Shown in pieces: positions 1 through 64,000 of a stretch of DNA of 64,000 nucleotides. The stretch lies in contig CATKXV010000008.1 of the NCBI GenBank assembly GCA_949840955.1, positions 56,007 through 120,006 of the forward strand, in the 5' to 3' direction. A model generated the notes under the pieces. It was not told where the DNA came from and searched no databases. It saw nothing but the letters and a program-made list of their open reading frames with translations. Both the position numbers and the translations under genes were made by a program. The first letter of the stretch is position 1. Each line of letters begins with the position of its first letter. Source of the stretch: an uncultured Anaeroplasmataceae bacterium (GTDB lineage: Bacteria > Bacillota_I > Bacilli_A > Acholeplasmatales > Anaeroplasmataceae).

Positions 1-1919
1 TTGGTGAAGGTGAATTTGCATTCTATAATGTCATTGGTCTAGAATTTGTTGAGGCTGATACAGATTTAAGAATCACAGGTACAATCTTAACGATTTCAGC
101 GAACCAAGGCTCCTATCGAAATGCGAACCACTTTGACACCTCTAATCTAATTATAACGGATCGAACTGGCAAGGATATAACCAAGAACTATCGTATAGAT
201 GTGTTCATGATGGTTGACATTAAGCCAGCTAAGGTTGAGGTTATATGTAAGGATTATGAAACTCCATTTACAGGTCAATACTTCACAGTGACACCAAGTC
301 CAGTATTTGAAGAGGGTAAAGAAGAGAAGTACTATGTTTTATATAGTGAGGATGGAATAAATTATCAATCTAGTCCTGTTCGTTATAAGAATTGTGGTAC
401 CTATGAAATCTTCTATAAGGTTGTATTTGAGAATTATGAGGCAGTTACGGGCTCTGCTCATATCACGATTACTAAGGTAGACGCAGAGGATATTGTTGTG
501 GATACTTTAACTAAGCCATATGATGGACACCCAATTGAAAATGTTGAGTATAAGACAAATACAGATGGTACACCTACCTATACCTGGTTTAAGCAATTGG
601 ATGATGGATCTTATATTGAAGTAGCAGAAGCAATTGATCTAGGACATTATAAGGTTCGAATTGATATCAGTGAAGGTACAAATCATAATTCAATTTCTGG
701 TGAATTTGAATTTGATATTACCGTAAGAGAATTCATGATTTACTGGGTTGGTGCCAAGGTTGAAATTGATGGAATCGAATATATTCGTTTCGAATATGAT
801 GGAACAAAGCAAGTTCCACTAGGATATCCATCCATTGCAATTAGTGGCGAACACAATATTCAGATTACATATACAGGTGATGATAACCAATCTATTAACC
901 GTGGATACTATGTTGCGACTGCAACAATAGATAATCCAAACTTTGTAATTTCTAATCCTACACATCACTATATGATCGATTATCAAGTGATTGATGTTCC
1001 TGAGCAAATCGAAAGAGAGTATACAGGAAGACCAATTCTAATCGAATTCAATAGCTCCTTTACTTCTGATATTACTTCCGTTACTAATGTTGGTACGTAT
1101 AATGCGACATTAACATTAAAGGATGAGAATAATACAGTTTGGAGATTGGCTGATGGTACAATATCAACAGAGGATGTAGTAATTCAAGTGAAGGTTACTC
1201 CAGCATCACTTGCTGGTATGGGAATTCAGGTAAATGAGGTTCCTGCTCAAAATTATACAGGTGTAGCTGTTAAGCCTCTTCCAACAGTTCTATTCTTCGG
1301 AAAAGGATTAGTTGAAGGTGTGGATTATACAATTCGTTACCAAAATAATAGAGAGCCAGGCAATGAAGCTAAGATTATCATTACAGGTATGGGCAACTTC
1401 CAAGGAGAAATTGCTGTATCCTTCAAGATTCGTTTGACAGTATTTGGTTTAGCAGATACTTCAGATTATAAATTCATGACAGCAAAGAGTACAGATTATT
1501 TAGTAGAAGAAGCACATAAGACATATAAGTCTTCTCAAACTGTCGTTGTAGCAAACGTACAAACGGAAACAACAATAGAAGAATTCTTAAATAATTTAAC
1601 AATCAATGAGAGTCAAACCATTGTAGTTATGGATAGTGATTACATAAAAGTAAATGCAAGAAACTATTCAACAACCTATATTGGTACAGGCTTCAAGATT
1701 CAATTAAAAGAGAAAAATATTGTTAAGGATGTTATTTACGTATCTGTTATCGGTGACTTAAATGGAGATGGTATATGTGATATCAATGATGTTGTTCGGC
1801 TACAAAATCATATTCAATTTGGCAATTTACTAGAGTATGAATATTATCAATCAGCAGATATTAATAATGATGGTTTGGTTGATGCTAGTGATTTAATTGA
1901 AATGATGAATATGATGTAA
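1..1919 (+). CDS. Large secreted MBG-repeat protein with C-terminal dockerin (5' end outside window)
   Basis: The reading frame is open from the first complete codon (base 3), so the GTG at 201 in the ORF track is internal and the gene begins upstream of the window. The visible ~638 residues contain MBG/YDG-type beta modules (for example KPYDGHPIENV), then an Ig-like 'YTGxxxxP...DYTIRYQNN' module around bases 1200-1430, a short pre-dockerin module, and a type I dockerin from about base 1752. Both dockerin calcium loops are canonical (DLNGDGICDIND and DINNDGLVDASD). Dockerins bind cohesins, so this protein is probably displayed on a partner rather than anchored itself; no C-terminal membrane helix or LPXTG follows. 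The same module order (MBG, YTG-type, pre-dockerin, dockerin) ends the next gene, so the two are probably paralogues. Domain calls are by motif; the specific function is unknown. Confidence 0.88.
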   Translation, partial: GEGEFAFYNVIGLEFVEADTDLRITGTILTISANQGSYRNANHFDTSNLIITDRTGKDITKNYRIDVFMMVDIKPAKVEVICKDYETPFTGQYFTVTPSPVFEEGKEEKYYVLYSEDGINYQSSPVRYKNCGTYEIFYKVVFENYEAVTGSAHITITKVDAEDIVVDTLTKPYDGHPIENVEYKTNTDGTPTYTWFKQLDDGSYIEVAEAIDLGHYKVRIDISEGTNHNSISGEFEFDITVREFMIYWVGAKVEIDGIEYIRFEYDGTKQVPLGYPSIAISGEHNIQITYTGDDNQSINRGYYVATATIDNPNFVISNPTHHYMIDYQVIDVPEQIEREYTGRPILIEFNSSFTSDITSVTNVGTYNATLTLKDENNTVWRLADGTISTEDVVIQVKVTPASLAGMGIQVNEVPAQNYTGVAVKPLPTVLFFGKGLVEGVDYTIRYQNNREPGNEAKIIITGMGNFQGEIAVSFKIRLTVFGLADTSDYKFMTAKSTDYLVEEAHKTYKSSQTVVVANVQTETTIEEFLNNLTINESQTIVVMDSDYIKVNARNYSTTYIGTGFKIQLKEKNIVKDVIYVSVIGDLNGDGICDINDVVRLQNHIQFGNLLEYEYYQSADINNDGLVDASDLIEMMNMM

Positions 1920-1930
1920 AATTCCTTAAA

Positions 1931-1968
1931 AAGGGTCGATATGCTTGTGCATATTGGCCTTTTTTTTT
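1931..1968 (+). terminator. Intrinsic terminator after dockerin protein
   Basis: GGTCGATATGC and GCATATTGGCC form a stem with two G-U pairs and a TTGT-type loop, followed by nine T residues. It lies 12 bases after the stop codon and separates the first gene from the 5,590-aa gene. Confidence 0.85.
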
Positions 1969-2118
1969 GTGCTTTTTTAGGAATTGTCAATATATGGATA
2001 TTGTGATAGTTTCGCACTATTTAACCTTATATTCCGTCAATTACGCATTCTTTTTATCGAAAAGCACATAAACTTCGACGAAATCGCGTTATTTTTTGCA
2101 TAAAAACCATCTAACTTG

Positions 2119-2147
2119 TTGAAAAAGTTGACAAAGAAGAGTATAAT
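2119..2147 (+). promoter_or_regulatory. Sigma-A-type promoter for the 16.8-kb gene
   Basis: TTGAAA (2119-2124) and TATAAT (2142-2147) are separated by exactly 17 bp and lie about 100 bp upstream of the start codon. This is probably the promoter of the operon running through at least base 29834. The rest of the 326-bp gap (1920-2245) holds the preceding terminator and a small inverted repeat CAATAT-ATGG-ATATTG at 1988-2003 of unknown role; I see no reading frame or structured RNA in it. Confidence 0.7.
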
Positions 2148-2245
2148 CATAGTGGACTAGTATTCAAAAAACTAGTTTTTTGAGTATGAAAAAATAATTT
2201 TAGATAATTTACACAAAAAATTTGGCAGAAAAAAGGTGATTTTTT

Positions 2246-5200
2246 ATGTTAAAAAAATTGATAAATTCTGGGAAATGGAAACTTTTATCTATGGTATTTA
2301 TGGCAATAACAACCATTGCCTTGACAACTACCGTTCTTTTAGAGGTTTCAAATGTTTTTAGTCCTAAAGAAAAAGATAACACAGTAAAAGTTGAATATGA
2401 TGATGCTTATTTTAATGAAATGGCAGAAAAGAGCTTTGATACGTCTTTATTCATTTTCAACAATTATACAGATGCTACAGCTGCTCCAGATGGTAAAACC
2501 ACTGGATATTGGTTGACTGGAATTGATATGGATTATGACTATACCAGCTTTTATCCTGGCGTATCCAACAACAATGTGGCACGCGCTAGATATTTTGAAG
2601 ATCATGCTATCATCATTCCTGAAATGACAAATAATCGACCAGTCGTTGGTGTCGATTTTGAAACCAGAGGAAAAAATGTAGGTGCTACTCGAGATTTATT
2701 AGAAACCTCTATGTTCTCCTTGGTTAAAATGGTGAAGGTGCCTAAGTCTGTGAAAGCCATAAAATCTGGATCCTTCTTTGGTTTTGTAAGGTTGGAATAT
2801 TTAGACATTCCATTTATAGGAACAGAAAGAGGCTCTTCTGGTAATGGTATGAATCTATCTCTTACAGAAATTAGAAATAATTATGGACCTAACAAGCCAA
2901 GTAGTGATTCCTTTGGAACGATGTTTGGTGTTCCTTTTGATTCAAGTAATGTAAATCGTTGGGAGGTACAGTATCATACCAGCTGGTGGAATAAGTGGAC
3001 ATGGGATAATGATGCTAGAACAAGTGGACAAGCTGATTTGATTGATACTGAAAATGCAACCAATTTGGATGATATTAATCCAGATGTTGTTCGAGTTCTT
3101 TGGCAGGAGCTTTCCGGAGGAAGCGATAATCCAAATGATCCAGCAGCATCCTATAAATTTACCTTCTTATTACCTAAATCATTGAAAAGATTGATTGTAT
3201 CTGATGATACGAAGATTGGTAATAATGCATTAACCTCTTGTCCTGCGTTGAAAATTGAGGTTCCAAATTATTCTGGATCATCCTTGATGATTGGTAACTA
3301 TGCATTTTCTGAATGTTCTAAAACAACAGAAATTATATTACCAACAAGACCAAATGTGTCCTTTAGAAAAGGTGCATTTAATATGTGCCAAAGCTTGGAG
3401 AAAATTATTTTACCTCCAGCTATAAATGATATTGGTATTTCAATGTTTTTCAATGCGGTTAATTTAAAAATAATCTATATGCCTGCCAGTGTTCAAAATA
3501 TTGGAGATGGTGCATTTTATGGTTGTAACCTTTTAGAAAGAATTGCTTTATATAGTGGTAATGACAGCTCAAAGCTTACAGGTGATTTTGAGGCCGATTC
3601 TCAAAATGGTGCTGTTTTAAGCAGTAGCTATAAATTCAATTTACCCGCTGCCTTAAAAACCATTGGTACAAATGCATTTTATGGCTGTAACCATATGGAT
3701 GAAATCAATGTTCCTGAATCTGTACAATCTATTGGTTATGCAGCATTTGGGCAATGCTATAATTTGACAAAGATGCTATTACCTTTCATTGGAGCTCATA
3801 GTGATTCTTGTGATGGGGAAAATAATAAAAATAATTGTGAATTAGATAAGCTTGGTGGAGATAAGCACTTCCATGGCTTATTTGGTTGGATTTTTGGTTC
3901 TACAGGTAGCACAGTAGGGGATATGTATCAGGCTACACAAAAATATTTAAATGATGGAGGAGGAGAAGAAATATATTCCTTCTATATCCCTTCTAAATTA
4001 ACGGATGTTACGATTCGTGGAGAAACGAAAATTCAACATGGTGCTTTACAATCTTTAAAAAATATTGAGAATTTAACGATTAATGAAGCTGTGGGTGACA
4101 ATATAGCTGCCGGAGCTTTAAATGGCTGTTCTATGCTGAAGAGCTTATCTATTTCTTCCGTTACAAATCATTTAGGTGATTTGTTTAAGGGAGACGAATT
4201 TGAAAATAGTATTGTAACAAGAAATGATTCTCGTGTACCTTTGAATTTGAAAACCATTGTTGTTACAAATCAAGTCCATATTCCTACAGGTGCATTTGAT
4301 CATTGTACAAGAATTGAAAATGTTGAAATTGGTACAAATACCCAAATTATGGAAAGTGCCATTTTCTATAACAATGAAATGCTTACAAACCTGATTATTC
4401 CTTTTAAAGGAAGAAGTCGTGGAAATTGGCATCAGAACTATTGGTGGTGGGGAGATAATGCCATTCGTAACTCTGTTGCGTGGTTATTCTCTACCGTAGA
4501 TCATTCCAATACATATTGTAATAGAGCTACCTATTGGTGGTATTTAAGATATATTCCAAATCGTTTGAAGAGCTTAACTGTAACAGATGATACCTCAATC
4601 AATACGTATGCATTCCGTGGCATGAGCTCCTTAGAAACGATATCGATTACCAATGTTCCAAATAATATTGATAATTATTCCTTCTCTGGCTGTTCTGGAT
4701 TACAGGAGATTCATATTCCATATATTGGCTATGATTTGAATCCTACTGGAAAGACAGGCTATCAGCATACACTAGGCTATATCTTTGGATCCTCAGAATA
4801 TGAAGGCTCCTATCCAGCAGAGCAAGGTGGTTCAGTCTTCTATATTCCTGAAAAATTATCCATTGTCAAGGTTGGTGCTCCAGGAAGAGAAGAACAGCAT
4901 ATGTCAAATAAGATATTTGATTATGCTTTCCAAAATTGTGAATCTATAACAACAATTGATTTTTATCAGGCGAATATCCATGAGCTAGGTATTGCAGCAT
5001 TCCAAAACTGTGTCAATTTGTCTCGTATTAATTATCCAAATGCTCAATATATGCATGTTGGAGATTATGCATTCTATAATTGCCAAAAGGTATTGGATAT
5101 TGATGATTTCACACCAAATACCGTTACTACGATTGGAAATTATTCCTTCTATCAGACATCTGTTGGTAATAAAGTAAAGCCAGGTGTTGCTAAGGGTGAG

Positions 5201-8200
5201 CTTGTAATTGATAAATATACATCTATTGGAGATTATGCATTCGGAAACTGTTTACAGGTAGAAAAAGTATCTATTCCATCCTCCTTAAGCTTTATTGGAG
5301 AGGGTATGTTTGCTGGCTGTGCTTATTTGAGAGATGTTACTTTAACCAATAATAAGAATGTAAGCAAATATATGTTTAAGGATTGTGTAAGCCTTGAGGG
5401 TATTGACCTTTCTGGCATTACTTCCATTCCTGAGGGTTTATTACAGGGCTGTAAAAACCTATTATGGGATACAGAATATAATGAAGGTTTAATCTACGAT
5501 ACAAATACAACAGAAATTGGCAAATATGCCTTTGCTGGCTGTAGTGGATTAGATCAATTCATCCTAAATAATGCTTTAAAAACGATTGATGAAGGAGCAT
5601 TCCAGGGCTGTAAAGGAATTGAATATATGACAATTCCTCGTGAAACTACAGTAATTAATCCATATGGATGGATTGGCTGTAATGATAATTTCTTCTTCTA
5701 TGTTTATGAACCAGAGGAGAACTGGCCTAAAACTTGGGTTAATAACTGGAACTGCGATTATCCTGTTTATGTTTTAGGACAAATTAAGGATGATGTTTAT
5801 ACCTATGTCTTTGATGTTGTTGAAAAGAAGTTCTATATTACAGGATTAACACCTACGGGTACTTTAAATGGAATTATTACAATTCCACATATGCATAATG
5901 GTATTCAAGTTGTGGGTATTGATGAATCCAGAAGAACAGAGGAGGATATTTTAGCTGGTGCTAAGGATATCAAAACTCAAATGGGTATTTCTAAGGTCAT
6001 TTTACCTAAGAGCATTACGAAGATTGTTGGAGATCCTTTTGCTACTGGAATGCGTGTTGATGTTTATACAGAACTAACAAAGGATGAGGTTACAAAAATT
6101 TATAATGATCACTATGCTGTTTTAGAAGAGGAATTTACGCAGTGGAAAAAGGATAATTCTACGGCTAGTGAAACTCAAATAGAAAATACAAGAATTAATA
6201 TTTTCAAAAAAATTAAAGGATGGCTGCCATTTGCTCCAGATCGTACAGGAGTATGCAGTAATTCAAATAGTGAAAATCCTGGACAAGAGCTTTGGGATGA
6301 AAGAAACTGGATTACGGGTGGATTCTTATATTATAAAGATTACTGGCAATATGGTACAGGAGTATCCTTTAATATTCCTTATTTAAATATTGGTAACTTT
6401 AAGTTTACTTTAACCAACTATGATAATCATTATACAGGAAAGCCGATAGAACAATATGTTAGTGAAATTCAGCTTGTTGGTGAAATCTTTGAAAATGAAG
6501 AAATTGGTGTAACACGTAGTCTATTGTTTATTGGTGGTAGAAGTAGTGAATTTTCTCCACTAGACTTGTTAGGATATAAATATTCCAATAATGTGGATGT
6601 TGGTACTGCAACATTAGAATGCGAAGTATCTAATGATATTTTAAGAGATTTTAATAGAGAATGGACAAGCCTTGTAGTAGAAACAGATAATGGTATGAAA
6701 ATGCCGAATGCCTTACATGCTTTATACTTGGTGGGCAAAGTGAATCTGCATTATAAGATTCAAAAGAGCTTAATTACAGTCAAATCAATCTCTGGTAATT
6801 TTGTTACTAAGGTTTATGATGGTCAGGTGTATCGTTATGAAACATGGGCAAATGGTGAAATTTCAGGACTTGAGGGATTTGTTGGTGCTCAATTTAGTGG
6901 TCGTATCGAAACCAATAGAGAAAATGTAGGTCTATATGGTGAGGGTACTGGCTTATATTGGGGAAGAGATTGGCGTGTAACCTTAAATGGACGTAATATT
7001 ACGGACAACTTTACTGTTAAAGTTGAATTTATGGTAAATATTATTCCAATGGAAGTTGAGGTTAAATTCACAAAATCGGATGATCCAATTAATGGTGTCT
7101 ACCAATTCGTCGATTTATGGGAAGGGGAAAACACATATAATTATAATGGAAGAGAAATTCCTCTATTGAATTACCCATATATCGGTGGTCAAATTAAGCC
7201 ATATGCTGTGGCTGTAAATGTTGAAACACAAGAGGTTGTGAATAAGAGCATTTGTCAAGTGGTAGCTACACATATGGATAATAATCAAATTGGTACATTC
7301 CCATATGGAGAAAATGGAATGCGTTCTACCTATTTGATTTATGCCTATATTCACTCTAGTCATGCTAGAAACTTTAAATTGAAAATAAAGCAAGCAGATG
7401 GTACCTATATCGATTGTCCAGATTTGGTATTAGGTGCTACAAGCAAAGTTAAGGCGGTGCCTGCTGCTTATCGTGTAGGTAAAGGTAAAATCACAATTCG
7501 TTTTGATGAAAAATATACAATAAGTCCATATGAGGATTATTGGGTAAGAAGATATGGATATAGAGACACCAGTGATGGTGTGGATATACATCATGATAAT
7601 TTAGAAGGCTTGGGTACAAATTCATACCTTGTTGGTGCATTAAGATCCACAGGAGATGAACAGGCTGTTTATAGTGCTAAATTTGATTCAACAGTCGGTG
7701 GTGGATATCCAGGTACACATACCTTCCAGGATGATGGTAGAACAGCCCTTACATGGGATAATCTGTTTAAAAATAATCATTTGTATTTGAATTATTCTGG
7801 TATGGCAATTGACTTCATTCCGAGTGAGGATCAACCATTTATTATCTTTAACCCAGTATTGAAAATAGCGGATGAAACAAAATATTATGATGTAATTCTA
7901 GATGGTAGAATTCAAATATTCTATAATAACTTTAATCCTTCGTATTTTATAGGTATGGATAATGATGAGTATATGGATAACAGAAATCCAAATTATTTGG
8001 TATATCCTCGTACCATCACAGAAGAAACTGAAGGCAACAGACGTGAATATGAATACATTGAATATATGGTTGATGGAGAATTATATAAGTTAACTGTAGA
8101 TGATTTAACTGCTTTTGGAAATCGTTATCCAAATTACACGGTTGAGTATTATAAGGATGATGGTGAATCTCTAAATAATGAGGGTCCTCAGTTCCAAAAA

Positions 8201-11200
8201 ATTGGTGAATATGTATACATGTTCCAAATGTCTGCAAGACATTATAATACGTTGGCTAAAAATATTAAGCTTAAAACAGTAAAAAGTAATATAGTTATTG
8301 GAAATCTAGATAAGGTCTATGACCGTAATCCAGTGGATCCAGTTAATGATGGTAAAATTCTAAAAATAGGTAAGGATCAGACGCTGAACTTAGAATTTAG
8401 ATATTTTGACATCAATGGAAATCCATTAGGCAGTGCACCTAGAAATGCAGGAAGCTATAGTGTTAGAATCACTGCTCCTGAGGGTGAATACTTTAATGCT
8501 TACGATCAAACCCATCGATTCAAGATTTCAAAGCGTAAGGTTTATATTAATATTAGTGGAGAAAAGACCTTTGATCAAAATATCTTCAGTCTAACTCCAA
8601 TGACCTCTGATCTTCTAACCAATAGCGAGAATCCTGATGGTGGTCTATTGGTTGGAGATGAGTTTGTAGGTACGATTCAAACCAATGGCTTTGAGCCTCA
8701 AACCTATCGTTACCCAGATGATTTTATTTGGGCACCAGATTGGTCTATCTATTATAGTGATGATAACAGTGATGTATCTATGAACTATGATGTAATTGTT
8801 CGAGGCTCCTATCGAATTAAACCATTAGAGTTTGTTTATGAGGCTGGTGGATATAAGGAAGAATTTGATGGATATTATCATACTGGCTATGTTACTGTCT
8901 TATATCCAACCCCAGACAACTATGCTCCTGCATTTACTCCAGATGTAGCTGTGAAATGGAGCTTATCTGATTTAGATGTGGATTCTAGTAGCTGGTTATC
9001 TAAGGCTCCTGCCTTTGTAACTCCTGGAAAATATGAGCTTTATTATAAGATTGAAGCTCCATATTTTAGAACAATCAAAGGTAGAGTTATTGTAGAAATC
9101 ATTGCTTTAACCATGGAATATACCGACCCTGCAATGGATGAAAGTGATGGCTCTCATGATCATTGGATTTTTGAATATGATGCAAGAAGCCATGAATTTG
9201 AGGTTATTGTTACGAAGCCAGCAGCAGGTGCTAAGGTTTCCTATAGTGTGAATGGCTCAGCCTTCACTACAGAAATTCCATTGTTGATTAATTATGGTAC
9301 ATATAATATATCCTATAAGATTGAAGCTCCAAATTATAAGGATGTTGAAGAACGTCGTGTTGTCAAAATCGTCTTTGATATGAATGATCCCGATAATGAG
9401 GGTCTAGGAGATCCGATGGATATTGATGATTATTATGCTAATTTCTATAAGGGCGAATATGATGGTCAAGAGCATCAAATCGAGGCTGGCTTTAGTGATG
9501 CCTTCTTACTGAGCGTTGGCGGTGAGGATAATACTCATATTTTCTATTCCCTAGATGGTGGGAATACATGGACGGATAAAAATCCAGTATTCAAGGATAT
9601 TGGAAAGTATGAAATCACAGTGAAATATTCAGCAAAGGGCTATCGAGATGCTATGCTTCAAGGAATTGTTGAGATCACAGGCTTACAGCTCGATATAACT
9701 ACAATTCCATATAAGGGCTTCTTTGATGGACAATATCATATGATAGGTCTTGATTCAAAGACTGCGACACTACGCTTTAATGATGTAACGAAAACATATT
9801 TCTATAAAACAGATAAGATTGATGAAGAAGTAGAATTGAAATTCTATTATACGACAGATCCAAATGTTGTTGGTGGAAGTGGAGGCTGGTTGCCTACAGT
9901 TGTCACTAAAGATGGAAAAGCTGTTGTTGCGGGTATTAAGGATGCTGGTATTTATACGGTTTATGTCCGTATAGAGGCAAAATATTTCGATACATTAGTC
10001 ATTGAGGAATATACCTCTTTGGTTATTGATCGTCTAGAGAATCCAGATATTTCTATGGATAGTCCACAGCAATTTGAATATTCTAAGGCACCTTTGGATA
10101 CAAGCAAGATTGTAGTTGATACCATTGCAGATGGAGAACGTGCTTACTATTTCTATTCTGCTTATTGGGATAATGGTGTTCCTAAATATGATGAACCATT
10201 AAATCGTATTTTACCACCAGAGGAATTAGGTATCTATTATGTAGTTGTTCGTGTTGCTCCTTCAAGAAACTGTGCAGGCTGTGAAATCTCTGGATATGTG
10301 GAAATTGTACCACGAGTATTAGAGGTTCAATTTACTAACCCTCAATACTATGATGGAACATTAAAAACACCAGATGCATATGTTGTCACAGGAACAAGTG
10401 ATGTGATTCATTTATACACGGCGATTCGAGGCACGGTTGAGCCTATTGATGTTGGTTTCTATGAATTTGATGTAACCATGGTAGAAAAGAATCCGAACTA
10501 TGTTTTATCTACCAATATTATTGAAATGGAGATTCGTAAGCGTAATCTATTCTTCTATTTAAAAGAAGAGTGTCTTGCAAAAGAGGATGGATCCATTTGG
10601 ACTCATCTAGATTCACAGTATTATGATCGATCCAATCAGGTTGGGGATAATCGATGGCATATGCTCGGTGATATGAGTGGTACTCATACCTTCTATAATG
10701 AAGATACAAAGCAATTTGAAACGGTTACTTATGCAGGATTAGCGCCTGGACATGCTTTATCTGTTAGCTTAAAAACAAGAAAAGGTCAAAGAAATACATA
10801 TTTCAAATCCAATGTATTCTTTGAGGAAAATGAATATTATGCTAACGTTATTGATGTTGAAGATTTAAATATTTATGAAATTGACGGAAACGGAAACTAT
10901 GTTCTTGAAAATGGTATGCCAAAATCAGTGCTTGATTTCTATGATGTAGATTATTACATTATGGTTGATTTGGTTAACCCTGATGTGAATTTAAATGATT
11001 TAGAAATCAGAGATACCTATACATATGATGGACTTTTACATACCGTTCAAGTAAATTTACCTTCCTATTTGAAGGGTGGATATATCCGTTATAGAGGTTC
11101 TGAGGGTATTTATGGCTCTACACCTCCTAAATTTATAAACGTTGGTGAATATGAAATCAGATACTTAGTTGGTGCTGATGGATATGAAGAAACCTATGGC

Positions 11201-14200
11201 TCTGTTATTTTAAAGATTTTAGCAGCTGATTTAGATATTCAAATCGGTGATATGTATAGAACAGAGGATTTGAGCAAAACACCTCATGATGTTTATGATG
11301 ATAAGCCTCATAAGCATGACTATACTGTAGAAAATATCCTTTCTGGAAAGATTCAAGCCGATGTATTCAAATATTATAGTGCTAAGGATTATGAATATGA
11401 TGTTATTTTAGAGTATTATAGTCATGTCGATCCAAACAATTTGGTATTACCATATGGATTAGATCGACTTACAGAGGCAGGACATTATTTCCTAGTCATC
11501 TACTTTAAAGAAGATAATATGCGTTGGAATGAATCCTTTGTCGTATTAAATGTTGAATTAAAGCAGCGTGAGCTTCATATTGAAATTCCAAGAACCGATG
11601 ATATTGTAAAAGTATATGATGGTCAAAAGATTGTAATTCCATTGACAGAAGCTTCTATTGTAACGGAAAGAACTGAAACCAGTGGTTTGGTTCAAAACCA
11701 TACAATCAATCAGACTTTAGAAATGATGAAGCAATATTCTGTACAAACCATAAGTGCTGATGCTGGGGAATATGATTTATTAACTCAGTTTGAATTTGGC
11801 TTCATTGATATTCGTCGTACCGATGGTAAGGTAATTGATCAAGAAAATTATCGTCCAGTCATTCATGGTAATTTTAATGTTATCATTGAAAAGGCGTATT
11901 TAAAGGAGGGTGATTTTACTGTCGAGCCATATAAGGAAAAGGTGTATGATGGATATCGCCATGAACCAAATTATTGGTCCATCTCTGATGGTGAATTATT
12001 AATTACGTATTTCTTAATGGAGGATGTGGATGGTAATATCAATATTACCGAATTAAAAGGAGACCAAAAGAATGTTGGTCACTATCAGCTTCAGGTATCC
12101 ATTGGAGAGGGTAAGAATTACCATTCCTGGGAGGATTCCTATTGGATCATGCATTTGGTTGATGCTCCATATCTAGAAAGTGAGATTCTGTGTACCCCTA
12201 AAGAGGTAGAGGTTCAATGGGAGGATACAGAACAAACCTTTACTGGAGAATCCTTATCCATTAAGCCTTGGATTATAGATGCTGAGACGGATCATGAAAA
12301 TGAGATTCGTGTTGATTTGGTTGCTTCTTATTGGGATAATGATATCTATGATTGGGTTTCTGATGTAGTAAATCAGGGAACATATTTAGCTTTAGCTCAA
12401 TTTGATACGACAACTACCATTGGACAAACCTATAATAAGAATTATATATTAACCAATGATACACAGTATTTCGTTATCCTATATCTGACACTAAAGATTC
12501 AATTGGGTGACGGAGAGGAAACAAATGATATTGTATACTATAATACGCAAACGGTATGGCGTTCTGAATTGTATAAGGAAAATACGCCAAATGCAGCTGA
12601 AATTCTTGCAGAAACACCAGAATTACAGGCATGGCTAGAAAATATTACCTTAACCTCAAGTGCAGACCCACAGGCACCAGCATCCATATCCGCAAAGGAT
12701 TATATGCCTGGTACATATCGTGGAGATCGTTTTGATATCAACTGTACCATTCGGAATAAATATGGCGTAGATGTAACGAAATCAATTAACTTTGAAATTA
12801 TTGGTTCTGTAACGGTAAAAAGAGATGAAATTGATTTTACAACAAAGGATGTTACATTAGTATATAAGGAAAATAAAAATGATAGTACAGTTGTGGGCTA
12901 TACCTTTGAAGAATTAGAGTGCTTAGCTGTATCCAATCCAAAGAGTGGATATACCGTATCCAATTTCGTGATTAATGGTATAAATTATGGACATACCTTC
13001 CAAAATTTAAGCCAGGCTGGAGAATATGATATCAGCTTTGATATTCTAGCTTCTGGATATGAAGCTCAAAGAGCATCTGTCCATGTAACCATTACCCAAT
13101 TCCCAGCATATATGACCTTTGCTACAAATTTAACGAAGGCCTATGATGGGTCACCAGTAGATGTTTCTAAATTGGTTGAAACAAGTGCTTCTGGATTTAA
13201 TGGTACTGTTTCTGATTTGATTATTGAATATTTTGAATTGGTATATGAGAATGGTCAATACTTTGAGAAGCCTTTTGATTCTATACCTTTAAATGTTGGT
13301 AAATATCGTGTTCATATTACATCTGCGATAGATCAACTTGATGATGTTCAAAAGAATTATACAGAATTGGATGTAGTACAGGATTTTGATATTACAGCAA
13401 AAGAGATAAAATTAACCTTAGAAGAGGATATGGAGCTTTTAAGTGATGAGCTTTTAGGCAAATCCTGGACAAGTAAGCTATATACCTATGGTGCTGGAGA
13501 CAATCCATATATTATGTCTGGAGATGTCCTACAATTACAATTCTCTACAGATGTATTTACTAGAGGAAATTATATTGGAAGTAAGATCTTAAAGGTTACA
13601 ACAGAAGGTGCCTTAGATGCTACCAATACAACAAATATGGTTACGGAAAGTGGTAAGATATTTAATGTATCTTGGCGACTACTAAAAGCAAATGACAAGG
13701 GTGAAATTATCTATGATGAATATGAGGATCCAAATGATCCAACAGGACCTAAGCTTAAGGTTCCTCGTGATGTTTCACCAAACTATTCTATTAGCTTAAT
13801 ATTGAAGCTATCTGTTCATTATCCTTATATTCCTGTCACGATTGAAGGAGTAGAGGTAGATTATGATAAGGATGATCATTTTGGTAGTATTACATTTGCT
13901 GATTTTACTAGTGCTGATACATCCATATCATTCCCTAAGGATTGGTTTGAGCAAAATGCTGTTCAATTGTATTCTATCAATCGAGATGAACTGACAAATT
14001 CTCCTGAAACATGTAAGACAAGCATTGAGCAATTGGCATTCTCTGATCCGGGAAGCTATGTGATTTATTACAAGATTGATGTTAAGGATAATGCTACATC
14101 CTTAAAGTTTGAATCCAATACAGGCTCTTATATCATTAAGATTAATAAATTGGAAAGAACAGTAGTAGAAACACAGACGCTGGATAAGCAATATGATGGT

Positions 14201-17200
14201 CAAGCAGCGGGGAATAATCGAAATGGTAGATACTTCCCGAATTTTGAAGTAACCCATGATGATGAATCTATTGTAGATGAATACATTATAGAGGATTTAG
14301 AAATTATCTATAAGCAGGCAGGCTTAACAAGTGTAATTGATGCACAAATCGGATGTATTGATTCTGGTATTTATGTATATTCTTTAATCATTCCAGAAAC
14401 AAGATATTATAAGCAATCTACTTTACAAGGCTCCTTTATCATATCTAAGATAAGAGTTTACATTGAAGATAAATCTGACTTTGAAAGAGCAATCTTCCAA
14501 TATGATGGATTGGTTAAGAGTGTACTTGTAACAGAGGATTCCTCCTATTATCAGGTTGGAACAAGACAAAGTCCAGAGGATCCAATTGATCCACTTGCTT
14601 TAAACGGATTAATGTTTGAGGCTACATTGGTTACAAGAAGCATTCAGGTTAAAAAATATGTGGGTGCAGATACCTCCTTGATTTTATTCAATTATGAATA
14701 TAAGATTACGGATTTAGATGGTAATGATGTATCCAACAATTATTTAATTGATTATTCTAAGGCTTCTATTGAAATTATTCCAATTTCAATGAAGTATCAA
14801 ATTAATCACCCAGTTTATGTTTATGATAACCAGTATCATCCATTCTCTATCTATATTTCAACTCCAAGCAATACTAAGCTTGTGAAAATTGAATATTATG
14901 ATGAGGTTATTGGGGAGTGGACGACAAAGCCAATTATGAAGCGTGATGTTGGTACATATGAAGTTAAGGTAAGAATGTTTGCTGATAATTATCAGCCTTC
15001 TGGTGAAATCACCTTACCAATGACGATTGAACCAGCAGAAACGATCATTGAATACGTTTCTAATCTAAGTCGTGTTTATGATGGTAATGAGGTTACCATG
15101 CCAGAAATTATCATGACAAATCGAGATGATGCTTTTGAAGGTACACTAAGAAATCATTATACCTATCGATATTATCGTTATGATGAGGATGGTAATTTAC
15201 TACCAGATCCAATCTATGAACAACACTATGACTTTGATTTAGAACAGGTTGTAGCAAATGGTAAGCGTGCTGTTGATGTAGGTAGATATAGAATGGAATT
15301 AGAGATTCCAGCAAGTGATAACTTTACTGCTGTTACCTATTCCGATGATTTTGTTATTTCTTCCTTTGTGACAGATTTAACATGGCGTGATTTGAAATTT
15401 GTTTATGATGGCAAATCCCATACGCCAGAGGCTTATTTACAGCTTGTACCTACAGATAAACTAAGTGGAGAAATCAAGAATATTGTTATAGATGTTCAAG
15501 TTACTCCTGCTGTGCCTGGTGGAGATATTAACCACAAGAATAAGGGTACATATATAGCTGAGGCTAGTATAAATTATCAATTGAGTGATGATAAGATTAA
15601 AAACTATATCATTGGCGATAAAACAAGACGTGTAACGTTTGTTATTCAACCAAGAACGACTGTAATCACATTAAATTATCCTCAAGCCTTATACAAGGGT
15701 GAAGTGGATTATTTGATGCATTATAATAGTCAAACAGGTTATAAATTTACAGCTTCTAATATAGTTCCTGAGCATAAAATTACGGATTACATTAAATTAA
15801 ATTACGATGGTCCAAGAGAATATAATAAACCTAGTGATTTTATTTGGATGGATGGAGTAAACAATGTAGCTCTTTCTAACCAAACTCCAAGAATTTATGA
15901 TGAATTTAATGTAGATGTAACGGATAATTACATTATGGGGTATTCTTACTTATTCGTTTTAAGCGAAACCATAACGGATGCCGCGGTAAGTATTACCAAT
16001 TATGCTGGTGTCTATGATGGACAGTGGCATACCATAGAAGTTGATTTATTGGTTGATGATCCAAGTCAGTTTACGATTAAATATTGGGTTATCGGTCAAA
16101 GTAAGGTTTGGTCTACGACAAAGCCTAGAAGAATGGATGTGGGTCAAGACCAAATTGCCGTTCGTATTGAACGTGAAGAGCAGGGTGTAAGTAGAGTTGT
16201 ATTTGAAGGAACAGCCGGTATAACAATAACAAAAGCTGATCCAGAAATTGAATTTGAAGATTTGTATTTCCGTTTGGGTAAAACCTATGATGGTGTTCCT
16301 ATTGTTAATCCAACGGTAACCTATAATGGAGCTACCGCAACGGGAGTAAAATATACCTATTATGAGATTGACGAAAATGGCAATGCTCATAAGCTAACAT
16401 CAAATCCAATTAATGCTGGAAAATATCGTTTGGATGTTGAGGTGCCAGCTACAAATAACTACAACAGTGTAGTACATTCCTTTGATATATTTGAAATTAC
16501 ACCTCGTACAATAACAATCCATATAAAGACACAAACAAAGATGTTTGATTACTTATCATGGACACATAAGGTTGAAGACCATGAGGTTGAAAATCTAGTG
16601 AAGGGACATACCCTACAGTCAGATTCCAATCCAAATAATGGTATCCTTATGACAACCTCACCAGAGGTTGGTGAATATACTCTTTTAGGCATGGATCCTG
16701 GTTTCCAATGGCAAACAAACTCCTTAAGAATCTACGATAAGGATGGATTTGAGGTTAATTCTCCTAGAAGAGAAAATTATGTAGTGAATCTATTAGCAGA
16801 TGTAACGATTGTTGGACGTCAATTCTCAGTTGACTTTGGGTCTAAGGCGTTCCTGTATGATGGTGATCCACATTTCATTACAGCTCGTATAAATGGTACG
16901 GTAAAGCCAGATGGAACGGTTGAGCCATATGTTTATGTTTCTGATTTCGATAATGACGTATTAATTGAATATGGTATTTATGATAAGGGGAAATATGAAT
17001 ATGGTGTGGATATTATCAATCGAATTGGAATAGGTGTATATAATATTCGTGTTCGAATATCAGCTCCAAATTATGAAACATTAATTAAGGAAGCTTATCT
17101 AGCTATTCTCGATCCAAATAATCCAAATCTTCCGCCAGAGCTAACGGACCCAGATGATCCGGATGATCCATCAAACGATCCAGACAACCCAGATTGGCCA

Positions 17201-19018
17201 GGTCCAAATGATGCGGATAAATTCCCATTCTTAGAATTTGATAAGAATAAGGTTTATGACAAGCTTCCATATAATGATCCGGTTTATATCAATAACGCTG
17301 GAGGAAATCATGTGGTTCAATATTATTTGTGGGATGATTATTTAGCGTATGCACAAGCCCATAAATTAGATGAAACTGTTGTTCTAGATGAATCTAAGGC
17401 TATGTCATCTAATCCAGTGAATGCAGGCAGATATGTATTTGTCTTTAAGATTGATGATCAGGATTTGACATACCCAGGCAAAGTAATTCATCAAGAGTTT
17501 AAGATTTATCCACGTCCAGTCGATGTTGTTTGGAGTGATTTAAATCAGCAATGGTTGGGTGGAACACCACAATTACCTACAGCTTATTATGAGGATATTG
17601 ATGGAAATAGAGTGGATTGTACAGTGAAGGAGCCACAGTATGCTACAGGTACATTCTCTGTAGTAGCTTCTACGGATGATACAAATTATTTATTAAATAA
17701 TCCAAATGCGAAATTTAATATTACTAAAAATGTAATTGATGATATTGTGTTAGTACCACCAGAGAATGGATATGAAACGGGAGAGCCAATTATCATTGAA
17801 GACACAAATGGTAATAAGTATATTCCTAAGGAGGAATTTGATAAGGACCCATCCATCGTAGAAGATCCAGAGCATACATTCATTGTAGATGAAGATGGAA
17901 ATATATTAAAATATGACCCTACAAAGGATGAATGGGTAGATGCTGAGCTACCATGGACAATGGAAATTGATCCAGATTATGTAGATCCAGATACAGGAGA
18001 ACATAAGGTCAATGTTGATATTTCATTAAAGGACCCTGAAAATGATTCTTGGAAGGAAAATGGTAAAGATGATATTCATTACGATTTCCCATTAAAACCA
18101 CAAGAATTACCATCAGAAAAATACAATTTGGTATTTGATTATACTGAGGTATGGGTACATACAGGAAACCCAATTGAACCAGAGGTTACTGTATATTTAA
18201 GAGATGTAGATACCAATGAAATGACTTTATTTGATCCAAAATATTACAACATTAGTTATAACAATAATATTGAAGTAACTACTGAAGACTCTAAGGCTGA
18301 GATTTTATTTACAAGTGTTGAAGGAAGCAAATACTTCTTTGAAGATATCACTCAATACTTTACAATTACAGCCTCAAAACCAGAAGTTTTAGAATTAAAT
18401 GATGACGCATTAATTATGTTTATCAATGCTAAATATGAAAATGGTGCCGCAATCATTATTGAAGATGGTACTGTTGAACATTTAATGGCGGGAGAAGAAG
18501 GACTATATTTAGGACATATACATCAAGAAACTTTGATTCCTGATATTATAAAACAATTTAAAAACAATCCTGAAAAATTAGTTGTTACTAACCCTAATGG
18601 GGATGTTATAGAAAAAGAAGAATATGAAAATTATTATTTTGGTAATGGATGGACTGTTTCTTTAACTGATGATGGTGGACAAGTGATTGATTCTGTTCAA
18701 GCTATATTGTATGGAGATGTAGATTGTGACGGTTCAATATTAGGCTCTGATTTGATTAATATAACAAATTATCTAGACAATGATTATAAATATCAACCCG
18801 ATGAAGCCTATATTTATTTTGCTTGTATAACAAGTGATAGAACACAAGGTATCTTTACTGCCGCTGCACTTATAGATATTGTTAATTATCTAGATGATGC
18901 TTCAGCACATGATTTTAATTCTTTTGATGGAAAATATTCAAGTGCAAATACTGATGAACCTATAGTTGAAGTAGCTTTGTCAGTATTGTACAAGGATGAA
19001 GAGAGGTATAATTTATGA
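2246..19018 (+). CDS. Giant (5,590 aa) secreted BspA-type LRR / MBG-repeat protein with C-terminal dockerin-like domain
   Basis: Residues ~10-35 form a hydrophobic signal or signal-anchor helix after MLKKLINSGKWK. Residues ~100-1275 contain repeated LRR_5 (BspA-like) units such as 'TSIGDYAFGNCLQVEKVSIP'. From ~1385 to ~5160 there are about two dozen MBG/YDG-type repeats marked by motifs such as KVYDGQ, interrupted at ~4966-4990 by a Pro/Asp-rich linker. A 'YTG-type' module (~5290), a pre-dockerin module and a dockerin (~5487-5560) close the protein. The first dockerin loop is canonical (DVDCDGSILGSD); the second lacks most Asp ligands. BspA-type LRRs are known in adhesins and host-binding proteins, so adhesion is likely but unproven. 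The start is supported by AAAAGGTGA upstream. The stop overlaps the next start by 4 bp (ATGA), implying translational coupling. The open frame over 16.8 kb shows no frameshift. Confidence 0.93.
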   Translation: MLKKLINSGKWKLLSMVFMAITTIALTTTVLLEVSNVFSPKEKDNTVKVEYDDAYFNEMAEKSFDTSLFIFNNYTDATAAPDGKTTGYWLTGIDMDYDYTSFYPGVSNNNVARARYFEDHAIIIPEMTNNRPVVGVDFETRGKNVGATRDLLETSMFSLVKMVKVPKSVKAIKSGSFFGFVRLEYLDIPFIGTERGSSGNGMNLSLTEIRNNYGPNKPSSDSFGTMFGVPFDSSNVNRWEVQYHTSWWNKWTWDNDARTSGQADLIDTENATNLDDINPDVVRVLWQELSGGSDNPNDPAASYKFTFLLPKSLKRLIVSDDTKIGNNALTSCPALKIEVPNYSGSSLMIGNYAFSECSKTTEIILPTRPNVSFRKGAFNMCQSLEKIILPPAINDIGISMFFNAVNLKIIYMPASVQNIGDGAFYGCNLLERIALYSGNDSSKLTGDFEADSQNGAVLSSSYKFNLPAALKTIGTNAFYGCNHMDEINVPESVQSIGYAAFGQCYNLTKMLLPFIGAHSDSCDGENNKNNCELDKLGGDKHFHGLFGWIFGSTGSTVGDMYQATQKYLNDGGGEEIYSFYIPSKLTDVTIRGETKIQHGALQSLKNIENLTINEAVGDNIAAGALNGCSMLKSLSISSVTNHLGDLFKGDEFENSIVTRNDSRVPLNLKTIVVTNQVHIPTGAFDHCTRIENVEIGTNTQIMESAIFYNNEMLTNLIIPFKGRSRGNWHQNYWWWGDNAIRNSVAWLFSTVDHSNTYCNRATYWWYLRYIPNRLKSLTVTDDTSINTYAFRGMSSLETISITNVPNNIDNYSFSGCSGLQEIHIPYIGYDLNPTGKTGYQHTLGYIFGSSEYEGSYPAEQGGSVFYIPEKLSIVKVGAPGREEQHMSNKIFDYAFQNCESITTIDFYQANIHELGIAAFQNCVNLSRINYPNAQYMHVGDYAFYNCQKVLDIDDFTPNTVTTIGNYSFYQTSVGNKVKPGVAKGELVIDKYTSIGDYAFGNCLQVEKVSIPSSLSFIGEGMFAGCAYLRDVTLTNNKNVSKYMFKDCVSLEGIDLSGITSIPEGLLQGCKNLLWDTEYNEGLIYDTNTTEIGKYAFAGCSGLDQFILNNALKTIDEGAFQGCKGIEYMTIPRETTVINPYGWIGCNDNFFFYVYEPEENWPKTWVNNWNCDYPVYVLGQIKDDVYTYVFDVVEKKFYITGLTPTGTLNGIITIPHMHNGIQVVGIDESRRTEEDILAGAKDIKTQMGISKVILPKSITKIVGDPFATGMRVDVYTELTKDEVTKIYNDHYAVLEEEFTQWKKDNSTASETQIENTRINIFKKIKGWLPFAPDRTGVCSNSNSENPGQELWDERNWITGGFLYYKDYWQYGTGVSFNIPYLNIGNFKFTLTNYDNHYTGKPIEQYVSEIQLVGEIFENEEIGVTRSLLFIGGRSSEFSPLDLLGYKYSNNVDVGTATLECEVSNDILRDFNREWTSLVVETDNGMKMPNALHALYLVGKVNLHYKIQKSLITVKSISGNFVTKVYDGQVYRYETWANGEISGLEGFVGAQFSGRIETNRENVGLYGEGTGLYWGRDWRVTLNGRNITDNFTVKVEFMVNIIPMEVEVKFTKSDDPINGVYQFVDLWEGENTYNYNGREIPLLNYPYIGGQIKPYAVAVNVETQEVVNKSICQVVATHMDNNQIGTFPYGENGMRSTYLIYAYIHSSHARNFKLKIKQADGTYIDCPDLVLGATSKVKAVPAAYRVGKGKITIRFDEKYTISPYEDYWVRRYGYRDTSDGVDIHHDNLEGLGTNSYLVGALRSTGDEQAVYSAKFDSTVGGGYPGTHTFQDDGRTALTWDNLFKNNHLYLNYSGMAIDFIPSEDQPFIIFNPVLKIADETKYYDVILDGRIQIFYNNFNPSYFIGMDNDEYMDNRNPNYLVYPRTITEETEGNRREYEYIEYMVDGELYKLTVDDLTAFGNRYPNYTVEYYKDDGESLNNEGPQFQKIGEYVYMFQMSARHYNTLAKNIKLKTVKSNIVIGNLDKVYDRNPVDPVNDGKILKIGKDQTLNLEFRYFDINGNPLGSAPRNAGSYSVRITAPEGEYFNAYDQTHRFKISKRKVYINISGEKTFDQNIFSLTPMTSDLLTNSENPDGGLLVGDEFVGTIQTNGFEPQTYRYPDDFIWAPDWSIYYSDDNSDVSMNYDVIVRGSYRIKPLEFVYEAGGYKEEFDGYYHTGYVTVLYPTPDNYAPAFTPDVAVKWSLSDLDVDSSSWLSKAPAFVTPGKYELYYKIEAPYFRTIKGRVIVEIIALTMEYTDPAMDESDGSHDHWIFEYDARSHEFEVIVTKPAAGAKVSYSVNGSAFTTEIPLLINYGTYNISYKIEAPNYKDVEERRVVKIVFDMNDPDNEGLGDPMDIDDYYANFYKGEYDGQEHQIEAGFSDAFLLSVGGEDNTHIFYSLDGGNTWTDKNPVFKDIGKYEITVKYSAKGYRDAMLQGIVEITGLQLDITTIPYKGFFDGQYHMIGLDSKTATLRFNDVTKTYFYKTDKIDEEVELKFYYTTDPNVVGGSGGWLPTVVTKDGKAVVAGIKDAGIYTVYVRIEAKYFDTLVIEEYTSLVIDRLENPDISMDSPQQFEYSKAPLDTSKIVVDTIADGERAYYFYSAYWDNGVPKYDEPLNRILPPEELGIYYVVVRVAPSRNCAGCEISGYVEIVPRVLEVQFTNPQYYDGTLKTPDAYVVTGTSDVIHLYTAIRGTVEPIDVGFYEFDVTMVEKNPNYVLSTNIIEMEIRKRNLFFYLKEECLAKEDGSIWTHLDSQYYDRSNQVGDNRWHMLGDMSGTHTFYNEDTKQFETVTYAGLAPGHALSVSLKTRKGQRNTYFKSNVFFEENEYYANVIDVEDLNIYEIDGNGNYVLENGMPKSVLDFYDVDYYIMVDLVNPDVNLNDLEIRDTYTYDGLLHTVQVNLPSYLKGGYIRYRGSEGIYGSTPPKFINVGEYEIRYLVGADGYEETYGSVILKILAADLDIQIGDMYRTEDLSKTPHDVYDDKPHKHDYTVENILSGKIQADVFKYYSAKDYEYDVILEYYSHVDPNNLVLPYGLDRLTEAGHYFLVIYFKEDNMRWNESFVVLNVELKQRELHIEIPRTDDIVKVYDGQKIVIPLTEASIVTERTETSGLVQNHTINQTLEMMKQYSVQTISADAGEYDLLTQFEFGFIDIRRTDGKVIDQENYRPVIHGNFNVIIEKAYLKEGDFTVEPYKEKVYDGYRHEPNYWSISDGELLITYFLMEDVDGNINITELKGDQKNVGHYQLQVSIGEGKNYHSWEDSYWIMHLVDAPYLESEILCTPKEVEVQWEDTEQTFTGESLSIKPWIIDAETDHENEIRVDLVASYWDNDIYDWVSDVVNQGTYLALAQFDTTTTIGQTYNKNYILTNDTQYFVILYLTLKIQLGDGEETNDIVYYNTQTVWRSELYKENTPNAAEILAETPELQAWLENITLTSSADPQAPASISAKDYMPGTYRGDRFDINCTIRNKYGVDVTKSINFEIIGSVTVKRDEIDFTTKDVTLVYKENKNDSTVVGYTFEELECLAVSNPKSGYTVSNFVINGINYGHTFQNLSQAGEYDISFDILASGYEAQRASVHVTITQFPAYMTFATNLTKAYDGSPVDVSKLVETSASGFNGTVSDLIIEYFELVYENGQYFEKPFDSIPLNVGKYRVHITSAIDQLDDVQKNYTELDVVQDFDITAKEIKLTLEEDMELLSDELLGKSWTSKLYTYGAGDNPYIMSGDVLQLQFSTDVFTRGNYIGSKILKVTTEGALDATNTTNMVTESGKIFNVSWRLLKANDKGEIIYDEYEDPNDPTGPKLKVPRDVSPNYSISLILKLSVHYPYIPVTIEGVEVDYDKDDHFGSITFADFTSADTSISFPKDWFEQNAVQLYSINRDELTNSPETCKTSIEQLAFSDPGSYVIYYKIDVKDNATSLKFESNTGSYIIKINKLERTVVETQTLDKQYDGQAAGNNRNGRYFPNFEVTHDDESIVDEYIIEDLEIIYKQAGLTSVIDAQIGCIDSGIYVYSLIIPETRYYKQSTLQGSFIISKIRVYIEDKSDFERAIFQYDGLVKSVLVTEDSSYYQVGTRQSPEDPIDPLALNGLMFEATLVTRSIQVKKYVGADTSLILFNYEYKITDLDGNDVSNNYLIDYSKASIEIIPISMKYQINHPVYVYDNQYHPFSIYISTPSNTKLVKIEYYDEVIGEWTTKPIMKRDVGTYEVKVRMFADNYQPSGEITLPMTIEPAETIIEYVSNLSRVYDGNEVTMPEIIMTNRDDAFEGTLRNHYTYRYYRYDEDGNLLPDPIYEQHYDFDLEQVVANGKRAVDVGRYRMELEIPASDNFTAVTYSDDFVISSFVTDLTWRDLKFVYDGKSHTPEAYLQLVPTDKLSGEIKNIVIDVQVTPAVPGGDINHKNKGTYIAEASINYQLSDDKIKNYIIGDKTRRVTFVIQPRTTVITLNYPQALYKGEVDYLMHYNSQTGYKFTASNIVPEHKITDYIKLNYDGPREYNKPSDFIWMDGVNNVALSNQTPRIYDEFNVDVTDNYIMGYSYLFVLSETITDAAVSITNYAGVYDGQWHTIEVDLLVDDPSQFTIKYWVIGQSKVWSTTKPRRMDVGQDQIAVRIEREEQGVSRVVFEGTAGITITKADPEIEFEDLYFRLGKTYDGVPIVNPTVTYNGATATGVKYTYYEIDENGNAHKLTSNPINAGKYRLDVEVPATNNYNSVVHSFDIFEITPRTITIHIKTQTKMFDYLSWTHKVEDHEVENLVKGHTLQSDSNPNNGILMTTSPEVGEYTLLGMDPGFQWQTNSLRIYDKDGFEVNSPRRENYVVNLLADVTIVGRQFSVDFGSKAFLYDGDPHFITARINGTVKPDGTVEPYVYVSDFDNDVLIEYGIYDKGKYEYGVDIINRIGIGVYNIRVRISAPNYETLIKEAYLAILDPNNPNLPPELTDPDDPDDPSNDPDNPDWPGPNDADKFPFLEFDKNKVYDKLPYNDPVYINNAGGNHVVQYYLWDDYLAYAQAHKLDETVVLDESKAMSSNPVNAGRYVFVFKIDDQDLTYPGKVIHQEFKIYPRPVDVVWSDLNQQWLGGTPQLPTAYYEDIDGNRVDCTVKEPQYATGTFSVVASTDDTNYLLNNPNAKFNITKNVIDDIVLVPPENGYETGEPIIIEDTNGNKYIPKEEFDKDPSIVEDPEHTFIVDEDGNILKYDPTKDEWVDAELPWTMEIDPDYVDPDTGEHKVNVDISLKDPENDSWKENGKDDIHYDFPLKPQELPSEKYNLVFDYTEVWVHTGNPIEPEVTVYLRDVDTNEMTLFDPKYYNISYNNNIEVTTEDSKAEILFTSVEGSKYFFEDITQYFTITASKPEVLELNDDALIMFINAKYENGAAIIIEDGTVEHLMAGEEGLYLGHIHQETLIPDIIKQFKNNPEKLVVTNPNGDVIEKEEYENYYFGNGWTVSLTDDGGQVIDSVQAILYGDVDCDGSILGSDLINITNYLDNDYKYQPDEAYIYFACITSDRTQGIFTAAALIDIVNYLDDASAHDFNSFDGKYSSANTDEPIVEVALSVLYKDEERYNL

Positions 19019-22000
19019 AAATTAGTAGAAAAATTAAAATAGGATTAGCTTTTGTCCTTGTGAGTTTTACTGTTTTGTTTGCTTTTGCCAATATTGGAGT
19101 AAAAGCTGCGGCAGGAGATGGAGTTGTTACTTATCATTATAGCGTTTATAAGCAGGACACATGGGACAAGTATATGGCTGCACAAAACAATGAAAATTTC
19201 ATTGTTTTCGATGGACTGAAAGTTAGTGAAGCAATGACTGCTGATGATGTTCTTCCTTGCTTAGAAGATTATGTTAATAGTGGTGAATCTTTACTAGATG
19301 CTATTGGTGGTGAATTTTATACCAACGAAGATCTTCAAATGAATGGTGGAGATTATGCGACTTCAGGTACAGGTAGAAACCAAAAATATGTTTTAAAGTC
19401 TGGGGCTCAGCTTCGTACTTTTAACACAGATGCTGAAGTGTATGGCGTTTTAAGTGAGTTATTCCCATGGAAAGATATAGGAAAATATCCAACAATTACT
19501 CAAGCTGTTCCAGGAGATCAAATCTTTATTGCAGTAACCTCTGAGTATACAGGCGGATCTTCTCCTAATTTGATAAGTAATGTTGTATTATTAGATATCG
19601 CGAAGTATGCCCAAGGAGGAAAATATACTAAGCAAGCATTTTTACCTGACAATTGGGCTCCAAGTAATTTAACTGTGTCTGGTATTGGTGAAGACCTTGG
19701 TGGTGCTAGAACTTCTAGTTCAGGACCAGTAATGCCATCGCCTCATTTATTAGGTGGTATAGGATTTACTATCTCTACTGGTCTCTCTGGAAGTATGAAA
19801 ATTGAATTTTTAAAAACAGGAGTTAATGCTGGACATACGCAGTTTACTAATGGAGTTACAGGATCTACATCTTTAAAATATAGCGAAGCTAATAAAGCAC
19901 ATTTTGCTGAAGATGATTGTGTAATTCAAGTTGCTGGTTTATCTGATAATGTAGATCTTACGGATATTACAGTTGAAGGTGAATCCTGTATATCAAAGAA
20001 CACAAGTGTAACCATTGGTGGTAATTCAACATTACAATATTCAGGTAAGGAATCAAATGATGGTACTGCAAATGTAACAGTTACTGTTAAAGATAGTGGT
20101 AAATTGGTTGCTGGTTCAGTTAAGTATGGTAAAACTTTAGCTAACCAGTCCAATACGGCTCAAGTGAGTGGTGATTCATTTTCTGTTCCTTTAAATGGAT
20201 TGAATCCTGGGGAAAGCTATATTGCTACCTTCCAAGTTATATCATCATCGGGTAATGTTACTAAAACGTATGCTGTTGAATTGCCTAAAGCAAAGGATAC
20301 AAACTGTGATTTGGATGGCTTAGATGCTAGTGGTAGAACAGCTGGTGGGCAAAATGCTGAATTAAAATTAGATCCAGTATTCTCATCAAGCACGACAAGC
20401 TATACTCTATATGTTTTAAAAGGAACGAACTCCTTAAAGCTTACGCCAACGGTTAGTAGTAGTTCTAAGACTATAAAGGTTGCATATCCTGCAAATACTA
20501 CTGCTCAGTCAATTAATTCAGGTACAGCGTATACTATACCTGATGACTGGACAAATAATAGTCAGGTTAAATTCACAGTAACTGCTCAAAGTGGTGCTAC
20601 TAAGGATTATACAGTAACCTTACGTGAGGTAAATTTAAAGCCAACGAGTGTCAATGTAACCTCTGGCTCTATATTCAATACAAGTGATACAGACTCAGAT
20701 AATAATGATGAGTTTACTATTACAAATATGCCATATAGCTGCAAGACCTATAATTTAGCAGCTTCTTGGACAAATAGAACAGATATTCAAAGTGTAAATG
20801 TTTACCAAAATAATATCAAATCAACAGGAAATCTTTTGACTGGTGCAGTTACATTTATGATGTCTGATAATGGTAGTGCATCTACGGATGAAATTCGTAT
20901 AGAGGTTATTTCTAAGTATGGCATTAAACAAGAATTTGTAGTTAAGGTAAATCGCTTAGCACCAAATAGTGATAATGCCTTAGGTACGGTTCAGATTGTT
21001 GCGAATAATGGTAGTGATACCACGATTTGTAATACCTTCAGTGGAAATAATTTAATTGTAAATTATCCTGGTGGTGCATCTGAATTACCTTTAAGCTATA
21101 AGAATTTCAAGGTTACTGCAACAGCTAGTAATCAATATGCAACTGTAGAAATAAGAATTAATAATAATGTTCAGTCTTCCTTTACATTTAGTAATGGAGA
21201 AGCCCAATCTATACCTGTACAAATTAAGGTAACAGCAGAAGATGGCTCATCTCAAACGTATACCTGTACAATAAAAAGAGCAGGAGCTGATGATGACCAT
21301 GATTTCCATTTCGAAAATCTAGAATATACGTATCTAGATGGAGGTGGCAGTACTCAAACGGGTACATATCAATTGGTACAAGGTACATCTCAAGCGAACT
21401 GGAGTAATACAGATACATTATTAAAGTTCTCAACGACCAAGGCGAGATTTAAGATTGTACCAAACAGTTCAACGACGAAAGTTTATATCGGCGGTGTAGA
21501 TTATACAAATAAAGTATATGAGTGTAATATTACTAATACAGCAGCAATTCATAAGGTAAGAATTCAAGCATTGGTTAAAACCGAAAAGGATGAAATCGAT
21601 AGACCTGGTGCTACTGTTGGTGGTATGACGGTTAATATTGATATAGAATCAGAAGCACCAGATAACACAATGCAGCTGACCGATGTAAATTTGTTACATT
21701 CATCAAGTGGTGTTACCATTAGTGATTCAACGAATACATCTATTAATGGAAATACGTATGCATATGTATTAAAGGAAAGTGTTGTTGGACCTTCCTATAA
21801 ATTAGATTTATCATGGCTATCTACAACAACTAAGGCTTATGTATCTAAGACCAATTCAGCTAGCCAAGCTATACCTCAAAATGAATATAATCCAAATTCA
21901 ATTTGGTCTATAGGAGAAAAGATATATGTTATTTTGGTAGCTCAATCTGGAAATAGCTTGATTTACACAATTGATCCTAAATTTGCAGATGAAAGATCTA

Positions 22001-25000
22001 CTGAAAACGGTATTCAAAATGTTGTTTTAAATGATGGAACCAATGATTTAAATTTCACATTTAATGAAAATCAAACGACATATCCTGCGAGTGGTACATT
22101 TAAGGTTCCATTCTCTGTAACAAGCCTAAATTATGATATTACTGTTAAGCATGCGTTAGAAACTTTAGCTGCTGGTGTAAATTTCTTATCTGGTGGTATT
22201 GATGCTAATTTACATGCTAAAGGGAATATTCAATTAAAGGTAGGTACAAATGAATTTAAGGTTAAGGGTAGAGCTCAAAATGAAACCTATGGTCAAACCT
22301 ATACATTCGTTGTAGAAAGAGAAGCAGGTGGTACTCAAAAGGAAATTGAGGGCCTAGTAATTAATGGAGTAGATTGTACAGATACAAACTATCTTGGACA
22401 AAACTTCGATTATGTATTTAAATCAAGTGATCGTAACTTCTCATTCTATTTACCAAGAGGTACTTCATACTTAGATTTACAATTAGGTGTATCTAAAAAT
22501 GCAAGCTATACCATTACCACAGATCGAGGAAATCCAATAACAAACGGACCATTATATTGTACCGTTTCTGATGGCGAAGTGGTTAGTATAACCATTAATG
22601 TTAAATCAGAAACAGAAACTGTATTGGGTAGTGGTAGTGGTAATACATATAACATTAAGGTTTACATTGCGGATCGAGATAATAAATTAGATAATTTAAA
22701 TATCTTTAAATCTGAGAGTGAGCAAATTGATGTTGAGGATGTGAATGGTAATTTCTTCCAATTTGATGCAAATACAGCAAACTTAGGAACCTTTACTGTT
22801 CCATTTAAGACTAGTGGTGTATTCTTATTACCTACAAAATATGGATTTAATGGTTCTGTTACAATTGAAAATAGTACATTAACAGACCTAGCAGATGGTT
22901 ATACGAAATCACTTCCTTCTGCTACAACATATACAGTTCGAATTAAAGTTTCTTCTGAATTGGCTAATTTAGCTAAAGCAGATAGCAAGGTGAATAAAGC
23001 CGAACAAGAGTTTACTTATACGCTTACTATAGTAAGAAATAAGGGTTCAAATAATGCTTTCTTGCAGAGCTTAGAAATCTATGTTGATGGTGCACTTCAA
23101 ACCTTTACTATGGCCTTTGATAAAACAAAACCAGGACCATATGCGGTTGAATATGTTCAATCAACCTCTTCTAGTATAGCTCAAATTGAAGCTATTCCAG
23201 AGGATTCACGTGCTACTGTAACGGGTGCTGGAATTCAAAATCTTATTTTAGGAAATGATACAATATCTCAGGTATTTACGATTGATGTAACTGCTGAGGA
23301 TGGTGTAACAAAGAAGCAATATCGAATTCAGCTATGGACAACAAAAGCCAATCCAGATACAGATAAAACATTAACTCGTATTATTGCTAATACAGATAAA
23401 AATGGTACGATTAATAAGTTAACACCTACATTTAGTCAAGCGACACATCAATATAATGTGAAATTATCCTCTCTTGAAGAAGAAGCAATTTTACGTTTTA
23501 CTAAGCAAAGTGGAAATTCAACATTACATATTGATGATGGAAATAATCTTGAAACGACATTAGATCAAAGCTATGATTATCATGTACCAGTAGCTCCTGA
23601 GGCAACCGTAGTTGTTAAGGTATGGTTAAGTGCTCAGGATGGTACAAGTACAGAAAATGATGGCTATTATGAGGTTATTATTTCTAGAGATCCAGCAGAT
23701 ACAGATGCAACATTAAAAGATTTCAAGGTAAATGGAAAGCCTGTAACGGGCTTCAAGGCTGGAGATCAGGGTGGCTCCTATAAGCATTTTATTGGTGATG
23801 CAGAAGAGGTTTGGTTTGAAGGAACTCCTTCTAAGACAACTACTACCATCACTCAAAATGATGCTCCAACGGACAACAGACAGCCTCTATATGTAGGGGA
23901 TAACCAATTTGTTGTTACTACAACAGCACAAGATGGTATAACCCAATGTCAATATATTGTAAATGTTGTTAAGGATGCCCCTAAGACTTTAGATAACCTA
24001 GAAGTATTGGTTGATGGTACAAATATGTTAAATCCAACCTTCTCTTCTAATATTCTAAAGGGATATACAGTAAATTTAACCTTTGATCAGGATACTGCAT
24101 ATGTTGCTTATTATTCTACCTATGTAGATGATGGCTATAATACGGTGGTTGTATTAGATAGAAATAATAAGGAATATATAAGTGGTACGCATGAAATAGA
24201 AATTCCAAATATACCTGTTGGTACAAGTACCTATCGAGTACGTGTTAAAACCCAATCAGGAGCTACAGCTGATTATGAAGTAACCTTCACAAGAGATGCA
24301 GGTAGTGATGATAATACCATTATTCGTTATGAATACTTAAAGGAAAGTACAGATAGTGTTTTAACGGAATTAACCCTTACTCCAGGAGGAATTAGCTATA
24401 GCTATGCTGTAGGTAGAGATATTCAAACCTTTGATCCTACAATCACATGCTCAGATCCAAATGCTACGATTGAGTGGCCACAGGATATGTCTTTAACTCC
24501 AGGACAAGCAAATAAGAAGCAAGTTACCATTGTGAGTCAAACGGGTAAAAGAAAGGTATATACATTTACAGTATATCCATGTGATACAAACTTTAGTATT
24601 GATGATATTAATGCATTAGATCAAGAAAATGGTAGTGATATTTTTGATATTGATGGCTCAAGCTTTATTGATTATGAAAATAAACACTTATCCATTACAG
24701 TTCCAAACAGCATCAGTCAAACCTATTTAGAGGTTGTAACAGGTGGCTATAATTCTGTAACCTATGTGAATGGTAGCCGTTATGATAATAAGATTGTTTC
24801 TTTAAAGGAAGGAACAAATAACTTTGTTATCTATGTTGTAAGTGAATATGGTGAGGCAAGTAAGGATTCATCTGCTAAATCTGAGCAAGTGACAGTTAGT
24901 ATCATTCGTCAAGCGAAATCTACAGATTCATCCTTAAAGTACTTAGCTGTTACATATATTGATGATTCAGGTAACCCACAAGTGTTCGTTCATGATGCTT

Positions 25001-26919
25001 TACCTGGAAACTCCTTACTATCTGTTCCTTATATTGGAGATAATGTAACCGTAGTTAATATTGAGGCTGTTCCAAATGATCCTACATCTAAAATTTTAGG
25101 TGATGGACAAAGAGATTTAAATGATGTAGAGCAGGCTGTGTTTAACTTTACAGTAAAATGTACAGCGGAGGATGGTAGCTATACAGATTATCCAATTAAA
25201 ATTTCTCGTGGTCCAATTGATCCAAACAAGGATAATTCCTTAACCTATATTGAGGTTTCTGATGGAGATGGAACATTACATTTAGGTCAGCATAACTTCA
25301 AATTGGAAGTAGATAAATATGGTGTATATCATATTCCAGCAACGGCTCAAAACTATACAATTACAGTTGTAAAGCCTGGCTATGCACAATCTAGCGTTTT
25401 AATTGACGGTGTTGCTGTTTTATCTAGTACAAAGACTACAGTAATCTTAGATTCTGATCGTGGTAAAGCAAAGAGCGTTATAGTTCAGGTAGTTGCTCAA
25501 GATGGTACACCAGGTACAGCATATACGATTGATTTGGAATTTGATGCTCCAAGTGATATCGCATCCTTAGATGACTTAACAGCAGATGGTGTAACCGTAC
25601 CTGGATTTAGTCCAGAGGATCAAGGTGGTACATATACACTTGCACCAAGACCTTATGAAACAAAGAGCATAGAAATTGGTTATAAGGCAAGTGATCCAAC
25701 GGCAACCATTACAGGTGATTTAGGTACTCAAGAGCTAAAAGAAGGCTTAAATACCTTTGTAGTAGTTGTTACATCACAAGCAGGTACATCATATACTTAT
25801 AGAATTCAAGTGCAAAGAGACTATGCTGCTCCATATTTAACGGATTTAGGAGCTGTTGGAGAAAAGCTACTGGATACATCCTATAAGAGTACAACCTTCG
25901 ATAAGGAAGTATATGAATATACAATGATTGTTACCTATATGACGCTTCATGCAACAATTTTTGCATCCATTGATAATGAATCATATACGGTATCTTGTAG
26001 TAATTCAACTGCAATTATTACAACAGGGTTAACGAGAACCTTTAATGTTGATTTAGTCGAAGGCTTAAATCGATTTACAATCACAGTTACATCTGTTGAA
26101 GGTAAAACTACAGAATATGTACTAACGATTAAACGTCGTGGTGAGGATTCTACAAATACAGATGTTGCTAGTATTGAAATTAAACAAATTGAAGTATTCA
26201 AAACAGATTATACAAATGATTTAAGAGAATATGCTTACCAGGTTCCAAATGGTATTCATGATCTTGATTTCATTGTACATCCTGAAAAGTTAGCTGATTC
26301 TAATGGGGATGGTGCAACCTATAAGATTATTAATGATAAGGACTTAAGAGTTGGCCATAATACTGTAGTTGTATTAATCATTGCAGAGGATATGATTTCT
26401 ACAAGAGCTATATTAATTGATGTAGAACGTCTACCAATGAATTTTACAGTTGATGAGGAAGCATATGACAAATTCACCTGTACATCTACAGATCAAAAGA
26501 ATGTTTATGAAATTGATTTAGGAGATAAGAGAGCTTCTGCAATTGAAGATTATACAAAGTATATTCAATTTTCAGAGGAAGATTATGATTCTTCTAATCA
26601 ATTCGTTAAAGAGCCTATCGTAACTGTTATTTCTGATGTTTCTGATGAAAACTGTAGAGAAGTAGTTGTAAGTGTTTTTGATGGCTCTGAAGAACAATTT
26701 GTTACATTTAAATTAAAATCTACGGCATTAACTACAGGCTACTCTATTCCAGAAATATTGAAGCAGATTATGCCATGGATACTTTTAGCAATTGCAATCA
26801 TTTTCTTAATTATTATCTTAATTTGTGTTAACCGTGATAAGTATGGTGCAATCAATAAGAGAAGAAAAAAAGATGATGAAGCACAGCAAAAAAAATCAAG
26901 AAAGAAGAGTGAAAAATGA
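19015..26919 (+). CDS. Membrane-anchored cadherin-like beta-sandwich repeat protein (2,634 aa) with possible cohesin-like N-terminal region
   Basis: A signal peptide (~1-32, ending VKAAA) is followed by a unique ~270-residue region, then roughly 17 cadherin-like beta-sandwich modules of the type common in Firmicutes surface proteins, each ending in patterns such as 'AEDGSSQTYTCTIKR'. Residues ~2585-2612 form a transmembrane helix, followed by a Lys/Arg-rich cytoplasmic tail (KRRKKDDE...); there is no LPXTG motif. Within the unique region, residues ~160-300 contain PGDQIFIAV and a later GGIGFTISTG segment, resembling the opening and closing strands of cohesins. That resemblance is weak and by eye only. 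The gene overlaps its neighbours by 4 bp on both sides, so it is made together with the upstream dockerin protein and the downstream EAL protein. A role as a surface scaffold or receptor is inferred from this context. Confidence 0.9.
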   Translation: MKISRKIKIGLAFVLVSFTVLFAFANIGVKAAAGDGVVTYHYSVYKQDTWDKYMAAQNNENFIVFDGLKVSEAMTADDVLPCLEDYVNSGESLLDAIGGEFYTNEDLQMNGGDYATSGTGRNQKYVLKSGAQLRTFNTDAEVYGVLSELFPWKDIGKYPTITQAVPGDQIFIAVTSEYTGGSSPNLISNVVLLDIAKYAQGGKYTKQAFLPDNWAPSNLTVSGIGEDLGGARTSSSGPVMPSPHLLGGIGFTISTGLSGSMKIEFLKTGVNAGHTQFTNGVTGSTSLKYSEANKAHFAEDDCVIQVAGLSDNVDLTDITVEGESCISKNTSVTIGGNSTLQYSGKESNDGTANVTVTVKDSGKLVAGSVKYGKTLANQSNTAQVSGDSFSVPLNGLNPGESYIATFQVISSSGNVTKTYAVELPKAKDTNCDLDGLDASGRTAGGQNAELKLDPVFSSSTTSYTLYVLKGTNSLKLTPTVSSSSKTIKVAYPANTTAQSINSGTAYTIPDDWTNNSQVKFTVTAQSGATKDYTVTLREVNLKPTSVNVTSGSIFNTSDTDSDNNDEFTITNMPYSCKTYNLAASWTNRTDIQSVNVYQNNIKSTGNLLTGAVTFMMSDNGSASTDEIRIEVISKYGIKQEFVVKVNRLAPNSDNALGTVQIVANNGSDTTICNTFSGNNLIVNYPGGASELPLSYKNFKVTATASNQYATVEIRINNNVQSSFTFSNGEAQSIPVQIKVTAEDGSSQTYTCTIKRAGADDDHDFHFENLEYTYLDGGGSTQTGTYQLVQGTSQANWSNTDTLLKFSTTKARFKIVPNSSTTKVYIGGVDYTNKVYECNITNTAAIHKVRIQALVKTEKDEIDRPGATVGGMTVNIDIESEAPDNTMQLTDVNLLHSSSGVTISDSTNTSINGNTYAYVLKESVVGPSYKLDLSWLSTTTKAYVSKTNSASQAIPQNEYNPNSIWSIGEKIYVILVAQSGNSLIYTIDPKFADERSTENGIQNVVLNDGTNDLNFTFNENQTTYPASGTFKVPFSVTSLNYDITVKHALETLAAGVNFLSGGIDANLHAKGNIQLKVGTNEFKVKGRAQNETYGQTYTFVVEREAGGTQKEIEGLVINGVDCTDTNYLGQNFDYVFKSSDRNFSFYLPRGTSYLDLQLGVSKNASYTITTDRGNPITNGPLYCTVSDGEVVSITINVKSETETVLGSGSGNTYNIKVYIADRDNKLDNLNIFKSESEQIDVEDVNGNFFQFDANTANLGTFTVPFKTSGVFLLPTKYGFNGSVTIENSTLTDLADGYTKSLPSATTYTVRIKVSSELANLAKADSKVNKAEQEFTYTLTIVRNKGSNNAFLQSLEIYVDGALQTFTMAFDKTKPGPYAVEYVQSTSSSIAQIEAIPEDSRATVTGAGIQNLILGNDTISQVFTIDVTAEDGVTKKQYRIQLWTTKANPDTDKTLTRIIANTDKNGTINKLTPTFSQATHQYNVKLSSLEEEAILRFTKQSGNSTLHIDDGNNLETTLDQSYDYHVPVAPEATVVVKVWLSAQDGTSTENDGYYEVIISRDPADTDATLKDFKVNGKPVTGFKAGDQGGSYKHFIGDAEEVWFEGTPSKTTTTITQNDAPTDNRQPLYVGDNQFVVTTTAQDGITQCQYIVNVVKDAPKTLDNLEVLVDGTNMLNPTFSSNILKGYTVNLTFDQDTAYVAYYSTYVDDGYNTVVVLDRNNKEYISGTHEIEIPNIPVGTSTYRVRVKTQSGATADYEVTFTRDAGSDDNTIIRYEYLKESTDSVLTELTLTPGGISYSYAVGRDIQTFDPTITCSDPNATIEWPQDMSLTPGQANKKQVTIVSQTGKRKVYTFTVYPCDTNFSIDDINALDQENGSDIFDIDGSSFIDYENKHLSITVPNSISQTYLEVVTGGYNSVTYVNGSRYDNKIVSLKEGTNNFVIYVVSEYGEASKDSSAKSEQVTVSIIRQAKSTDSSLKYLAVTYIDDSGNPQVFVHDALPGNSLLSVPYIGDNVTVVNIEAVPNDPTSKILGDGQRDLNDVEQAVFNFTVKCTAEDGSYTDYPIKISRGPIDPNKDNSLTYIEVSDGDGTLHLGQHNFKLEVDKYGVYHIPATAQNYTITVVKPGYAQSSVLIDGVAVLSSTKTTVILDSDRGKAKSVIVQVVAQDGTPGTAYTIDLEFDAPSDIASLDDLTADGVTVPGFSPEDQGGTYTLAPRPYETKSIEIGYKASDPTATITGDLGTQELKEGLNTFVVVVTSQAGTSYTYRIQVQRDYAAPYLTDLGAVGEKLLDTSYKSTTFDKEVYEYTMIVTYMTLHATIFASIDNESYTVSCSNSTAIITTGLTRTFNVDLVEGLNRFTITVTSVEGKTTEYVLTIKRRGEDSTNTDVASIEIKQIEVFKTDYTNDLREYAYQVPNGIHDLDFIVHPEKLADSNGDGATYKIINDKDLRVGHNTVVVLIIAEDMISTRAILIDVERLPMNFTVDEEAYDKFTCTSTDQKNVYEIDLGDKRASAIEDYTKYIQFSEEDYDSSNQFVKEPIVTVISDVSDENCREVVVSVFDGSEEQFVTFKLKSTALTTGYSIPEILKQIMPWILLAIAIIFLIIILICVNRDKYGAINKRRKKDDEAQQKKSRKKSEK

Positions 26920-29834
26920 TGAATTTTTTAGAAACTGCATTATTTACAATGGGAAGCTTTGAAATCACACTTACGATCTTGATTATAGTTCTTGTCATTA
27001 TTATTGTTCTAATAGCAATTATTGCTTATCGTTATAATCACCGTAAGCAAGCAAAAGCTAGTCAGTATATGGATAATGAATGCTTAATTTACAATAAAAA
27101 AGGATTAGAAAAATATCTACAAAAAAGAATAGGTAAGTTTTCTAATCCTACCGTTCTGGTAGTTGAAATGCGAAATTTAAGCTATCTTTATATGAACTAT
27201 TCTAGAAGAAGTAAGCTAATGTATGATATTACAGATTGCTTAACTAAGGGATTATCCAAATATGAAATGATTAGTAGAATCGAATTTGATAAGTTCTTCT
27301 TAATCTTAGATAAAAAGGCTAAGGAGGATGTAAGAGCGATTTGCCAAAGTATGGAAAGAAGATTGGTAGAAATGCCTATTGAAGACTTTGGTATGTATGA
27401 CTTCTATTTGAATTTCGGTGTTTATGAAAATGCGCCTCTTGATGACCCTGAGATTATTTATATCTCCTCAGCCATCATACCATTTTCAAAATTAGTTGAA
27501 AATAATCTATATTATTATACGGATGATGTAAGAGTTATTTTTGAAAAACTTAAGAAAATCAATAATGATAAGCAGCCTGACTTTGAGCAAAATAAATTTG
27601 TTCCTTATATTCAACCAAATGTGGATTTAAGAACAGGTAAGGTTGTTGGTGGAGAAATCCTATGCCGTTGGGAAGATGAGGAAACTGGCTTTAAATTTAA
27701 TCCAGGTGATTTTATTCCATTATTTGAGCAAACAGGATTTATTCGCTATATTGATGATTTGATGCTGAGATCAGCCTGTGAATTGGCACAGCGTATGATT
27801 CAACGAGGAAGATCTGACATTATTATTTCTGTTAATGTGTCTAAGGTACAATTTTTAACTCCAAATTTTGAAAGTAGAGTTATGGAAATTGTTCAAAGCT
27901 ATCAGATTGATCCTAAGAATATTATGCTTGAGATTGCTGAGAACACCTTAATGGAAAACTATCCTTATATTTCTAAAATCATCACAAGATTACGTCAATT
28001 TGGTTTCACCGTGGCTATGGACGATTTTGGTAAGGAATTATCCTCTATGGAATCCTTAACAACAAGCTCATTTGAATATGTTAAGCTAGATATGCTATTC
28101 TTTAAGAATAAGCTAGCAACGGAAAAGGATCGTGTTGTTGTTAAAAATATTCTTCGTATGCTACTCAATCTAAATTATAAGCTGATTTGTGAGGGTGTAT
28201 CTGATGAGAAAACCTTAACAGAATTAGCTCATATTTGTCGTGAGGTCATTGTTCAGGGCTATGTTATTTCTGAACCAATTCCACTTCCTATGTTTGATCC
28301 ATTCGCTGATCGAATCTTTGACTTCAATCTTCCTGAGTATGAAGAGGATGAAGAAGAGGAGACAAAATCAAAGAAGAAGAAGGGGAAAGCAGGCAGTGGC
28401 GATGGTGTTGATGCAACCATTCTTCAAACTCCAAATGGAGGCACATCTATCAATATTTCCGGTTTAGGTGGTGGAACTACAGTGGTTCCAGAATCCAATA
28501 AGGAATTAGAGGAAATGCGTCGCCAGATGGAAGAAATGCGTCGTCAATTCCAATCCTCTTTAGAAGAACAAAAGCGTCAGGCACAGGATGAAGAAATGAA
28601 GCGTATGCGAGAAGAAATGGCTAAGCTTCAAAATCAGCCAAAGAATACAGGACAGTCTGAAATTGATGCTTTACGTCTTGAGATTGAACGCTTAAAGGCA
28701 AATCAGCATTCCAATACCTCTACCTATATTCAAAGAGAATATCGTGATAGAGGCTATTATGAATATGAGGATGAATTATCTCGTTTACGTAGAGAAGTTT
28801 CTGATTTGAGATACTCCTCTCGTGATCGTGATCGCTATTATGTTAGAGAAGATCGTAGCCATGATTATGAGTTGCTTCAAAGACAAATTGATGATTTAAA
28901 GGAAAAGCAAAGAAATCAACCAGTCTTTAATATAGACGAGCTTGTTGAAAGACTAACAAAGCGTCAGGATGATTCTCGTTATAGAGTTGAAAAGGCTGAA
29001 GCAGAGGCTAAATCTTTACGTGAAAGACTAGAACAAGAGCGTAAGGAACGCGAGGATTTAGAGGCATTGATTAATGAGCTTCAAAGCAAGCAGGCTGAGG
29101 ATGCTGAGGAAGAAACTGTTGAGGTTGATGAGGCTGAACAGGTTAGACTTCAGGAGGAAGCAGACCGTAATCTTAACCTTGATATTTCTACATTGTCTAG
29201 AACAGATCTTCCAGATGATGAAGAAGATGACGAGGATGATGAGGAAGAAATCGAAAAGCTTGCTAAACCTAAGCTTTCCTTAGAGGAGCTAGAAGCAATT
29301 ATTCAATCTTACCGTGATAAATATAGCGATGATTGGTCTACCTATGCTAAGAATGAGCTTAAGGATGGATACTATGAAATCATCGATGGCTTGAATTATT
29401 ATAAGAGAACAAGAAGAACATTCTTAGATCGTATTAAGAAGGCAAGCCCTGAATTAAAGCAGGTATTTAACATTGTTAAGAATGAAATTATGAGATATTC
29501 TAGTGTATCCAATAAGCTTACGAACTTCTATGATTCTTTCTATATTGGAAGAAAGCTTGTATGTAAGCTATCCCTAACCTCTAAGAAATTAAAGGTTTAC
29601 CTAGCTGTAGATCCAGCACAATATCCTGACCGTCAATTCCCACATAAGGATGTTTCTGAGAAGAAGGCTCATGCAAAAACCCCTTATTATACTATGGTTC
29701 GTTCACAGCTTTCTGTTCGAAGAATCAATAAGGTTATTGGTGATTTGATGGAAGAATATAAGGTTGTAGTTAATCCAAATTATAAATCTGTCGATTATGC
29801 AAATAAATATAAGTTCTTAAAGGATACAAAATAA
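26916..29834 (+). CDS. Membrane protein with degenerate GGDEF, EAL phosphodiesterase-type domain, coiled coil and unassigned C-terminal domain
   Basis: Residues ~15-40 form one transmembrane helix. Residues ~45-185 look like a GGDEF fold with the signature lost (RIEFDKFF where GGDEF would lie). Residues ~229-460 are an EAL domain: EIL replaces EAL, but the expected metal and catalytic positions are present (the E of EIL, NVS, EIAE, DDFG, VKLD, CEGV, VQGY). The loop after DDFG is altered (KELSSM for TGYSSL). EAL domains hydrolyse or bind cyclic di-GMP. Then come an acidic/lysine stretch, a coiled coil (~525-745, EEMRRQ repeats), an acidic run, and a ~185-residue basic C-terminal domain with 'YIGRKLVCKLSLTSKKLKV', which I cannot assign. 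The start overlaps the preceding stop by ATGA. It may be an active phosphodiesterase or a c-di-GMP receptor attached to the surface operon. Confidence 0.88.
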   Translation: MMNFLETALFTMGSFEITLTILIIVLVIIIVLIAIIAYRYNHRKQAKASQYMDNECLIYNKKGLEKYLQKRIGKFSNPTVLVVEMRNLSYLYMNYSRRSKLMYDITDCLTKGLSKYEMISRIEFDKFFLILDKKAKEDVRAICQSMERRLVEMPIEDFGMYDFYLNFGVYENAPLDDPEIIYISSAIIPFSKLVENNLYYYTDDVRVIFEKLKKINNDKQPDFEQNKFVPYIQPNVDLRTGKVVGGEILCRWEDEETGFKFNPGDFIPLFEQTGFIRYIDDLMLRSACELAQRMIQRGRSDIIISVNVSKVQFLTPNFESRVMEIVQSYQIDPKNIMLEIAENTLMENYPYISKIITRLRQFGFTVAMDDFGKELSSMESLTTSSFEYVKLDMLFFKNKLATEKDRVVVKNILRMLLNLNYKLICEGVSDEKTLTELAHICREVIVQGYVISEPIPLPMFDPFADRIFDFNLPEYEEDEEEETKSKKKKGKAGSGDGVDATILQTPNGGTSINISGLGGGTTVVPESNKELEEMRRQMEEMRRQFQSSLEEQKRQAQDEEMKRMREEMAKLQNQPKNTGQSEIDALRLEIERLKANQHSNTSTYIQREYRDRGYYEYEDELSRLRREVSDLRYSSRDRDRYYVREDRSHDYELLQRQIDDLKEKQRNQPVFNIDELVERLTKRQDDSRYRVEKAEAEAKSLRERLEQERKEREDLEALINELQSKQAEDAEEETVEVDEAEQVRLQEEADRNLNLDISTLSRTDLPDDEEDDEDDEEEIEKLAKPKLSLEELEAIIQSYRDKYSDDWSTYAKNELKDGYYEIIDGLNYYKRTRRTFLDRIKKASPELKQVFNIVKNEIMRYSSVSNKLTNFYDSFYIGRKLVCKLSLTSKKLKVYLAVDPAQYPDRQFPHKDVSEKKAHAKTPYYTMVRSQLSVRRINKVIGDLMEEYKVVVNPNYKSVDYANKYKFLKDTK

Positions 29835-29844
29835 ATTGTAATGT

Positions 29845-29873
29845 AAGACTATCTGATATTTATAGATAGTCTT
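29845..29873 (+). terminator. Perfect 10-bp hairpin after the EAL gene (possible weak terminator)
   Basis: AAGACTATCT and AGATAGTCTT pair perfectly around a GATATTTAT loop, 11 bases after the stop. The following sequence (AGATTTTAAG) is only a poor T-tract, so termination may be partial and some transcription may read into the lipoprotein gene. Confidence 0.5.
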
Positions 29874-29918
29874 AGATTTTAAGTAAAAGAGGGAAACTTC
29901 TTTTATTTAGAATCTAAG
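29871..29918 (+). promoter_or_regulatory. Imperfect hairpin in the 5' leader of the lipoprotein gene
   Basis: CTTAGATT (29871-29878) pairs with AATCTAAG (29911-29918), and inside it TAAAAGA pairs with TCTTTTA. It shares three bases with the preceding hairpin, so the two compete at the junction. The ribosome binding site AAAGGAAGG lies just outside. Function is unknown. Confidence 0.4.
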
Positions 29919-29935
29919 AAAAAGGAAGGATTAAA

Positions 29936-31078
29936 ATGAAAAAACTATTGGTATTTCTTTTGTGCATAATTTGTTTTGTCACCCTTTCTTCATGTAGTCA
30001 TGACACGCAGCAGGGAGATGGAGAGCTTTTGTCTATAGAGCTTGAAACACCTGAGGATATAAAAGTAGAAAAAGGAACTGTATATAAGCCTGAGGGCATT
30101 ACCGTAAAGGCAGTATTTGAAAATAAGGTAAAGAATGTTACCCTACAAGCAGAATTTGTTATCCCGAATACAAACGAATTGGGAAAAAAGGAAGTTATTG
30201 TCAACTATCAAAGCAAGTCAGCTTCCTATGAAATAGAAATCGTTCCAGGAGTTCCAACAATTACCTATAGCCTAAGGGTTCAATCCGAGCCGAAGAAAAC
30301 AGAGTATTTTGAGGGCGAGCCATTAGATCTAGAGGGCTTAGAAATTGTCATGCTGAAAAACGAGAAGGAGCCAACAAAAATTCCTTTAGAACAATTGGAT
30401 ATGGTCATCAGTGTGAATGGACATACAGCAACGGATTTATCTGAATCAGGAAATTATAGAATCAGCTTTTCTATGAGGCATTTAGAAAATTTATATACAA
30501 CCTATATCTCTATCACGGTTTTAAAGAATATAAATCAAACTCAAAAAGATAAGCTTATGATTGATGAAAAAGAATCTAAATTGGTATATTGGTTAAATGA
30601 AGTATTTGATCCTTCAACGATTGTTGTTTACATAACGGATGAAAGTGGAACACATCAAAGTAAGATTCCAAATGATCGATGTAAATTCACTTTACTCTAT
30701 CACAGTATAGTATTAGAGGATTATAAATTTAGAAATGAAGGACCTTATATCCTTCGTGTAGAATTTGAGAATATCATTGGTGAGGCAGAAATTATTGTTA
30801 AATTTCGTCATATTGAAAAAAAGCTAGTACTGGATTTGACAGACCATAAGGTTCACTATACTGTAGGGGAAACCTTTACTTCTACAGGTCTAGTGATTTG
30901 GCTTTATGAAGATGATGTAAAGACAAGAATGATTCTTCCACAATATTGTGAATTTACCTTATATAAAGGTGGATTTGAAAAACCAGATTTGATTTTAAGA
31001 GAGCCTGGGACATATTCTGTTAAGGTTGAATATAAGCCAGAAAATATATCTGAAGGCTATAAAATAGCAGTTGTCTAG
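29936..31078 (+). CDS. Lipoprotein with bacterial Ig-like (Big_3-type) modules
   Basis: The 380-residue product starts with a lipoprotein signal peptide and a clear lipobox (LSSC, Cys20), so it should be lipid-anchored to the outer face of the membrane. The mature part contains about three to four Ig-like repeats of the Big_3 kind, recognised by openings such as 'KKTEYFEGEPLDLEGLEI' and 'HYTVGETFTSTGLVIWLY'. No enzymatic motif is visible. AAAGGAAGG precedes the ATG. It sits between the EAL gene and the second cadherin-like protein, all on one strand, so it is probably a small membrane-proximal partner of the large surface proteins; that role is inference. The sequence ends without a membrane helix. 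Confidence 0.85.
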   Translation: MKKLLVFLLCIICFVTLSSCSHDTQQGDGELLSIELETPEDIKVEKGTVYKPEGITVKAVFENKVKNVTLQAEFVIPNTNELGKKEVIVNYQSKSASYEIEIVPGVPTITYSLRVQSEPKKTEYFEGEPLDLEGLEIVMLKNEKEPTKIPLEQLDMVISVNGHTATDLSESGNYRISFSMRHLENLYTTYISITVLKNINQTQKDKLMIDEKESKLVYWLNEVFDPSTIVVYITDESGTHQSKIPNDRCKFTLLYHSIVLEDYKFRNEGPYILRVEFENIIGEAEIIVKFRHIEKKLVLDLTDHKVHYTVGETFTSTGLVIWLYEDDVKTRMILPQYCEFTLYKGGFEKPDLILREPGTYSVKVEYKPENISEGYKIAVV

Positions 31079-31111
31079 AAGTAAAAGACTAAAATGTAAT
31101 GGAGTGATCGT

Positions 31112-34100
31112 ATGAAAAAGCTTTTTAAATTCATAACAGCATTAATGCTAGCAGCATTACTATTTTGTTTTGCTGGAAATCTATCATTAAATGATATAAA
31201 TGAGGAGAATAGAGCGACTGTATTAACCAGTGCTCCCCTAAATGAGCGTGCAGTTGCTACTCAGATTGAGGCTATTCGTTCGATTAAAGTAACAGCGAAT
31301 AATTATGAACAAAGCCAAACGGAGTTTGATAAAAAGCTTCCGACAAATTATTTGTTCTCTAATTTCCCTTATGCGAGTAGTGCCTATAAATTAAATATTG
31401 AGTTTGTTGATCCTACCTCTATAACGTCTGTGGAAATCACTCATAATAACATAACCGTTCCCAATTTACCTACCGATTATACTGATTTTTCTTTAGACCT
31501 ATATCATGATGTGTCTCAGATAACAACTGTTTCTACGTATGGGGATTTTTATGTGGATAAGCTCTTTTTGAATGTAAACGGAGAAAAAGCTTATATATCC
31601 ATATTAAAGCTTTTACCAGAGGACAATCAAGAATTAGGTACGATTCAAATTACAGCAGTTAGAGGTACAGAAGAGGTTGTTTTATGTGATTCCTTTGGAA
31701 CCTCTACATTAAACATTCAGTATCCTGATGGCTTAGATAAATTACCTGTTACATTTGATTCTATTCGATTAGCTGCTACTCCGAAATCCTCCAAATCTAC
31801 GGTGGAGATCCGTGTGAATAATATAATAAAAAGTGAACATCACTTTTGTTCTGATCCGTCCGATAAAACCTTGCTAGAAGCAAGTATATCTAATGAACAA
31901 AAGCTCAGTATAAGTGTAAAAGTGAGATCTGAAGCTGGAAATACGAAAGCCTATACAGGTACGATAACTAGAGGAACTGCTGATACAAATACGGAGTTTC
32001 AGATTGAGGATGAAAAGTACACGTATATTGACCCTAGTGGTAATGAAAAAGAAGTACCCTTTGAGTTGAAAATATTGACGAGAACCAATTCGGAAGGCGA
32101 AACAGAAATTGTTAATATTACAAATGCAGATAGCTTAATGAAATTTTCTACCATTAAGGCTTCTTTTAGAATTGTTCCTGCATCTTCTACAACAAAAATT
32201 TATATTCAAGGTGAGGAGTATACAAACATTCCTTTTGAAATAGATATTAAAAATGAAATGTCTTCTTTGACAAGACGTCTTAAGCTGACGGTTCGATCCC
32301 AAAAGCAACAAATATTGAGACCGGATAATACACTTGCAGGAGATTTTGAAACCAATATTGATTTAACCTCAAGTGGTCCTGAAAGAGATAAAACAATTCA
32401 TGAATTGGCTTTAAAGCATTTTGAGAAGGATGATGTCATCAGCAACCTATCCAATACAACCTTTGATGAGGATTTAAGAACATATACATTTATACTTAAG
32501 AAAAGCCTATGTGGAGAATCCTTCCGTTTTTCTATCACATTAGATGGAGAATATACGAAAGCCTATTTATCCACAACAGATCATGAGAATGTTATGAAGG
32601 ATGAGGGAAATTTATATCACCCAGACAAAGTATGGTCTATTGGAAATCCGATATATATTTATGTATTAAGTCAAAGTGGTGGCTCTGACTGGTTTAAATA
32701 TACGGTAAATACAGAATTTGCAGATGAAAGATCAGAAGAAAATGGAATTGAAAATATTCTCTTTAAGCATGGAGAAGAGGAAGTCGAGCTTCATTTTAAT
32801 GAAGGAATCTTAGAATATCCAAATTTTTCATTCCCTTATTCTGTGAAAACATTGACTGTAGAAATTACCTTAAAGGATGCAACAGAAACCTTAGTTAATG
32901 CTTCTAATTTCATATTTGCTGAGGTTAATGGTGATGTAAAGGTTGTTGTTACCCTTCAGCTTTCTGAAGGTGAAAATGTTTTTTACATTCAAGCCAGATC
33001 AGAAAAGGAAATTGCAGGATCTCTATATCAATTTCGGTTTACAAGACTTGAAGGAAATCAAGAAAATGATATAACCTCCCTTACAATTAATGGGATAGAT
33101 TGTAGTAGCCAAGATCAAGTAGGAACACATTATGATAAAGCCTTTTCTAAGGAAAATTTAAGCTTTTCTTATTATATGCAAAGAGGAACAAATGATGTTC
33201 TTTTTGAGATTACTACCTCAGCTGATTCTATTTTTACTATAAGTAATGCCACAAGAGGAAATAGCTTTAGAGTAGAGGATGGCACGTATCAAGAGTTTCA
33301 TATTCAGGTTCAATCCGAAAAGGAAATTGTTGATGGAGCTTTAGGAAAAGAGTATACCATAAGAGTTTATGTTGCCGATCAGGAAAACAAATTAGATGAT
33401 TTAAAGATTTATACGGATGAAACAAAAGCAACGGAAGTACTAGATCAAAAGGATAAGCATTTCATTTTCAATAAGAATAATAGCATTCAAACGAAATTTG
33501 ATATCAAATTTAAGACTAAGAAGGGCTATTTCTTACCAGTAAAGGCTGACTTTAATGGTAAAGTAAGCTTAAATCAAAATGAATTAGATTTTAGTAGCCC
33601 CTATGGTGTGGAATTTTCTACTGGAAGAAATTCATTGAAATTTGAAGTCTTATCTGAATTAGCTTGTTTGGCTGATGGTGATGAAAATATAACAGCTAAG
33701 CCTCAAAATTACACATTAACTGTAGAAAGAGCCTATGGGAAAACGATCGCTGAACTAGCAGAGCTTTCTATTCAAATTGATGGAACAGAAGTGAAGTTTA
33801 CAAACAATGGAACAGAAATTGAATTCCAAGAGGAAATTGCTGGTCCATATACAGCTGAATATGTATCTAAGGATGCCAATGAATTAACAATTACAGCTAT
33901 TCCTAAGGATGCTGATGCAACGATTCAAGAGGATTTAACTCAAGCAATTAATTTGACTGGCGATAACTTCAAGCAAGAGTTTACCATTACTGTACTTGCA
34001 GAGGATGGAGTTACGGATAAGGTTTATCGAATTGTTTTATGGAGAACGAGAGCTGATGCAAGTGAGGATAATGATATTGATGATTTTACAGCACATTTAG

Positions 34101-37100
34101 ATTCTGCTCCTTCCTTGGATATCTTAAATCCTAAATTCAATAAGGAAACCTCTCGATATGAAATAGAAGTTCCATATAATGATGAGGTATCTGTGTTTAT
34201 TAAAAAGGATGAGCATGCTGTATTATATGTATATGATGGAACCTCTGCCGTTCCTGAGGAAGGACAAAATGGTCGATATCGAATTCCACATCAGGATACC
34301 AATACAGAAAAAACATATATCATTTATGCTGTTTCTGAGGTTGGAATCAAGGGAAAAGAATATTCTGTTACAGTCAAAAAGAATCCAGATATGGATGCGA
34401 CCTTAAAGGAACTCCTTGTGGATGGGAATGCAGTAGATGGCTTTACACCAGGAATGGAGGGCGCTAGCTTTACCTATCTTGCAGGTGATTTGGATAGTGT
34501 TACTATAACAGCTACTCCGAATAACGCAAAAGCATCTATTACCAATCTAAATAATCCATATACCTTACATGTAGGAGATAATGAAATTGAAATTATCGTT
34601 TTAGCAGAGGATGAAACAACAACTCAAACCTATACCATCGTTGTGGTTAAGGATGCACCTGCGGTATTAGATGGATTAGAGGCTTCTGCTGAAGAAGGGA
34701 TAAATCTTTTAACACCTTCCTTTGAACCGAATACCTTTACAGGCTATGCTGTCCAAATAAAATATGCAAATCAATATGTGATTTTCACCTGTAGAACGGA
34801 ATATAACACTTGCAAAGTGATAGATTCTAAGGGAATAGAATATGTAAGTGATACGGAAGAAATTAAAGTAGAGAATATAGAGGTTGGAACAAGCCAATAC
34901 CGTATTGAAGTATCTACTAGAAGTGGGGTAAAGCAATACTATGATGTTGAAATAACCAAGGAAGCAGCTAGTACGGATGCTTCTTTAAGTGAATTTTTCA
35001 TAAATGGTGAAGCCGTTTCAGGCTTTACATCTGGTATGACGGGTGGAGAATTTGAGGTATTCATTAAGGATGCGGATACTGTTACTTTATCTGGTACGTT
35101 AACGGACGTGAATGCCTCCATTACTACCAATCCTTGTGAAACTCCTACTGATGCTGTTGTTGGAGAAAATACATTTGTTTTCATCACTACAGCTGAAGAT
35201 GGCATAACGACATGTGAATATACAGTTAAAGCCATTAAGGATGCGCCAAAGACATTGGATGATTTATCATTAAAATTAGATAGTGAGGAAAAAATTCTTC
35301 ATTTTGATTCAAAGAATTTTAAATATTCTATATTCCTAGAATATGGTCAAAATTCCTTAGTATTAGCCTTTAGAAGAACCAATGAAGCGCTGACGACCCT
35401 TCAGGTTTTAGGACCAGATGGCAAGGAAATCGAAGCTACAGGGGATGAATATATTCTAGATGATATTCAGGCTGGTATTTCTACATATAAAATTCGTATC
35501 ACAGCTGTAAGTGGTGATTATCAAGATTATGATTTAGAAATAACAGGAGAAAAAGGTAGTGATATTAACACGATTCAATCCTTTGAATATTATAAAGTTC
35601 CAGGGGATAATTTAACTACCTTAGAAATCAATGCAGATGAAACAACCTATTCCTATGTCGTTGATAGATCCTCTACTACATTTGATCCAAACATCACTTT
35701 AACTGATGAAAAATCAAGCTTAACCATGCCAACAGATCGTGGATTAATTGCAGGTATAGGAAATGAGAAAGAAGTCATTGTTACAAGTCAAACGGAGCTA
35801 ATTAGAACATACAAATTTATAGTTTATCCTTGTGATACTGAATTTGCAATCCGTGATATTTTTGTTAAGGATGTTGATACGGAGGATAATTTATTAAGTG
35901 TAGATGGCACTTACATTGATTATAAAAATCATATATTGGAAATAAAGGTTCCAAGTGATACGACTTCTATGAAATTAGATGTTGAAAAGCAAAGTGAATT
36001 TTCTTATGTCTATGTAAATCAAGCGCTTTTAACAGATGATACCATTTCTTTAGTTTCAGGAGAAAACCTCTTTACTATAGCCGTATATAGCGAGTATGCG
36101 AATGCAAATTCTGAAGCAACAGAATATATATCTGAAACCGTAACATTAAAAATTACAGTTGTAGTTGATCCTGTTATAACCATAACAACAGATGGCTTAG
36201 ATAGTCAAGAGCCGATCCAAGAAACTGTAGTATATGGTGAGGATAAGAGTATATATGTAGCTAAGCAGGGATACAATATTTTATCCGTTCAAATCGATGG
36301 AGAAGCTCCAGCTGAAATTAAGGATGAGTATTGGTTTGAAAATGTAAGAGAGAATCACACGATTCATATTGTTTATGAAAAGATTACCTATACCATAACC
36401 GTTCGTGTTACTGGAAATGGTGGAGCTTATGTCAATGAACAGAAGGTTGAAGCTGAAATTACCTTCCTCTATGGAGAAACCATTAAATTTAAATTTGTTC
36501 CAGAGGAAGGCTATAAGCTGACAGAAATTAAGGTTGACAATAGAAAAGTAAATATTACAAATGAATTAAATATTGGTACAATTGATGATCATGTTTTAGA
36601 ATTAACCTTTGAAATCATTAAGTATAAAATTACTTATGAAATTGAAGGGGATGGGGAAATTTCTCCGAATATAAATGAAATAGAATATAATCAAACGGTA
36701 ACATATGTCTTTACTCCTAGTATAGGGAAGAAGATAAAAGAAGTCATAGTAGATACGGTTTCTAAGGGGGCAATTGATAGCTTCACATTAACCAATGTCA
36801 AGGAAGAGCATACGATTCGTGTTATCTTTGAGGACCAAAAATTTTGGGTAACCCTGGATAAGCAGGGCTTAGGTGAAATAGATCCTGCAACTAATGTAGA
36901 ATATGTGTATGGGGCAACTCCAACCTATCGCTTTACACCAGAGGAGGGCTATCATGTTGGTTCTATTTTAGTAAATGGTGTTGCGTTAGGGGAAGAGGAA
37001 TTAGCCTCTGCTATAGAAAATGGGTATACCTTTGAAGGGATAACAGAAGAAATTACGTTAACCGTTGTATTTGAAATTAATCAGTATAAAATAGAAGTTC

Positions 37101-40100
37101 AGAATGCTGAGAATGGAACGATATCTGCACCACAAGAATCTTATACCCATGGAGATACAGCAAGCTTTAGCATAGAGCCGAATGAGGGCTTCCATATTCT
37201 TGAAATCAAAATCGATGGCATAAGTATAGATTTGAGTGGGTATAGTGAAGCAGAATTAAAGCAAGGGATTACCTATACCATTTCAAATATTACAAAGGAT
37301 TATACCATTGAGGTTCTATTTGATGGAGATAATACAACCTATAAGATTTATCACAGATTCCAAAAGCTAGGGGAAACGGGGTATGGTGAAAAAGAATTTG
37401 TTGAAGAAAAAACAGCAAAGGTTAATGAAGAAATCACTGTAAAGCCACAGGTGATTCCTGGCTTTGAAGCAGAGCCTGTTTTACCATTTCATTGTTTACC
37501 AAATGGGGAATCTGAGCTTGTAATTTCCTATTATCGTTTAAAGTTTGAAATTTCCTATGAAGAAAATCCCGGAATTAAATCTGTAACTGGCTTTGGAAGC
37601 TTTGAGTATGAGGCTGATGTAGAAATATTTGTAGAGCTGAATTTTGGATATCATTTTAGTGGCTTTAAAAGCAGCAACGAGGCATTGATAGGTAGCAGTA
37701 CTACAAATCCATATTCCTTTAAGGTTCCTGCTGGAAATGTAAAATTTAATGTAGATTTAATTCGTTATAATACCATTCAAATCAAAGAAACGAAAAATGG
37801 TATTATGGATATTGAGCCAGGAATATATGAATATCAAAAGGGCGAGAATTTAACCATTCATTTTAGACCATATGAAGGATATGTTTTAAAGAGTATCATT
37901 GTCGATGGTGTTGCATTACCTGATTATGAAGATACGCTGTATACCTTTGAAAATATAAATACGAACCATACCTTTGAATTGGTATTTGAGCAGATTACAT
38001 TTACTTTAACGGTTACCATTCATGGTACAACTGCTACCTTTGAAGAGGAGCATGCTATCCCTTATGGAACGAAATATGTATATACTGTAGTTCCTATTGA
38101 AGGATATGATTTAGGAAGTATTTATGTTGATGGTGTATATGTGTCTAATGGAAATACAACCTTTGAATTTGAAGAGGTAAAAGAGGATCACAATATTGAA
38201 GTTAACATCAGTCAGATTGTTTACACCATTGGTGTGACAATCAAGGGAGAAGGGCGCGTGAGTCCTGCTGGCGATAATCTTGTTACTCATGGTTCTGATC
38301 GAGTATTAACCTTTATACCAGAAACGGGATATTATATAAAGGATGTTAAAATTGATAACAGATCTTACGGTTCTATTTCGACATATACCTTTACTCGTGT
38401 AACCTTTGATCATAGAGTAGAGGTAGAGTTTGAGCAGATTATGTTTAGAATTCATATTCAAGCTCCTGTAAATGGTCGTATAGATTATGATGGTAGTCTA
38501 GAATTGCCATATGCCTCAAATCAAGAATTACGCTTTATTCCGAATGAAGGCTATAAAATAAAGGACGTATTCATTAATGATCGAAGTGTGGGGGCATTAG
38601 ATCGGTATACCTTTATCAATCTTCAAGAGGATCAAAATGTTGTTGTCGAATTTGAAGAAATTACCTATACAATTGAGGTAAGCATTAATGGTAAAGGAAG
38701 TGTTACCCCAGATATTGTCAATATTGTCGGGTATCATCAAGATATTTCCTTCACCTTTATACCAGAATTAGGATATAAAGTTTCTAGATTAGCCATTGAT
38801 GGTGAGGTTATTGATCCTGCCTATGAATATGCTTTTGAGGATGTTTTGAGCAATCATTTAATTAATGTTGAATTTGATCCAATTTTGTATACCATAACCA
38901 TTGATTCAAAGGGTGTAGGAACCTTCAATTCTGATTTGGTAACAGAGGTTTTATATAATGCAAATAAGGACATTATATTTACAACAGATCAGGGTCATAG
39001 AATAAAAACATTAGAATTAGATGGAACACCTGTCGTTGGTACGAATAAAATTTCACTAAGGGAAATCAAAGAAGATCATACAATCGTGGTTGAATTTGAG
39101 GAAATCTATTTTACGATTACAGTAACGAATGTGATTGGGAATGGAACAGTGACACCTGGAGATAGTATTGAGGTTCCTTATGGTGATAATAAAAACTATT
39201 CCTTTACACCAGATGATGGATATAAGATTAAAGAAATCAAAATTGATGGTAAGGCAATTGAAATCGTAAATTCTTATATGTTCTATAATGTTACAGAGAA
39301 TCATACGGTTTCAGTAGAGTTTGAAAAAATGCTCCATACCATTCATGTCATTTGTGGTGCTGGTGGTACAACAACGCTTCCAGAGGAAAATATCCTAGAG
39401 CACAGATCTGAATTGATGTGTAGATTTACACCTGATCCAGGCTTCCGTGTTCAGGAGGTTCTTGTTGATGGTAAGAGTGTTGGCTCAATGGAATCCTATT
39501 TCTTTGGAAATGTATCTACAGATCATACCATAGAGGTTGTGTTTGAGGAAATATTATTTGGATTTACTATATATTTTGGTCCTGAGGGCACAGTTACCTA
39601 TCCTACAGAGGAGGGACCTGTAAAGCCATCAGATACAGTATATGTACGCTCTGGAACAGATTTTGTTTTACATATAGAAGCGAAGGAAAAGTATGTTCCA
39701 AAGATCATGATTAATGGTGAAAAGGTTGATTCTACAAATGAATTAAAGTTCAATGCCGTAGATAAGGATTACTTTATCCAAGTAGAATTTGTTGAAATGA
39801 TTCATTTAGATATTTCAAAAGAGGGAAATGGAACAGTGCCTGAATCGACCTCCTATGAATGGCGTACACCAGTTACCTTAGTATTTAAGCCTGAGGTAGG
39901 ACATAAGGTAAAGGAAGTCCTTGTTGATGGGAAAAGCGTAGGAAGTGTAGAAGACTATACCTTCCCAACCTTAGTTGTAGATCATACCGTAAAAGTTATA
40001 TTTGAGCCAATTCAGTATAAGGTTTCTTATAAGCTTTATGGAAAAGGAACCGTCAGTGGAAATGTTGATTTAGATACGATTACCTATGGCGAATCCTGCG

Positions 40101-40363
40101 AGATTACGATTACCCCAGAGGATGGCTGGCAAGTATCCATTGTCTTTGTGGATGGAGAAGAGGTTAAAATGAAGGATGGTAAGGTTACTGTCCAAAATGT
40201 CAAGGATGATGTTGAACTGGTAGTCTACATCTCTGAAATTCCAGTGAAAGCTATTCCTTTATGGATATTTATCGTCCTTGGTGTTATCATATTGATTCTT
40301 TTAATTCTATTAATTGTCGTAAGTATTTGGAATAGAAAGAGAAAAGATCGATATCGCTATTAG
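31112..40363 (+). CDS. Membrane-anchored surface protein (3,083 aa): cadherin-like modules plus InlB-B/bacterial repeats
   Basis: A signal peptide (~1-25) is followed by cadherin-like beta-sandwich modules up to ~1690. Residues ~1690-3040 hold about 17 units of the InlB B-repeat/'bacterial repeat' kind, each ~70 residues and ending like 'EDHTIVVEFEEIYFTITV'. The run is interrupted near ~2070 by a MucBP-like YKIYHRF segment. A transmembrane helix (PLWIFIVLGVIILILLILLIVVS) and basic tail (WNRKRKDRYRY) finish the protein, with no LPXTG. The N-terminal half aligns by eye with residues from ~545 onward of the 2,634-aa protein (compare LGTIQITA with LGTVQIVA and DERSEENGIENI with DERSTENGIQNV), so the two are paralogues. 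This copy lacks the other's unique N-terminal region. GGAGTGAT precedes the ATG; a bidirectional terminator follows. Confidence 0.9.
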   Translation: MKKLFKFITALMLAALLFCFAGNLSLNDINEENRATVLTSAPLNERAVATQIEAIRSIKVTANNYEQSQTEFDKKLPTNYLFSNFPYASSAYKLNIEFVDPTSITSVEITHNNITVPNLPTDYTDFSLDLYHDVSQITTVSTYGDFYVDKLFLNVNGEKAYISILKLLPEDNQELGTIQITAVRGTEEVVLCDSFGTSTLNIQYPDGLDKLPVTFDSIRLAATPKSSKSTVEIRVNNIIKSEHHFCSDPSDKTLLEASISNEQKLSISVKVRSEAGNTKAYTGTITRGTADTNTEFQIEDEKYTYIDPSGNEKEVPFELKILTRTNSEGETEIVNITNADSLMKFSTIKASFRIVPASSTTKIYIQGEEYTNIPFEIDIKNEMSSLTRRLKLTVRSQKQQILRPDNTLAGDFETNIDLTSSGPERDKTIHELALKHFEKDDVISNLSNTTFDEDLRTYTFILKKSLCGESFRFSITLDGEYTKAYLSTTDHENVMKDEGNLYHPDKVWSIGNPIYIYVLSQSGGSDWFKYTVNTEFADERSEENGIENILFKHGEEEVELHFNEGILEYPNFSFPYSVKTLTVEITLKDATETLVNASNFIFAEVNGDVKVVVTLQLSEGENVFYIQARSEKEIAGSLYQFRFTRLEGNQENDITSLTINGIDCSSQDQVGTHYDKAFSKENLSFSYYMQRGTNDVLFEITTSADSIFTISNATRGNSFRVEDGTYQEFHIQVQSEKEIVDGALGKEYTIRVYVADQENKLDDLKIYTDETKATEVLDQKDKHFIFNKNNSIQTKFDIKFKTKKGYFLPVKADFNGKVSLNQNELDFSSPYGVEFSTGRNSLKFEVLSELACLADGDENITAKPQNYTLTVERAYGKTIAELAELSIQIDGTEVKFTNNGTEIEFQEEIAGPYTAEYVSKDANELTITAIPKDADATIQEDLTQAINLTGDNFKQEFTITVLAEDGVTDKVYRIVLWRTRADASEDNDIDDFTAHLDSAPSLDILNPKFNKETSRYEIEVPYNDEVSVFIKKDEHAVLYVYDGTSAVPEEGQNGRYRIPHQDTNTEKTYIIYAVSEVGIKGKEYSVTVKKNPDMDATLKELLVDGNAVDGFTPGMEGASFTYLAGDLDSVTITATPNNAKASITNLNNPYTLHVGDNEIEIIVLAEDETTTQTYTIVVVKDAPAVLDGLEASAEEGINLLTPSFEPNTFTGYAVQIKYANQYVIFTCRTEYNTCKVIDSKGIEYVSDTEEIKVENIEVGTSQYRIEVSTRSGVKQYYDVEITKEAASTDASLSEFFINGEAVSGFTSGMTGGEFEVFIKDADTVTLSGTLTDVNASITTNPCETPTDAVVGENTFVFITTAEDGITTCEYTVKAIKDAPKTLDDLSLKLDSEEKILHFDSKNFKYSIFLEYGQNSLVLAFRRTNEALTTLQVLGPDGKEIEATGDEYILDDIQAGISTYKIRITAVSGDYQDYDLEITGEKGSDINTIQSFEYYKVPGDNLTTLEINADETTYSYVVDRSSTTFDPNITLTDEKSSLTMPTDRGLIAGIGNEKEVIVTSQTELIRTYKFIVYPCDTEFAIRDIFVKDVDTEDNLLSVDGTYIDYKNHILEIKVPSDTTSMKLDVEKQSEFSYVYVNQALLTDDTISLVSGENLFTIAVYSEYANANSEATEYISETVTLKITVVVDPVITITTDGLDSQEPIQETVVYGEDKSIYVAKQGYNILSVQIDGEAPAEIKDEYWFENVRENHTIHIVYEKITYTITVRVTGNGGAYVNEQKVEAEITFLYGETIKFKFVPEEGYKLTEIKVDNRKVNITNELNIGTIDDHVLELTFEIIKYKITYEIEGDGEISPNINEIEYNQTVTYVFTPSIGKKIKEVIVDTVSKGAIDSFTLTNVKEEHTIRVIFEDQKFWVTLDKQGLGEIDPATNVEYVYGATPTYRFTPEEGYHVGSILVNGVALGEEELASAIENGYTFEGITEEITLTVVFEINQYKIEVQNAENGTISAPQESYTHGDTASFSIEPNEGFHILEIKIDGISIDLSGYSEAELKQGITYTISNITKDYTIEVLFDGDNTTYKIYHRFQKLGETGYGEKEFVEEKTAKVNEEITVKPQVIPGFEAEPVLPFHCLPNGESELVISYYRLKFEISYEENPGIKSVTGFGSFEYEADVEIFVELNFGYHFSGFKSSNEALIGSSTTNPYSFKVPAGNVKFNVDLIRYNTIQIKETKNGIMDIEPGIYEYQKGENLTIHFRPYEGYVLKSIIVDGVALPDYEDTLYTFENINTNHTFELVFEQITFTLTVTIHGTTATFEEEHAIPYGTKYVYTVVPIEGYDLGSIYVDGVYVSNGNTTFEFEEVKEDHNIEVNISQIVYTIGVTIKGEGRVSPAGDNLVTHGSDRVLTFIPETGYYIKDVKIDNRSYGSISTYTFTRVTFDHRVEVEFEQIMFRIHIQAPVNGRIDYDGSLELPYASNQELRFIPNEGYKIKDVFINDRSVGALDRYTFINLQEDQNVVVEFEEITYTIEVSINGKGSVTPDIVNIVGYHQDISFTFIPELGYKVSRLAIDGEVIDPAYEYAFEDVLSNHLINVEFDPILYTITIDSKGVGTFNSDLVTEVLYNANKDIIFTTDQGHRIKTLELDGTPVVGTNKISLREIKEDHTIVVEFEEIYFTITVTNVIGNGTVTPGDSIEVPYGDNKNYSFTPDDGYKIKEIKIDGKAIEIVNSYMFYNVTENHTVSVEFEKMLHTIHVICGAGGTTTLPEENILEHRSELMCRFTPDPGFRVQEVLVDGKSVGSMESYFFGNVSTDHTIEVVFEEILFGFTIYFGPEGTVTYPTEEGPVKPSDTVYVRSGTDFVLHIEAKEKYVPKIMINGEKVDSTNELKFNAVDKDYFIQVEFVEMIHLDISKEGNGTVPESTSYEWRTPVTLVFKPEVGHKVKEVLVDGKSVGSVEDYTFPTLVVDHTVKVIFEPIQYKVSYKLYGKGTVSGNVDLDTITYGESCEITITPEDGWQVSIVFVDGEEVKMKDGKVTVQNVKDDVELVVYISEIPVKAIPLWIFIVLGVIILILLILLIVVSIWNRKRKDRYRY

Positions 40364-40374
40364 AATTTCATAAT

Positions 40375-40408
40375 AAAAAAAGATACTACATTTCTGTGGT
40401 ATCTTTTT
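40375..40408. terminator. Bidirectional terminator between convergent genes
   Basis: AAAAAAGATACTACA and TGTGGTATCTTTTT form a stem (one G-U pair) with a TTTC loop. The A-rich and T-rich flanks let it serve both the giant surface gene (+) and the LysR gene (-), whose stop codon lies in the stem. Confidence 0.85.
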
Positions 40409-41255
40409 CATTTTTAAAATCGATGAACCATTGGATTCCCTTTTTTAGCTTTTCATTTTTTCTTGTAATCATACCTAGACAGGTGGTTAATTCCTTCTCC
40501 TTTAAAATGGCTGTATTCAAATGGAGATAGGAAAAGGTTTGATAGGCACTTTTTGGAACTAAAGCATATCCTAGTCCCGTGGAAGCAAGAAGAATAGAGG
40601 TCTTGGCATCATCTACCTCAGCGATAATATTTAGTTCAGCATTTGAGCTTTGAAAAAGCCTTCCGATAATTTCTTTAAACCTTCGATAAAGGATTAAAGG
40701 CTTTTTTGATAATTCTTGAATCGTAAGAGTCTCCTTATCTAGCTTTAATTTATGTACAATAATCATAGGCTCCTGATCAAAGAATTTGGTGGAAAAATTT
40801 TGATCCTCAAAGGGAGTCCGTACAATGGCTAAATCAATAATTCTTTGATTCAATAGCTCAATCAATTGATATGTATTTGCCTCCTGTATATTAAACCGAA
40901 CCTTTGGATATTTCATATGAAATTGCTGTATGGTTTTATTATAAAGAAAATCTGTAGAAGAAGAGACAATCCCAAGATTTAGGGTAATCTCATTTTTCAT
41001 TTCCAAATCATGAATTTCCTTATAGGTATTGGCTGTCAGCTCTAAAATAGAGCAGGCTCTTTCATATAGAAGTCTCCCTGTATTTGTGAGCTCAATTCTT
41101 TTTCCCCGAATAAAAAGTGTTGTTTTTAGCTCCTCCTCTAGCAGATGCATCATTCTAGAAAGAGGTGGCTGAGCCATATTGAGCTTTCCTGAGGCTCTGA
41201 GGATTGAGCCTTCTTCAACAACTGCCTTAAAGCATTCTAGCTGTCTTAAATCCAT
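40386..41255 (-). CDS. LysR-family transcriptional regulator
   Basis: The product begins MDLRQLECFKAVVEEGS, the standard LysR N-terminal helix-turn-helix opening, with 'AQPPLSRMMHLLEEEL' as the recognition segment, followed by a LysR substrate-binding domain (~90-285). I place the start at the internal Met (41255) rather than the ORF-track start at 41276, because GGAGG lies 5 bases upstream of it and the family starts there; no ribosome binding site precedes 41276. The 289-residue length fits the family. It is divergent from an ABC exporter across a ~90-bp gap with repeated GTATAC sites, the usual layout for a LysR protein regulating itself and its neighbour. The effector is unknown. Confidence 0.93.
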   Translation of the reverse strand: MDLRQLECFKAVVEEGSILRASGKLNMAQPPLSRMMHLLEEELKTTLFIRGKRIELTNTGRLLYERACSILELTANTYKEIHDLEMKNEITLNLGIVSSSTDFLYNKTIQQFHMKYPKVRFNIQEANTYQLIELLNQRIIDLAIVRTPFEDQNFSTKFFDQEPMIIVHKLKLDKETLTIQELSKKPLILYRRFKEIIGRLFQSSNAELNIIAEVDDAKTSILLASTGLGYALVPKSAYQTFSYLHLNTAILKEKELTTCLGMITRKNEKLKKGIQWFIDFKNEKDTTEM

Positions 41256-41268
41256 ATATACCTCCATA

Positions 41269-41305
41269 GTATACATTAGTAATAAAATTTGTATATTAAG
41301 TATAC
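41269..41305. promoter_or_regulatory. Operator-like repeats between lysR-type gene and ABC exporter
   Basis: The motif AGTATACA occurs twice (GTATAC at 41269-41274 and 41300-41305), spaced 31 bp or three helical turns. The right copy is part of a perfect inverted repeat GTATA-TTAAG-TATAC (41291-41305). One face of the DNA could bind a LysR tetramer; the binding protein is inferred from position. Confidence 0.55.
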
Positions 41306-41323
41306 ACTAATTTGTGCTATAAT
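41296..41323 (+). promoter_or_regulatory. Candidate promoter of the ABC exporter operon
   Basis: A perfect TATAAT lies at 41318-41323, with a weak -35 (TTAAGT at 41296, 16-bp spacer), as is common for activator-dependent promoters. It faces and overlaps the LysR promoter. Confidence 0.5.
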
Positions 41324-41327
41324 ACAA
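41299..41327 (-). promoter_or_regulatory. Candidate promoter of the LysR gene
   Basis: On the minus strand TTGTAT and TATACT are separated by 17 bp. The -10 lies in the right GTATAC palindrome and the -35 overlaps the -10 of the divergent ABC promoter. Confidence 0.5.
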
Positions 41328-41345
41328 TAGGAAATGGGTGAGAGA

Positions 41346-43079
41346 ATGTTTAAGCTATATAAAAAATATTTGAAAAAATACAAAAAGCATGTTATTTTAG
41401 GACCATTATTTAAATTAGTAGAGGCTATATTTGAGCTTCTTGTGCCACTGATTATTGCAAGAATGATTAATGAGGGATTAAATAATACCATTTTAACAGA
41501 AGAAGAAAGAATTCAATTTATTTTACAAAATGGAGGTCTATTATTTTTATTTGCAGGTATTGGCTTGTGCTCAACTTTAGTATGTCAATTTTTTGCATCT
41601 AGAGCATCACAAGGCTTTGGAACAGCCTTAAGGGATGATTTATATGCCCATATCAACACTTTATCCTTTAAGGAGCTAGATCAATTTGGAGCATCTTCCC
41701 TATTAACACGAATGAATTCAGATATCAATAATTTACAGCAAAGTGTGGCTATGCTCATAAGGCTAGTCGTTAGAGCACCATTTTTAGTTGTTGGTGCAAC
41801 CATTTTATCCTTTATGGTTTCCTGGAAGGCAGGGCTTATCTTTTTAGGAACGGGTATTCTATTATTTATGATTATATTTTTTATTATGTTTTATACGATA
41901 CCCAAAAATAAAAAGGCTCAGGAAAAGCTAGATACAATTACATCCATTACAAAGGAGAATTTGAGTGGAAACCGTGTAGTCCGTGCCTTTTCAAGGCAGG
42001 CCTTAGAATTTCAACGCTTCATTGATGAGAATGTATCCTTAAAAAATCTTTTGGCCAAGCTTGGAAAAATCAACGCGCTTTTGAACCCTATGACCTTTAT
42101 TGTTACGAATCTAGCTATTGTAGGAGTACTTTATTTAAGTGGCTATGAATTTCAATTGGGTGGGTTAAATCAAGGAGATATTACATCCCTGTACAACTAT
42201 CTGTTACAAATCCAATTGGCGATTATGGTGGTTGCAAACCTTGTTGTTATCTTTACTAAGGCAAGTGCCTCAGCTGGAAGAGTGAATGAGGTATTTCAAA
42301 CAAGAAGCTCTATCATTGAAGGAAAGGAAACCACACCTAAAACGACAGTACCCTTTGTTTTTCAAGATGTGAGCTTTTGTTATAATGAAAATGCAAAGCC
42401 TGCCATTTCTCATGCGTCCTTTACCATTTCTTCTGGGATGACCGTAGGCGTTATTGGTGGAACAGGCTCAGGAAAAACGACATTAGTTCATCTGATGCAT
42501 CGTTTCTATGATGTAATGGATGGAAGTCTTCTTTTTTATGGAAGAAGCATTAAAGAGTATAGCAGAGAATTTCTAGATCAGCAAATTGCTTTGGTTATGC
42601 AAAAGGCTGTACTTTTTAGTGGAACCATCAAGGATAATTTATTGTGGGGAAATAAAGAAGCCTCCAATGAAGCAATAAGAAGTGCTTTAGAAGCCTCAAT
42701 GAGCTTTGAGTTTGTGGATAAGCTCGAAGCTAAGGAGGATACGGTTTTATATCAAGGTGGCTCCAATTTAAGTGGTGGTCAGAAGCAAAGATTATCTATC
42801 GCTAGAGCGTTAATAAAGAATAGTCCGATATTGATATTAGATGATTCCTCTAGTGCCTTGGATTATAAGACAGAGTTAAACCTAAGAAAAAATATAAAGG
42901 CTTTAAATAAAACAACCATACTTATTTCTCAAAGAGCCTCATCGATTCTGCATGCTGATTTAATATTAGTATTAGATCAGGGCCATATTGTAGGTCAAGG
43001 TAAGCATGAGGAGCTATTAGCCACCTGTCCTGTTTACCAAGAAATCTGTGATTCACAGGATTTAGGAGGTGAGTTCTAA
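41346..43079 (+). CDS. Heterodimeric ABC exporter, subunit with non-catalytic Walker B
   Basis: This is a half-transporter: about six transmembrane helices (~15-310) followed by a nucleotide-binding domain (~335-575). Walker A is GGTGSGKTT, the signature is LSGGQKQR, and Walker B reads ILILDDSS, so the catalytic Glu after the Walker B Asp is replaced by Asp. That substitution is typical of one half of heterodimeric exporters of the TM287/288 or BmrCD kind. The ORF track starts at 41334, but GGGTGAGAG directly precedes the ATG at 41346, which gives MFKLYKKYLKKYKKH, so I use that start. It overlaps the next subunit by 1 bp (TAATG). The likely role is export of drugs, lipids or peptides; the substrate cannot be told. 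Probably controlled by the divergent LysR protein. Confidence 0.92.
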   Translation: MFKLYKKYLKKYKKHVILGPLFKLVEAIFELLVPLIIARMINEGLNNTILTEEERIQFILQNGGLLFLFAGIGLCSTLVCQFFASRASQGFGTALRDDLYAHINTLSFKELDQFGASSLLTRMNSDINNLQQSVAMLIRLVVRAPFLVVGATILSFMVSWKAGLIFLGTGILLFMIIFFIMFYTIPKNKKAQEKLDTITSITKENLSGNRVVRAFSRQALEFQRFIDENVSLKNLLAKLGKINALLNPMTFIVTNLAIVGVLYLSGYEFQLGGLNQGDITSLYNYLLQIQLAIMVVANLVVIFTKASASAGRVNEVFQTRSSIIEGKETTPKTTVPFVFQDVSFCYNENAKPAISHASFTISSGMTVGVIGGTGSGKTTLVHLMHRFYDVMDGSLLFYGRSIKEYSREFLDQQIALVMQKAVLFSGTIKDNLLWGNKEASNEAIRSALEASMSFEFVDKLEAKEDTVLYQGGSNLSGGQKQRLSIARALIKNSPILILDDSSSALDYKTELNLRKNIKALNKTTILISQRASSILHADLILVLDQGHIVGQGKHEELLATCPVYQEICDSQDLGGEF

Positions 43080-44821
43080 TGCAAAATAATAGTAAGTCTA
43101 TGCTAAAAAGAATTCTAATATATACGAAAAAATATAAGTTTATTTTAATTTTAGCCTTTATTTTTTCCATACTTTATGTATCTGCAACATTATATGCACC
43201 CAAATTAGTAGGAGAAGCCATTGATCAGTTTCAAAATTCACTTGCTTTTCAAATGGAAGATATTTATTGGATTGTTTTAGAATTATTAATCATTGTCATT
43301 TTAGGTGCATTTTTTGGTTGGTTTATGAATGCCTTATTAAATAAAGTAACCTACTCTATCGTTAAGGACTTAAGAGTTGATGCCTTTCATAAAGTTTTAA
43401 ACGTTCCAGTTTCCTACTTGGATTCTCATTTATCAGGAGATATTTTAACGAGAATTATTTCAGATACAGATCAAGTATCTGAGGGATTACTTCAAGGCTT
43501 TTCTCAAGCCTTAACAGGCATTATAACGATTGTTGTTACGATCGTAATGATGCTAATTATAAAATGGGAAATTGCCTTAGTTGTTATCATTCTTACACCG
43601 CTATCCTTATTTGTGGCAGCATTTATATCGAAAAGAAGCTTTAAAACCTTTAAAGCTCAAGCTCAAATTAAAGGAGAAATGGGCGGGTTCTTAAATGAGA
43701 TGATCACAAATCAAAAAATGGTTATTGCCTATCACCAAGAAGTTATAAATATAGATAAATTCCAAAAAATAGATTCAAATCTTTATGAGGTAGGAATCAA
43801 AGCTCAATTTAATTCATCCTTAACCAATCCAACAACTCGTTTTGTTAACGCAATTGTATATGCAAGTGTAGCTACAATAGGCGCGATATTGATTATTAAA
43901 AATCTTGCTCTAGGCTTTGGAATTGGCGGTTTGACAGCATTTTTGACCTATGCAAGTCAATATACAAAGCCATTTAATGAAATCTCAGGAGTAGCCACAG
44001 AACTATCCAATTCTTTTGCAAGTCTTAGACGTGTTTTTGAGCTTATTGATGAAAAGGAAATGGAAGATGAAGCAGTAAAGGGGTCTTTAGAAATTAAAGA
44101 AGGCAGTGTAGAATTTAAAGATGTTTGCTTTAGATATATAGAAGATAAGCCTTTGATTGAAAATTTAAATATAGATATAAAGCCTGGAATGAAGGTGGCA
44201 ATTGTTGGACCTACAGGCTGTGGAAAAACAACTTTAATCAATTTATTAATGCGTTTTTATGATATTCATCAGGGAGAAATATTGATTGATGGGAAAAGTA
44301 TTATGGAGTTTTCTAAGGATAGCCTAAGAAAACAAATTGGACTTGTACTACAGGAAACATGGCTTTTTAAAGGAACTGTATTTGATAATATAGCCTATGC
44401 TAAAAATGATGCAACTTTAGAAGATGTAGTAGAGGCAGCAAAAATGGCATATGTCGATGATTTTATTTCTAAGCTTCCTAAAGGGTATCAAACAATTATA
44501 TCGGATGATGATGGTGTATCTGTGGGTCAAAAGCAACTTCTTTGTATTGCAAGACTTATGCTTAGATTACCTAAAATACTTATCTTAGATGAAGCAACCT
44601 CAAATATTGATACAAGAACAGAAGTAATGGTTCAAAAGGCTTTTCATAAAATGATGGAAGGCAGAACGTCATTTATTATTGCCCATCGATTATCTACCAT
44701 TAGAAATGCAGATAAGATATTAGTTATGCAAAATGGGACAATTGTAGAACAAGGAACACATGATGAATTGTTGATTGCTAATGGATTTTATAAGAAATTA
44801 TATGAATCACAATTTGAATGA
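43079..44821 (+). CDS. Heterodimeric ABC exporter, catalytic subunit with degenerate signature motif
   Basis: This partner half-transporter has six transmembrane helices (~15-300) and a nucleotide-binding domain (~340-575). Walker A is GPTGCGKTT and Walker B with its Glu is ILILDEATSNID, while the signature reads VSVGQKQ rather than LSGGQ. Paired with the upstream subunit, one composite site is consensus (Walker A/B here plus LSGGQ there) and the other is degenerate (DD Walker B there plus VSVGQ here), as in TM287/288-type exporters. The H-loop (IIAHRLST) is present. Translation is coupled to the upstream gene (TAATG). A strong bidirectional terminator follows. Confidence 0.93.
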   Translation: MQNNSKSMLKRILIYTKKYKFILILAFIFSILYVSATLYAPKLVGEAIDQFQNSLAFQMEDIYWIVLELLIIVILGAFFGWFMNALLNKVTYSIVKDLRVDAFHKVLNVPVSYLDSHLSGDILTRIISDTDQVSEGLLQGFSQALTGIITIVVTIVMMLIIKWEIALVVIILTPLSLFVAAFISKRSFKTFKAQAQIKGEMGGFLNEMITNQKMVIAYHQEVINIDKFQKIDSNLYEVGIKAQFNSSLTNPTTRFVNAIVYASVATIGAILIIKNLALGFGIGGLTAFLTYASQYTKPFNEISGVATELSNSFASLRRVFELIDEKEMEDEAVKGSLEIKEGSVEFKDVCFRYIEDKPLIENLNIDIKPGMKVAIVGPTGCGKTTLINLLMRFYDIHQGEILIDGKSIMEFSKDSLRKQIGLVLQETWLFKGTVFDNIAYAKNDATLEDVVEAAKMAYVDDFISKLPKGYQTIISDDDGVSVGQKQLLCIARLMLRLPKILILDEATSNIDTRTEVMVQKAFHKMMEGRTSFIIAHRLSTIRNADKILVMQNGTIVEQGTHDELLIANGFYKKLYESQFE

Positions 44822-44860
44822 TTTTTAAATCAGTGAGGATATGAAATAAGTAGAAGAGGA

Positions 44861-44902
44861 ATAAAATATAGGGCTATCTTTTGGGATAGCCCTATATTTT
44901 AT
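44861..44902. terminator. Strong bidirectional terminator
   Basis: A perfect 18-bp stem (ATAAAATATAGGGCTATC with GATAGCCCTATATTTTAT) around a 6-nt loop lies between the convergent ABC exporter and AAA ATPase genes and can serve both. Confidence 0.9.
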
Positions 44903-44909
44903 ATACAAT

Positions 44910-46199
44910 TTAATTTTTTAGACAAGCTAAAGGAACAATATACACACCAGTATCACTTTGATATGCAAATTTATTTTTTGTTACTACCATTAAAAATGCT
45001 GGTTTTCCTGTTTTATCACAATCAATATCATTTGCTATTGAAATCAAGTTTTTGCAGGCTTGTTGGATATCCTCTTCATTTCCAAGCTTTACCTCTATAA
45101 GAGCCCAACTACCATCTGAAAATTGAATTACAGCGTCAGCCTCTCTTTTTTTTGAGTCTCGATATTTATATACTTGAGCACCGATGGTATCACAATAGAT
45201 TCGAAGGTCTCTAATTACAAGAGATTCAAATAGAAATCCAAAGGTTGTTATATCCTTAAAAAGACTTTGTGGAGTTAAACCGAGTGCTGCCGCACCGATG
45301 GAAGGATCAATAAAATGACGCGTATTCTTAGATCGAATAGCTGTTTTACTTCTAAGATTCGGATTCCATGCAGGAAGTTCTTCAATTACATAGAGGTTCT
45401 TCAGTGCATTGATATATTTAGCAAAGATATCTTTATCAAATGTTTCATCTGCTGAGGAACAATCTGCACGTAATGTCTCATCCGAAGCTGGAATTGATAC
45501 GTTTCTTGCATAGGAGCGCATAACCTTACGCGCGCGTTGTTCATCCTTGCGTATCGTAATATCTTTTAATGAAAATATATCTTCACAAACTACCATTTCA
45601 TAGTAGTCTTTTGCTTGTTGAAGCGCAATGCTATAATTTTGTTTCATTGCAAGAGGCCATCCACCTCGACACACATAAAATGCATAATCGTTAATGGATT
45701 TGTCTGAAAAAGAAGGCTTGAAAATTCCATTCTTTAAATCCATCAAAGAAACACTTCCATTACTTTCGCCACTTTCAAATAAAGACATAGTACGCATCAT
45801 TTTTTTTACAATTCGACCATTCCCTGTATGCCTTACACCATAATCATCTATATCTTCGTTTTTTTCTTTATCACTTACACTTCCAGTAAGAATATACTGC
45901 CCAAAATTTCCAGTTTTGTCTACTTCGTATTTGATTTGATCCCAAATAAATGAAACGTGCTGCCACTCATCTATAAGTATAGGCTTTTCACCCAAATTCA
46001 GAAATTGACTTGGAGCTATTTTAGCCAATCCTATATAATCTTTTCTTGTATCTAAAGGCATCAAATCAATCAGTGTCCTACTAAAACGTTTAGCAGTGGT
46101 TGATTTTCCACACCATTTAGGGCCTACAACAACTACGCATCCTTTACTTTTTAATGCAAAATCTAGTATTTCATCAAACAATCTTTTTATATATTCCAT
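44910..46199 (-). CDS. AAA-type ATPase with DUF4143 domain
   Basis: The 429-residue protein has an N-terminal AAA_14-like ATPase part: Walker A GPKWCGKST (~25-33), Walker B LIDEWQ (~96), and sensor-like YILTGSVS. The C-terminal half matches the DUF4143 pattern, ending in a nuclease-like ALIEVKLG motif (~370). Proteins of this kind are common, often mobile, and of unclear function; links to toxin-like or DNA-related roles are not shown here. GAGGTGA precedes the ATG. The gene contains several GCGCGC/CGC-rich spots (for example around 45525-45540), unlike the neighbouring AT-biased genes, which suggests acquisition by transfer. Four 23-bp tandem repeats lie just upstream. Confidence 0.9.
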   Translation of the reverse strand: MEYIKRLFDEILDFALKSKGCVVVVGPKWCGKSTTAKRFSRTLIDLMPLDTRKDYIGLAKIAPSQFLNLGEKPILIDEWQHVSFIWDQIKYEVDKTGNFGQYILTGSVSDKEKNEDIDDYGVRHTGNGRIVKKMMRTMSLFESGESNGSVSLMDLKNGIFKPSFSDKSINDYAFYVCRGGWPLAMKQNYSIALQQAKDYYEMVVCEDIFSLKDITIRKDEQRARKVMRSYARNVSIPASDETLRADCSSADETFDKDIFAKYINALKNLYVIEELPAWNPNLRSKTAIRSKNTRHFIDPSIGAAALGLTPQSLFKDITTFGFLFESLVIRDLRIYCDTIGAQVYKYRDSKKREADAVIQFSDGSWALIEVKLGNEEDIQQACKNLISIANDIDCDKTGKPAFLMVVTKNKFAYQSDTGVYIVPLACLKN

Positions 46200-46230
46200 A
46201 ATTTATCTCACCTCTTATATATTTTAATAG

Positions 46231-46320
46231 AAATCGGAAGAAAAGTAAAGAATAAATCGGAAGAAAAATAAAAAATAAATCGGAAGAAAAATGAAAAATA
46301 AATCGGAAGAAAAAGAATTA
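46231..46320. repeat. Four tandem 23-bp repeats upstream of the AAA/DUF4143 gene
   Basis: AAATCGGAAGAAAA begins at 46231, 46254, 46277 and 46300, exactly 23 bp apart. The first three full units differ at only a few positions, and the fourth diverges after its first half. They sit 31 bp upstream of the ATPase start codon, in its probable promoter region, and just downstream of the LuxR-type gene. There are no spacers, so this is not a CRISPR array. Confidence 0.9.
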
Positions 46321-46333
46321 TGAATATAAAATG

Positions 46334-46368
46334 AAAGTGGAATGACTAAATCTCAATCATTCCACTTT
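46334..46368 (-). terminator. Terminator hairpin of the LuxR-type HTH gene
   Basis: AAAGTGGAATGA and TCATTCCACTTT form a perfect 12-bp stem with an 11-nt loop; on the minus strand it is followed by TTTCATTTTAT. The stem overlaps the last codons of the gene. Confidence 0.75.
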
Positions 46369-46552
46369 TGGCTAACAATATAATTGCTTGAGTTCTACTA
46401 GCAACCCCTAGTTTTCCAATCACATTGGAAATGTGATTTCTTACGGTTTTATCACTTATATGTAGTTTATCAGCAATTGATTTTGTTGTTTCATTTTGAA
46501 TTAATAATTTAAAAATTTCTAGCTCTCTAGGAGTTAAAAAATGACCATTCAT
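46346..46552 (-). CDS. Stand-alone LuxR/GerE-type helix-turn-helix protein
   Basis: The 68-residue product is almost entirely a LuxR-type DNA-binding domain: LTPRELEIFKLL opens it and 'IADKLHISDKTVRNHISNV' is the helix-turn-helix. It has no receiver or ligand-binding domain, so it resembles GerE of Bacillus in size. GGAGGT lies 5 bases before the ATG, supporting expression. It is flanked by an unrelated ATPase (same strand, downstream) and a divergent four-helix protein. Its targets are unknown. Confidence 0.85.
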   Translation of the reverse strand: MNGHFLTPRELEIFKLLIQNETTKSIADKLHISDKTVRNHISNVIGKLGVASRTQAIILLAKSGMIEI

Positions 46553-46680
46553 AGGGAACCTCCATTATTTCCATTTTATTGTATGTGAAAAAGAACAAAA
46601 ATGTTTCTATTTTCTCTTATTTTTATAAAAAAATCAGTTGAGTAGGGTATCCAAATCCGATTTTTGGAATAAACTCCTCA

Positions 46681-46697
46681 TATATGGAAACCATATA
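46681..46697. promoter_or_regulatory. Short perfect inverted repeat before the four-helix protein gene
   Basis: TATATGG-AAA-CCATATA is a perfect 7-bp inverted repeat, directly upstream of the ribosome binding site AGGAGGA. It could be an operator or a short RNA hairpin; nothing else identifies it. Confidence 0.4.
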
Positions 46698-46713
46698 GGT
46701 AGGAGGAATATGT

Positions 46714-47148
46714 ATGATTGAGCCAGATACAATAAAACTATTAAGAGAATGTGATTTAGGAATAAAAATGGGAGTTTCTGCCATAGAAGATGTACTAGAT
46801 TATGTCAAGGATGATCATTTTAGAACCTTGTTACTTGATTGTAAAAAGAAGCATGAAACTCTAAAAGAGGAGATTGTAGAGCTACTTCATAATTATCAGG
46901 ATGAGGGTAAAAATCCAAATCCTATGGTAAAAGGCATGTCTTGGGTGAAAACCAATGCCAAATTAAGAATGAAGGAATCAGATAATACAATTGCAGATTT
47001 GATAACCGATGGCTGTAATACGGGCGTAAAATCCTTAAATCGCTATTTAAACCAATATAAAGCAGCCGATGAGGTTACAAAGGATATTACAAAGCGATTG
47101 ATTCATATAGAAGAGCGCTTAACAACTACGATTAGAGGATATTTATAA
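46714..47148 (+). CDS. Small ferritin-like/four-helix-bundle protein of unknown function
   Basis: The 144-residue product is predicted from its heptad-like pattern to be mostly helical, with four helices separated near residues 40, 75 and 100, and no signal peptide. It resembles the DUF2383/ferritin-like group: 'LLRECDLGIKMGVSAIEDVL' and 'HFRTLLLDCKKKHETLKEEI' look like the first two helices. Acidic and His residues that could bind metal are present (E, H in the second helix), but no confident diiron motif is seen. GGAGGA precedes the ATG, and a terminator overlaps its stop, so it is a single-gene unit. Confidence 0.75.
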   Translation: MIEPDTIKLLRECDLGIKMGVSAIEDVLDYVKDDHFRTLLLDCKKKHETLKEEIVELLHNYQDEGKNPNPMVKGMSWVKTNAKLRMKESDNTIADLITDGCNTGVKSLNRYLNQYKAADEVTKDITKRLIHIEERLTTTIRGYL

Positions 47149-47175
47149 AACGCAAGGCTTTGCGTTTTATTTTTT
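47147..47175 (+). terminator. Intrinsic terminator
   Basis: AAAACGCAA and TTGCGTTTT pair around GGCT and are followed by ATTTTTTG. The stem begins in the stop codon of the four-helix protein. Confidence 0.9.
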
Positions 47176-47281
47176 GCTTATTTTTTTAATAATTCTAAGA
47201 TTCTTAGATAAATTCTTTAAATTTTGTATGTACTTTTTTCTCTATAAGAATTAGAATTAAAGCAGAAAGGTGGGAAAGACT

Positions 47282-48523
47282 ATGGCAAAGTCCATTGGTA
47301 AATTTATTTCAAGTTTAAGAAAGGCAAACGGCTATACACAGGAATCGTTGGCTGAAGTTTTAGGAGTGTCGAATAAAACCATTTCTAGCTGGGAAACAGA
47401 TAAATCATCTCCAGATCTATCCATATTACCTATTCTAGCAGACCTATTTCATGTTAGCTGTGATGAGCTTTTACGAGGGGAAAGAATCCCCAATTCCAAA
47501 TTAGAAGAAGAACAATCCTTGGGAACGAAAACAAAGAATCTAATCCTTAAGCGAATCCTATTGAAATATAGGAATATGGTATATATCTCTGTAGCTATAT
47601 TTTTAGTATTTCTGATTTTCTTTATTGCAGGCTTTTTTCTTGTTCCACGTACCTTGGGAATAGTTTTTCTTGTATTGTCGGTATGTATTTATATAGGTGG
47701 TATTGTATTTTCCTATATTACCTATACCTCAGTGGATACAAAGGTTCTAGAGGAGGAGCCCCATCCGATATTTATGAGGTATATGTTAAAATATAGTACC
47801 TTCCTCAAATGCTTATATTCCTTATTTCTATTTTCCTCATATTTTTGTTATGAAGCAAATAAGAAGCTGAAAATGGATGAGAGGTATAAGCTAAATCAAG
47901 AAGAGCTTCAACGGCTAGCCTATAATTTTAGACTGAAGAAAATTATGCTATTCTGTTTTGTTGGCATGGTTCTAGTTCTTTTTAGTGCTTTTGCAATTTA
48001 TAATTTTACACCCCTTACGCTTTATAAATATACGAAGGATGAAATTAAAGAACAGATTTATGATGTTCAATTTAATAAAAAGGAAGAAGTAAATTTAGGT
48101 ATATCCTTTGAGAATAATCACTATAACTTTAGTGTAGAACTACCTAGAGCATATCAGGATATTTCTTTTCCTGAAACTTATGTTTTGGATATCTTTTTTG
48201 GATCACAAGAGGAGCTATCCTCTATTTCTAAGACATCTGATTCTATTTTCACCATCCTATATCATGAGGAAACCTGTGATATTTATGTAGAGGATTTTAA
48301 ACTTTTTACACTCTATCAACAAGAAACAAAAAATAAAACAGTCTATTTTGCCTATGAGGATGAAAGGCTGATTGAGGATTTCAATAAGGAATACTATCTT
48401 GTAGCAGATGCACAAAATCGAACGATAGGATCAAGATTAACATGGTTCCTTGTAGGTTTATGCCCTTTGGTTTTTATTCTAATCGTAGGAATCTATTTTC
48501 TAAAAAGAAAAAGAATTCTTTAA
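47282..48523 (+). CDS. XRE-family HTH regulator fused to a membrane domain
   Basis: Residues ~5-65 form a Cro/C1-type helix-turn-helix ('YTQESLAEVLGVSNKTISSWE'-like region), followed by about five transmembrane helices: a pair near residues 95-150, two more near 170-245, and one at the C-terminus (LTWFLVGLCPLVFILIVGIYF). An extracytoplasmic segment of ~120 residues lies between the last two. I use the ATG at 47282 rather than the GTG at 47270, because AGAAAGGTGG sits just upstream of the ATG. Such proteins are thought to sense envelope signals and act on nearby genes, but the target is not evident. A palindrome CTAAGATTCTTAG (47195-47207) upstream could be its operator. Confidence 0.85.
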   Translation: MAKSIGKFISSLRKANGYTQESLAEVLGVSNKTISSWETDKSSPDLSILPILADLFHVSCDELLRGERIPNSKLEEEQSLGTKTKNLILKRILLKYRNMVYISVAIFLVFLIFFIAGFFLVPRTLGIVFLVLSVCIYIGGIVFSYITYTSVDTKVLEEEPHPIFMRYMLKYSTFLKCLYSLFLFSSYFCYEANKKLKMDERYKLNQEELQRLAYNFRLKKIMLFCFVGMVLVLFSAFAIYNFTPLTLYKYTKDEIKEQIYDVQFNKKEEVNLGISFENNHYNFSVELPRAYQDISFPETYVLDIFFGSQEELSSISKTSDSIFTILYHEETCDIYVEDFKLFTLYQQETKNKTVYFAYEDERLIEDFNKEYYLVADAQNRTIGSRLTWFLVGLCPLVFILIVGIYFLKRKRIL

Positions 48524-48552
48524 TATGCTCTCCTATAGAGCATATTTTTTTT
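48522..48552 (+). terminator. Intrinsic terminator
   Basis: AATATGCTC and GAGCATATT pair around a short loop, followed by a run of seven Ts, directly after the XRE/membrane gene. Confidence 0.9.
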
Positions 48553-48584
48553 GAAGTTTTCTCATACTAAAATAGGGTGATAAA

Positions 48585-49379
48585 ATGAGACAAACGATTG
48601 TATTTACTGGAGCCACAGGAGGCATAGGAGAAGCCCTTTGTAAGGAATTTATGAAGGATTCGTATACAATCCTTCTTGTTGGACGCAATTTAGAAAAATT
48701 AATAGCCTTACAGCATAAGCTAAAGGATAAGCAGGACATCCTTCTTCTTCCAGTGGATTTAAGGAAAAAGGATGCTTTTTTAGAAATCTATTCCTATGTA
48801 GTGGAAAAGAAGCTGGAGGTTGACATCCTCATCAATGCTGCTGGGTTTGGAATTTATGGAGAATATCTAGACCAAGATATCAGGTCCAATCAGGATTTGA
48901 TTATGGTCAATATCATGAATCTTGTTTGTCTATGCCATGTCTTTGGCAATGAAATGAAAAGAAGAGGGAGAGGATATATCATCAATTTTTCCTCCATTTC
49001 TGCCTTTTTTCCTGGTAAACTTATGGCTACCTATTATGCATCTAAGGCTTTTATTTCATCCTTTAGTATAGCTCTTGCAGAGGAATTGAGGCACGATCAT
49101 GTAGATGTACTTGCTCTATGTCCAGGGGTTGTCGACACTCCATTTTATAAGAAATCTAAATCGGATAGAGCCCATAGCTATCTTTTAGATCGCATGCCCC
49201 CTATCTCCGCTAGAAGGTTTGCCAAAAGGGCTTATCGGGTGATTCAAAGAAGAAAGAAGATGCTTCATATTTCTGGAGTGAAAAATAAAATATGGATTGG
49301 AATAAGTCGATTCCTGCCAGTGCATATTTTAGTTAAAATTATAGGCTTTGTACAAGCAAAAAAAATACCTCCAAAATAG
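48585..49379 (+). CDS. Short-chain dehydrogenase/reductase (SDR)
   Basis: The 264-residue product has the classical SDR features: nucleotide-binding TGATGGIG near the N-terminus, NAAGFG (~87), catalytic Ser in INFSSIS (~140) and the YxxxK pair in TYYASKAF (~153). The next segment, CPGVVDTPFY, fits the PG motif. It should be a cytoplasmic NAD(P)H-dependent oxidoreductase; the substrate cannot be assigned. The C-terminus is basic and somewhat hydrophobic (IWIGISRFLPVHILVKII), as in the YqjQ/DltE-like group, which may associate with the membrane. AGGGTGAT precedes the ATG. It stands between two terminators as its own unit. Confidence 0.93.
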   Translation: MRQTIVFTGATGGIGEALCKEFMKDSYTILLVGRNLEKLIALQHKLKDKQDILLLPVDLRKKDAFLEIYSYVVEKKLEVDILINAAGFGIYGEYLDQDIRSNQDLIMVNIMNLVCLCHVFGNEMKRRGRGYIINFSSISAFFPGKLMATYYASKAFISSFSIALAEELRHDHVDVLALCPGVVDTPFYKKSKSDRAHSYLLDRMPPISARRFAKRAYRVIQRRKKMLHISGVKNKIWIGISRFLPVHILVKIIGFVQAKKIPPK

Positions 49380-49408
49380 ACCTCTAGGGCTTCCTTTTTT
49401 GGAGGTAT
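49362..49408 (-). terminator. Terminator of the asnB-ytfJ-like unit
   Basis: ATACCTCCAAAA and TTTTGGAGGTAT form a perfect 12-bp stem with a loop of about 18-20 nt. On the minus strand it runs into TTTTTTTTG, so it mainly serves the minus-strand genes; the left arm overlaps the end of the SDR gene. Confidence 0.75.
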
Positions 49409-49416
49409 GTATTCAT

Positions 49417-49746
49417 TTAAATTTTTAATCCCTTTAAAACATCATTGATATTTATATTAGACATAAGGCTTGGGATGATGTCAAAGAAATCCTCTTTTGG
49501 AGCCTTATCCTCAAATTTTAATATCGTTACAGTATCATTTTTAATTTGTAGAATACAAACAGGTGTAATCAGTAGAGATCCACTAGAGCCATCTCCTGTA
49601 GTATTTTTAATATCTGTATTGACATTAAAGAAATTTACCTTAACCTTATATACAGGGACAATGCTCAAATTTTCAGTTAACTCTTCCTTTTTTCCAAGCA
49701 TAATCCGTTCATTTAATAATTTTGAAATTAAATCTAAGCTTTCCAT
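49417..49746 (-). CDS. GerW/YtfJ-like protein
   Basis: The 109-residue product matches the YtfJ/GerW pattern by eye: SIVPVYKVKVNFF corresponds to the family's 'VIIPISKVxFGF' strand, and GDGSSGSLLITPVCILQI to 'GGGSGxGVSITPIxFLI'. B. subtilis GerW is a spore-germination protein, but homologues occur in non-sporulating bacteria, so sporulation should not be inferred. The ATG directly follows the asnB stop with no gap, and GGAGATGG lies within the asnB end, so the two are co-translated. The competing antisense ORF (49445-49774) has no ribosome binding site and would overlap asnB. The protein is shorter than B. subtilis GerW, with a minimal N-terminus. Confidence 0.7.
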   Translation of the reverse strand: MESLDLISKLLNERIMLGKKEELTENLSIVPVYKVKVNFFNVNTDIKNTTGDGSSGSLLITPVCILQIKNDTVTILKFEDKAPKEDFFDIIPSLMSNININDVLKGLKI

Positions 49747-51537
49747 TTATTCCATCTCCAATTTTATTTTGTAGGCTTTAAACCAATAATCTATTTGATA
49801 CAGGTAGGCTAAAAATGCAGTTTTCCGCATGAGCTGACCATACCATGGAACCTCTAGCTCTTCTTTAGAGTCTATGATTGCTTGAATCTTTTCTATATCA
49901 AAGATTTCATATAGGATACTATTCTTATCCTCTAGGGTATGCTTTAGCAGCTGAACAACTTCCTCATGATATTCACTTGAATTACTCTTAGGATAAGGAC
50001 TTTTCTTTCTTTGGATTACCTCATCAATGACAGTTCCCTCATAAGCATCTCGTAAAAGCTTTTTTTCAACCTTATTTCTATATTTATATTGAAAGGGAAC
50101 ATTATATAAGAAATCAACCAAGTCCTTGTCACAGAATGGAACCCGGACCTCAATGGAAGCAGCCATAGTTAAGCGATCCTTTCGGTCTAATAGATTCGTC
50201 ATGAAGTATTTCATATTGATATAGCTCAGCTGACGATCTCTGATGGTCGTCCTTGAATCCGATGGTAGAGTTGGTGTCTCCTGAATTGCCGTTTGAAATT
50301 CATTCATAACGTATTCCTTCAAATGAAGGATTTTTTTATATTTTGGGGACAAAAGGCTTTCCTTATAATCTAGATTGCGAATCCAAGGGAACGTTGAAAG
50401 TTTTCTTTTCTTTTCATAAAACCAAGGATAGCCTCCAAACACTTCATCGGCACATTCTCCAGATAAGCCCAATCGATGCTTTTCTCTAATCTTGGTTGCC
50501 AAAAAGTACATAGAAGAATCGATATCTGTCATTCCAGGAGTGTCTCGTATGAGAACGGCTTTTTTTAAGCCCTCCACTAGCGATGAATTATCAATCATAA
50601 TATCATGCTGTGTGGATGAAATGGCATCACTTACCAAATGAGTAAAGTCGGAATCCCTTGACCGCTCAAATGCATTTTCCTTAAATTCGGAATTTTCATA
50701 TGAGATACTATAGGTATCAAGTGTATCCTTATGCATCGCAACAATTGTTGAGATAATGGATGAATCTAATCCACCTGATAAAAAGGTTGATAGGTCGACA
50801 TCTGAAATCATTTGTCTTTGTATGGCTCTATCCAAAAGGAATCGAACTCGTTTTTTGGTATCCTTATAGCTTAAATGAAATTCCTTAGCCTCTAGCTGGT
50901 AATAGACATGCTCCTCTATTGGAGAGCCCTTTTTCCATTTCAAATAATGTCCAGGCTTCAGCTCATAAATATCCTTAAATATGGTTTTGCCTTGACTATG
51001 AGAGGGACCCATCCCCAATAGCTCACAAAGACCATCCTTATCGATTACTCGATGATTTGTATATTCCAAAATGGATTTTATTTCAGAGGAAACAAGAATG
51101 TCTTGATTATAAAAGGTATAATATAGAGGCTTAACTCCAAACATATCTCTTACAATCCATACCTCATCTAGATGAGTATATACAAAAGCAAATATACCAT
51201 TTAAATCCTTTAAAATCCTTTCCTTATAGCTCATCAGTAGCTTCAGCAACAAAAGCGTATCGCTTTCAAACTCTAAGGGTTCAGAAAGCTTAGGAAGTAA
51301 ATCCTCCTGATTGTATAGCTCTCCGTTATAAATGAGATGGTCATTTAAAATAGACATGGGCTGCTTTGCCTTTTCAATTTCACGTATGGCTAACCGCTTA
51401 TGTCCAAAGGAATGCTCCTTATTAAAGAGAAAGCCATAATCATCTGGACCTCTATGATTTAACAAATTACATGCCCTTATAAATCTTTTTTCATCCGTTT
51501 TTGTGTAAAAATTACTTTTATAAAATATTCCACACAA
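49747..51537 (-). CDS. asnB: Asparagine synthetase B (glutamine-hydrolysing)
   Basis: The 596-residue enzyme transfers the amide of glutamine to aspartate using ATP. It starts MCGIFYKSNF, with Cys2 as the nucleophile of the N-terminal glutaminase (class II amidotransferase) domain; 'NHRGPDDYGF' and IYNGELYN follow. The synthetase domain has the PP-loop SGGLDSS (~258) and SGECADEVFGGYPWF. The start codon is TTG (51535-51537): Cys must be residue 2, so the start is fixed, and GGAAGTGA lies at good distance. It is followed without a gap by the GerW/YtfJ-like gene. Length and motifs are normal for AsnB; a specialised amide-transfer role cannot be excluded. Confidence 0.95.
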   Translation of the reverse strand: MCGIFYKSNFYTKTDEKRFIRACNLLNHRGPDDYGFLFNKEHSFGHKRLAIREIEKAKQPMSILNDHLIYNGELYNQEDLLPKLSEPLEFESDTLLLLKLLMSYKERILKDLNGIFAFVYTHLDEVWIVRDMFGVKPLYYTFYNQDILVSSEIKSILEYTNHRVIDKDGLCELLGMGPSHSQGKTIFKDIYELKPGHYLKWKKGSPIEEHVYYQLEAKEFHLSYKDTKKRVRFLLDRAIQRQMISDVDLSTFLSGGLDSSIISTIVAMHKDTLDTYSISYENSEFKENAFERSRDSDFTHLVSDAISSTQHDIMIDNSSLVEGLKKAVLIRDTPGMTDIDSSMYFLATKIREKHRLGLSGECADEVFGGYPWFYEKKRKLSTFPWIRNLDYKESLLSPKYKKILHLKEYVMNEFQTAIQETPTLPSDSRTTIRDRQLSYINMKYFMTNLLDRKDRLTMAASIEVRVPFCDKDLVDFLYNVPFQYKYRNKVEKKLLRDAYEGTVIDEVIQRKKSPYPKSNSSEYHEEVVQLLKHTLEDKNSILYEIFDIEKIQAIIDSKEELEVPWYGQLMRKTAFLAYLYQIDYWFKAYKIKLEME

Positions 51538-51749
51538 TTTCTATCACTTCCTATATTAAAGTATGTAAATCTATAAAAAATGTGATATTTTGACTATATA
51601 TTTCTATTGATGATTTTCTTGTCCTTCCATTTTACAATGAAGGAAGAAAAAGAACAAATAGGGGAAGAAACGATAGAATAGAGGGCCTTAAGCTCGCTAA
51701 AAAAAGAAGAAGTTCCATAGTATCCTAGGTTTAAATTTTTGATAGACTG

Positions 51750-51778
51750 TTGCAAAGCATTGTTGAAAAGAGTATAAT
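51750..51778 (+). promoter_or_regulatory. Sigma-A-type promoter of the transglutaminase-like gene
   Basis: TTGCAA (51750-51755) and TATAAT (51773-51778) are separated by 17 bp, about 55 bp before the start codon. The spacer contains GTTGAAAAGAGTATAAT, similar to the GTTGACAAAGAAGAGTATAAT region upstream of the giant gene at 2127-2147. In the rest of the 51538-51832 gap I see no gene. Confidence 0.7.
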
Positions 51779-51832
51779 TGATTCGGTATTCTTTAGGAAT
51801 ATTATAGAATATTATAAAAATTTGGAGGTTTT

Positions 51833-54619
51833 ATGAAAACTTTATTCAAGCGTTTAGGAATCTTCGTTTCTGTTTTACTAGCAGGAACAGGATTGGTAGC
51901 TATTCTAGGAGTAGAAGCACATGCAGCATCTGAATCCAAGGGCTACTTTTATGATCAAATTTCTAAAGATTCAAGAGCGGAAAAGGTATATCAAACCTTT
52001 GAGGATTTAGAAAAAAATGGTCAATTCAAGGATGGAAAAATTGAATATGATCTCATTAAAAATAATGTATTTAGTGAAAGTGATATCTCCCAGTATATTC
52101 AAACAGGAGATGAGGACATGTTTGATTCTTATATGAAGGGAAGAGATGCCTACTATATGGATCATCCAGATTTATTTTATGTTGACATCTATGGATTAAC
52201 AATTCAAACGGGTATGCAGGGCAATACCTATGCTGCCTATTTAGATTCAAGTAATTCCTTGTCCTTATATATGGGAGACTTTACTTCAAAAAAGAGTGTG
52301 GAACAGGCAATGTCCACCTATGAAAATAAGCTTACAGAAATTGTAAATGCAGCCAAGGCAGCATCCACAGTTAAGGAGCAGATTGAATATGTAAATCAAT
52401 ACCTTGTAGACCATATAGAATATAGCTATGGTACCTACGTTAAGGATGGAAGAAATGTAGATGGTCCAGAGGCTCCATTTATACGTTCCGCTTATGGAGC
52501 ATTGGTCTATGGTAAGGCTGTATGTGAGGGCTATGCAAAAGCCTTTCAAGCGATTTTAAATCGATTAGGAATTCCATGTGTATGTATTCCAGGCTATGGT
52601 CAACCCAATCAATCCAATTCCTTCTTGCCTCATATGTGGAATTATGTAGAGCTAGATGGCGTTTGGTATGCTGTAGATGTGACTTGGAATGATACTGAAA
52701 ATGCTCCAACAAGATGGCTATTCGTTGGAGAAAGTCGTTTATTTTCTTCCCATTTAGAAGAAAGAAAGGTATCCTATGATGGTCCAGAATTCCGCTTCCC
52801 AGCAATCAAGCCTTATGACTATGGCAATGATCAGGATGATAATGGAATGACCATTGTTGGTGAATATTCCGATTCCTCTGATCAAACAGGAAAGGTACTT
52901 TATTTAACGGTTTCCTATGAGGATAAGAATGCTACAGAGCTTCAGGAGGAAGGAAAGTATTTGGCCTTCCGTTCAGGGGCTCGTTCTAAAACAAGCACTG
53001 AGGTGGAATGGGGATTATGGTATAATGTTCTAAGCTTTAATGATGTTTGGGTACCCGTATCCAAGGATCAGGATCATGGAACTCAATTTATGCTGAATTC
53101 AGGGACAGAATATATTCAATTTGGATTACTTGATTATGCACCAGATGACAGTCTAGGAGCTACATATCCAAATAATCCTGATACCTATGGAGATCTTGCA
53201 GGAACACCATATTATTATGCTTACAAGCCAGAAAATCTTAACGATTCTCATTTTATTGGTGGAGCAAGTATTCCGTATCATAACAATGAATTTGGTTCCT
53301 ATTTACCAGCTCCAGGAGGGATTGGAACTCCATCCAATACAGGGGATTTACCAGTAGATAGAACCTATGATATCAAAATTACCTATAATACGTCTTTAAA
53401 AAAGATCGATAAATCTTTACCTGTTGAAATGGAATTTTACACCTCAAAAGGAAATTCTACCGTTCAGCAGCATGCCACAATATCCAATGTGAAATGGGAT
53501 GGTGATAAGGTAATCACATTTACATTTACACCAAGCCTAATGTATGAGCACAATCTTGCAACGTATTATTTTACTCCAACCAATTTAGTAGGAGCTGAAA
53601 GTGAAAAGGTTCCAGATTATGTTGCCTATACCTTTAAGGGAAAAAGTGTTGTTTGCAGCAAGGTGTTTAATGATGGAAGACAATTTATGAAGGTCTTTGG
53701 TGAGCCTAAGATGCTGGATACATCCGATTTATCCGTAACCGATTTTAAGGATGAAAATGGAAACTATTTTGCACAAAGCCAAAGAAGTCAGCTTTTATTG
53801 GTTGCAAGTAAGCCATCTGCTGAGACAGAAGCTAAAATGGATGAGGTTTTAAAAACGGATACTCCAATTCAATCAGAGGATATTGTAGCCTCCTCCACCT
53901 ATGAAATTGATCTGCAAATCTGCGGCTTAATCCGTACAATTCCGAATGGAAGCTATCTACAGGTTGCTTTTGGATTCCCAGAAGGATATAGTAAGGATGA
54001 TGCAGGAACAACCTTTAAAATTTACCATTATAAGCATGATGATAAGGGGAATATCACAGGAGTAGAGGAAATCCCTGTGATTGTTACAGAATATGGATTG
54101 ATTGCTCGAGTAAACAGCTTTAGTCCATTTACAATTGTTCAATTGAAAAACACAAGTGCAGCTGTGCTAAAGTCCAATACAAAGAATATTTATGCGAATG
54201 TAAATGGAAATGGTGGCTCCATCAAGGCCAATGGAAAAGGTGGAATTGCAGTCGTTGAGGATAAATCCATTACCTATACGATTGAGCCTGAGAAGGGATA
54301 TCAAATTGCAGGGGTAATCCTTAATGGAAAAGCCCTTGAGTCTAACCGATATAAGGATGGTACATTAACCTTATCTAAGGAGGAATTAGAGGATAGCAAT
54401 ATGCTAGAGGTATCCTTTATTACAGAGGAGTTTGTAAAGAGCTATTCAGAAAAGGGATTTGTGATCTCCAATACAAGTATAGCTCCAGCTGAAACATCAG
54501 CAGGAATGAATATCGTAGGTGTTGTTGTAACCTGTGTTGTTTTAGCAGTCGTACTTGCTGGTGGTTCAATTGGTGCCGTATTCTATACTAGAAAAAAACA
54601 AGCCAAAGCAGATAAGTAA
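51833..54619 (+). CDS. Surface transglutaminase-like protein with membrane anchor
   Basis: A signal peptide (~1-35, ending EAHAA) is followed by a transglutaminase-like (cysteine protease fold) domain at ~170-300 with an apparent triad: Cys in KAVCEGYAKAF (~231), His in HMWNYVEL (~266) and Asp in AVDVTWND (~281). The middle (~330-780) is beta-rich and unassigned. Residues ~785-865 form one 'bacterial repeat' unit (GNGGSIKANGKGG...YTIEPEKGYQIAGV), as in the 3,083-aa protein. A C-terminal helix and RKKQAKADK tail anchor it without LPXTG. The domain could crosslink or cleave peptides at the cell surface; which one is unknown. GGAGG precedes the ATG. It is monocistronic, with a promoter and terminator. 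Confidence 0.9.
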   Translation: MKTLFKRLGIFVSVLLAGTGLVAILGVEAHAASESKGYFYDQISKDSRAEKVYQTFEDLEKNGQFKDGKIEYDLIKNNVFSESDISQYIQTGDEDMFDSYMKGRDAYYMDHPDLFYVDIYGLTIQTGMQGNTYAAYLDSSNSLSLYMGDFTSKKSVEQAMSTYENKLTEIVNAAKAASTVKEQIEYVNQYLVDHIEYSYGTYVKDGRNVDGPEAPFIRSAYGALVYGKAVCEGYAKAFQAILNRLGIPCVCIPGYGQPNQSNSFLPHMWNYVELDGVWYAVDVTWNDTENAPTRWLFVGESRLFSSHLEERKVSYDGPEFRFPAIKPYDYGNDQDDNGMTIVGEYSDSSDQTGKVLYLTVSYEDKNATELQEEGKYLAFRSGARSKTSTEVEWGLWYNVLSFNDVWVPVSKDQDHGTQFMLNSGTEYIQFGLLDYAPDDSLGATYPNNPDTYGDLAGTPYYYAYKPENLNDSHFIGGASIPYHNNEFGSYLPAPGGIGTPSNTGDLPVDRTYDIKITYNTSLKKIDKSLPVEMEFYTSKGNSTVQQHATISNVKWDGDKVITFTFTPSLMYEHNLATYYFTPTNLVGAESEKVPDYVAYTFKGKSVVCSKVFNDGRQFMKVFGEPKMLDTSDLSVTDFKDENGNYFAQSQRSQLLLVASKPSAETEAKMDEVLKTDTPIQSEDIVASSTYEIDLQICGLIRTIPNGSYLQVAFGFPEGYSKDDAGTTFKIYHYKHDDKGNITGVEEIPVIVTEYGLIARVNSFSPFTIVQLKNTSAAVLKSNTKNIYANVNGNGGSIKANGKGGIAVVEDKSITYTIEPEKGYQIAGVILNGKALESNRYKDGTLTLSKEELEDSNMLEVSFITEEFVKSYSEKGFVISNTSIAPAETSAGMNIVGVVVTCVVLAVVLAGGSIGAVFYTRKKQAKADK

Positions 54620-54623
54620 AAGA

Positions 54624-54656
54624 AAAGGGGTGTTTTAGAAATAAGACACCCTTTAT
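54624..54656 (+). terminator. Hairpin terminator
   Basis: GGGTGTTTT and AAGACACCC pair (one G-U) and are followed by TTTATAATCTT. The T-tract is short, so read-through into the GH95 gene is possible. Confidence 0.65.
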
Positions 54657-54673
54657 AATCTTAGGAGATACAT

Positions 54674-56797
54674 ATGAAGAAAAAATTTTTATTTTCAGCC
54701 AATCCCTCAAAAAAGGATAAGGATGCCTTTAATGATGCAATTCCTATTGGAAATGGGCATCTTGGAGCTATGATCTATGGGGATCCCTTTCATGAAAAGC
54801 TTATTTTAAATGAAAATACCTTTTGGCTAGGAAAAAAGGATCGTGTTCGATACGCCCCATCCTTTTATGAGCACTATAAAAAGGTACAGGAATATGTACT
54901 AAATGGTAGGGTTTTAGAGGCTGAAGCCCTAGCTCAATATACCCTTTTCCCTAATCCCAAGCAAGAGGCCATCTATACCGTTGGAGGCCAGCTTAATCTT
55001 CAAATCCTCCATCCAGAGGAGGTAGAATATGAAAGAAGTCTAGATTTAGATCAAGGAATAGTAGAGGTCATAACAAAGGGAGGAAAAAACACAATCAAAA
55101 GAACATATTTTGCAAGCTATCCAAAGGATATACTCGTAATTCATATAGAAGCAGAGCAGGAGCTAGAGGCCATTGTTTCCCTAGATAGAGAAAAGCTTGT
55201 AGATGCAATTTATGCCAGTAGGAATGAGCTTTATTTGAAGGCTTCCTTTAATCAAGAGGATGAATTTCATATTCGTCTTCAAGCTCAAGCTAGCACAATT
55301 TTAGAGCTTGGTGCCTCCTTATATCTTAAGGGAAAGGATATTGTCCTATATCTATCTATGGCAACAACGCTTTATACACCTGACCTAGCGGCCTATGAAA
55401 AAAGGATATTTCAGGATTTGGAAGACCTCAATATAACAGAAATTCAAAAAGAAGCAATTTTAGATTATCAGACTTTATATCAAAGACAGGAATTTACCTG
55501 CAATGATTTAGAGATGACCTATATGTATCAGCTTTCTCGATATCTTATGATATCCTCCTCTAGAAAGAATCTACCCTGCAATCTTCAAGGCCTATGGAAT
55601 CAGGATTATTTTCCTGCATGGGATTCAAAATTTACCATTAATATTAATTTACAAATGAATTATTGGAATGTTTTTTCTGCCAATTTGAAGGAATGCTTTT
55701 CCCCTTTATTACGGCTGATTGAAAAAATGTATCCGAATGGAAAAAAGCTTGCGAGGGATATGTACCATGTAGATGGATTTGTGGCACATCACAATACAGA
55801 TTTTTATGGGGATTGTGGCTTACAGGATCATTATTTACCTGCAACCATATGGCCATTAGGGGCAGCATGGCTTACCCTTTTTATCTATGAGGCCTATGCC
55901 TATTCTAAGGATGTTCAAATCTTAAAGCAGTATGGGTATTTGCTTAAAGAGGCAGCGAAATTTATTTCAAGCATGCTGATTCTAGATTCTAACGGATATT
56001 ATATTTTATGTCCATCCTTATCTCCTGAAAATAGCTATATGCAAAAAGAGGCGCTTTGTCATTTTTCAAAGGGCTGTGTTATGGACGATGAGATTATTTA
56101 TGATCTATTTCATAAAACCATAGTAACCAATGAAATTTTGCAAATCAATGAGGATATGAATCAAAGACTTAAGGAACAGCTGAGGCATTTATATCCATTT
56201 CAGAAAAACCAATATGGAGCCTTATGTGAGTGGCATGAGGATTTTATAGAGGCAGAGCCTGGACATCGTCATATTTCTCATCTTTATGGTCTATATCCCT
56301 CCAATCAAATTAAAGAAGGAACAAAGGCCTTTGAATACGCTAAGGTAACATTAAAAAGAAGATTGGAGCATGGTGGAGGACATACGGGCTGGAGTAAAGC
56401 ATGGATTACAGCACTATATGCACGGCTAAAGGATGGATGTCATGCCTATCAGTCCTTTAAAGAATTTTATAAAAATTCAACCTCTAGAATCGGGTTAGAC
56501 CTACATCCACCCTTTCAAATTGATGGAAATTTTGGTATAGCAGCAGCAATCAAGGAAATGCTACTCTATGAGGAAGAGGGATATATTGAAATCTTCCCTG
56601 CCAAGCCAAAGGAAATCACAGAGTTGTGCTTTACCCATATTCCAATCAAGGGAAATATAAGTCTATCCTTATGGCTAAAGCAGAATCAGCTGAGCTATGA
56701 AATTGAAGTCCAGGAAGAAACCACACTTCAAATTCATTATAAGGGAGCCTCTAAGCAGCTTCATCTTACCAAAGGAATTCATCGCTTTACAGAATAA
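54674..56797 (+). CDS. Glycoside hydrolase family 95 (alpha-L-fucosidase/galactosidase type)
   Basis: The 707-residue protein shows the GH95 layout: an N-terminal beta domain beginning with AIPIGNGHLGAMIYG, then an (alpha/alpha)6 barrel with GLWNQDYFPAWDSKFTI and ININLQMNYW (~322; the two Asn positions of the catalytic centre), LSPEN (~448; the general acid Glu) and FQIDGNFG (~613; the Asp that activates water through the Asn pair). GH95 enzymes remove terminal alpha-1,2-fucose or alpha-galactose by inversion. There is no signal peptide, so it should act on imported oligosaccharides; no transporter is adjacent. TAGGAGA precedes the ATG. The fucose link suggests use of host or plant glycans, which is inference. 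Confidence 0.92.
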   Translation: MKKKFLFSANPSKKDKDAFNDAIPIGNGHLGAMIYGDPFHEKLILNENTFWLGKKDRVRYAPSFYEHYKKVQEYVLNGRVLEAEALAQYTLFPNPKQEAIYTVGGQLNLQILHPEEVEYERSLDLDQGIVEVITKGGKNTIKRTYFASYPKDILVIHIEAEQELEAIVSLDREKLVDAIYASRNELYLKASFNQEDEFHIRLQAQASTILELGASLYLKGKDIVLYLSMATTLYTPDLAAYEKRIFQDLEDLNITEIQKEAILDYQTLYQRQEFTCNDLEMTYMYQLSRYLMISSSRKNLPCNLQGLWNQDYFPAWDSKFTININLQMNYWNVFSANLKECFSPLLRLIEKMYPNGKKLARDMYHVDGFVAHHNTDFYGDCGLQDHYLPATIWPLGAAWLTLFIYEAYAYSKDVQILKQYGYLLKEAAKFISSMLILDSNGYYILCPSLSPENSYMQKEALCHFSKGCVMDDEIIYDLFHKTIVTNEILQINEDMNQRLKEQLRHLYPFQKNQYGALCEWHEDFIEAEPGHRHISHLYGLYPSNQIKEGTKAFEYAKVTLKRRLEHGGGHTGWSKAWITALYARLKDGCHAYQSFKEFYKNSTSRIGLDLHPPFQIDGNFGIAAAIKEMLLYEEEGYIEIFPAKPKEITELCFTHIPIKGNISLSLWLKQNQLSYEIEVQEETTLQIHYKGASKQLHLTKGIHRFTE

Positions 56798-56834
56798 AAA
56801 AAGAAGCTAGCAAGTAAGCTGGCTTCCTTTTTTT
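56796..56834. terminator. Bidirectional terminator
   Basis: AAAAAAGAAGCTAGC and GCTGGCTTCCTTTTTTT form a stem with one G-U pair between the convergent GH95 and MgtC-family genes. Confidence 0.9.
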
Positions 56835-56841
56835 AGTCCAT

Positions 56842-57573
56842 TTAAAAAATTTCTTCTACATAATTTACATAATCCAACTGAGCAAAAATATCTAAATATT
56901 CCTGATGATTGTGTCTCTTTTTCTTCTCTAGGACTCTTAGTGAAATGGTATAAACACTTAAGCCAGAAGCAGAATAGGCAGAATTATGCTCAATGGATAT
57001 AACCTGAAAATTCATTTGCCGTATTAAATTAATAAATTGCTTTAAATTTTCTCTAGTTTGAAATTCAATATGAATCTCAAAAAAGTTTGATTTTCTATTG
57101 AAGGTTGCTTCAATTTTAGGAAGAATGGCAAGCACAATGGAAATCACTAGGGTACCCATAATCGCAAGGGTATAAAAGCCGATTCCTATGGATAGACCTA
57201 AGCAGGCACATGCCCATAGACCAGCAGCAGTTGTTAAGCCTCTAATTTGATTTCTAGAGGTAACCAAAATGGTACCAGCACCTAAAAAGCCGATTCCTGA
57301 AATCACCTGTGCACCTAATCTAGCGCCATCCCCCATATTGGTAGCTCGAGAAATAAATTCATTTGTGAGCATTGCTATGGTTGAGCCTAGGCAGACAAGA
57401 ATATAGGTTCTAAATCCAGCAGCCTGGTGCTTTTTTGCTCGTTCAAAGCCGATCACACCACCACAAATAATGGCTAATACCAGCCTGAAGCAAACAGAAC
57501 CAAAATTGATTTCTGCAAGAACATCCCACTTGAATAATTGTATAATGGGATCAATAATTTCAAATAAAAACAT
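56842..57573 (-). CDS. MgtC/SapB-family membrane protein
   Basis: The 243-residue protein has four or five transmembrane helices in its N-terminal ~150 residues with family-typical motifs: GGVIGFERAKKHQAAGFRTYILVCLGS, ARLGAQVISGIGFLGAGTIL and GLTTAAGLWACACLG. The C-terminal ~75 residues form a soluble ACT-like domain (FFEIHIEFQTRENLKQFINLI region). Homologues affect magnesium adaptation, and MgtC itself acts on ATP synthase in Salmonella, but most Gram-positive members lack a tested role. AGAGGTGT precedes the ATG. A TATAAT lies upstream on the minus strand (57596-57601), but the -35 is weak. It is not linked to a Mg transporter here. Confidence 0.92.
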   Translation of the reverse strand: MFLFEIIDPIIQLFKWDVLAEINFGSVCFRLVLAIICGGVIGFERAKKHQAAGFRTYILVCLGSTIAMLTNEFISRATNMGDGARLGAQVISGIGFLGAGTILVTSRNQIRGLTTAAGLWACACLGLSIGIGFYTLAIMGTLVISIVLAILPKIEATFNRKSNFFEIHIEFQTRENLKQFINLIRQMNFQVISIEHNSAYSASGLSVYTISLRVLEKKKRHNHQEYLDIFAQLDYVNYVEEIF

Positions 57574-57632
57574 AAATTGTACACCTCTTTTGTTTATTAT
57601 ACAAAAAAAGAAGAAAAAAGAAAAGGGGTTTA

Positions 57633-57666
57633 AAAAATAAAAAGGAAAACCTTGTCTATTTTCCTT
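57633..57666 (-). terminator. Terminator after yidD
   Basis: On the minus strand GGAAAA and TTTTCC pair across the yidD stop and are followed by TTTTTATTTTTT. Confidence 0.7.
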
Positions 57667-57907
57667 CTTTTGGATTGCTTTTTTCCTCCTTACTTAAGGG
57701 AACAGGATCATAGCCTGGCTTAAATAATGGATTACATTTTAAAAGTCTTTTTGCTGTTAAATAGGATGCTTTTGCAAAATTAAATTTCTGATAGCATTCC
57801 TTAGCATATTGACTACAGGTAGGAGTGAATCTACACCTTGGTGGTTTTGTTGGAGAAATCCCCTGCTGATACTTTTCAATTAATTTTATCGGTAGCTTAT
57901 TCTTCAT
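57656..57907 (-). CDS. yidD: Membrane protein insertion efficiency factor YidD
   Basis: The 83-residue product has the YidD signature: an N-terminal amphipathic helix (IKLIEKYQQGISP), the cysteine-containing core 'CRFTPTCSQYAKECYQKF' and the trailing CNPLFKPGYDPVP. YidD helps YidC-dependent insertion of membrane proteins at the inner face of the membrane. In many bacteria yidD lies in the rpmH-rnpA-yidC cluster, but here it overlaps the 3' end of a DJ-1/PfpI gene by 11 bp in a different frame, so it is probably translated by coupling. No strong ribosome binding site is visible before its ATG. Confidence 0.95.
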   Translation of the reverse strand: MKNKLPIKLIEKYQQGISPTKPPRCRFTPTCSQYAKECYQKFNFAKASYLTAKRLLKCNPLFKPGYDPVPLSKEEKSNPKEGK

Positions 57908-58433
57908 CGTAGATTCGTTTTCTTAAGGATAGAAGGGCTTCCTCCCCAGAAAGCTTCCTTATGATTTCATAGGCAAAGTCAATGCTCGTAGCAGCACTAC
58001 GCGCTGTAATTAAATTCCCGTCTACGATGACACGCTCATCTAGATAGGTGCCACCAAAATCCTCATTTAAACAGGTAAAGCAGGTATAGTTTCTATTTTT
58101 AAGATATCCCAATCGACCTAATATGGTTGGAGCGGCACAAATGGCTCCTACAACCTTATTATGATTCATAAAATATTTTATAATCTCAATTGCATACCCA
58201 AAGGTTTCCATAAAACGATAGTGTGGACCACCTGGGAGAAGTAGGGCATCAAAATCCTTATAGTCTATTTCATTGATTAATGAAACATCCATAATATGAA
58301 TGTAATGGGCACCAACCACCTCATTTCGATTGGATACAATGGTTAAATCTAATCCAGCACGTCTCAATAGTGCAAAAGGAGCAGTGGCCTCTAATTCCTC
58401 AAAACCATCAAATATAATCGCAAGTACTCGCAT
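57897..58433 (-). CDS. DJ-1/PfpI-family protein
   Basis: The ~178-residue protein matches DJ-1/YajL-type proteins: MRVLAIIFDGFEELEA at the start (including the conserved Glu), ALLLPGGPHYRF and the nucleophile-elbow Cys in VGAICAAPTIL. Members act as glyoxalase/deglycase-like or redox-sensing proteins; the exact activity cannot be read from sequence. I start at the Met at 58433, because AGGAGG lies 7 bases upstream and family members begin at MRV; the ORF track extends 11 codons further without a ribosome binding site. It overlaps yidD by 11 bp. Confidence 0.9.
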   Translation of the reverse strand: MRVLAIIFDGFEELEATAPFALLRRAGLDLTIVSNRNEVVGAHYIHIMDVSLINEIDYKDFDALLLPGGPHYRFMETFGYAIEIIKYFMNHNKVVGAICAAPTILGRLGYLKNRNYTCFTCLNEDFGGTYLDERVIVDGNLITARSAATSIDFAYEIIRKLSGEEALLSLRKRIYDEE

Positions 58434-58457
58434 ACGTATTCCTCCTAAGGTATTACT

Positions 58458-58486
58458 ATTATACACTGATTTGCTTGAATTATCTA
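58458..58486 (-). promoter_or_regulatory. Candidate promoter of the DJ-1/yidD unit
   Basis: On the minus strand TAGATA and TATAAT are separated by 17 bp, 25 bp upstream of the start codon at 58433. It partly overlaps the region upstream of the divergent mntP-like gene. Confidence 0.5.
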
Positions 58487-58537
58487 TATATTTTCAAAAG
58501 ATTGCATAAATCTTCTAAGGATTGGATATGCTTAATT

Positions 58538-59101
58538 ATGATACCATTTATATTTAGGAGTATGATATTAGGGATTGCTCTAGCAATGGATGCTGGGGCT
58601 GTATCCATTGCAAATGGATTAAAATATCCTAAAATGAATAAGAAAACGATTCTACTGATGAGCCTGCTTTTTGGTCTATTTCAGGGTGGTATGCCCCTCC
58701 TTGGGTATTTTATAGGCCATGCCTGCTTAAAATACTATGTAGATTATCTTCCTTGGCTTGCTCTTGTCCTCTTAGGGGTCTTAGGAATCAATATGCTCAT
58801 CAGTGCCTTTTCAAAGGAAAATAAATCCATGCCAAGGCTGTCTATAGCTTATATTTTTCTCCAAGCGCTTGCTACCTCCATAGATGCCCTATCTGTAGGA
58901 CTTACTATTGCAGAGTATACCCTCCTTCTAGCCTGCTCTTGTGCAGCTATCATTGCTGGTATAACAGGTGTAATTTCATTTCTAGGGATTCAAATTGGCA
59001 AAAGATATGGGATGAGATTAGGGAAACCAGCAGAGATTTTTGGAGGTATCGTATTAATTCTTTTGGGGATTGAAATTTTTATAAAGGGAATGATGCTTTA
59101 G
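58538..59101 (+). CDS. mntP: Putative manganese efflux pump MntP
   Basis: The protein has about six transmembrane helices in two related halves, with the family Asp in each: ALAMDAGAVS in helix 1 and ATSIDALSVGLT in helix 4. These correspond to the ion-coordinating repeats of MntP (DUF204). The ORF track starts at a TTG (58475), adding 21 unusual residues before the membrane domain. I prefer the ATG at 58538, giving MIPFIFRSMILG, but no clear ribosome binding site decides this and the Met eight codons later is also possible. Its stop codon directly abuts the cysK start, so they form one operon. No yybP-ykoY-type riboswitch is recognisable in the ~70-bp leader. Confidence 0.85.
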   Translation: MIPFIFRSMILGIALAMDAGAVSIANGLKYPKMNKKTILLMSLLFGLFQGGMPLLGYFIGHACLKYYVDYLPWLALVLLGVLGINMLISAFSKENKSMPRLSIAYIFLQALATSIDALSVGLTIAEYTLLLACSCAAIIAGITGVISFLGIQIGKRYGMRLGKPAEIFGGIVLILLGIEIFIKGMML

Positions 59102-59992
59102 ATGAAGGAATCTATTTTAGAATTCATAGGAAATACGCCGATGGTTCGGCTGAAGGGATATTCCATCTTTTTAAAATTGGAATACTTTAATTTGACTGGG
59201 TCAATCAAGGACCGAGTGGCTAAGCAAATTCTTTTGGATGCCATACATGAGGGGACATTAAGGAAGGGCATGACGATTGCTGAGGCCACAAGTGGAAATA
59301 CAGGAATTGCCCTTGCAGCTATTGGTAGGGCTTTAGGCTTTCCCGTTCTTTTGTTTATGCCAGAATCCATGTCAATGGAGCGAAGAAAACTATTGAAGGG
59401 CTATGGAGCAGAGCTCATTTTAACCCCTAAGGAAGAGGGGATGGAAGGAGCAACCAAGCGACTTGCCAAGCTAAAGAAATCCCAGTCTAATCTCTTTATT
59501 CCGAATCAGTTTGAAAATCCCAAAAATATTTTAGCCCATTATCTTCATACAGCAAAGGAGATATGGGATGCTATGGAGCAGGCGGTAGATGTCGTTGTTG
59601 CTGGAATTGGAACAGGAGGAACCATTATGGGGATTGCTCAATATGTAAAGGAAAGGAATGCCTCCTGCTATATTGTTGGAGTAGAGCCAAAGAATTCCCC
59701 TTTTTTGACAAAGGGCTATCGGGATACTCATCAGATTGAGGGAATTGGGGCAGGATTTTTTCCTCCTTTACTGGATATGGCCTATCTTGATGAAATTCTT
59801 CCTGTTTCAGATCAGGAGGCCTATCATCTTCTTTATGAGCTGGCTTTAAATGAGGGACTGTTCTTAGGACCATCCTCCTGTGCAGCCATTGTAGCTGCAA
59901 AAAAAATACAACAGAGAAAAGAATTTCAGGATAAAAGAATTGCTGTGATTTGTCCAGATTCCATCAGCAAATATATCAGTCTTTTAAAATAA
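59102..59992 (+). CDS. cysK: Cysteine synthase (O-acetylserine sulfhydrylase type)
   Basis: The 296-residue PLP enzyme belongs to the beta-replacing family: GNTPMVRL opens it, the PLP lysine is in LTGSIKDRVA (~33-42), TSGNTGIALA binds substrate, GTGGTIMG holds the phosphate, and LGPSSCAAI ends the active site. It should make cysteine from O-acetylserine and sulfide, although related specificities (cystathionine beta-synthase-like) cannot be excluded. The ATG follows the mntP stop without a gap, with AAGGGAATG upstream inside mntP. No cysE is nearby. Slightly shorter than typical CysK (~305-310). Confidence 0.9.
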   Translation: MKESILEFIGNTPMVRLKGYSIFLKLEYFNLTGSIKDRVAKQILLDAIHEGTLRKGMTIAEATSGNTGIALAAIGRALGFPVLLFMPESMSMERRKLLKGYGAELILTPKEEGMEGATKRLAKLKKSQSNLFIPNQFENPKNILAHYLHTAKEIWDAMEQAVDVVVAGIGTGGTIMGIAQYVKERNASCYIVGVEPKNSPFLTKGYRDTHQIEGIGAGFFPPLLDMAYLDEILPVSDQEAYHLLYELALNEGLFLGPSSCAAIVAAKKIQQRKEFQDKRIAVICPDSISKYISLLK

Positions 59993-59996
59993 ATGC

Positions 59997-60025
59997 TTAC
60001 ATCTCTTTTGAAAAAATGATATAAT
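59997..60025 (+). promoter_or_regulatory. Promoter of veg
   Basis: TTACAT and TATAAT are separated by 17 bp, 60 bp before the start codon. B. subtilis veg is known for a strong promoter; here the -10 is perfect and the -35 is partial. Confidence 0.6.
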
Positions 60026-60084
60026 TTTACTATAAAGCGACTTTATGTAGCAAGCGTCTTTTTAAAAAGAAAAGGAGAAAAAGA

Positions 60085-60345
60085 ATGCAAACAACTCTTG
60101 CCAATATGCAGTTTAGTACAATCAAGGAAAAAATCAAGGAGCTTTCCTTACAAAGCCCCATGATTCATGTTACCATCCATAATAAAAGGAATAAGGTGAT
60201 GGAAGCCCCCTCTACAATAATAGGGATATATGAACGGTTTTTATGTGTTGAATCTAGGGTACAAAGCTATGTTGAACGGTTTACCATACATTATTCAGAT
60301 TTACTGACAGGAAGTATTTCAATAAAGGAATTAGCTAAGGACTAA
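60085..60345 (+). CDS. veg: Veg-family protein
   Basis: The 86-residue protein matches Veg (DUF1021): an N-terminal helix with IKEKIKEL, a small beta barrel with GIYERFLCVES, and the terminal 'ERFTIHYSDLLTGSISI', comparable to SYSYADILTETVEL in B. subtilis Veg. Veg influences biofilm matrix expression in B. subtilis; its molecular action is unclear. AAAGGAGAAA precedes the ATG. A weak hairpin AAGGA-CTAACCA-TCCTT followed by Ts covers its stop codon and may terminate transcription. Confidence 0.9.
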   Translation: MQTTLANMQFSTIKEKIKELSLQSPMIHVTIHNKRNKVMEAPSTIIGIYERFLCVESRVQSYVERFTIHYSDLLTGSISIKELAKD

Positions 60346-60409
60346 CCATCCTTTTTTCTTTTCATTTCGAAAAAATCGATGTATAATAAGGAAGTATGGA
60401 GATGAGATA

Positions 60410-62413
60410 ATGAAAAACCAAAGGAAACCAAAAAAACGGAAGGTCTTATGGATTCTATTTGGATTCTTAGGGCTTTTACTCCTTATTTTTATAGGGGGAA
60501 TCATTTATATAAACATGGATTATGATGCCAATGCCTATGCAAAGGAGCATATGAAATCCTCTGAGGCAGTAGAGGTGTATCAGGAAAATCGCTATATTAT
60601 TTTTGAGCCGAAGACATATGATACAGGGATTATTTTTTATCCAGGGGGAAAGGTAGAGGCAACTGCCTATGCACCCTTACTGAAAGGACTTGCTGAGGAG
60701 GGGTATCTTTGCATTTTATGTGAAATGCCTTTCAAGCTGGCTGTTTTTGATGTGGATGCTGCCCAAGGGCTTCAAGAGCGATTTACAATCGATCGCTGGT
60801 ATATGGCTGGCCATTCCTTAGGAGGTGCCATGGCTGCATCCTATCTTGCAAAGCATAAGGAGGACTATGAGGGCTTAATCCTGCTTGCTGCCTATTCTAC
60901 AGAGGATTTATCAGAAACATCGCTTCAGGTCTTATCCATATATGGAGAAGAGGATCAGGTTTTGGATATGAAAAAGTATCAATCCAATCTAAAGCATCTT
61001 CCTGCTACATATAGGGAGTATCAAATACCAGGAGGCTGTCATGCTTATTTTGGCTCCTATGGAAAACAGAAAAAGGATGGGATTCCCACCATCACAAATG
61101 AACAGCAGATTGAAAAAACCATTGCCTTTATTATAACAAGCTTAGAGGGAAATCGGATATCCTATCTCGAGTCTGTTGAGGCATTTGCTAATCCAGATTG
61201 TTGCTTCTATGAGCCTGTATATATAAAGTGTACTCCAAAGGAGGTATCTAAGGTTCAGGAGGGATACCTGAAGTATAATGCGCTACTTCATTTAAGAATT
61301 GATATTTCCTCCTTTAGCAGTAGAGTCAATCAGAATAAGGATTTGGAATTTACAAGCCAAATGCTAGACCAGTTTGATCAGCAGCTTGACAGAATGAATC
61401 GGGCATCCTGCTGTATTATACTACGCTTTGCCTATGATCCTGGGTTTTCAGGAAACAAGGATATGGAGCCTGATATAAAGCTTCAAAAAAAGCATATTGA
61501 AGCCTTAAAGCCTTTATTCTATAAGTATGAAAGGATGATTACAGCTGTAGAATTTGGCTTAATTGGACCATGGGGAGAAATGCATTCGAGCCAGCTTGCC
61601 CAGCAAAGCACCTATAATCAGTTGATTCCTATCTATTTAGATGCTCTACCAAAATCTGTAAAGCTATTGGTAAGACGCCCTAAATTTATTTATAGCTACT
61701 ATGGATATACCTTAGCTACCTTAGATCAATTTCATGAAATGGATTGTCGCTTGGGCGTATATAATGATGGCTATTTGGGTTCTGCAACAGATCTAGGTAC
61801 CTATGATGATAGAAAGCTTGAAACAGAATTCTTAAACAAGCTCAATGATAAAACACCCTATGGAGGAGAAGTAACTGTACCAGGCAGTGGCTATAATTCA
61901 TTAAATCAGGCGGTAGAGGAAATGTATCAGCTTCATTTAAGCTATTTAAATCGCTCCTGGAATGATCAGGTGATACGGCAGTGGAAGGAAGCAAGCTATA
62001 CGGGACAGGATGCCCTCTATCAGGGAAAAACAGAATATGACTATATTCAAAATCATTTGGGATATCGCTTTGTTTTAACGGATATGGTCTATAAGGATCA
62101 AGGAGCAACGCTGAACCTTACCTTACATTTAAAAAATGTAGGCTTTGGGAATCTATGTAAATCGAAAAATGCTTATCTGATTTTTCAAAATGAAAGCCAT
62201 ACCTATTCCTTTTGTTTTGAGGATGTCGATATCCAAAAGCTCAGTCTTACCATAAATAAAGAATCCCTTGAAAAGGGAGAATATGCTATCTATTTTGCTT
62301 TAGCAGATGATTTTAAGGAGAGTGGAATACGAAGCATTCGCTTTGGAAATGAAGGGCTTTGGAATGATACCCTAAAGGCAAATCGGCTTGCTGAAAGCTA
62401 TCATAATAAGTAA
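60410..62413 (+). CDS. Membrane-anchored alpha/beta hydrolase fused to DUF4874/DUF4832-like domains
   Basis: A basic N-terminus and one transmembrane helix (~14-34) are followed by an alpha/beta-hydrolase (Abhydrolase_5-like, ~60-240) with nucleophile elbow GHSLGG (~133), Asp in YGEEDQVLD and His in GGCHAYFGSYG, a plausible triad. From ~250 on, the sequence resembles DUF4874 (barrel-like, 'RFAYDPG', 'AVEFGLIGPWGEMHS') then DUF4832 (~390-660, ending in a beta-sandwich segment). These DUFs occur in putative carbohydrate-active proteins. The fusion would place both on the outer face of the membrane, perhaps acting on esterified glycans; that role is inference. TATAAT at 60382 suggests a promoter with a weak -35. 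Confidence 0.82.
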   Translation: MKNQRKPKKRKVLWILFGFLGLLLLIFIGGIIYINMDYDANAYAKEHMKSSEAVEVYQENRYIIFEPKTYDTGIIFYPGGKVEATAYAPLLKGLAEEGYLCILCEMPFKLAVFDVDAAQGLQERFTIDRWYMAGHSLGGAMAASYLAKHKEDYEGLILLAAYSTEDLSETSLQVLSIYGEEDQVLDMKKYQSNLKHLPATYREYQIPGGCHAYFGSYGKQKKDGIPTITNEQQIEKTIAFIITSLEGNRISYLESVEAFANPDCCFYEPVYIKCTPKEVSKVQEGYLKYNALLHLRIDISSFSSRVNQNKDLEFTSQMLDQFDQQLDRMNRASCCIILRFAYDPGFSGNKDMEPDIKLQKKHIEALKPLFYKYERMITAVEFGLIGPWGEMHSSQLAQQSTYNQLIPIYLDALPKSVKLLVRRPKFIYSYYGYTLATLDQFHEMDCRLGVYNDGYLGSATDLGTYDDRKLETEFLNKLNDKTPYGGEVTVPGSGYNSLNQAVEEMYQLHLSYLNRSWNDQVIRQWKEASYTGQDALYQGKTEYDYIQNHLGYRFVLTDMVYKDQGATLNLTLHLKNVGFGNLCKSKNAYLIFQNESHTYSFCFEDVDIQKLSLTINKESLEKGEYAIYFALADDFKESGIRSIRFGNEGLWNDTLKANRLAESYHNK

Positions 62414-62437
62414 GAAGGAAGGAGACTTCCTTTTTTC
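62413..62437 (+). terminator. Intrinsic terminator
   Basis: AAGGAAG and CTTCCTT pair around a GAGA-type loop and run into TTTTTTCT directly after the hydrolase fusion gene. Confidence 0.85.
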
Positions 62438-62473
62438 TATATTTCTTTTCCTAAGGAATCATAAAAAAAAGCA

Positions 62474-62499
62474 TTCCCTAGTAAACTATACCAAGGGAA
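62474..62499 (+). promoter_or_regulatory. Inverted repeat that could mask the murD ribosome binding site
   Basis: TTCCCT (62474-62479) is complementary to AGGGAA (62494-62499), which is the ribosome binding site of murD. The loop is 14 nt and the stem only 6 bp, so this may be chance. Confidence 0.3.
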
Positions 62500-62508
62500 G
62501 ATGAAATT

Positions 62509-63741
62509 ATGAAAATACTTGTATTAGGAAAAGGGGTAGCCAATGATGGAGTTATAGAGCTACTTCAAGAAGAAAATGTAGAATATGATTATTTGGAAAT
62601 CAATGAGGTGGATTCCTTTGACTATAGCTATGTGGTTAAAGCTCCAGGGATTCCTTATACAGCTGAGGTCATTTTAGAATTTATAAAAAGAAGAATAAGA
62701 GTTCTTACAGATATTGAGCTGGGTATGAGCTTAAGGAAAAAGCTTTATATTGGTGTTACAGGGAGTAATGGGAAAACCACCACGGTATCCTTATTACAGC
62801 ATATCCTATCTGCCCAATATTCTGTGGTTGCTTGTGGGAATATTGGATATAGCTTTTGTAGAGCCTTAGTAGAGCAAAGGGATGCAGAAATTTTTATCAT
62901 TGAAATGTCAAGCTTTCAATTGGAAAATTCAAAAATAGATCCAGATATAAGTCTTTTTTTAAATGTCCATCCTTGCCATTTAGATCATCATCAAACATTT
63001 AAGGACTATGTTCTAAGTAAGGCCAATATTTGTATCAATCAATCTGAAAATCATCTGTTTATTTATCCTTCAGATGATGCTATAATCCAGTCCATCGTAA
63101 AGCAAGTTCAAGCAAGAACTAGCTCCTTTTCTAGGAATAATCCTTTAGCAGATTGTTATATTTCCTCTCATCAGATCTTTTATAAGAATCATAGAATTGT
63201 AAAGCTTTCATCCAGTATGGAGGAAAAAGCCTTTTTTGTTGAGGATATGATGGCTGCCATTAGTGCATCTATCCAATTTAAAGGGATTACCCCTCGAATC
63301 ATTCAAAAGCAGATGAAAACCTTTCAGGAGGTAGAATACCGGTTGACCAAGCTCAATGATTTCATTTACAACGATGCGAAAAGCACCAATCCCTATTCAA
63401 CGATTGCTGCCTTATGCTGCTTTTCCTCTGTTGAATTGATTTGTGGTGGATATGATAGAAAAGAGGATTTGTTTTGTCTTAAGGATAGTCTATCTAAGCT
63501 TAAGCGGGTATATGCCTATGGGCAGTCAAAGGAAAAAATAAAGAAATTTATGGATGAAAACCATGTTGAATGCTTCATTTTTGATAGCTTAGATGAAGCC
63601 TTTTATCAGGCCTTTAAGGATAGAAAGGATGAGATTATTTTATTTTCTCCGATGTTTGCAAGCTTTGATCTTTTCAAAAATTATATAGAGCGAGGGGCAT
63701 ATTTTAATAAAATTGTAATGAATTTGCTTAAGTCCAAATAA
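62509..63741 (+). CDS. murD: UDP-N-acetylmuramoylalanine--D-glutamate ligase MurD
   Basis: The 410-residue Mur ligase adds D-glutamate to UDP-MurNAc-L-Ala in peptidoglycan synthesis. Visible motifs: the N-terminal Rossmann-like domain (MKILVLGKGVANDGV), ATP loop GVTGSNGKTTT (~84-94), EMSSFQLE (~137), the NVHPCHLDHH segment, and NDAKSTNP (~285). 'FSPMFASFDLFKNYIERG' near the end corresponds to the MurD-specific SPACASFDxFxxFxxRG motif, with Cys replaced by Phe. It is shorter than the usual ~450. It stands alone rather than in a division cluster. AAGGGAAG precedes the ATG and could be masked by an upstream TTCCCT. Confidence 0.93.
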   Translation: MKILVLGKGVANDGVIELLQEENVEYDYLEINEVDSFDYSYVVKAPGIPYTAEVILEFIKRRIRVLTDIELGMSLRKKLYIGVTGSNGKTTTVSLLQHILSAQYSVVACGNIGYSFCRALVEQRDAEIFIIEMSSFQLENSKIDPDISLFLNVHPCHLDHHQTFKDYVLSKANICINQSENHLFIYPSDDAIIQSIVKQVQARTSSFSRNNPLADCYISSHQIFYKNHRIVKLSSSMEEKAFFVEDMMAAISASIQFKGITPRIIQKQMKTFQEVEYRLTKLNDFIYNDAKSTNPYSTIAALCCFSSVELICGGYDRKEDLFCLKDSLSKLKRVYAYGQSKEKIKKFMDENHVECFIFDSLDEAFYQAFKDRKDEIILFSPMFASFDLFKNYIERGAYFNKIVMNLLKSK

Positions 63742-63746
63742 ATTCC

Positions 63747-63775
63747 TTGCAAAATGAACATATTTGGGGTAAAAT
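63747..63775 (+). promoter_or_regulatory. Promoter of the DegV-family gene
   Basis: TTGCAA and TAAAAT are separated by 17 bp, about 38 bp before the start codon. Confidence 0.65.
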
Positions 63776-63813
63776 ATGTAAGAAATTGATATATTTTACA
63801 AGGAGAACAAATT

Positions 63814-64000
63814 ATGAACAAATATGTCATTATGATGGATGTTTCAGGAGATATTGTAGAAGAATCTCTGAAACAATGGGATTTAAAATTTATACCGATG
63901 CAATACTCCCTAGGAGAGGAAATGAGAACCTCCTATGGACCAGAGGATGCGGATGTCTTAAAACGATTCTATGATGGGCAAAGGCATGGGGATTTAACCA
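63814..64000 (+). CDS. DegV-family fatty-acid-binding protein (3' end outside window)
   Basis: The frame starts with ATG after AAGGAGAA and gives 62 residues before the window ends. MNKYVIMMDVSGDIVEESL matches the DegV opening 'KIxIVTDSTxDLxEExL', followed by IPMQYSLGEEM and the conserved FYDGQRHGDLT, where DegV proteins have 'FYxxLxxGxxxxTS'. DegV/FakB proteins bind fatty acids and hand them to FakA. The usual DST is DVS here. The ORF-track line 63747-63974 is a different frame and a shadow of this gene. Confidence 0.8.
   Translation, partial: MNKYVIMMDVSGDIVEESLKQWDLKFIPMQYSLGEEMRTSYGPEDADVLKRFYDGQRHGDLT

Follow-up and report, generated by a model that had tools for sequence, protein, structure and literature searches.

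A candidate diverged cohesin-like receptor next to dockerin-tailed giant proteins in an Anaeroplasma-type bacterium

We analyzed a 64,000-nucleotide stretch of DNA (the window) from an Anaeroplasma-type genome of 2.1 Mb (34 contigs, 97% complete), with an Anaeroplasma bactoclasticum MAG among its relatives in the genus. Two very large frames ending in dockerin-type sequence precede a gene for a surface protein with a stalk of Cadherin-like repeats, which is followed by an EAL-domain gene and, further downstream, by a paralogue of the stalk protein (Table 1). MBG domains occur in the C-terminal end of the first frame, and by eye the second carries BspA/LRR-type and MBG-type repeats. An EAL or GGDEF/EAL-like gene also follows the stalk gene at many syntenic loci of the order, and the presence of an EAL-type gene in this position suggests that the surface complex and nucleotide signalling are linked in a conserved way.

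Table 1 Features of the locus, in window coordinates
Feature	Position	Strand	Description
Frame with canonical dockerin end	3-1919	+	16,208 aa; start and most of the frame lie outside the window
Canonical two-loop dockerin ending the 16,208-aa frame	1743-1916	+	PF00404, 6.5e-8
Giant secreted protein	2246-19018	+	5590 aa; open reading frame; ends in a dockerin-like tail
X-module-like segment before the dockerin	18392-18709	+	Conserved in five Anaeroplasma tails
Half-degenerate dockerin	18710-18937	+	Loop 1 canonical, GDVDCDGSILGSD; loop 2 without Ca ligands; end DFNSFDGKY
Stalk surface protein	19015-26919	+	2634 aa; signal peptide, N-domain, Cadherin-like repeats (PF12733, 12 stretches), TM segment, Lys/Arg-rich tail
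Signal-peptide-like N-terminus	19015-19113	+	MKISRKIKIGLAFVLVSFTVLFAFANIGVKAAA; direct reading of the sequence
N-domain, first part	19126-19491	+	aa 38-159; VTYHYSVY segment and long insertion; kept in five Anaeroplasma genomes
N-domain, cohesin-like core	19492-19938	+	aa 160-308; PGDQIFIAV / VVLLDI / GGIGFTIS / MKIEFLK
C-terminal TM segment	26776-26823	+	WILLAIAIIFLIIILI; basic tail follows; from sequence
EAL-domain gene, membrane-associated	26916-29834	+	PF00563, 4.3e-50; weak GGDEF match; directly 3' of the stalk gene
Gene before the paralogue	29936-31078		Big_3 domains; no dockerin
Paralogue of the stalk protein	31112-40363	+	3083 aa; Cadherin-like and InlB B-type repeats; no N-domain

The two dockerin-type tails differ in their calcium-binding loops. 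Both F-hand repeats are present in the dockerin of the 16,208-aa frame, where the PF00404 match spans the pair. The tail of the 5590-aa giant does not keep both F-hand repeats, its first loop being canonical and its second lacking ligands; this tail scored 15.4 bits against a local dockerin HMM over its first repeat and linker, below Pfam detection. In all five genomes with an N-domain the preceding gene has a common tail, composed of an X-module-like segment, a canonical loop 1, a degenerate second half and a DFN-F-GKY end, and the giant frame measures 5,592-5,792 aa in the four of these genomes where it is complete. The next gene upstream is larger still in the window and in three relatives (G003, G006 and G009; 10,680-16,498 aa) and has a canonical dockerin end. 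A 17,173-aa frame, also with a dockerin, occurs in a genome of the sister genus (G052), and frames of 10,680 to 17,173 aa are extreme in size for bacterial proteins. Half-loss of the dockerin loops was also seen by eye at loci of family f1 with divergent N-domains, while most loci of families f3 and f5 keep two loops, a pattern hinting at co-divergence of the dockerin and N-domain pair.

The stalk gene lies directly after the dockerin-type gene, as the earlier note on this DNA had stated, its start at 19015 overlapping the stop of ORF 2246-19018. Its product has the makings of a surface-anchored partner, namely a signal-peptide-like start, a C-terminal TM segment and a dockerin-tailed gene directly upstream. 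The note had marked nt 19492-19914 as a candidate divergent cohesin; translation places this region at aa 160-300 of the stalk protein, with the segments VPGDQIFIAV at 19507-19536 and GGIGFTISTG at 19753-19782 as claimed, and the region is indeed missing from the paralogue at 31112 (best E 0.86; the alignment of the two proteins starts only at aa 567). The region is real, but the domain to which it belongs is larger, covering approximately aa 38-308 (nt 19126-19938).

This N-domain is kept from VTYHYSVY (aa 38) to ~aa 308, about 270 aa, in five of 11 Anaeroplasma genomes, with identities of 48% and 28% in two others than the window's own and lower identity in two more found by profile. Because it is conserved across Anaeroplasma genomes, we regard it as a real domain. 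The Anaeroplasma form contains an insertion of ~110 residues between the first conserved segment and the cohesin-like core. Outside the genus, no convincing relative was found by sequence in 395 genomes of the class, which gave a few weak, short matches, and single-sequence and alignment scans of genome and viral contigs matched only the two closest Anaeroplasma relatives. For the cadherin-like region, too, sequence searches returned no orthologues beyond the genus, so that the link across families rests on the dockerin tail and on gene order.

We assessed homology between the N-domain and cohesins directly. The order of its core segments, PGDQIFIAV, VVLLDI, GGIGFTIS and MKIEFLK, appears to match cohesin strands 2, 3, 7 and 8. 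The N-domain had no Pfam or NCBIfam match, and a search of its own genome for the cohesin family (PF00963) was empty. Against a profile built from 28 cohesins of the order and phylum, it scored 18.7 with hhalign (P = 0.023), over strands 2-3 only and in the expected register, and none of 400 column shuffles scored as high. Thus the profile-profile comparison proposed in the earlier note did return a signal where one was expected (P ~ 0.02), but the signal is not specific, because one of the protein's own Cadherin-like windows reached 22.0 against the same profile. True cohesins scored 20-108 when left out one at a time, the weakest at 20.3. The likeness to cohesin strands that had been noticed by eye therefore holds for register, but by itself it does not rise above background, since its score is equalled or exceeded by other beta-sandwich windows in the protein.

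Syntenic N-domains gave partial connections. The one in G005 (L102) aligned to cohesin over strands 2-4 (hhalign score 21.4, P = 0.0055, 0 of 100 shuffles as high), and the Anaeroplasma N-domain HMM gave 8.5-10 bits for three N-domains, those of L102, L097 and L098 (together from G005, G038 and G052), each of which outscored its 200 shuffles. The path from the Anaeroplasma N-domain through syntenic N-domains to cohesin is thus a suggestive chain in sequence and not proof. A profile of N-domains from other families aligned to cohesin nowhere in a sensible register, and among ten single N-domain sequences of these families few beat their own shuffles, and did so outside the expected strands. AlphaFold models from a three-row alignment had pLDDT values of 30 (aa 33-328) and 35 (aa 156-322), and a Foldseek search with a low-pLDDT model gave no usable match. 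A PDB sequence search with the N-domain returned chance matches only; TATA-binding proteins, matched in the PDB by a related cohesin query, were judged spurious. No confident match of the N-domain to an unrelated fold, named beforehand as refuting the cohesin proposal, was found. Of that proposal, the role as a dockerin partner is well supported by gene context, but for a place of the N-domain among the cohesins these comparisons of sequence and structure give neither proof nor refutation.

The similar scores of other repeat windows against cohesin, together with the generic beta-sandwich features of the N-domain, would also be expected of a diverged repeat, of Cadherin-like, Ig-like or MBG type, that plays no special role. 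We consider such an origin very improbable, as the N-domain is a single unit of ~270 aa found at the N-terminus only, whereas the Cadherin-like repeat has 89 positions in Pfam, and it neither has a Cadherin-like match nor occurs in the repeat-bearing paralogue.

Gene context was evaluated across the order. The profile of the dockerin-like tail matched 22 of 160 genomes, and at nearly all readable syntenic loci, which fall in families f1, f3 and f5, the next gene encodes a signal peptide, an N-domain, Cadherin-like domains and, where complete, a TM segment. This operon, in which a dockerin-tailed giant is followed by the stalk protein, spans three families within the order and has one instance beyond it (G265). 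Since it was the dockerin that led to most of the syntenic loci, only those found first through the N-domain are unbiased for adjacency. An N-domain profile built from f3 and f5 loci was matched 12 times among the 395 class genomes; every match was N-terminal, with a dockerin ORF immediately before the gene, and three of the loci (G089, G265 and G066) had no part in building the profile. These three and the five Anaeroplasma loci found by the N-domain alone make eight unbiased cases, and all eight adjoin a dockerin-type gene. The window holds an internal control, in that the paralogue has no N-domain and the gene before it no dockerin. At a second locus of the Anaeroplasma genome G005 (contig C70, L122 596-3349), a dockerin ORF precedes a signal-peptide protein whose N-domain looks cohesin-like; its score against the cohesin profile was reached by 15 of 200 shuffles and is not significant. 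Comparison of dockerin and cohesin lists showed that 33 of the 160 genomes have a Pfam dockerin; in 19 of these 33, among them every one of the seven Anaeroplasma with dockerins, there was no Pfam cohesin at E 0.01.

In several genomes the slot occupied by the N-domain holds cohesins recognized by Pfam. In G107 (L020/L096) the protein after a homologous tail carries a pair of Pfam cohesins along with Cadherin-like domains; in G179 (L043) a Pfam dockerin ORF (4.7e-11) directly precedes a protein with a signal peptide, a cohesin (3.4e-7), a Cadherin-like domain (1.4e-9) and a TM segment. Like the cohesins (PF00963) of these two proteins, the N-domain lies after a signal peptide, before Cadherin-like domains and directly 3' of a dockerin-tailed gene; the TM segment and basic tail are also common to the G179 and window proteins. 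The window domain differs in escaping Pfam recognition and in its long N-terminal insertion, and the neighbouring dockerin is half-degenerate. A three-cohesin ORF directly follows a dockerin ORF in three further genomes (G040, G048 and G206). Finally, G104 (L103, 2-1867) and G105 (L025, minus strand) encode dockerin, cohesin and TM segment in one ORF, with cohesins that Pfam matches weakly (E 0.008 and 2.3e-4, respectively). As proposed for the window, a secreted repeat protein is joined to the membrane via dockerin and cohesin in the same order, and the G104 tail is of one family with the window's, but these are single fused chains, in contrast to the two separate proteins of the window. Given that cohesins fill this position in related bacteria, the N-domain is probably a socket that has diverged beyond recognition by standard databases.

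Surface stalks often end in tip domains that are adhesive and evolve fast, and the N-domain might be an ordinary adhesin or ligand-binding tip of this kind, with the dockerin binding something else or only stabilizing the C-terminus of the giant, which would suit the degenerate second loop. We regard this as unlikely, since it leaves unexplained the regular dockerin-first order, the Pfam cohesins in the slot, the dockerin-cohesin fusions and the 19 genomes with dockerins but without a recognizable cohesin. A second alternative keeps the function and changes the ancestry: the N-domain would be a dockerin receptor whose beta-sandwich fold is unrelated to cohesin or was recruited independently, cohesin-like in action and not homologous. 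The operon evidence fits this equally well, profile methods link the N-domains of different families neither to each other nor to cohesin, and the ~110-residue insertion is in keeping with it; continuity of the slot with the Pfam cohesins of G107 and G179 and the partial alignments in register nevertheless make divergence from cohesin the simpler account, and a separate origin seems improbable.

Judged from sequence and gene context, the N-domain likely works as cohesins do, as a dockerin receptor, and the likelihood rises slightly if a receptor of unrelated fold is counted in. We infer, with somewhat less assurance, that the N-domain (aa ~38-308) is probably a cohesin-like receptor, far diverged in sequence, which would bind the dockerin of the giant or giants just upstream and thereby tether them to the wall-less cell. 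The N-domain would then be presented at the outer tip of the cadherin-like stalk, itself fixed by the C-terminal TM segment, and the dockerin tail of the upstream giant would dock in it through a calcium-stabilized, non-covalent interaction. Such docking would hold proteins of 5,600 aa, and perhaps 16,200 aa, on the surface of a cell without a wall. Mollicutes have no cell wall, so wall-based anchoring is unavailable to them, which makes a plug-and-socket tether plausible. Counting against this reading, the upstream dockerin is half-degenerate, and the 5590-aa giant has a hydrophobic segment at its N-terminus that might anchor it in the membrane by itself.

Cellulosomes provide a close parallel, as their anchoring scaffoldins (OlpB/SdbA-type) are cell-anchored and present a cohesin to the dockerin of another secreted protein. 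The stalk protein would likewise be a cell-anchored protein presenting a cohesin-like module, which would take up the dockerin of another secreted protein. It differs in having one receptor domain, a TM segment in place of an SLH or sortase anchor and a giant repeat protein as cargo, and no enzymes or carbohydrate-binding modules were seen in the window system.

Our literature searches on dockerins in Anaeroplasma or Mollicutes and on cohesins with cadherin-like proteins returned no description of this system in the literature covered. The Anaeroplasma N-domain, perhaps along with its counterparts in other families, may represent a new class of dockerin receptor, either a new fold or a cohesin past recognition, that tethers giants of up to 16,000 aa, a possibility to which we give slightly less than even chances. 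If the proposed pairing is true, it would supply a divergent and possibly orthogonal cohesin-dockerin pair useful for designed protein assemblies. Dockerins without a recognizable cohesin occur in 19 of the 33 dockerin-bearing genomes of the order, and the logic of the operon names a specific candidate partner for them. The pairing would thus answer the 'orphan dockerin' problem in wall-less bacteria, and would reveal a way for bacteria without wall-based anchors to keep very large secreted proteins on their surface.
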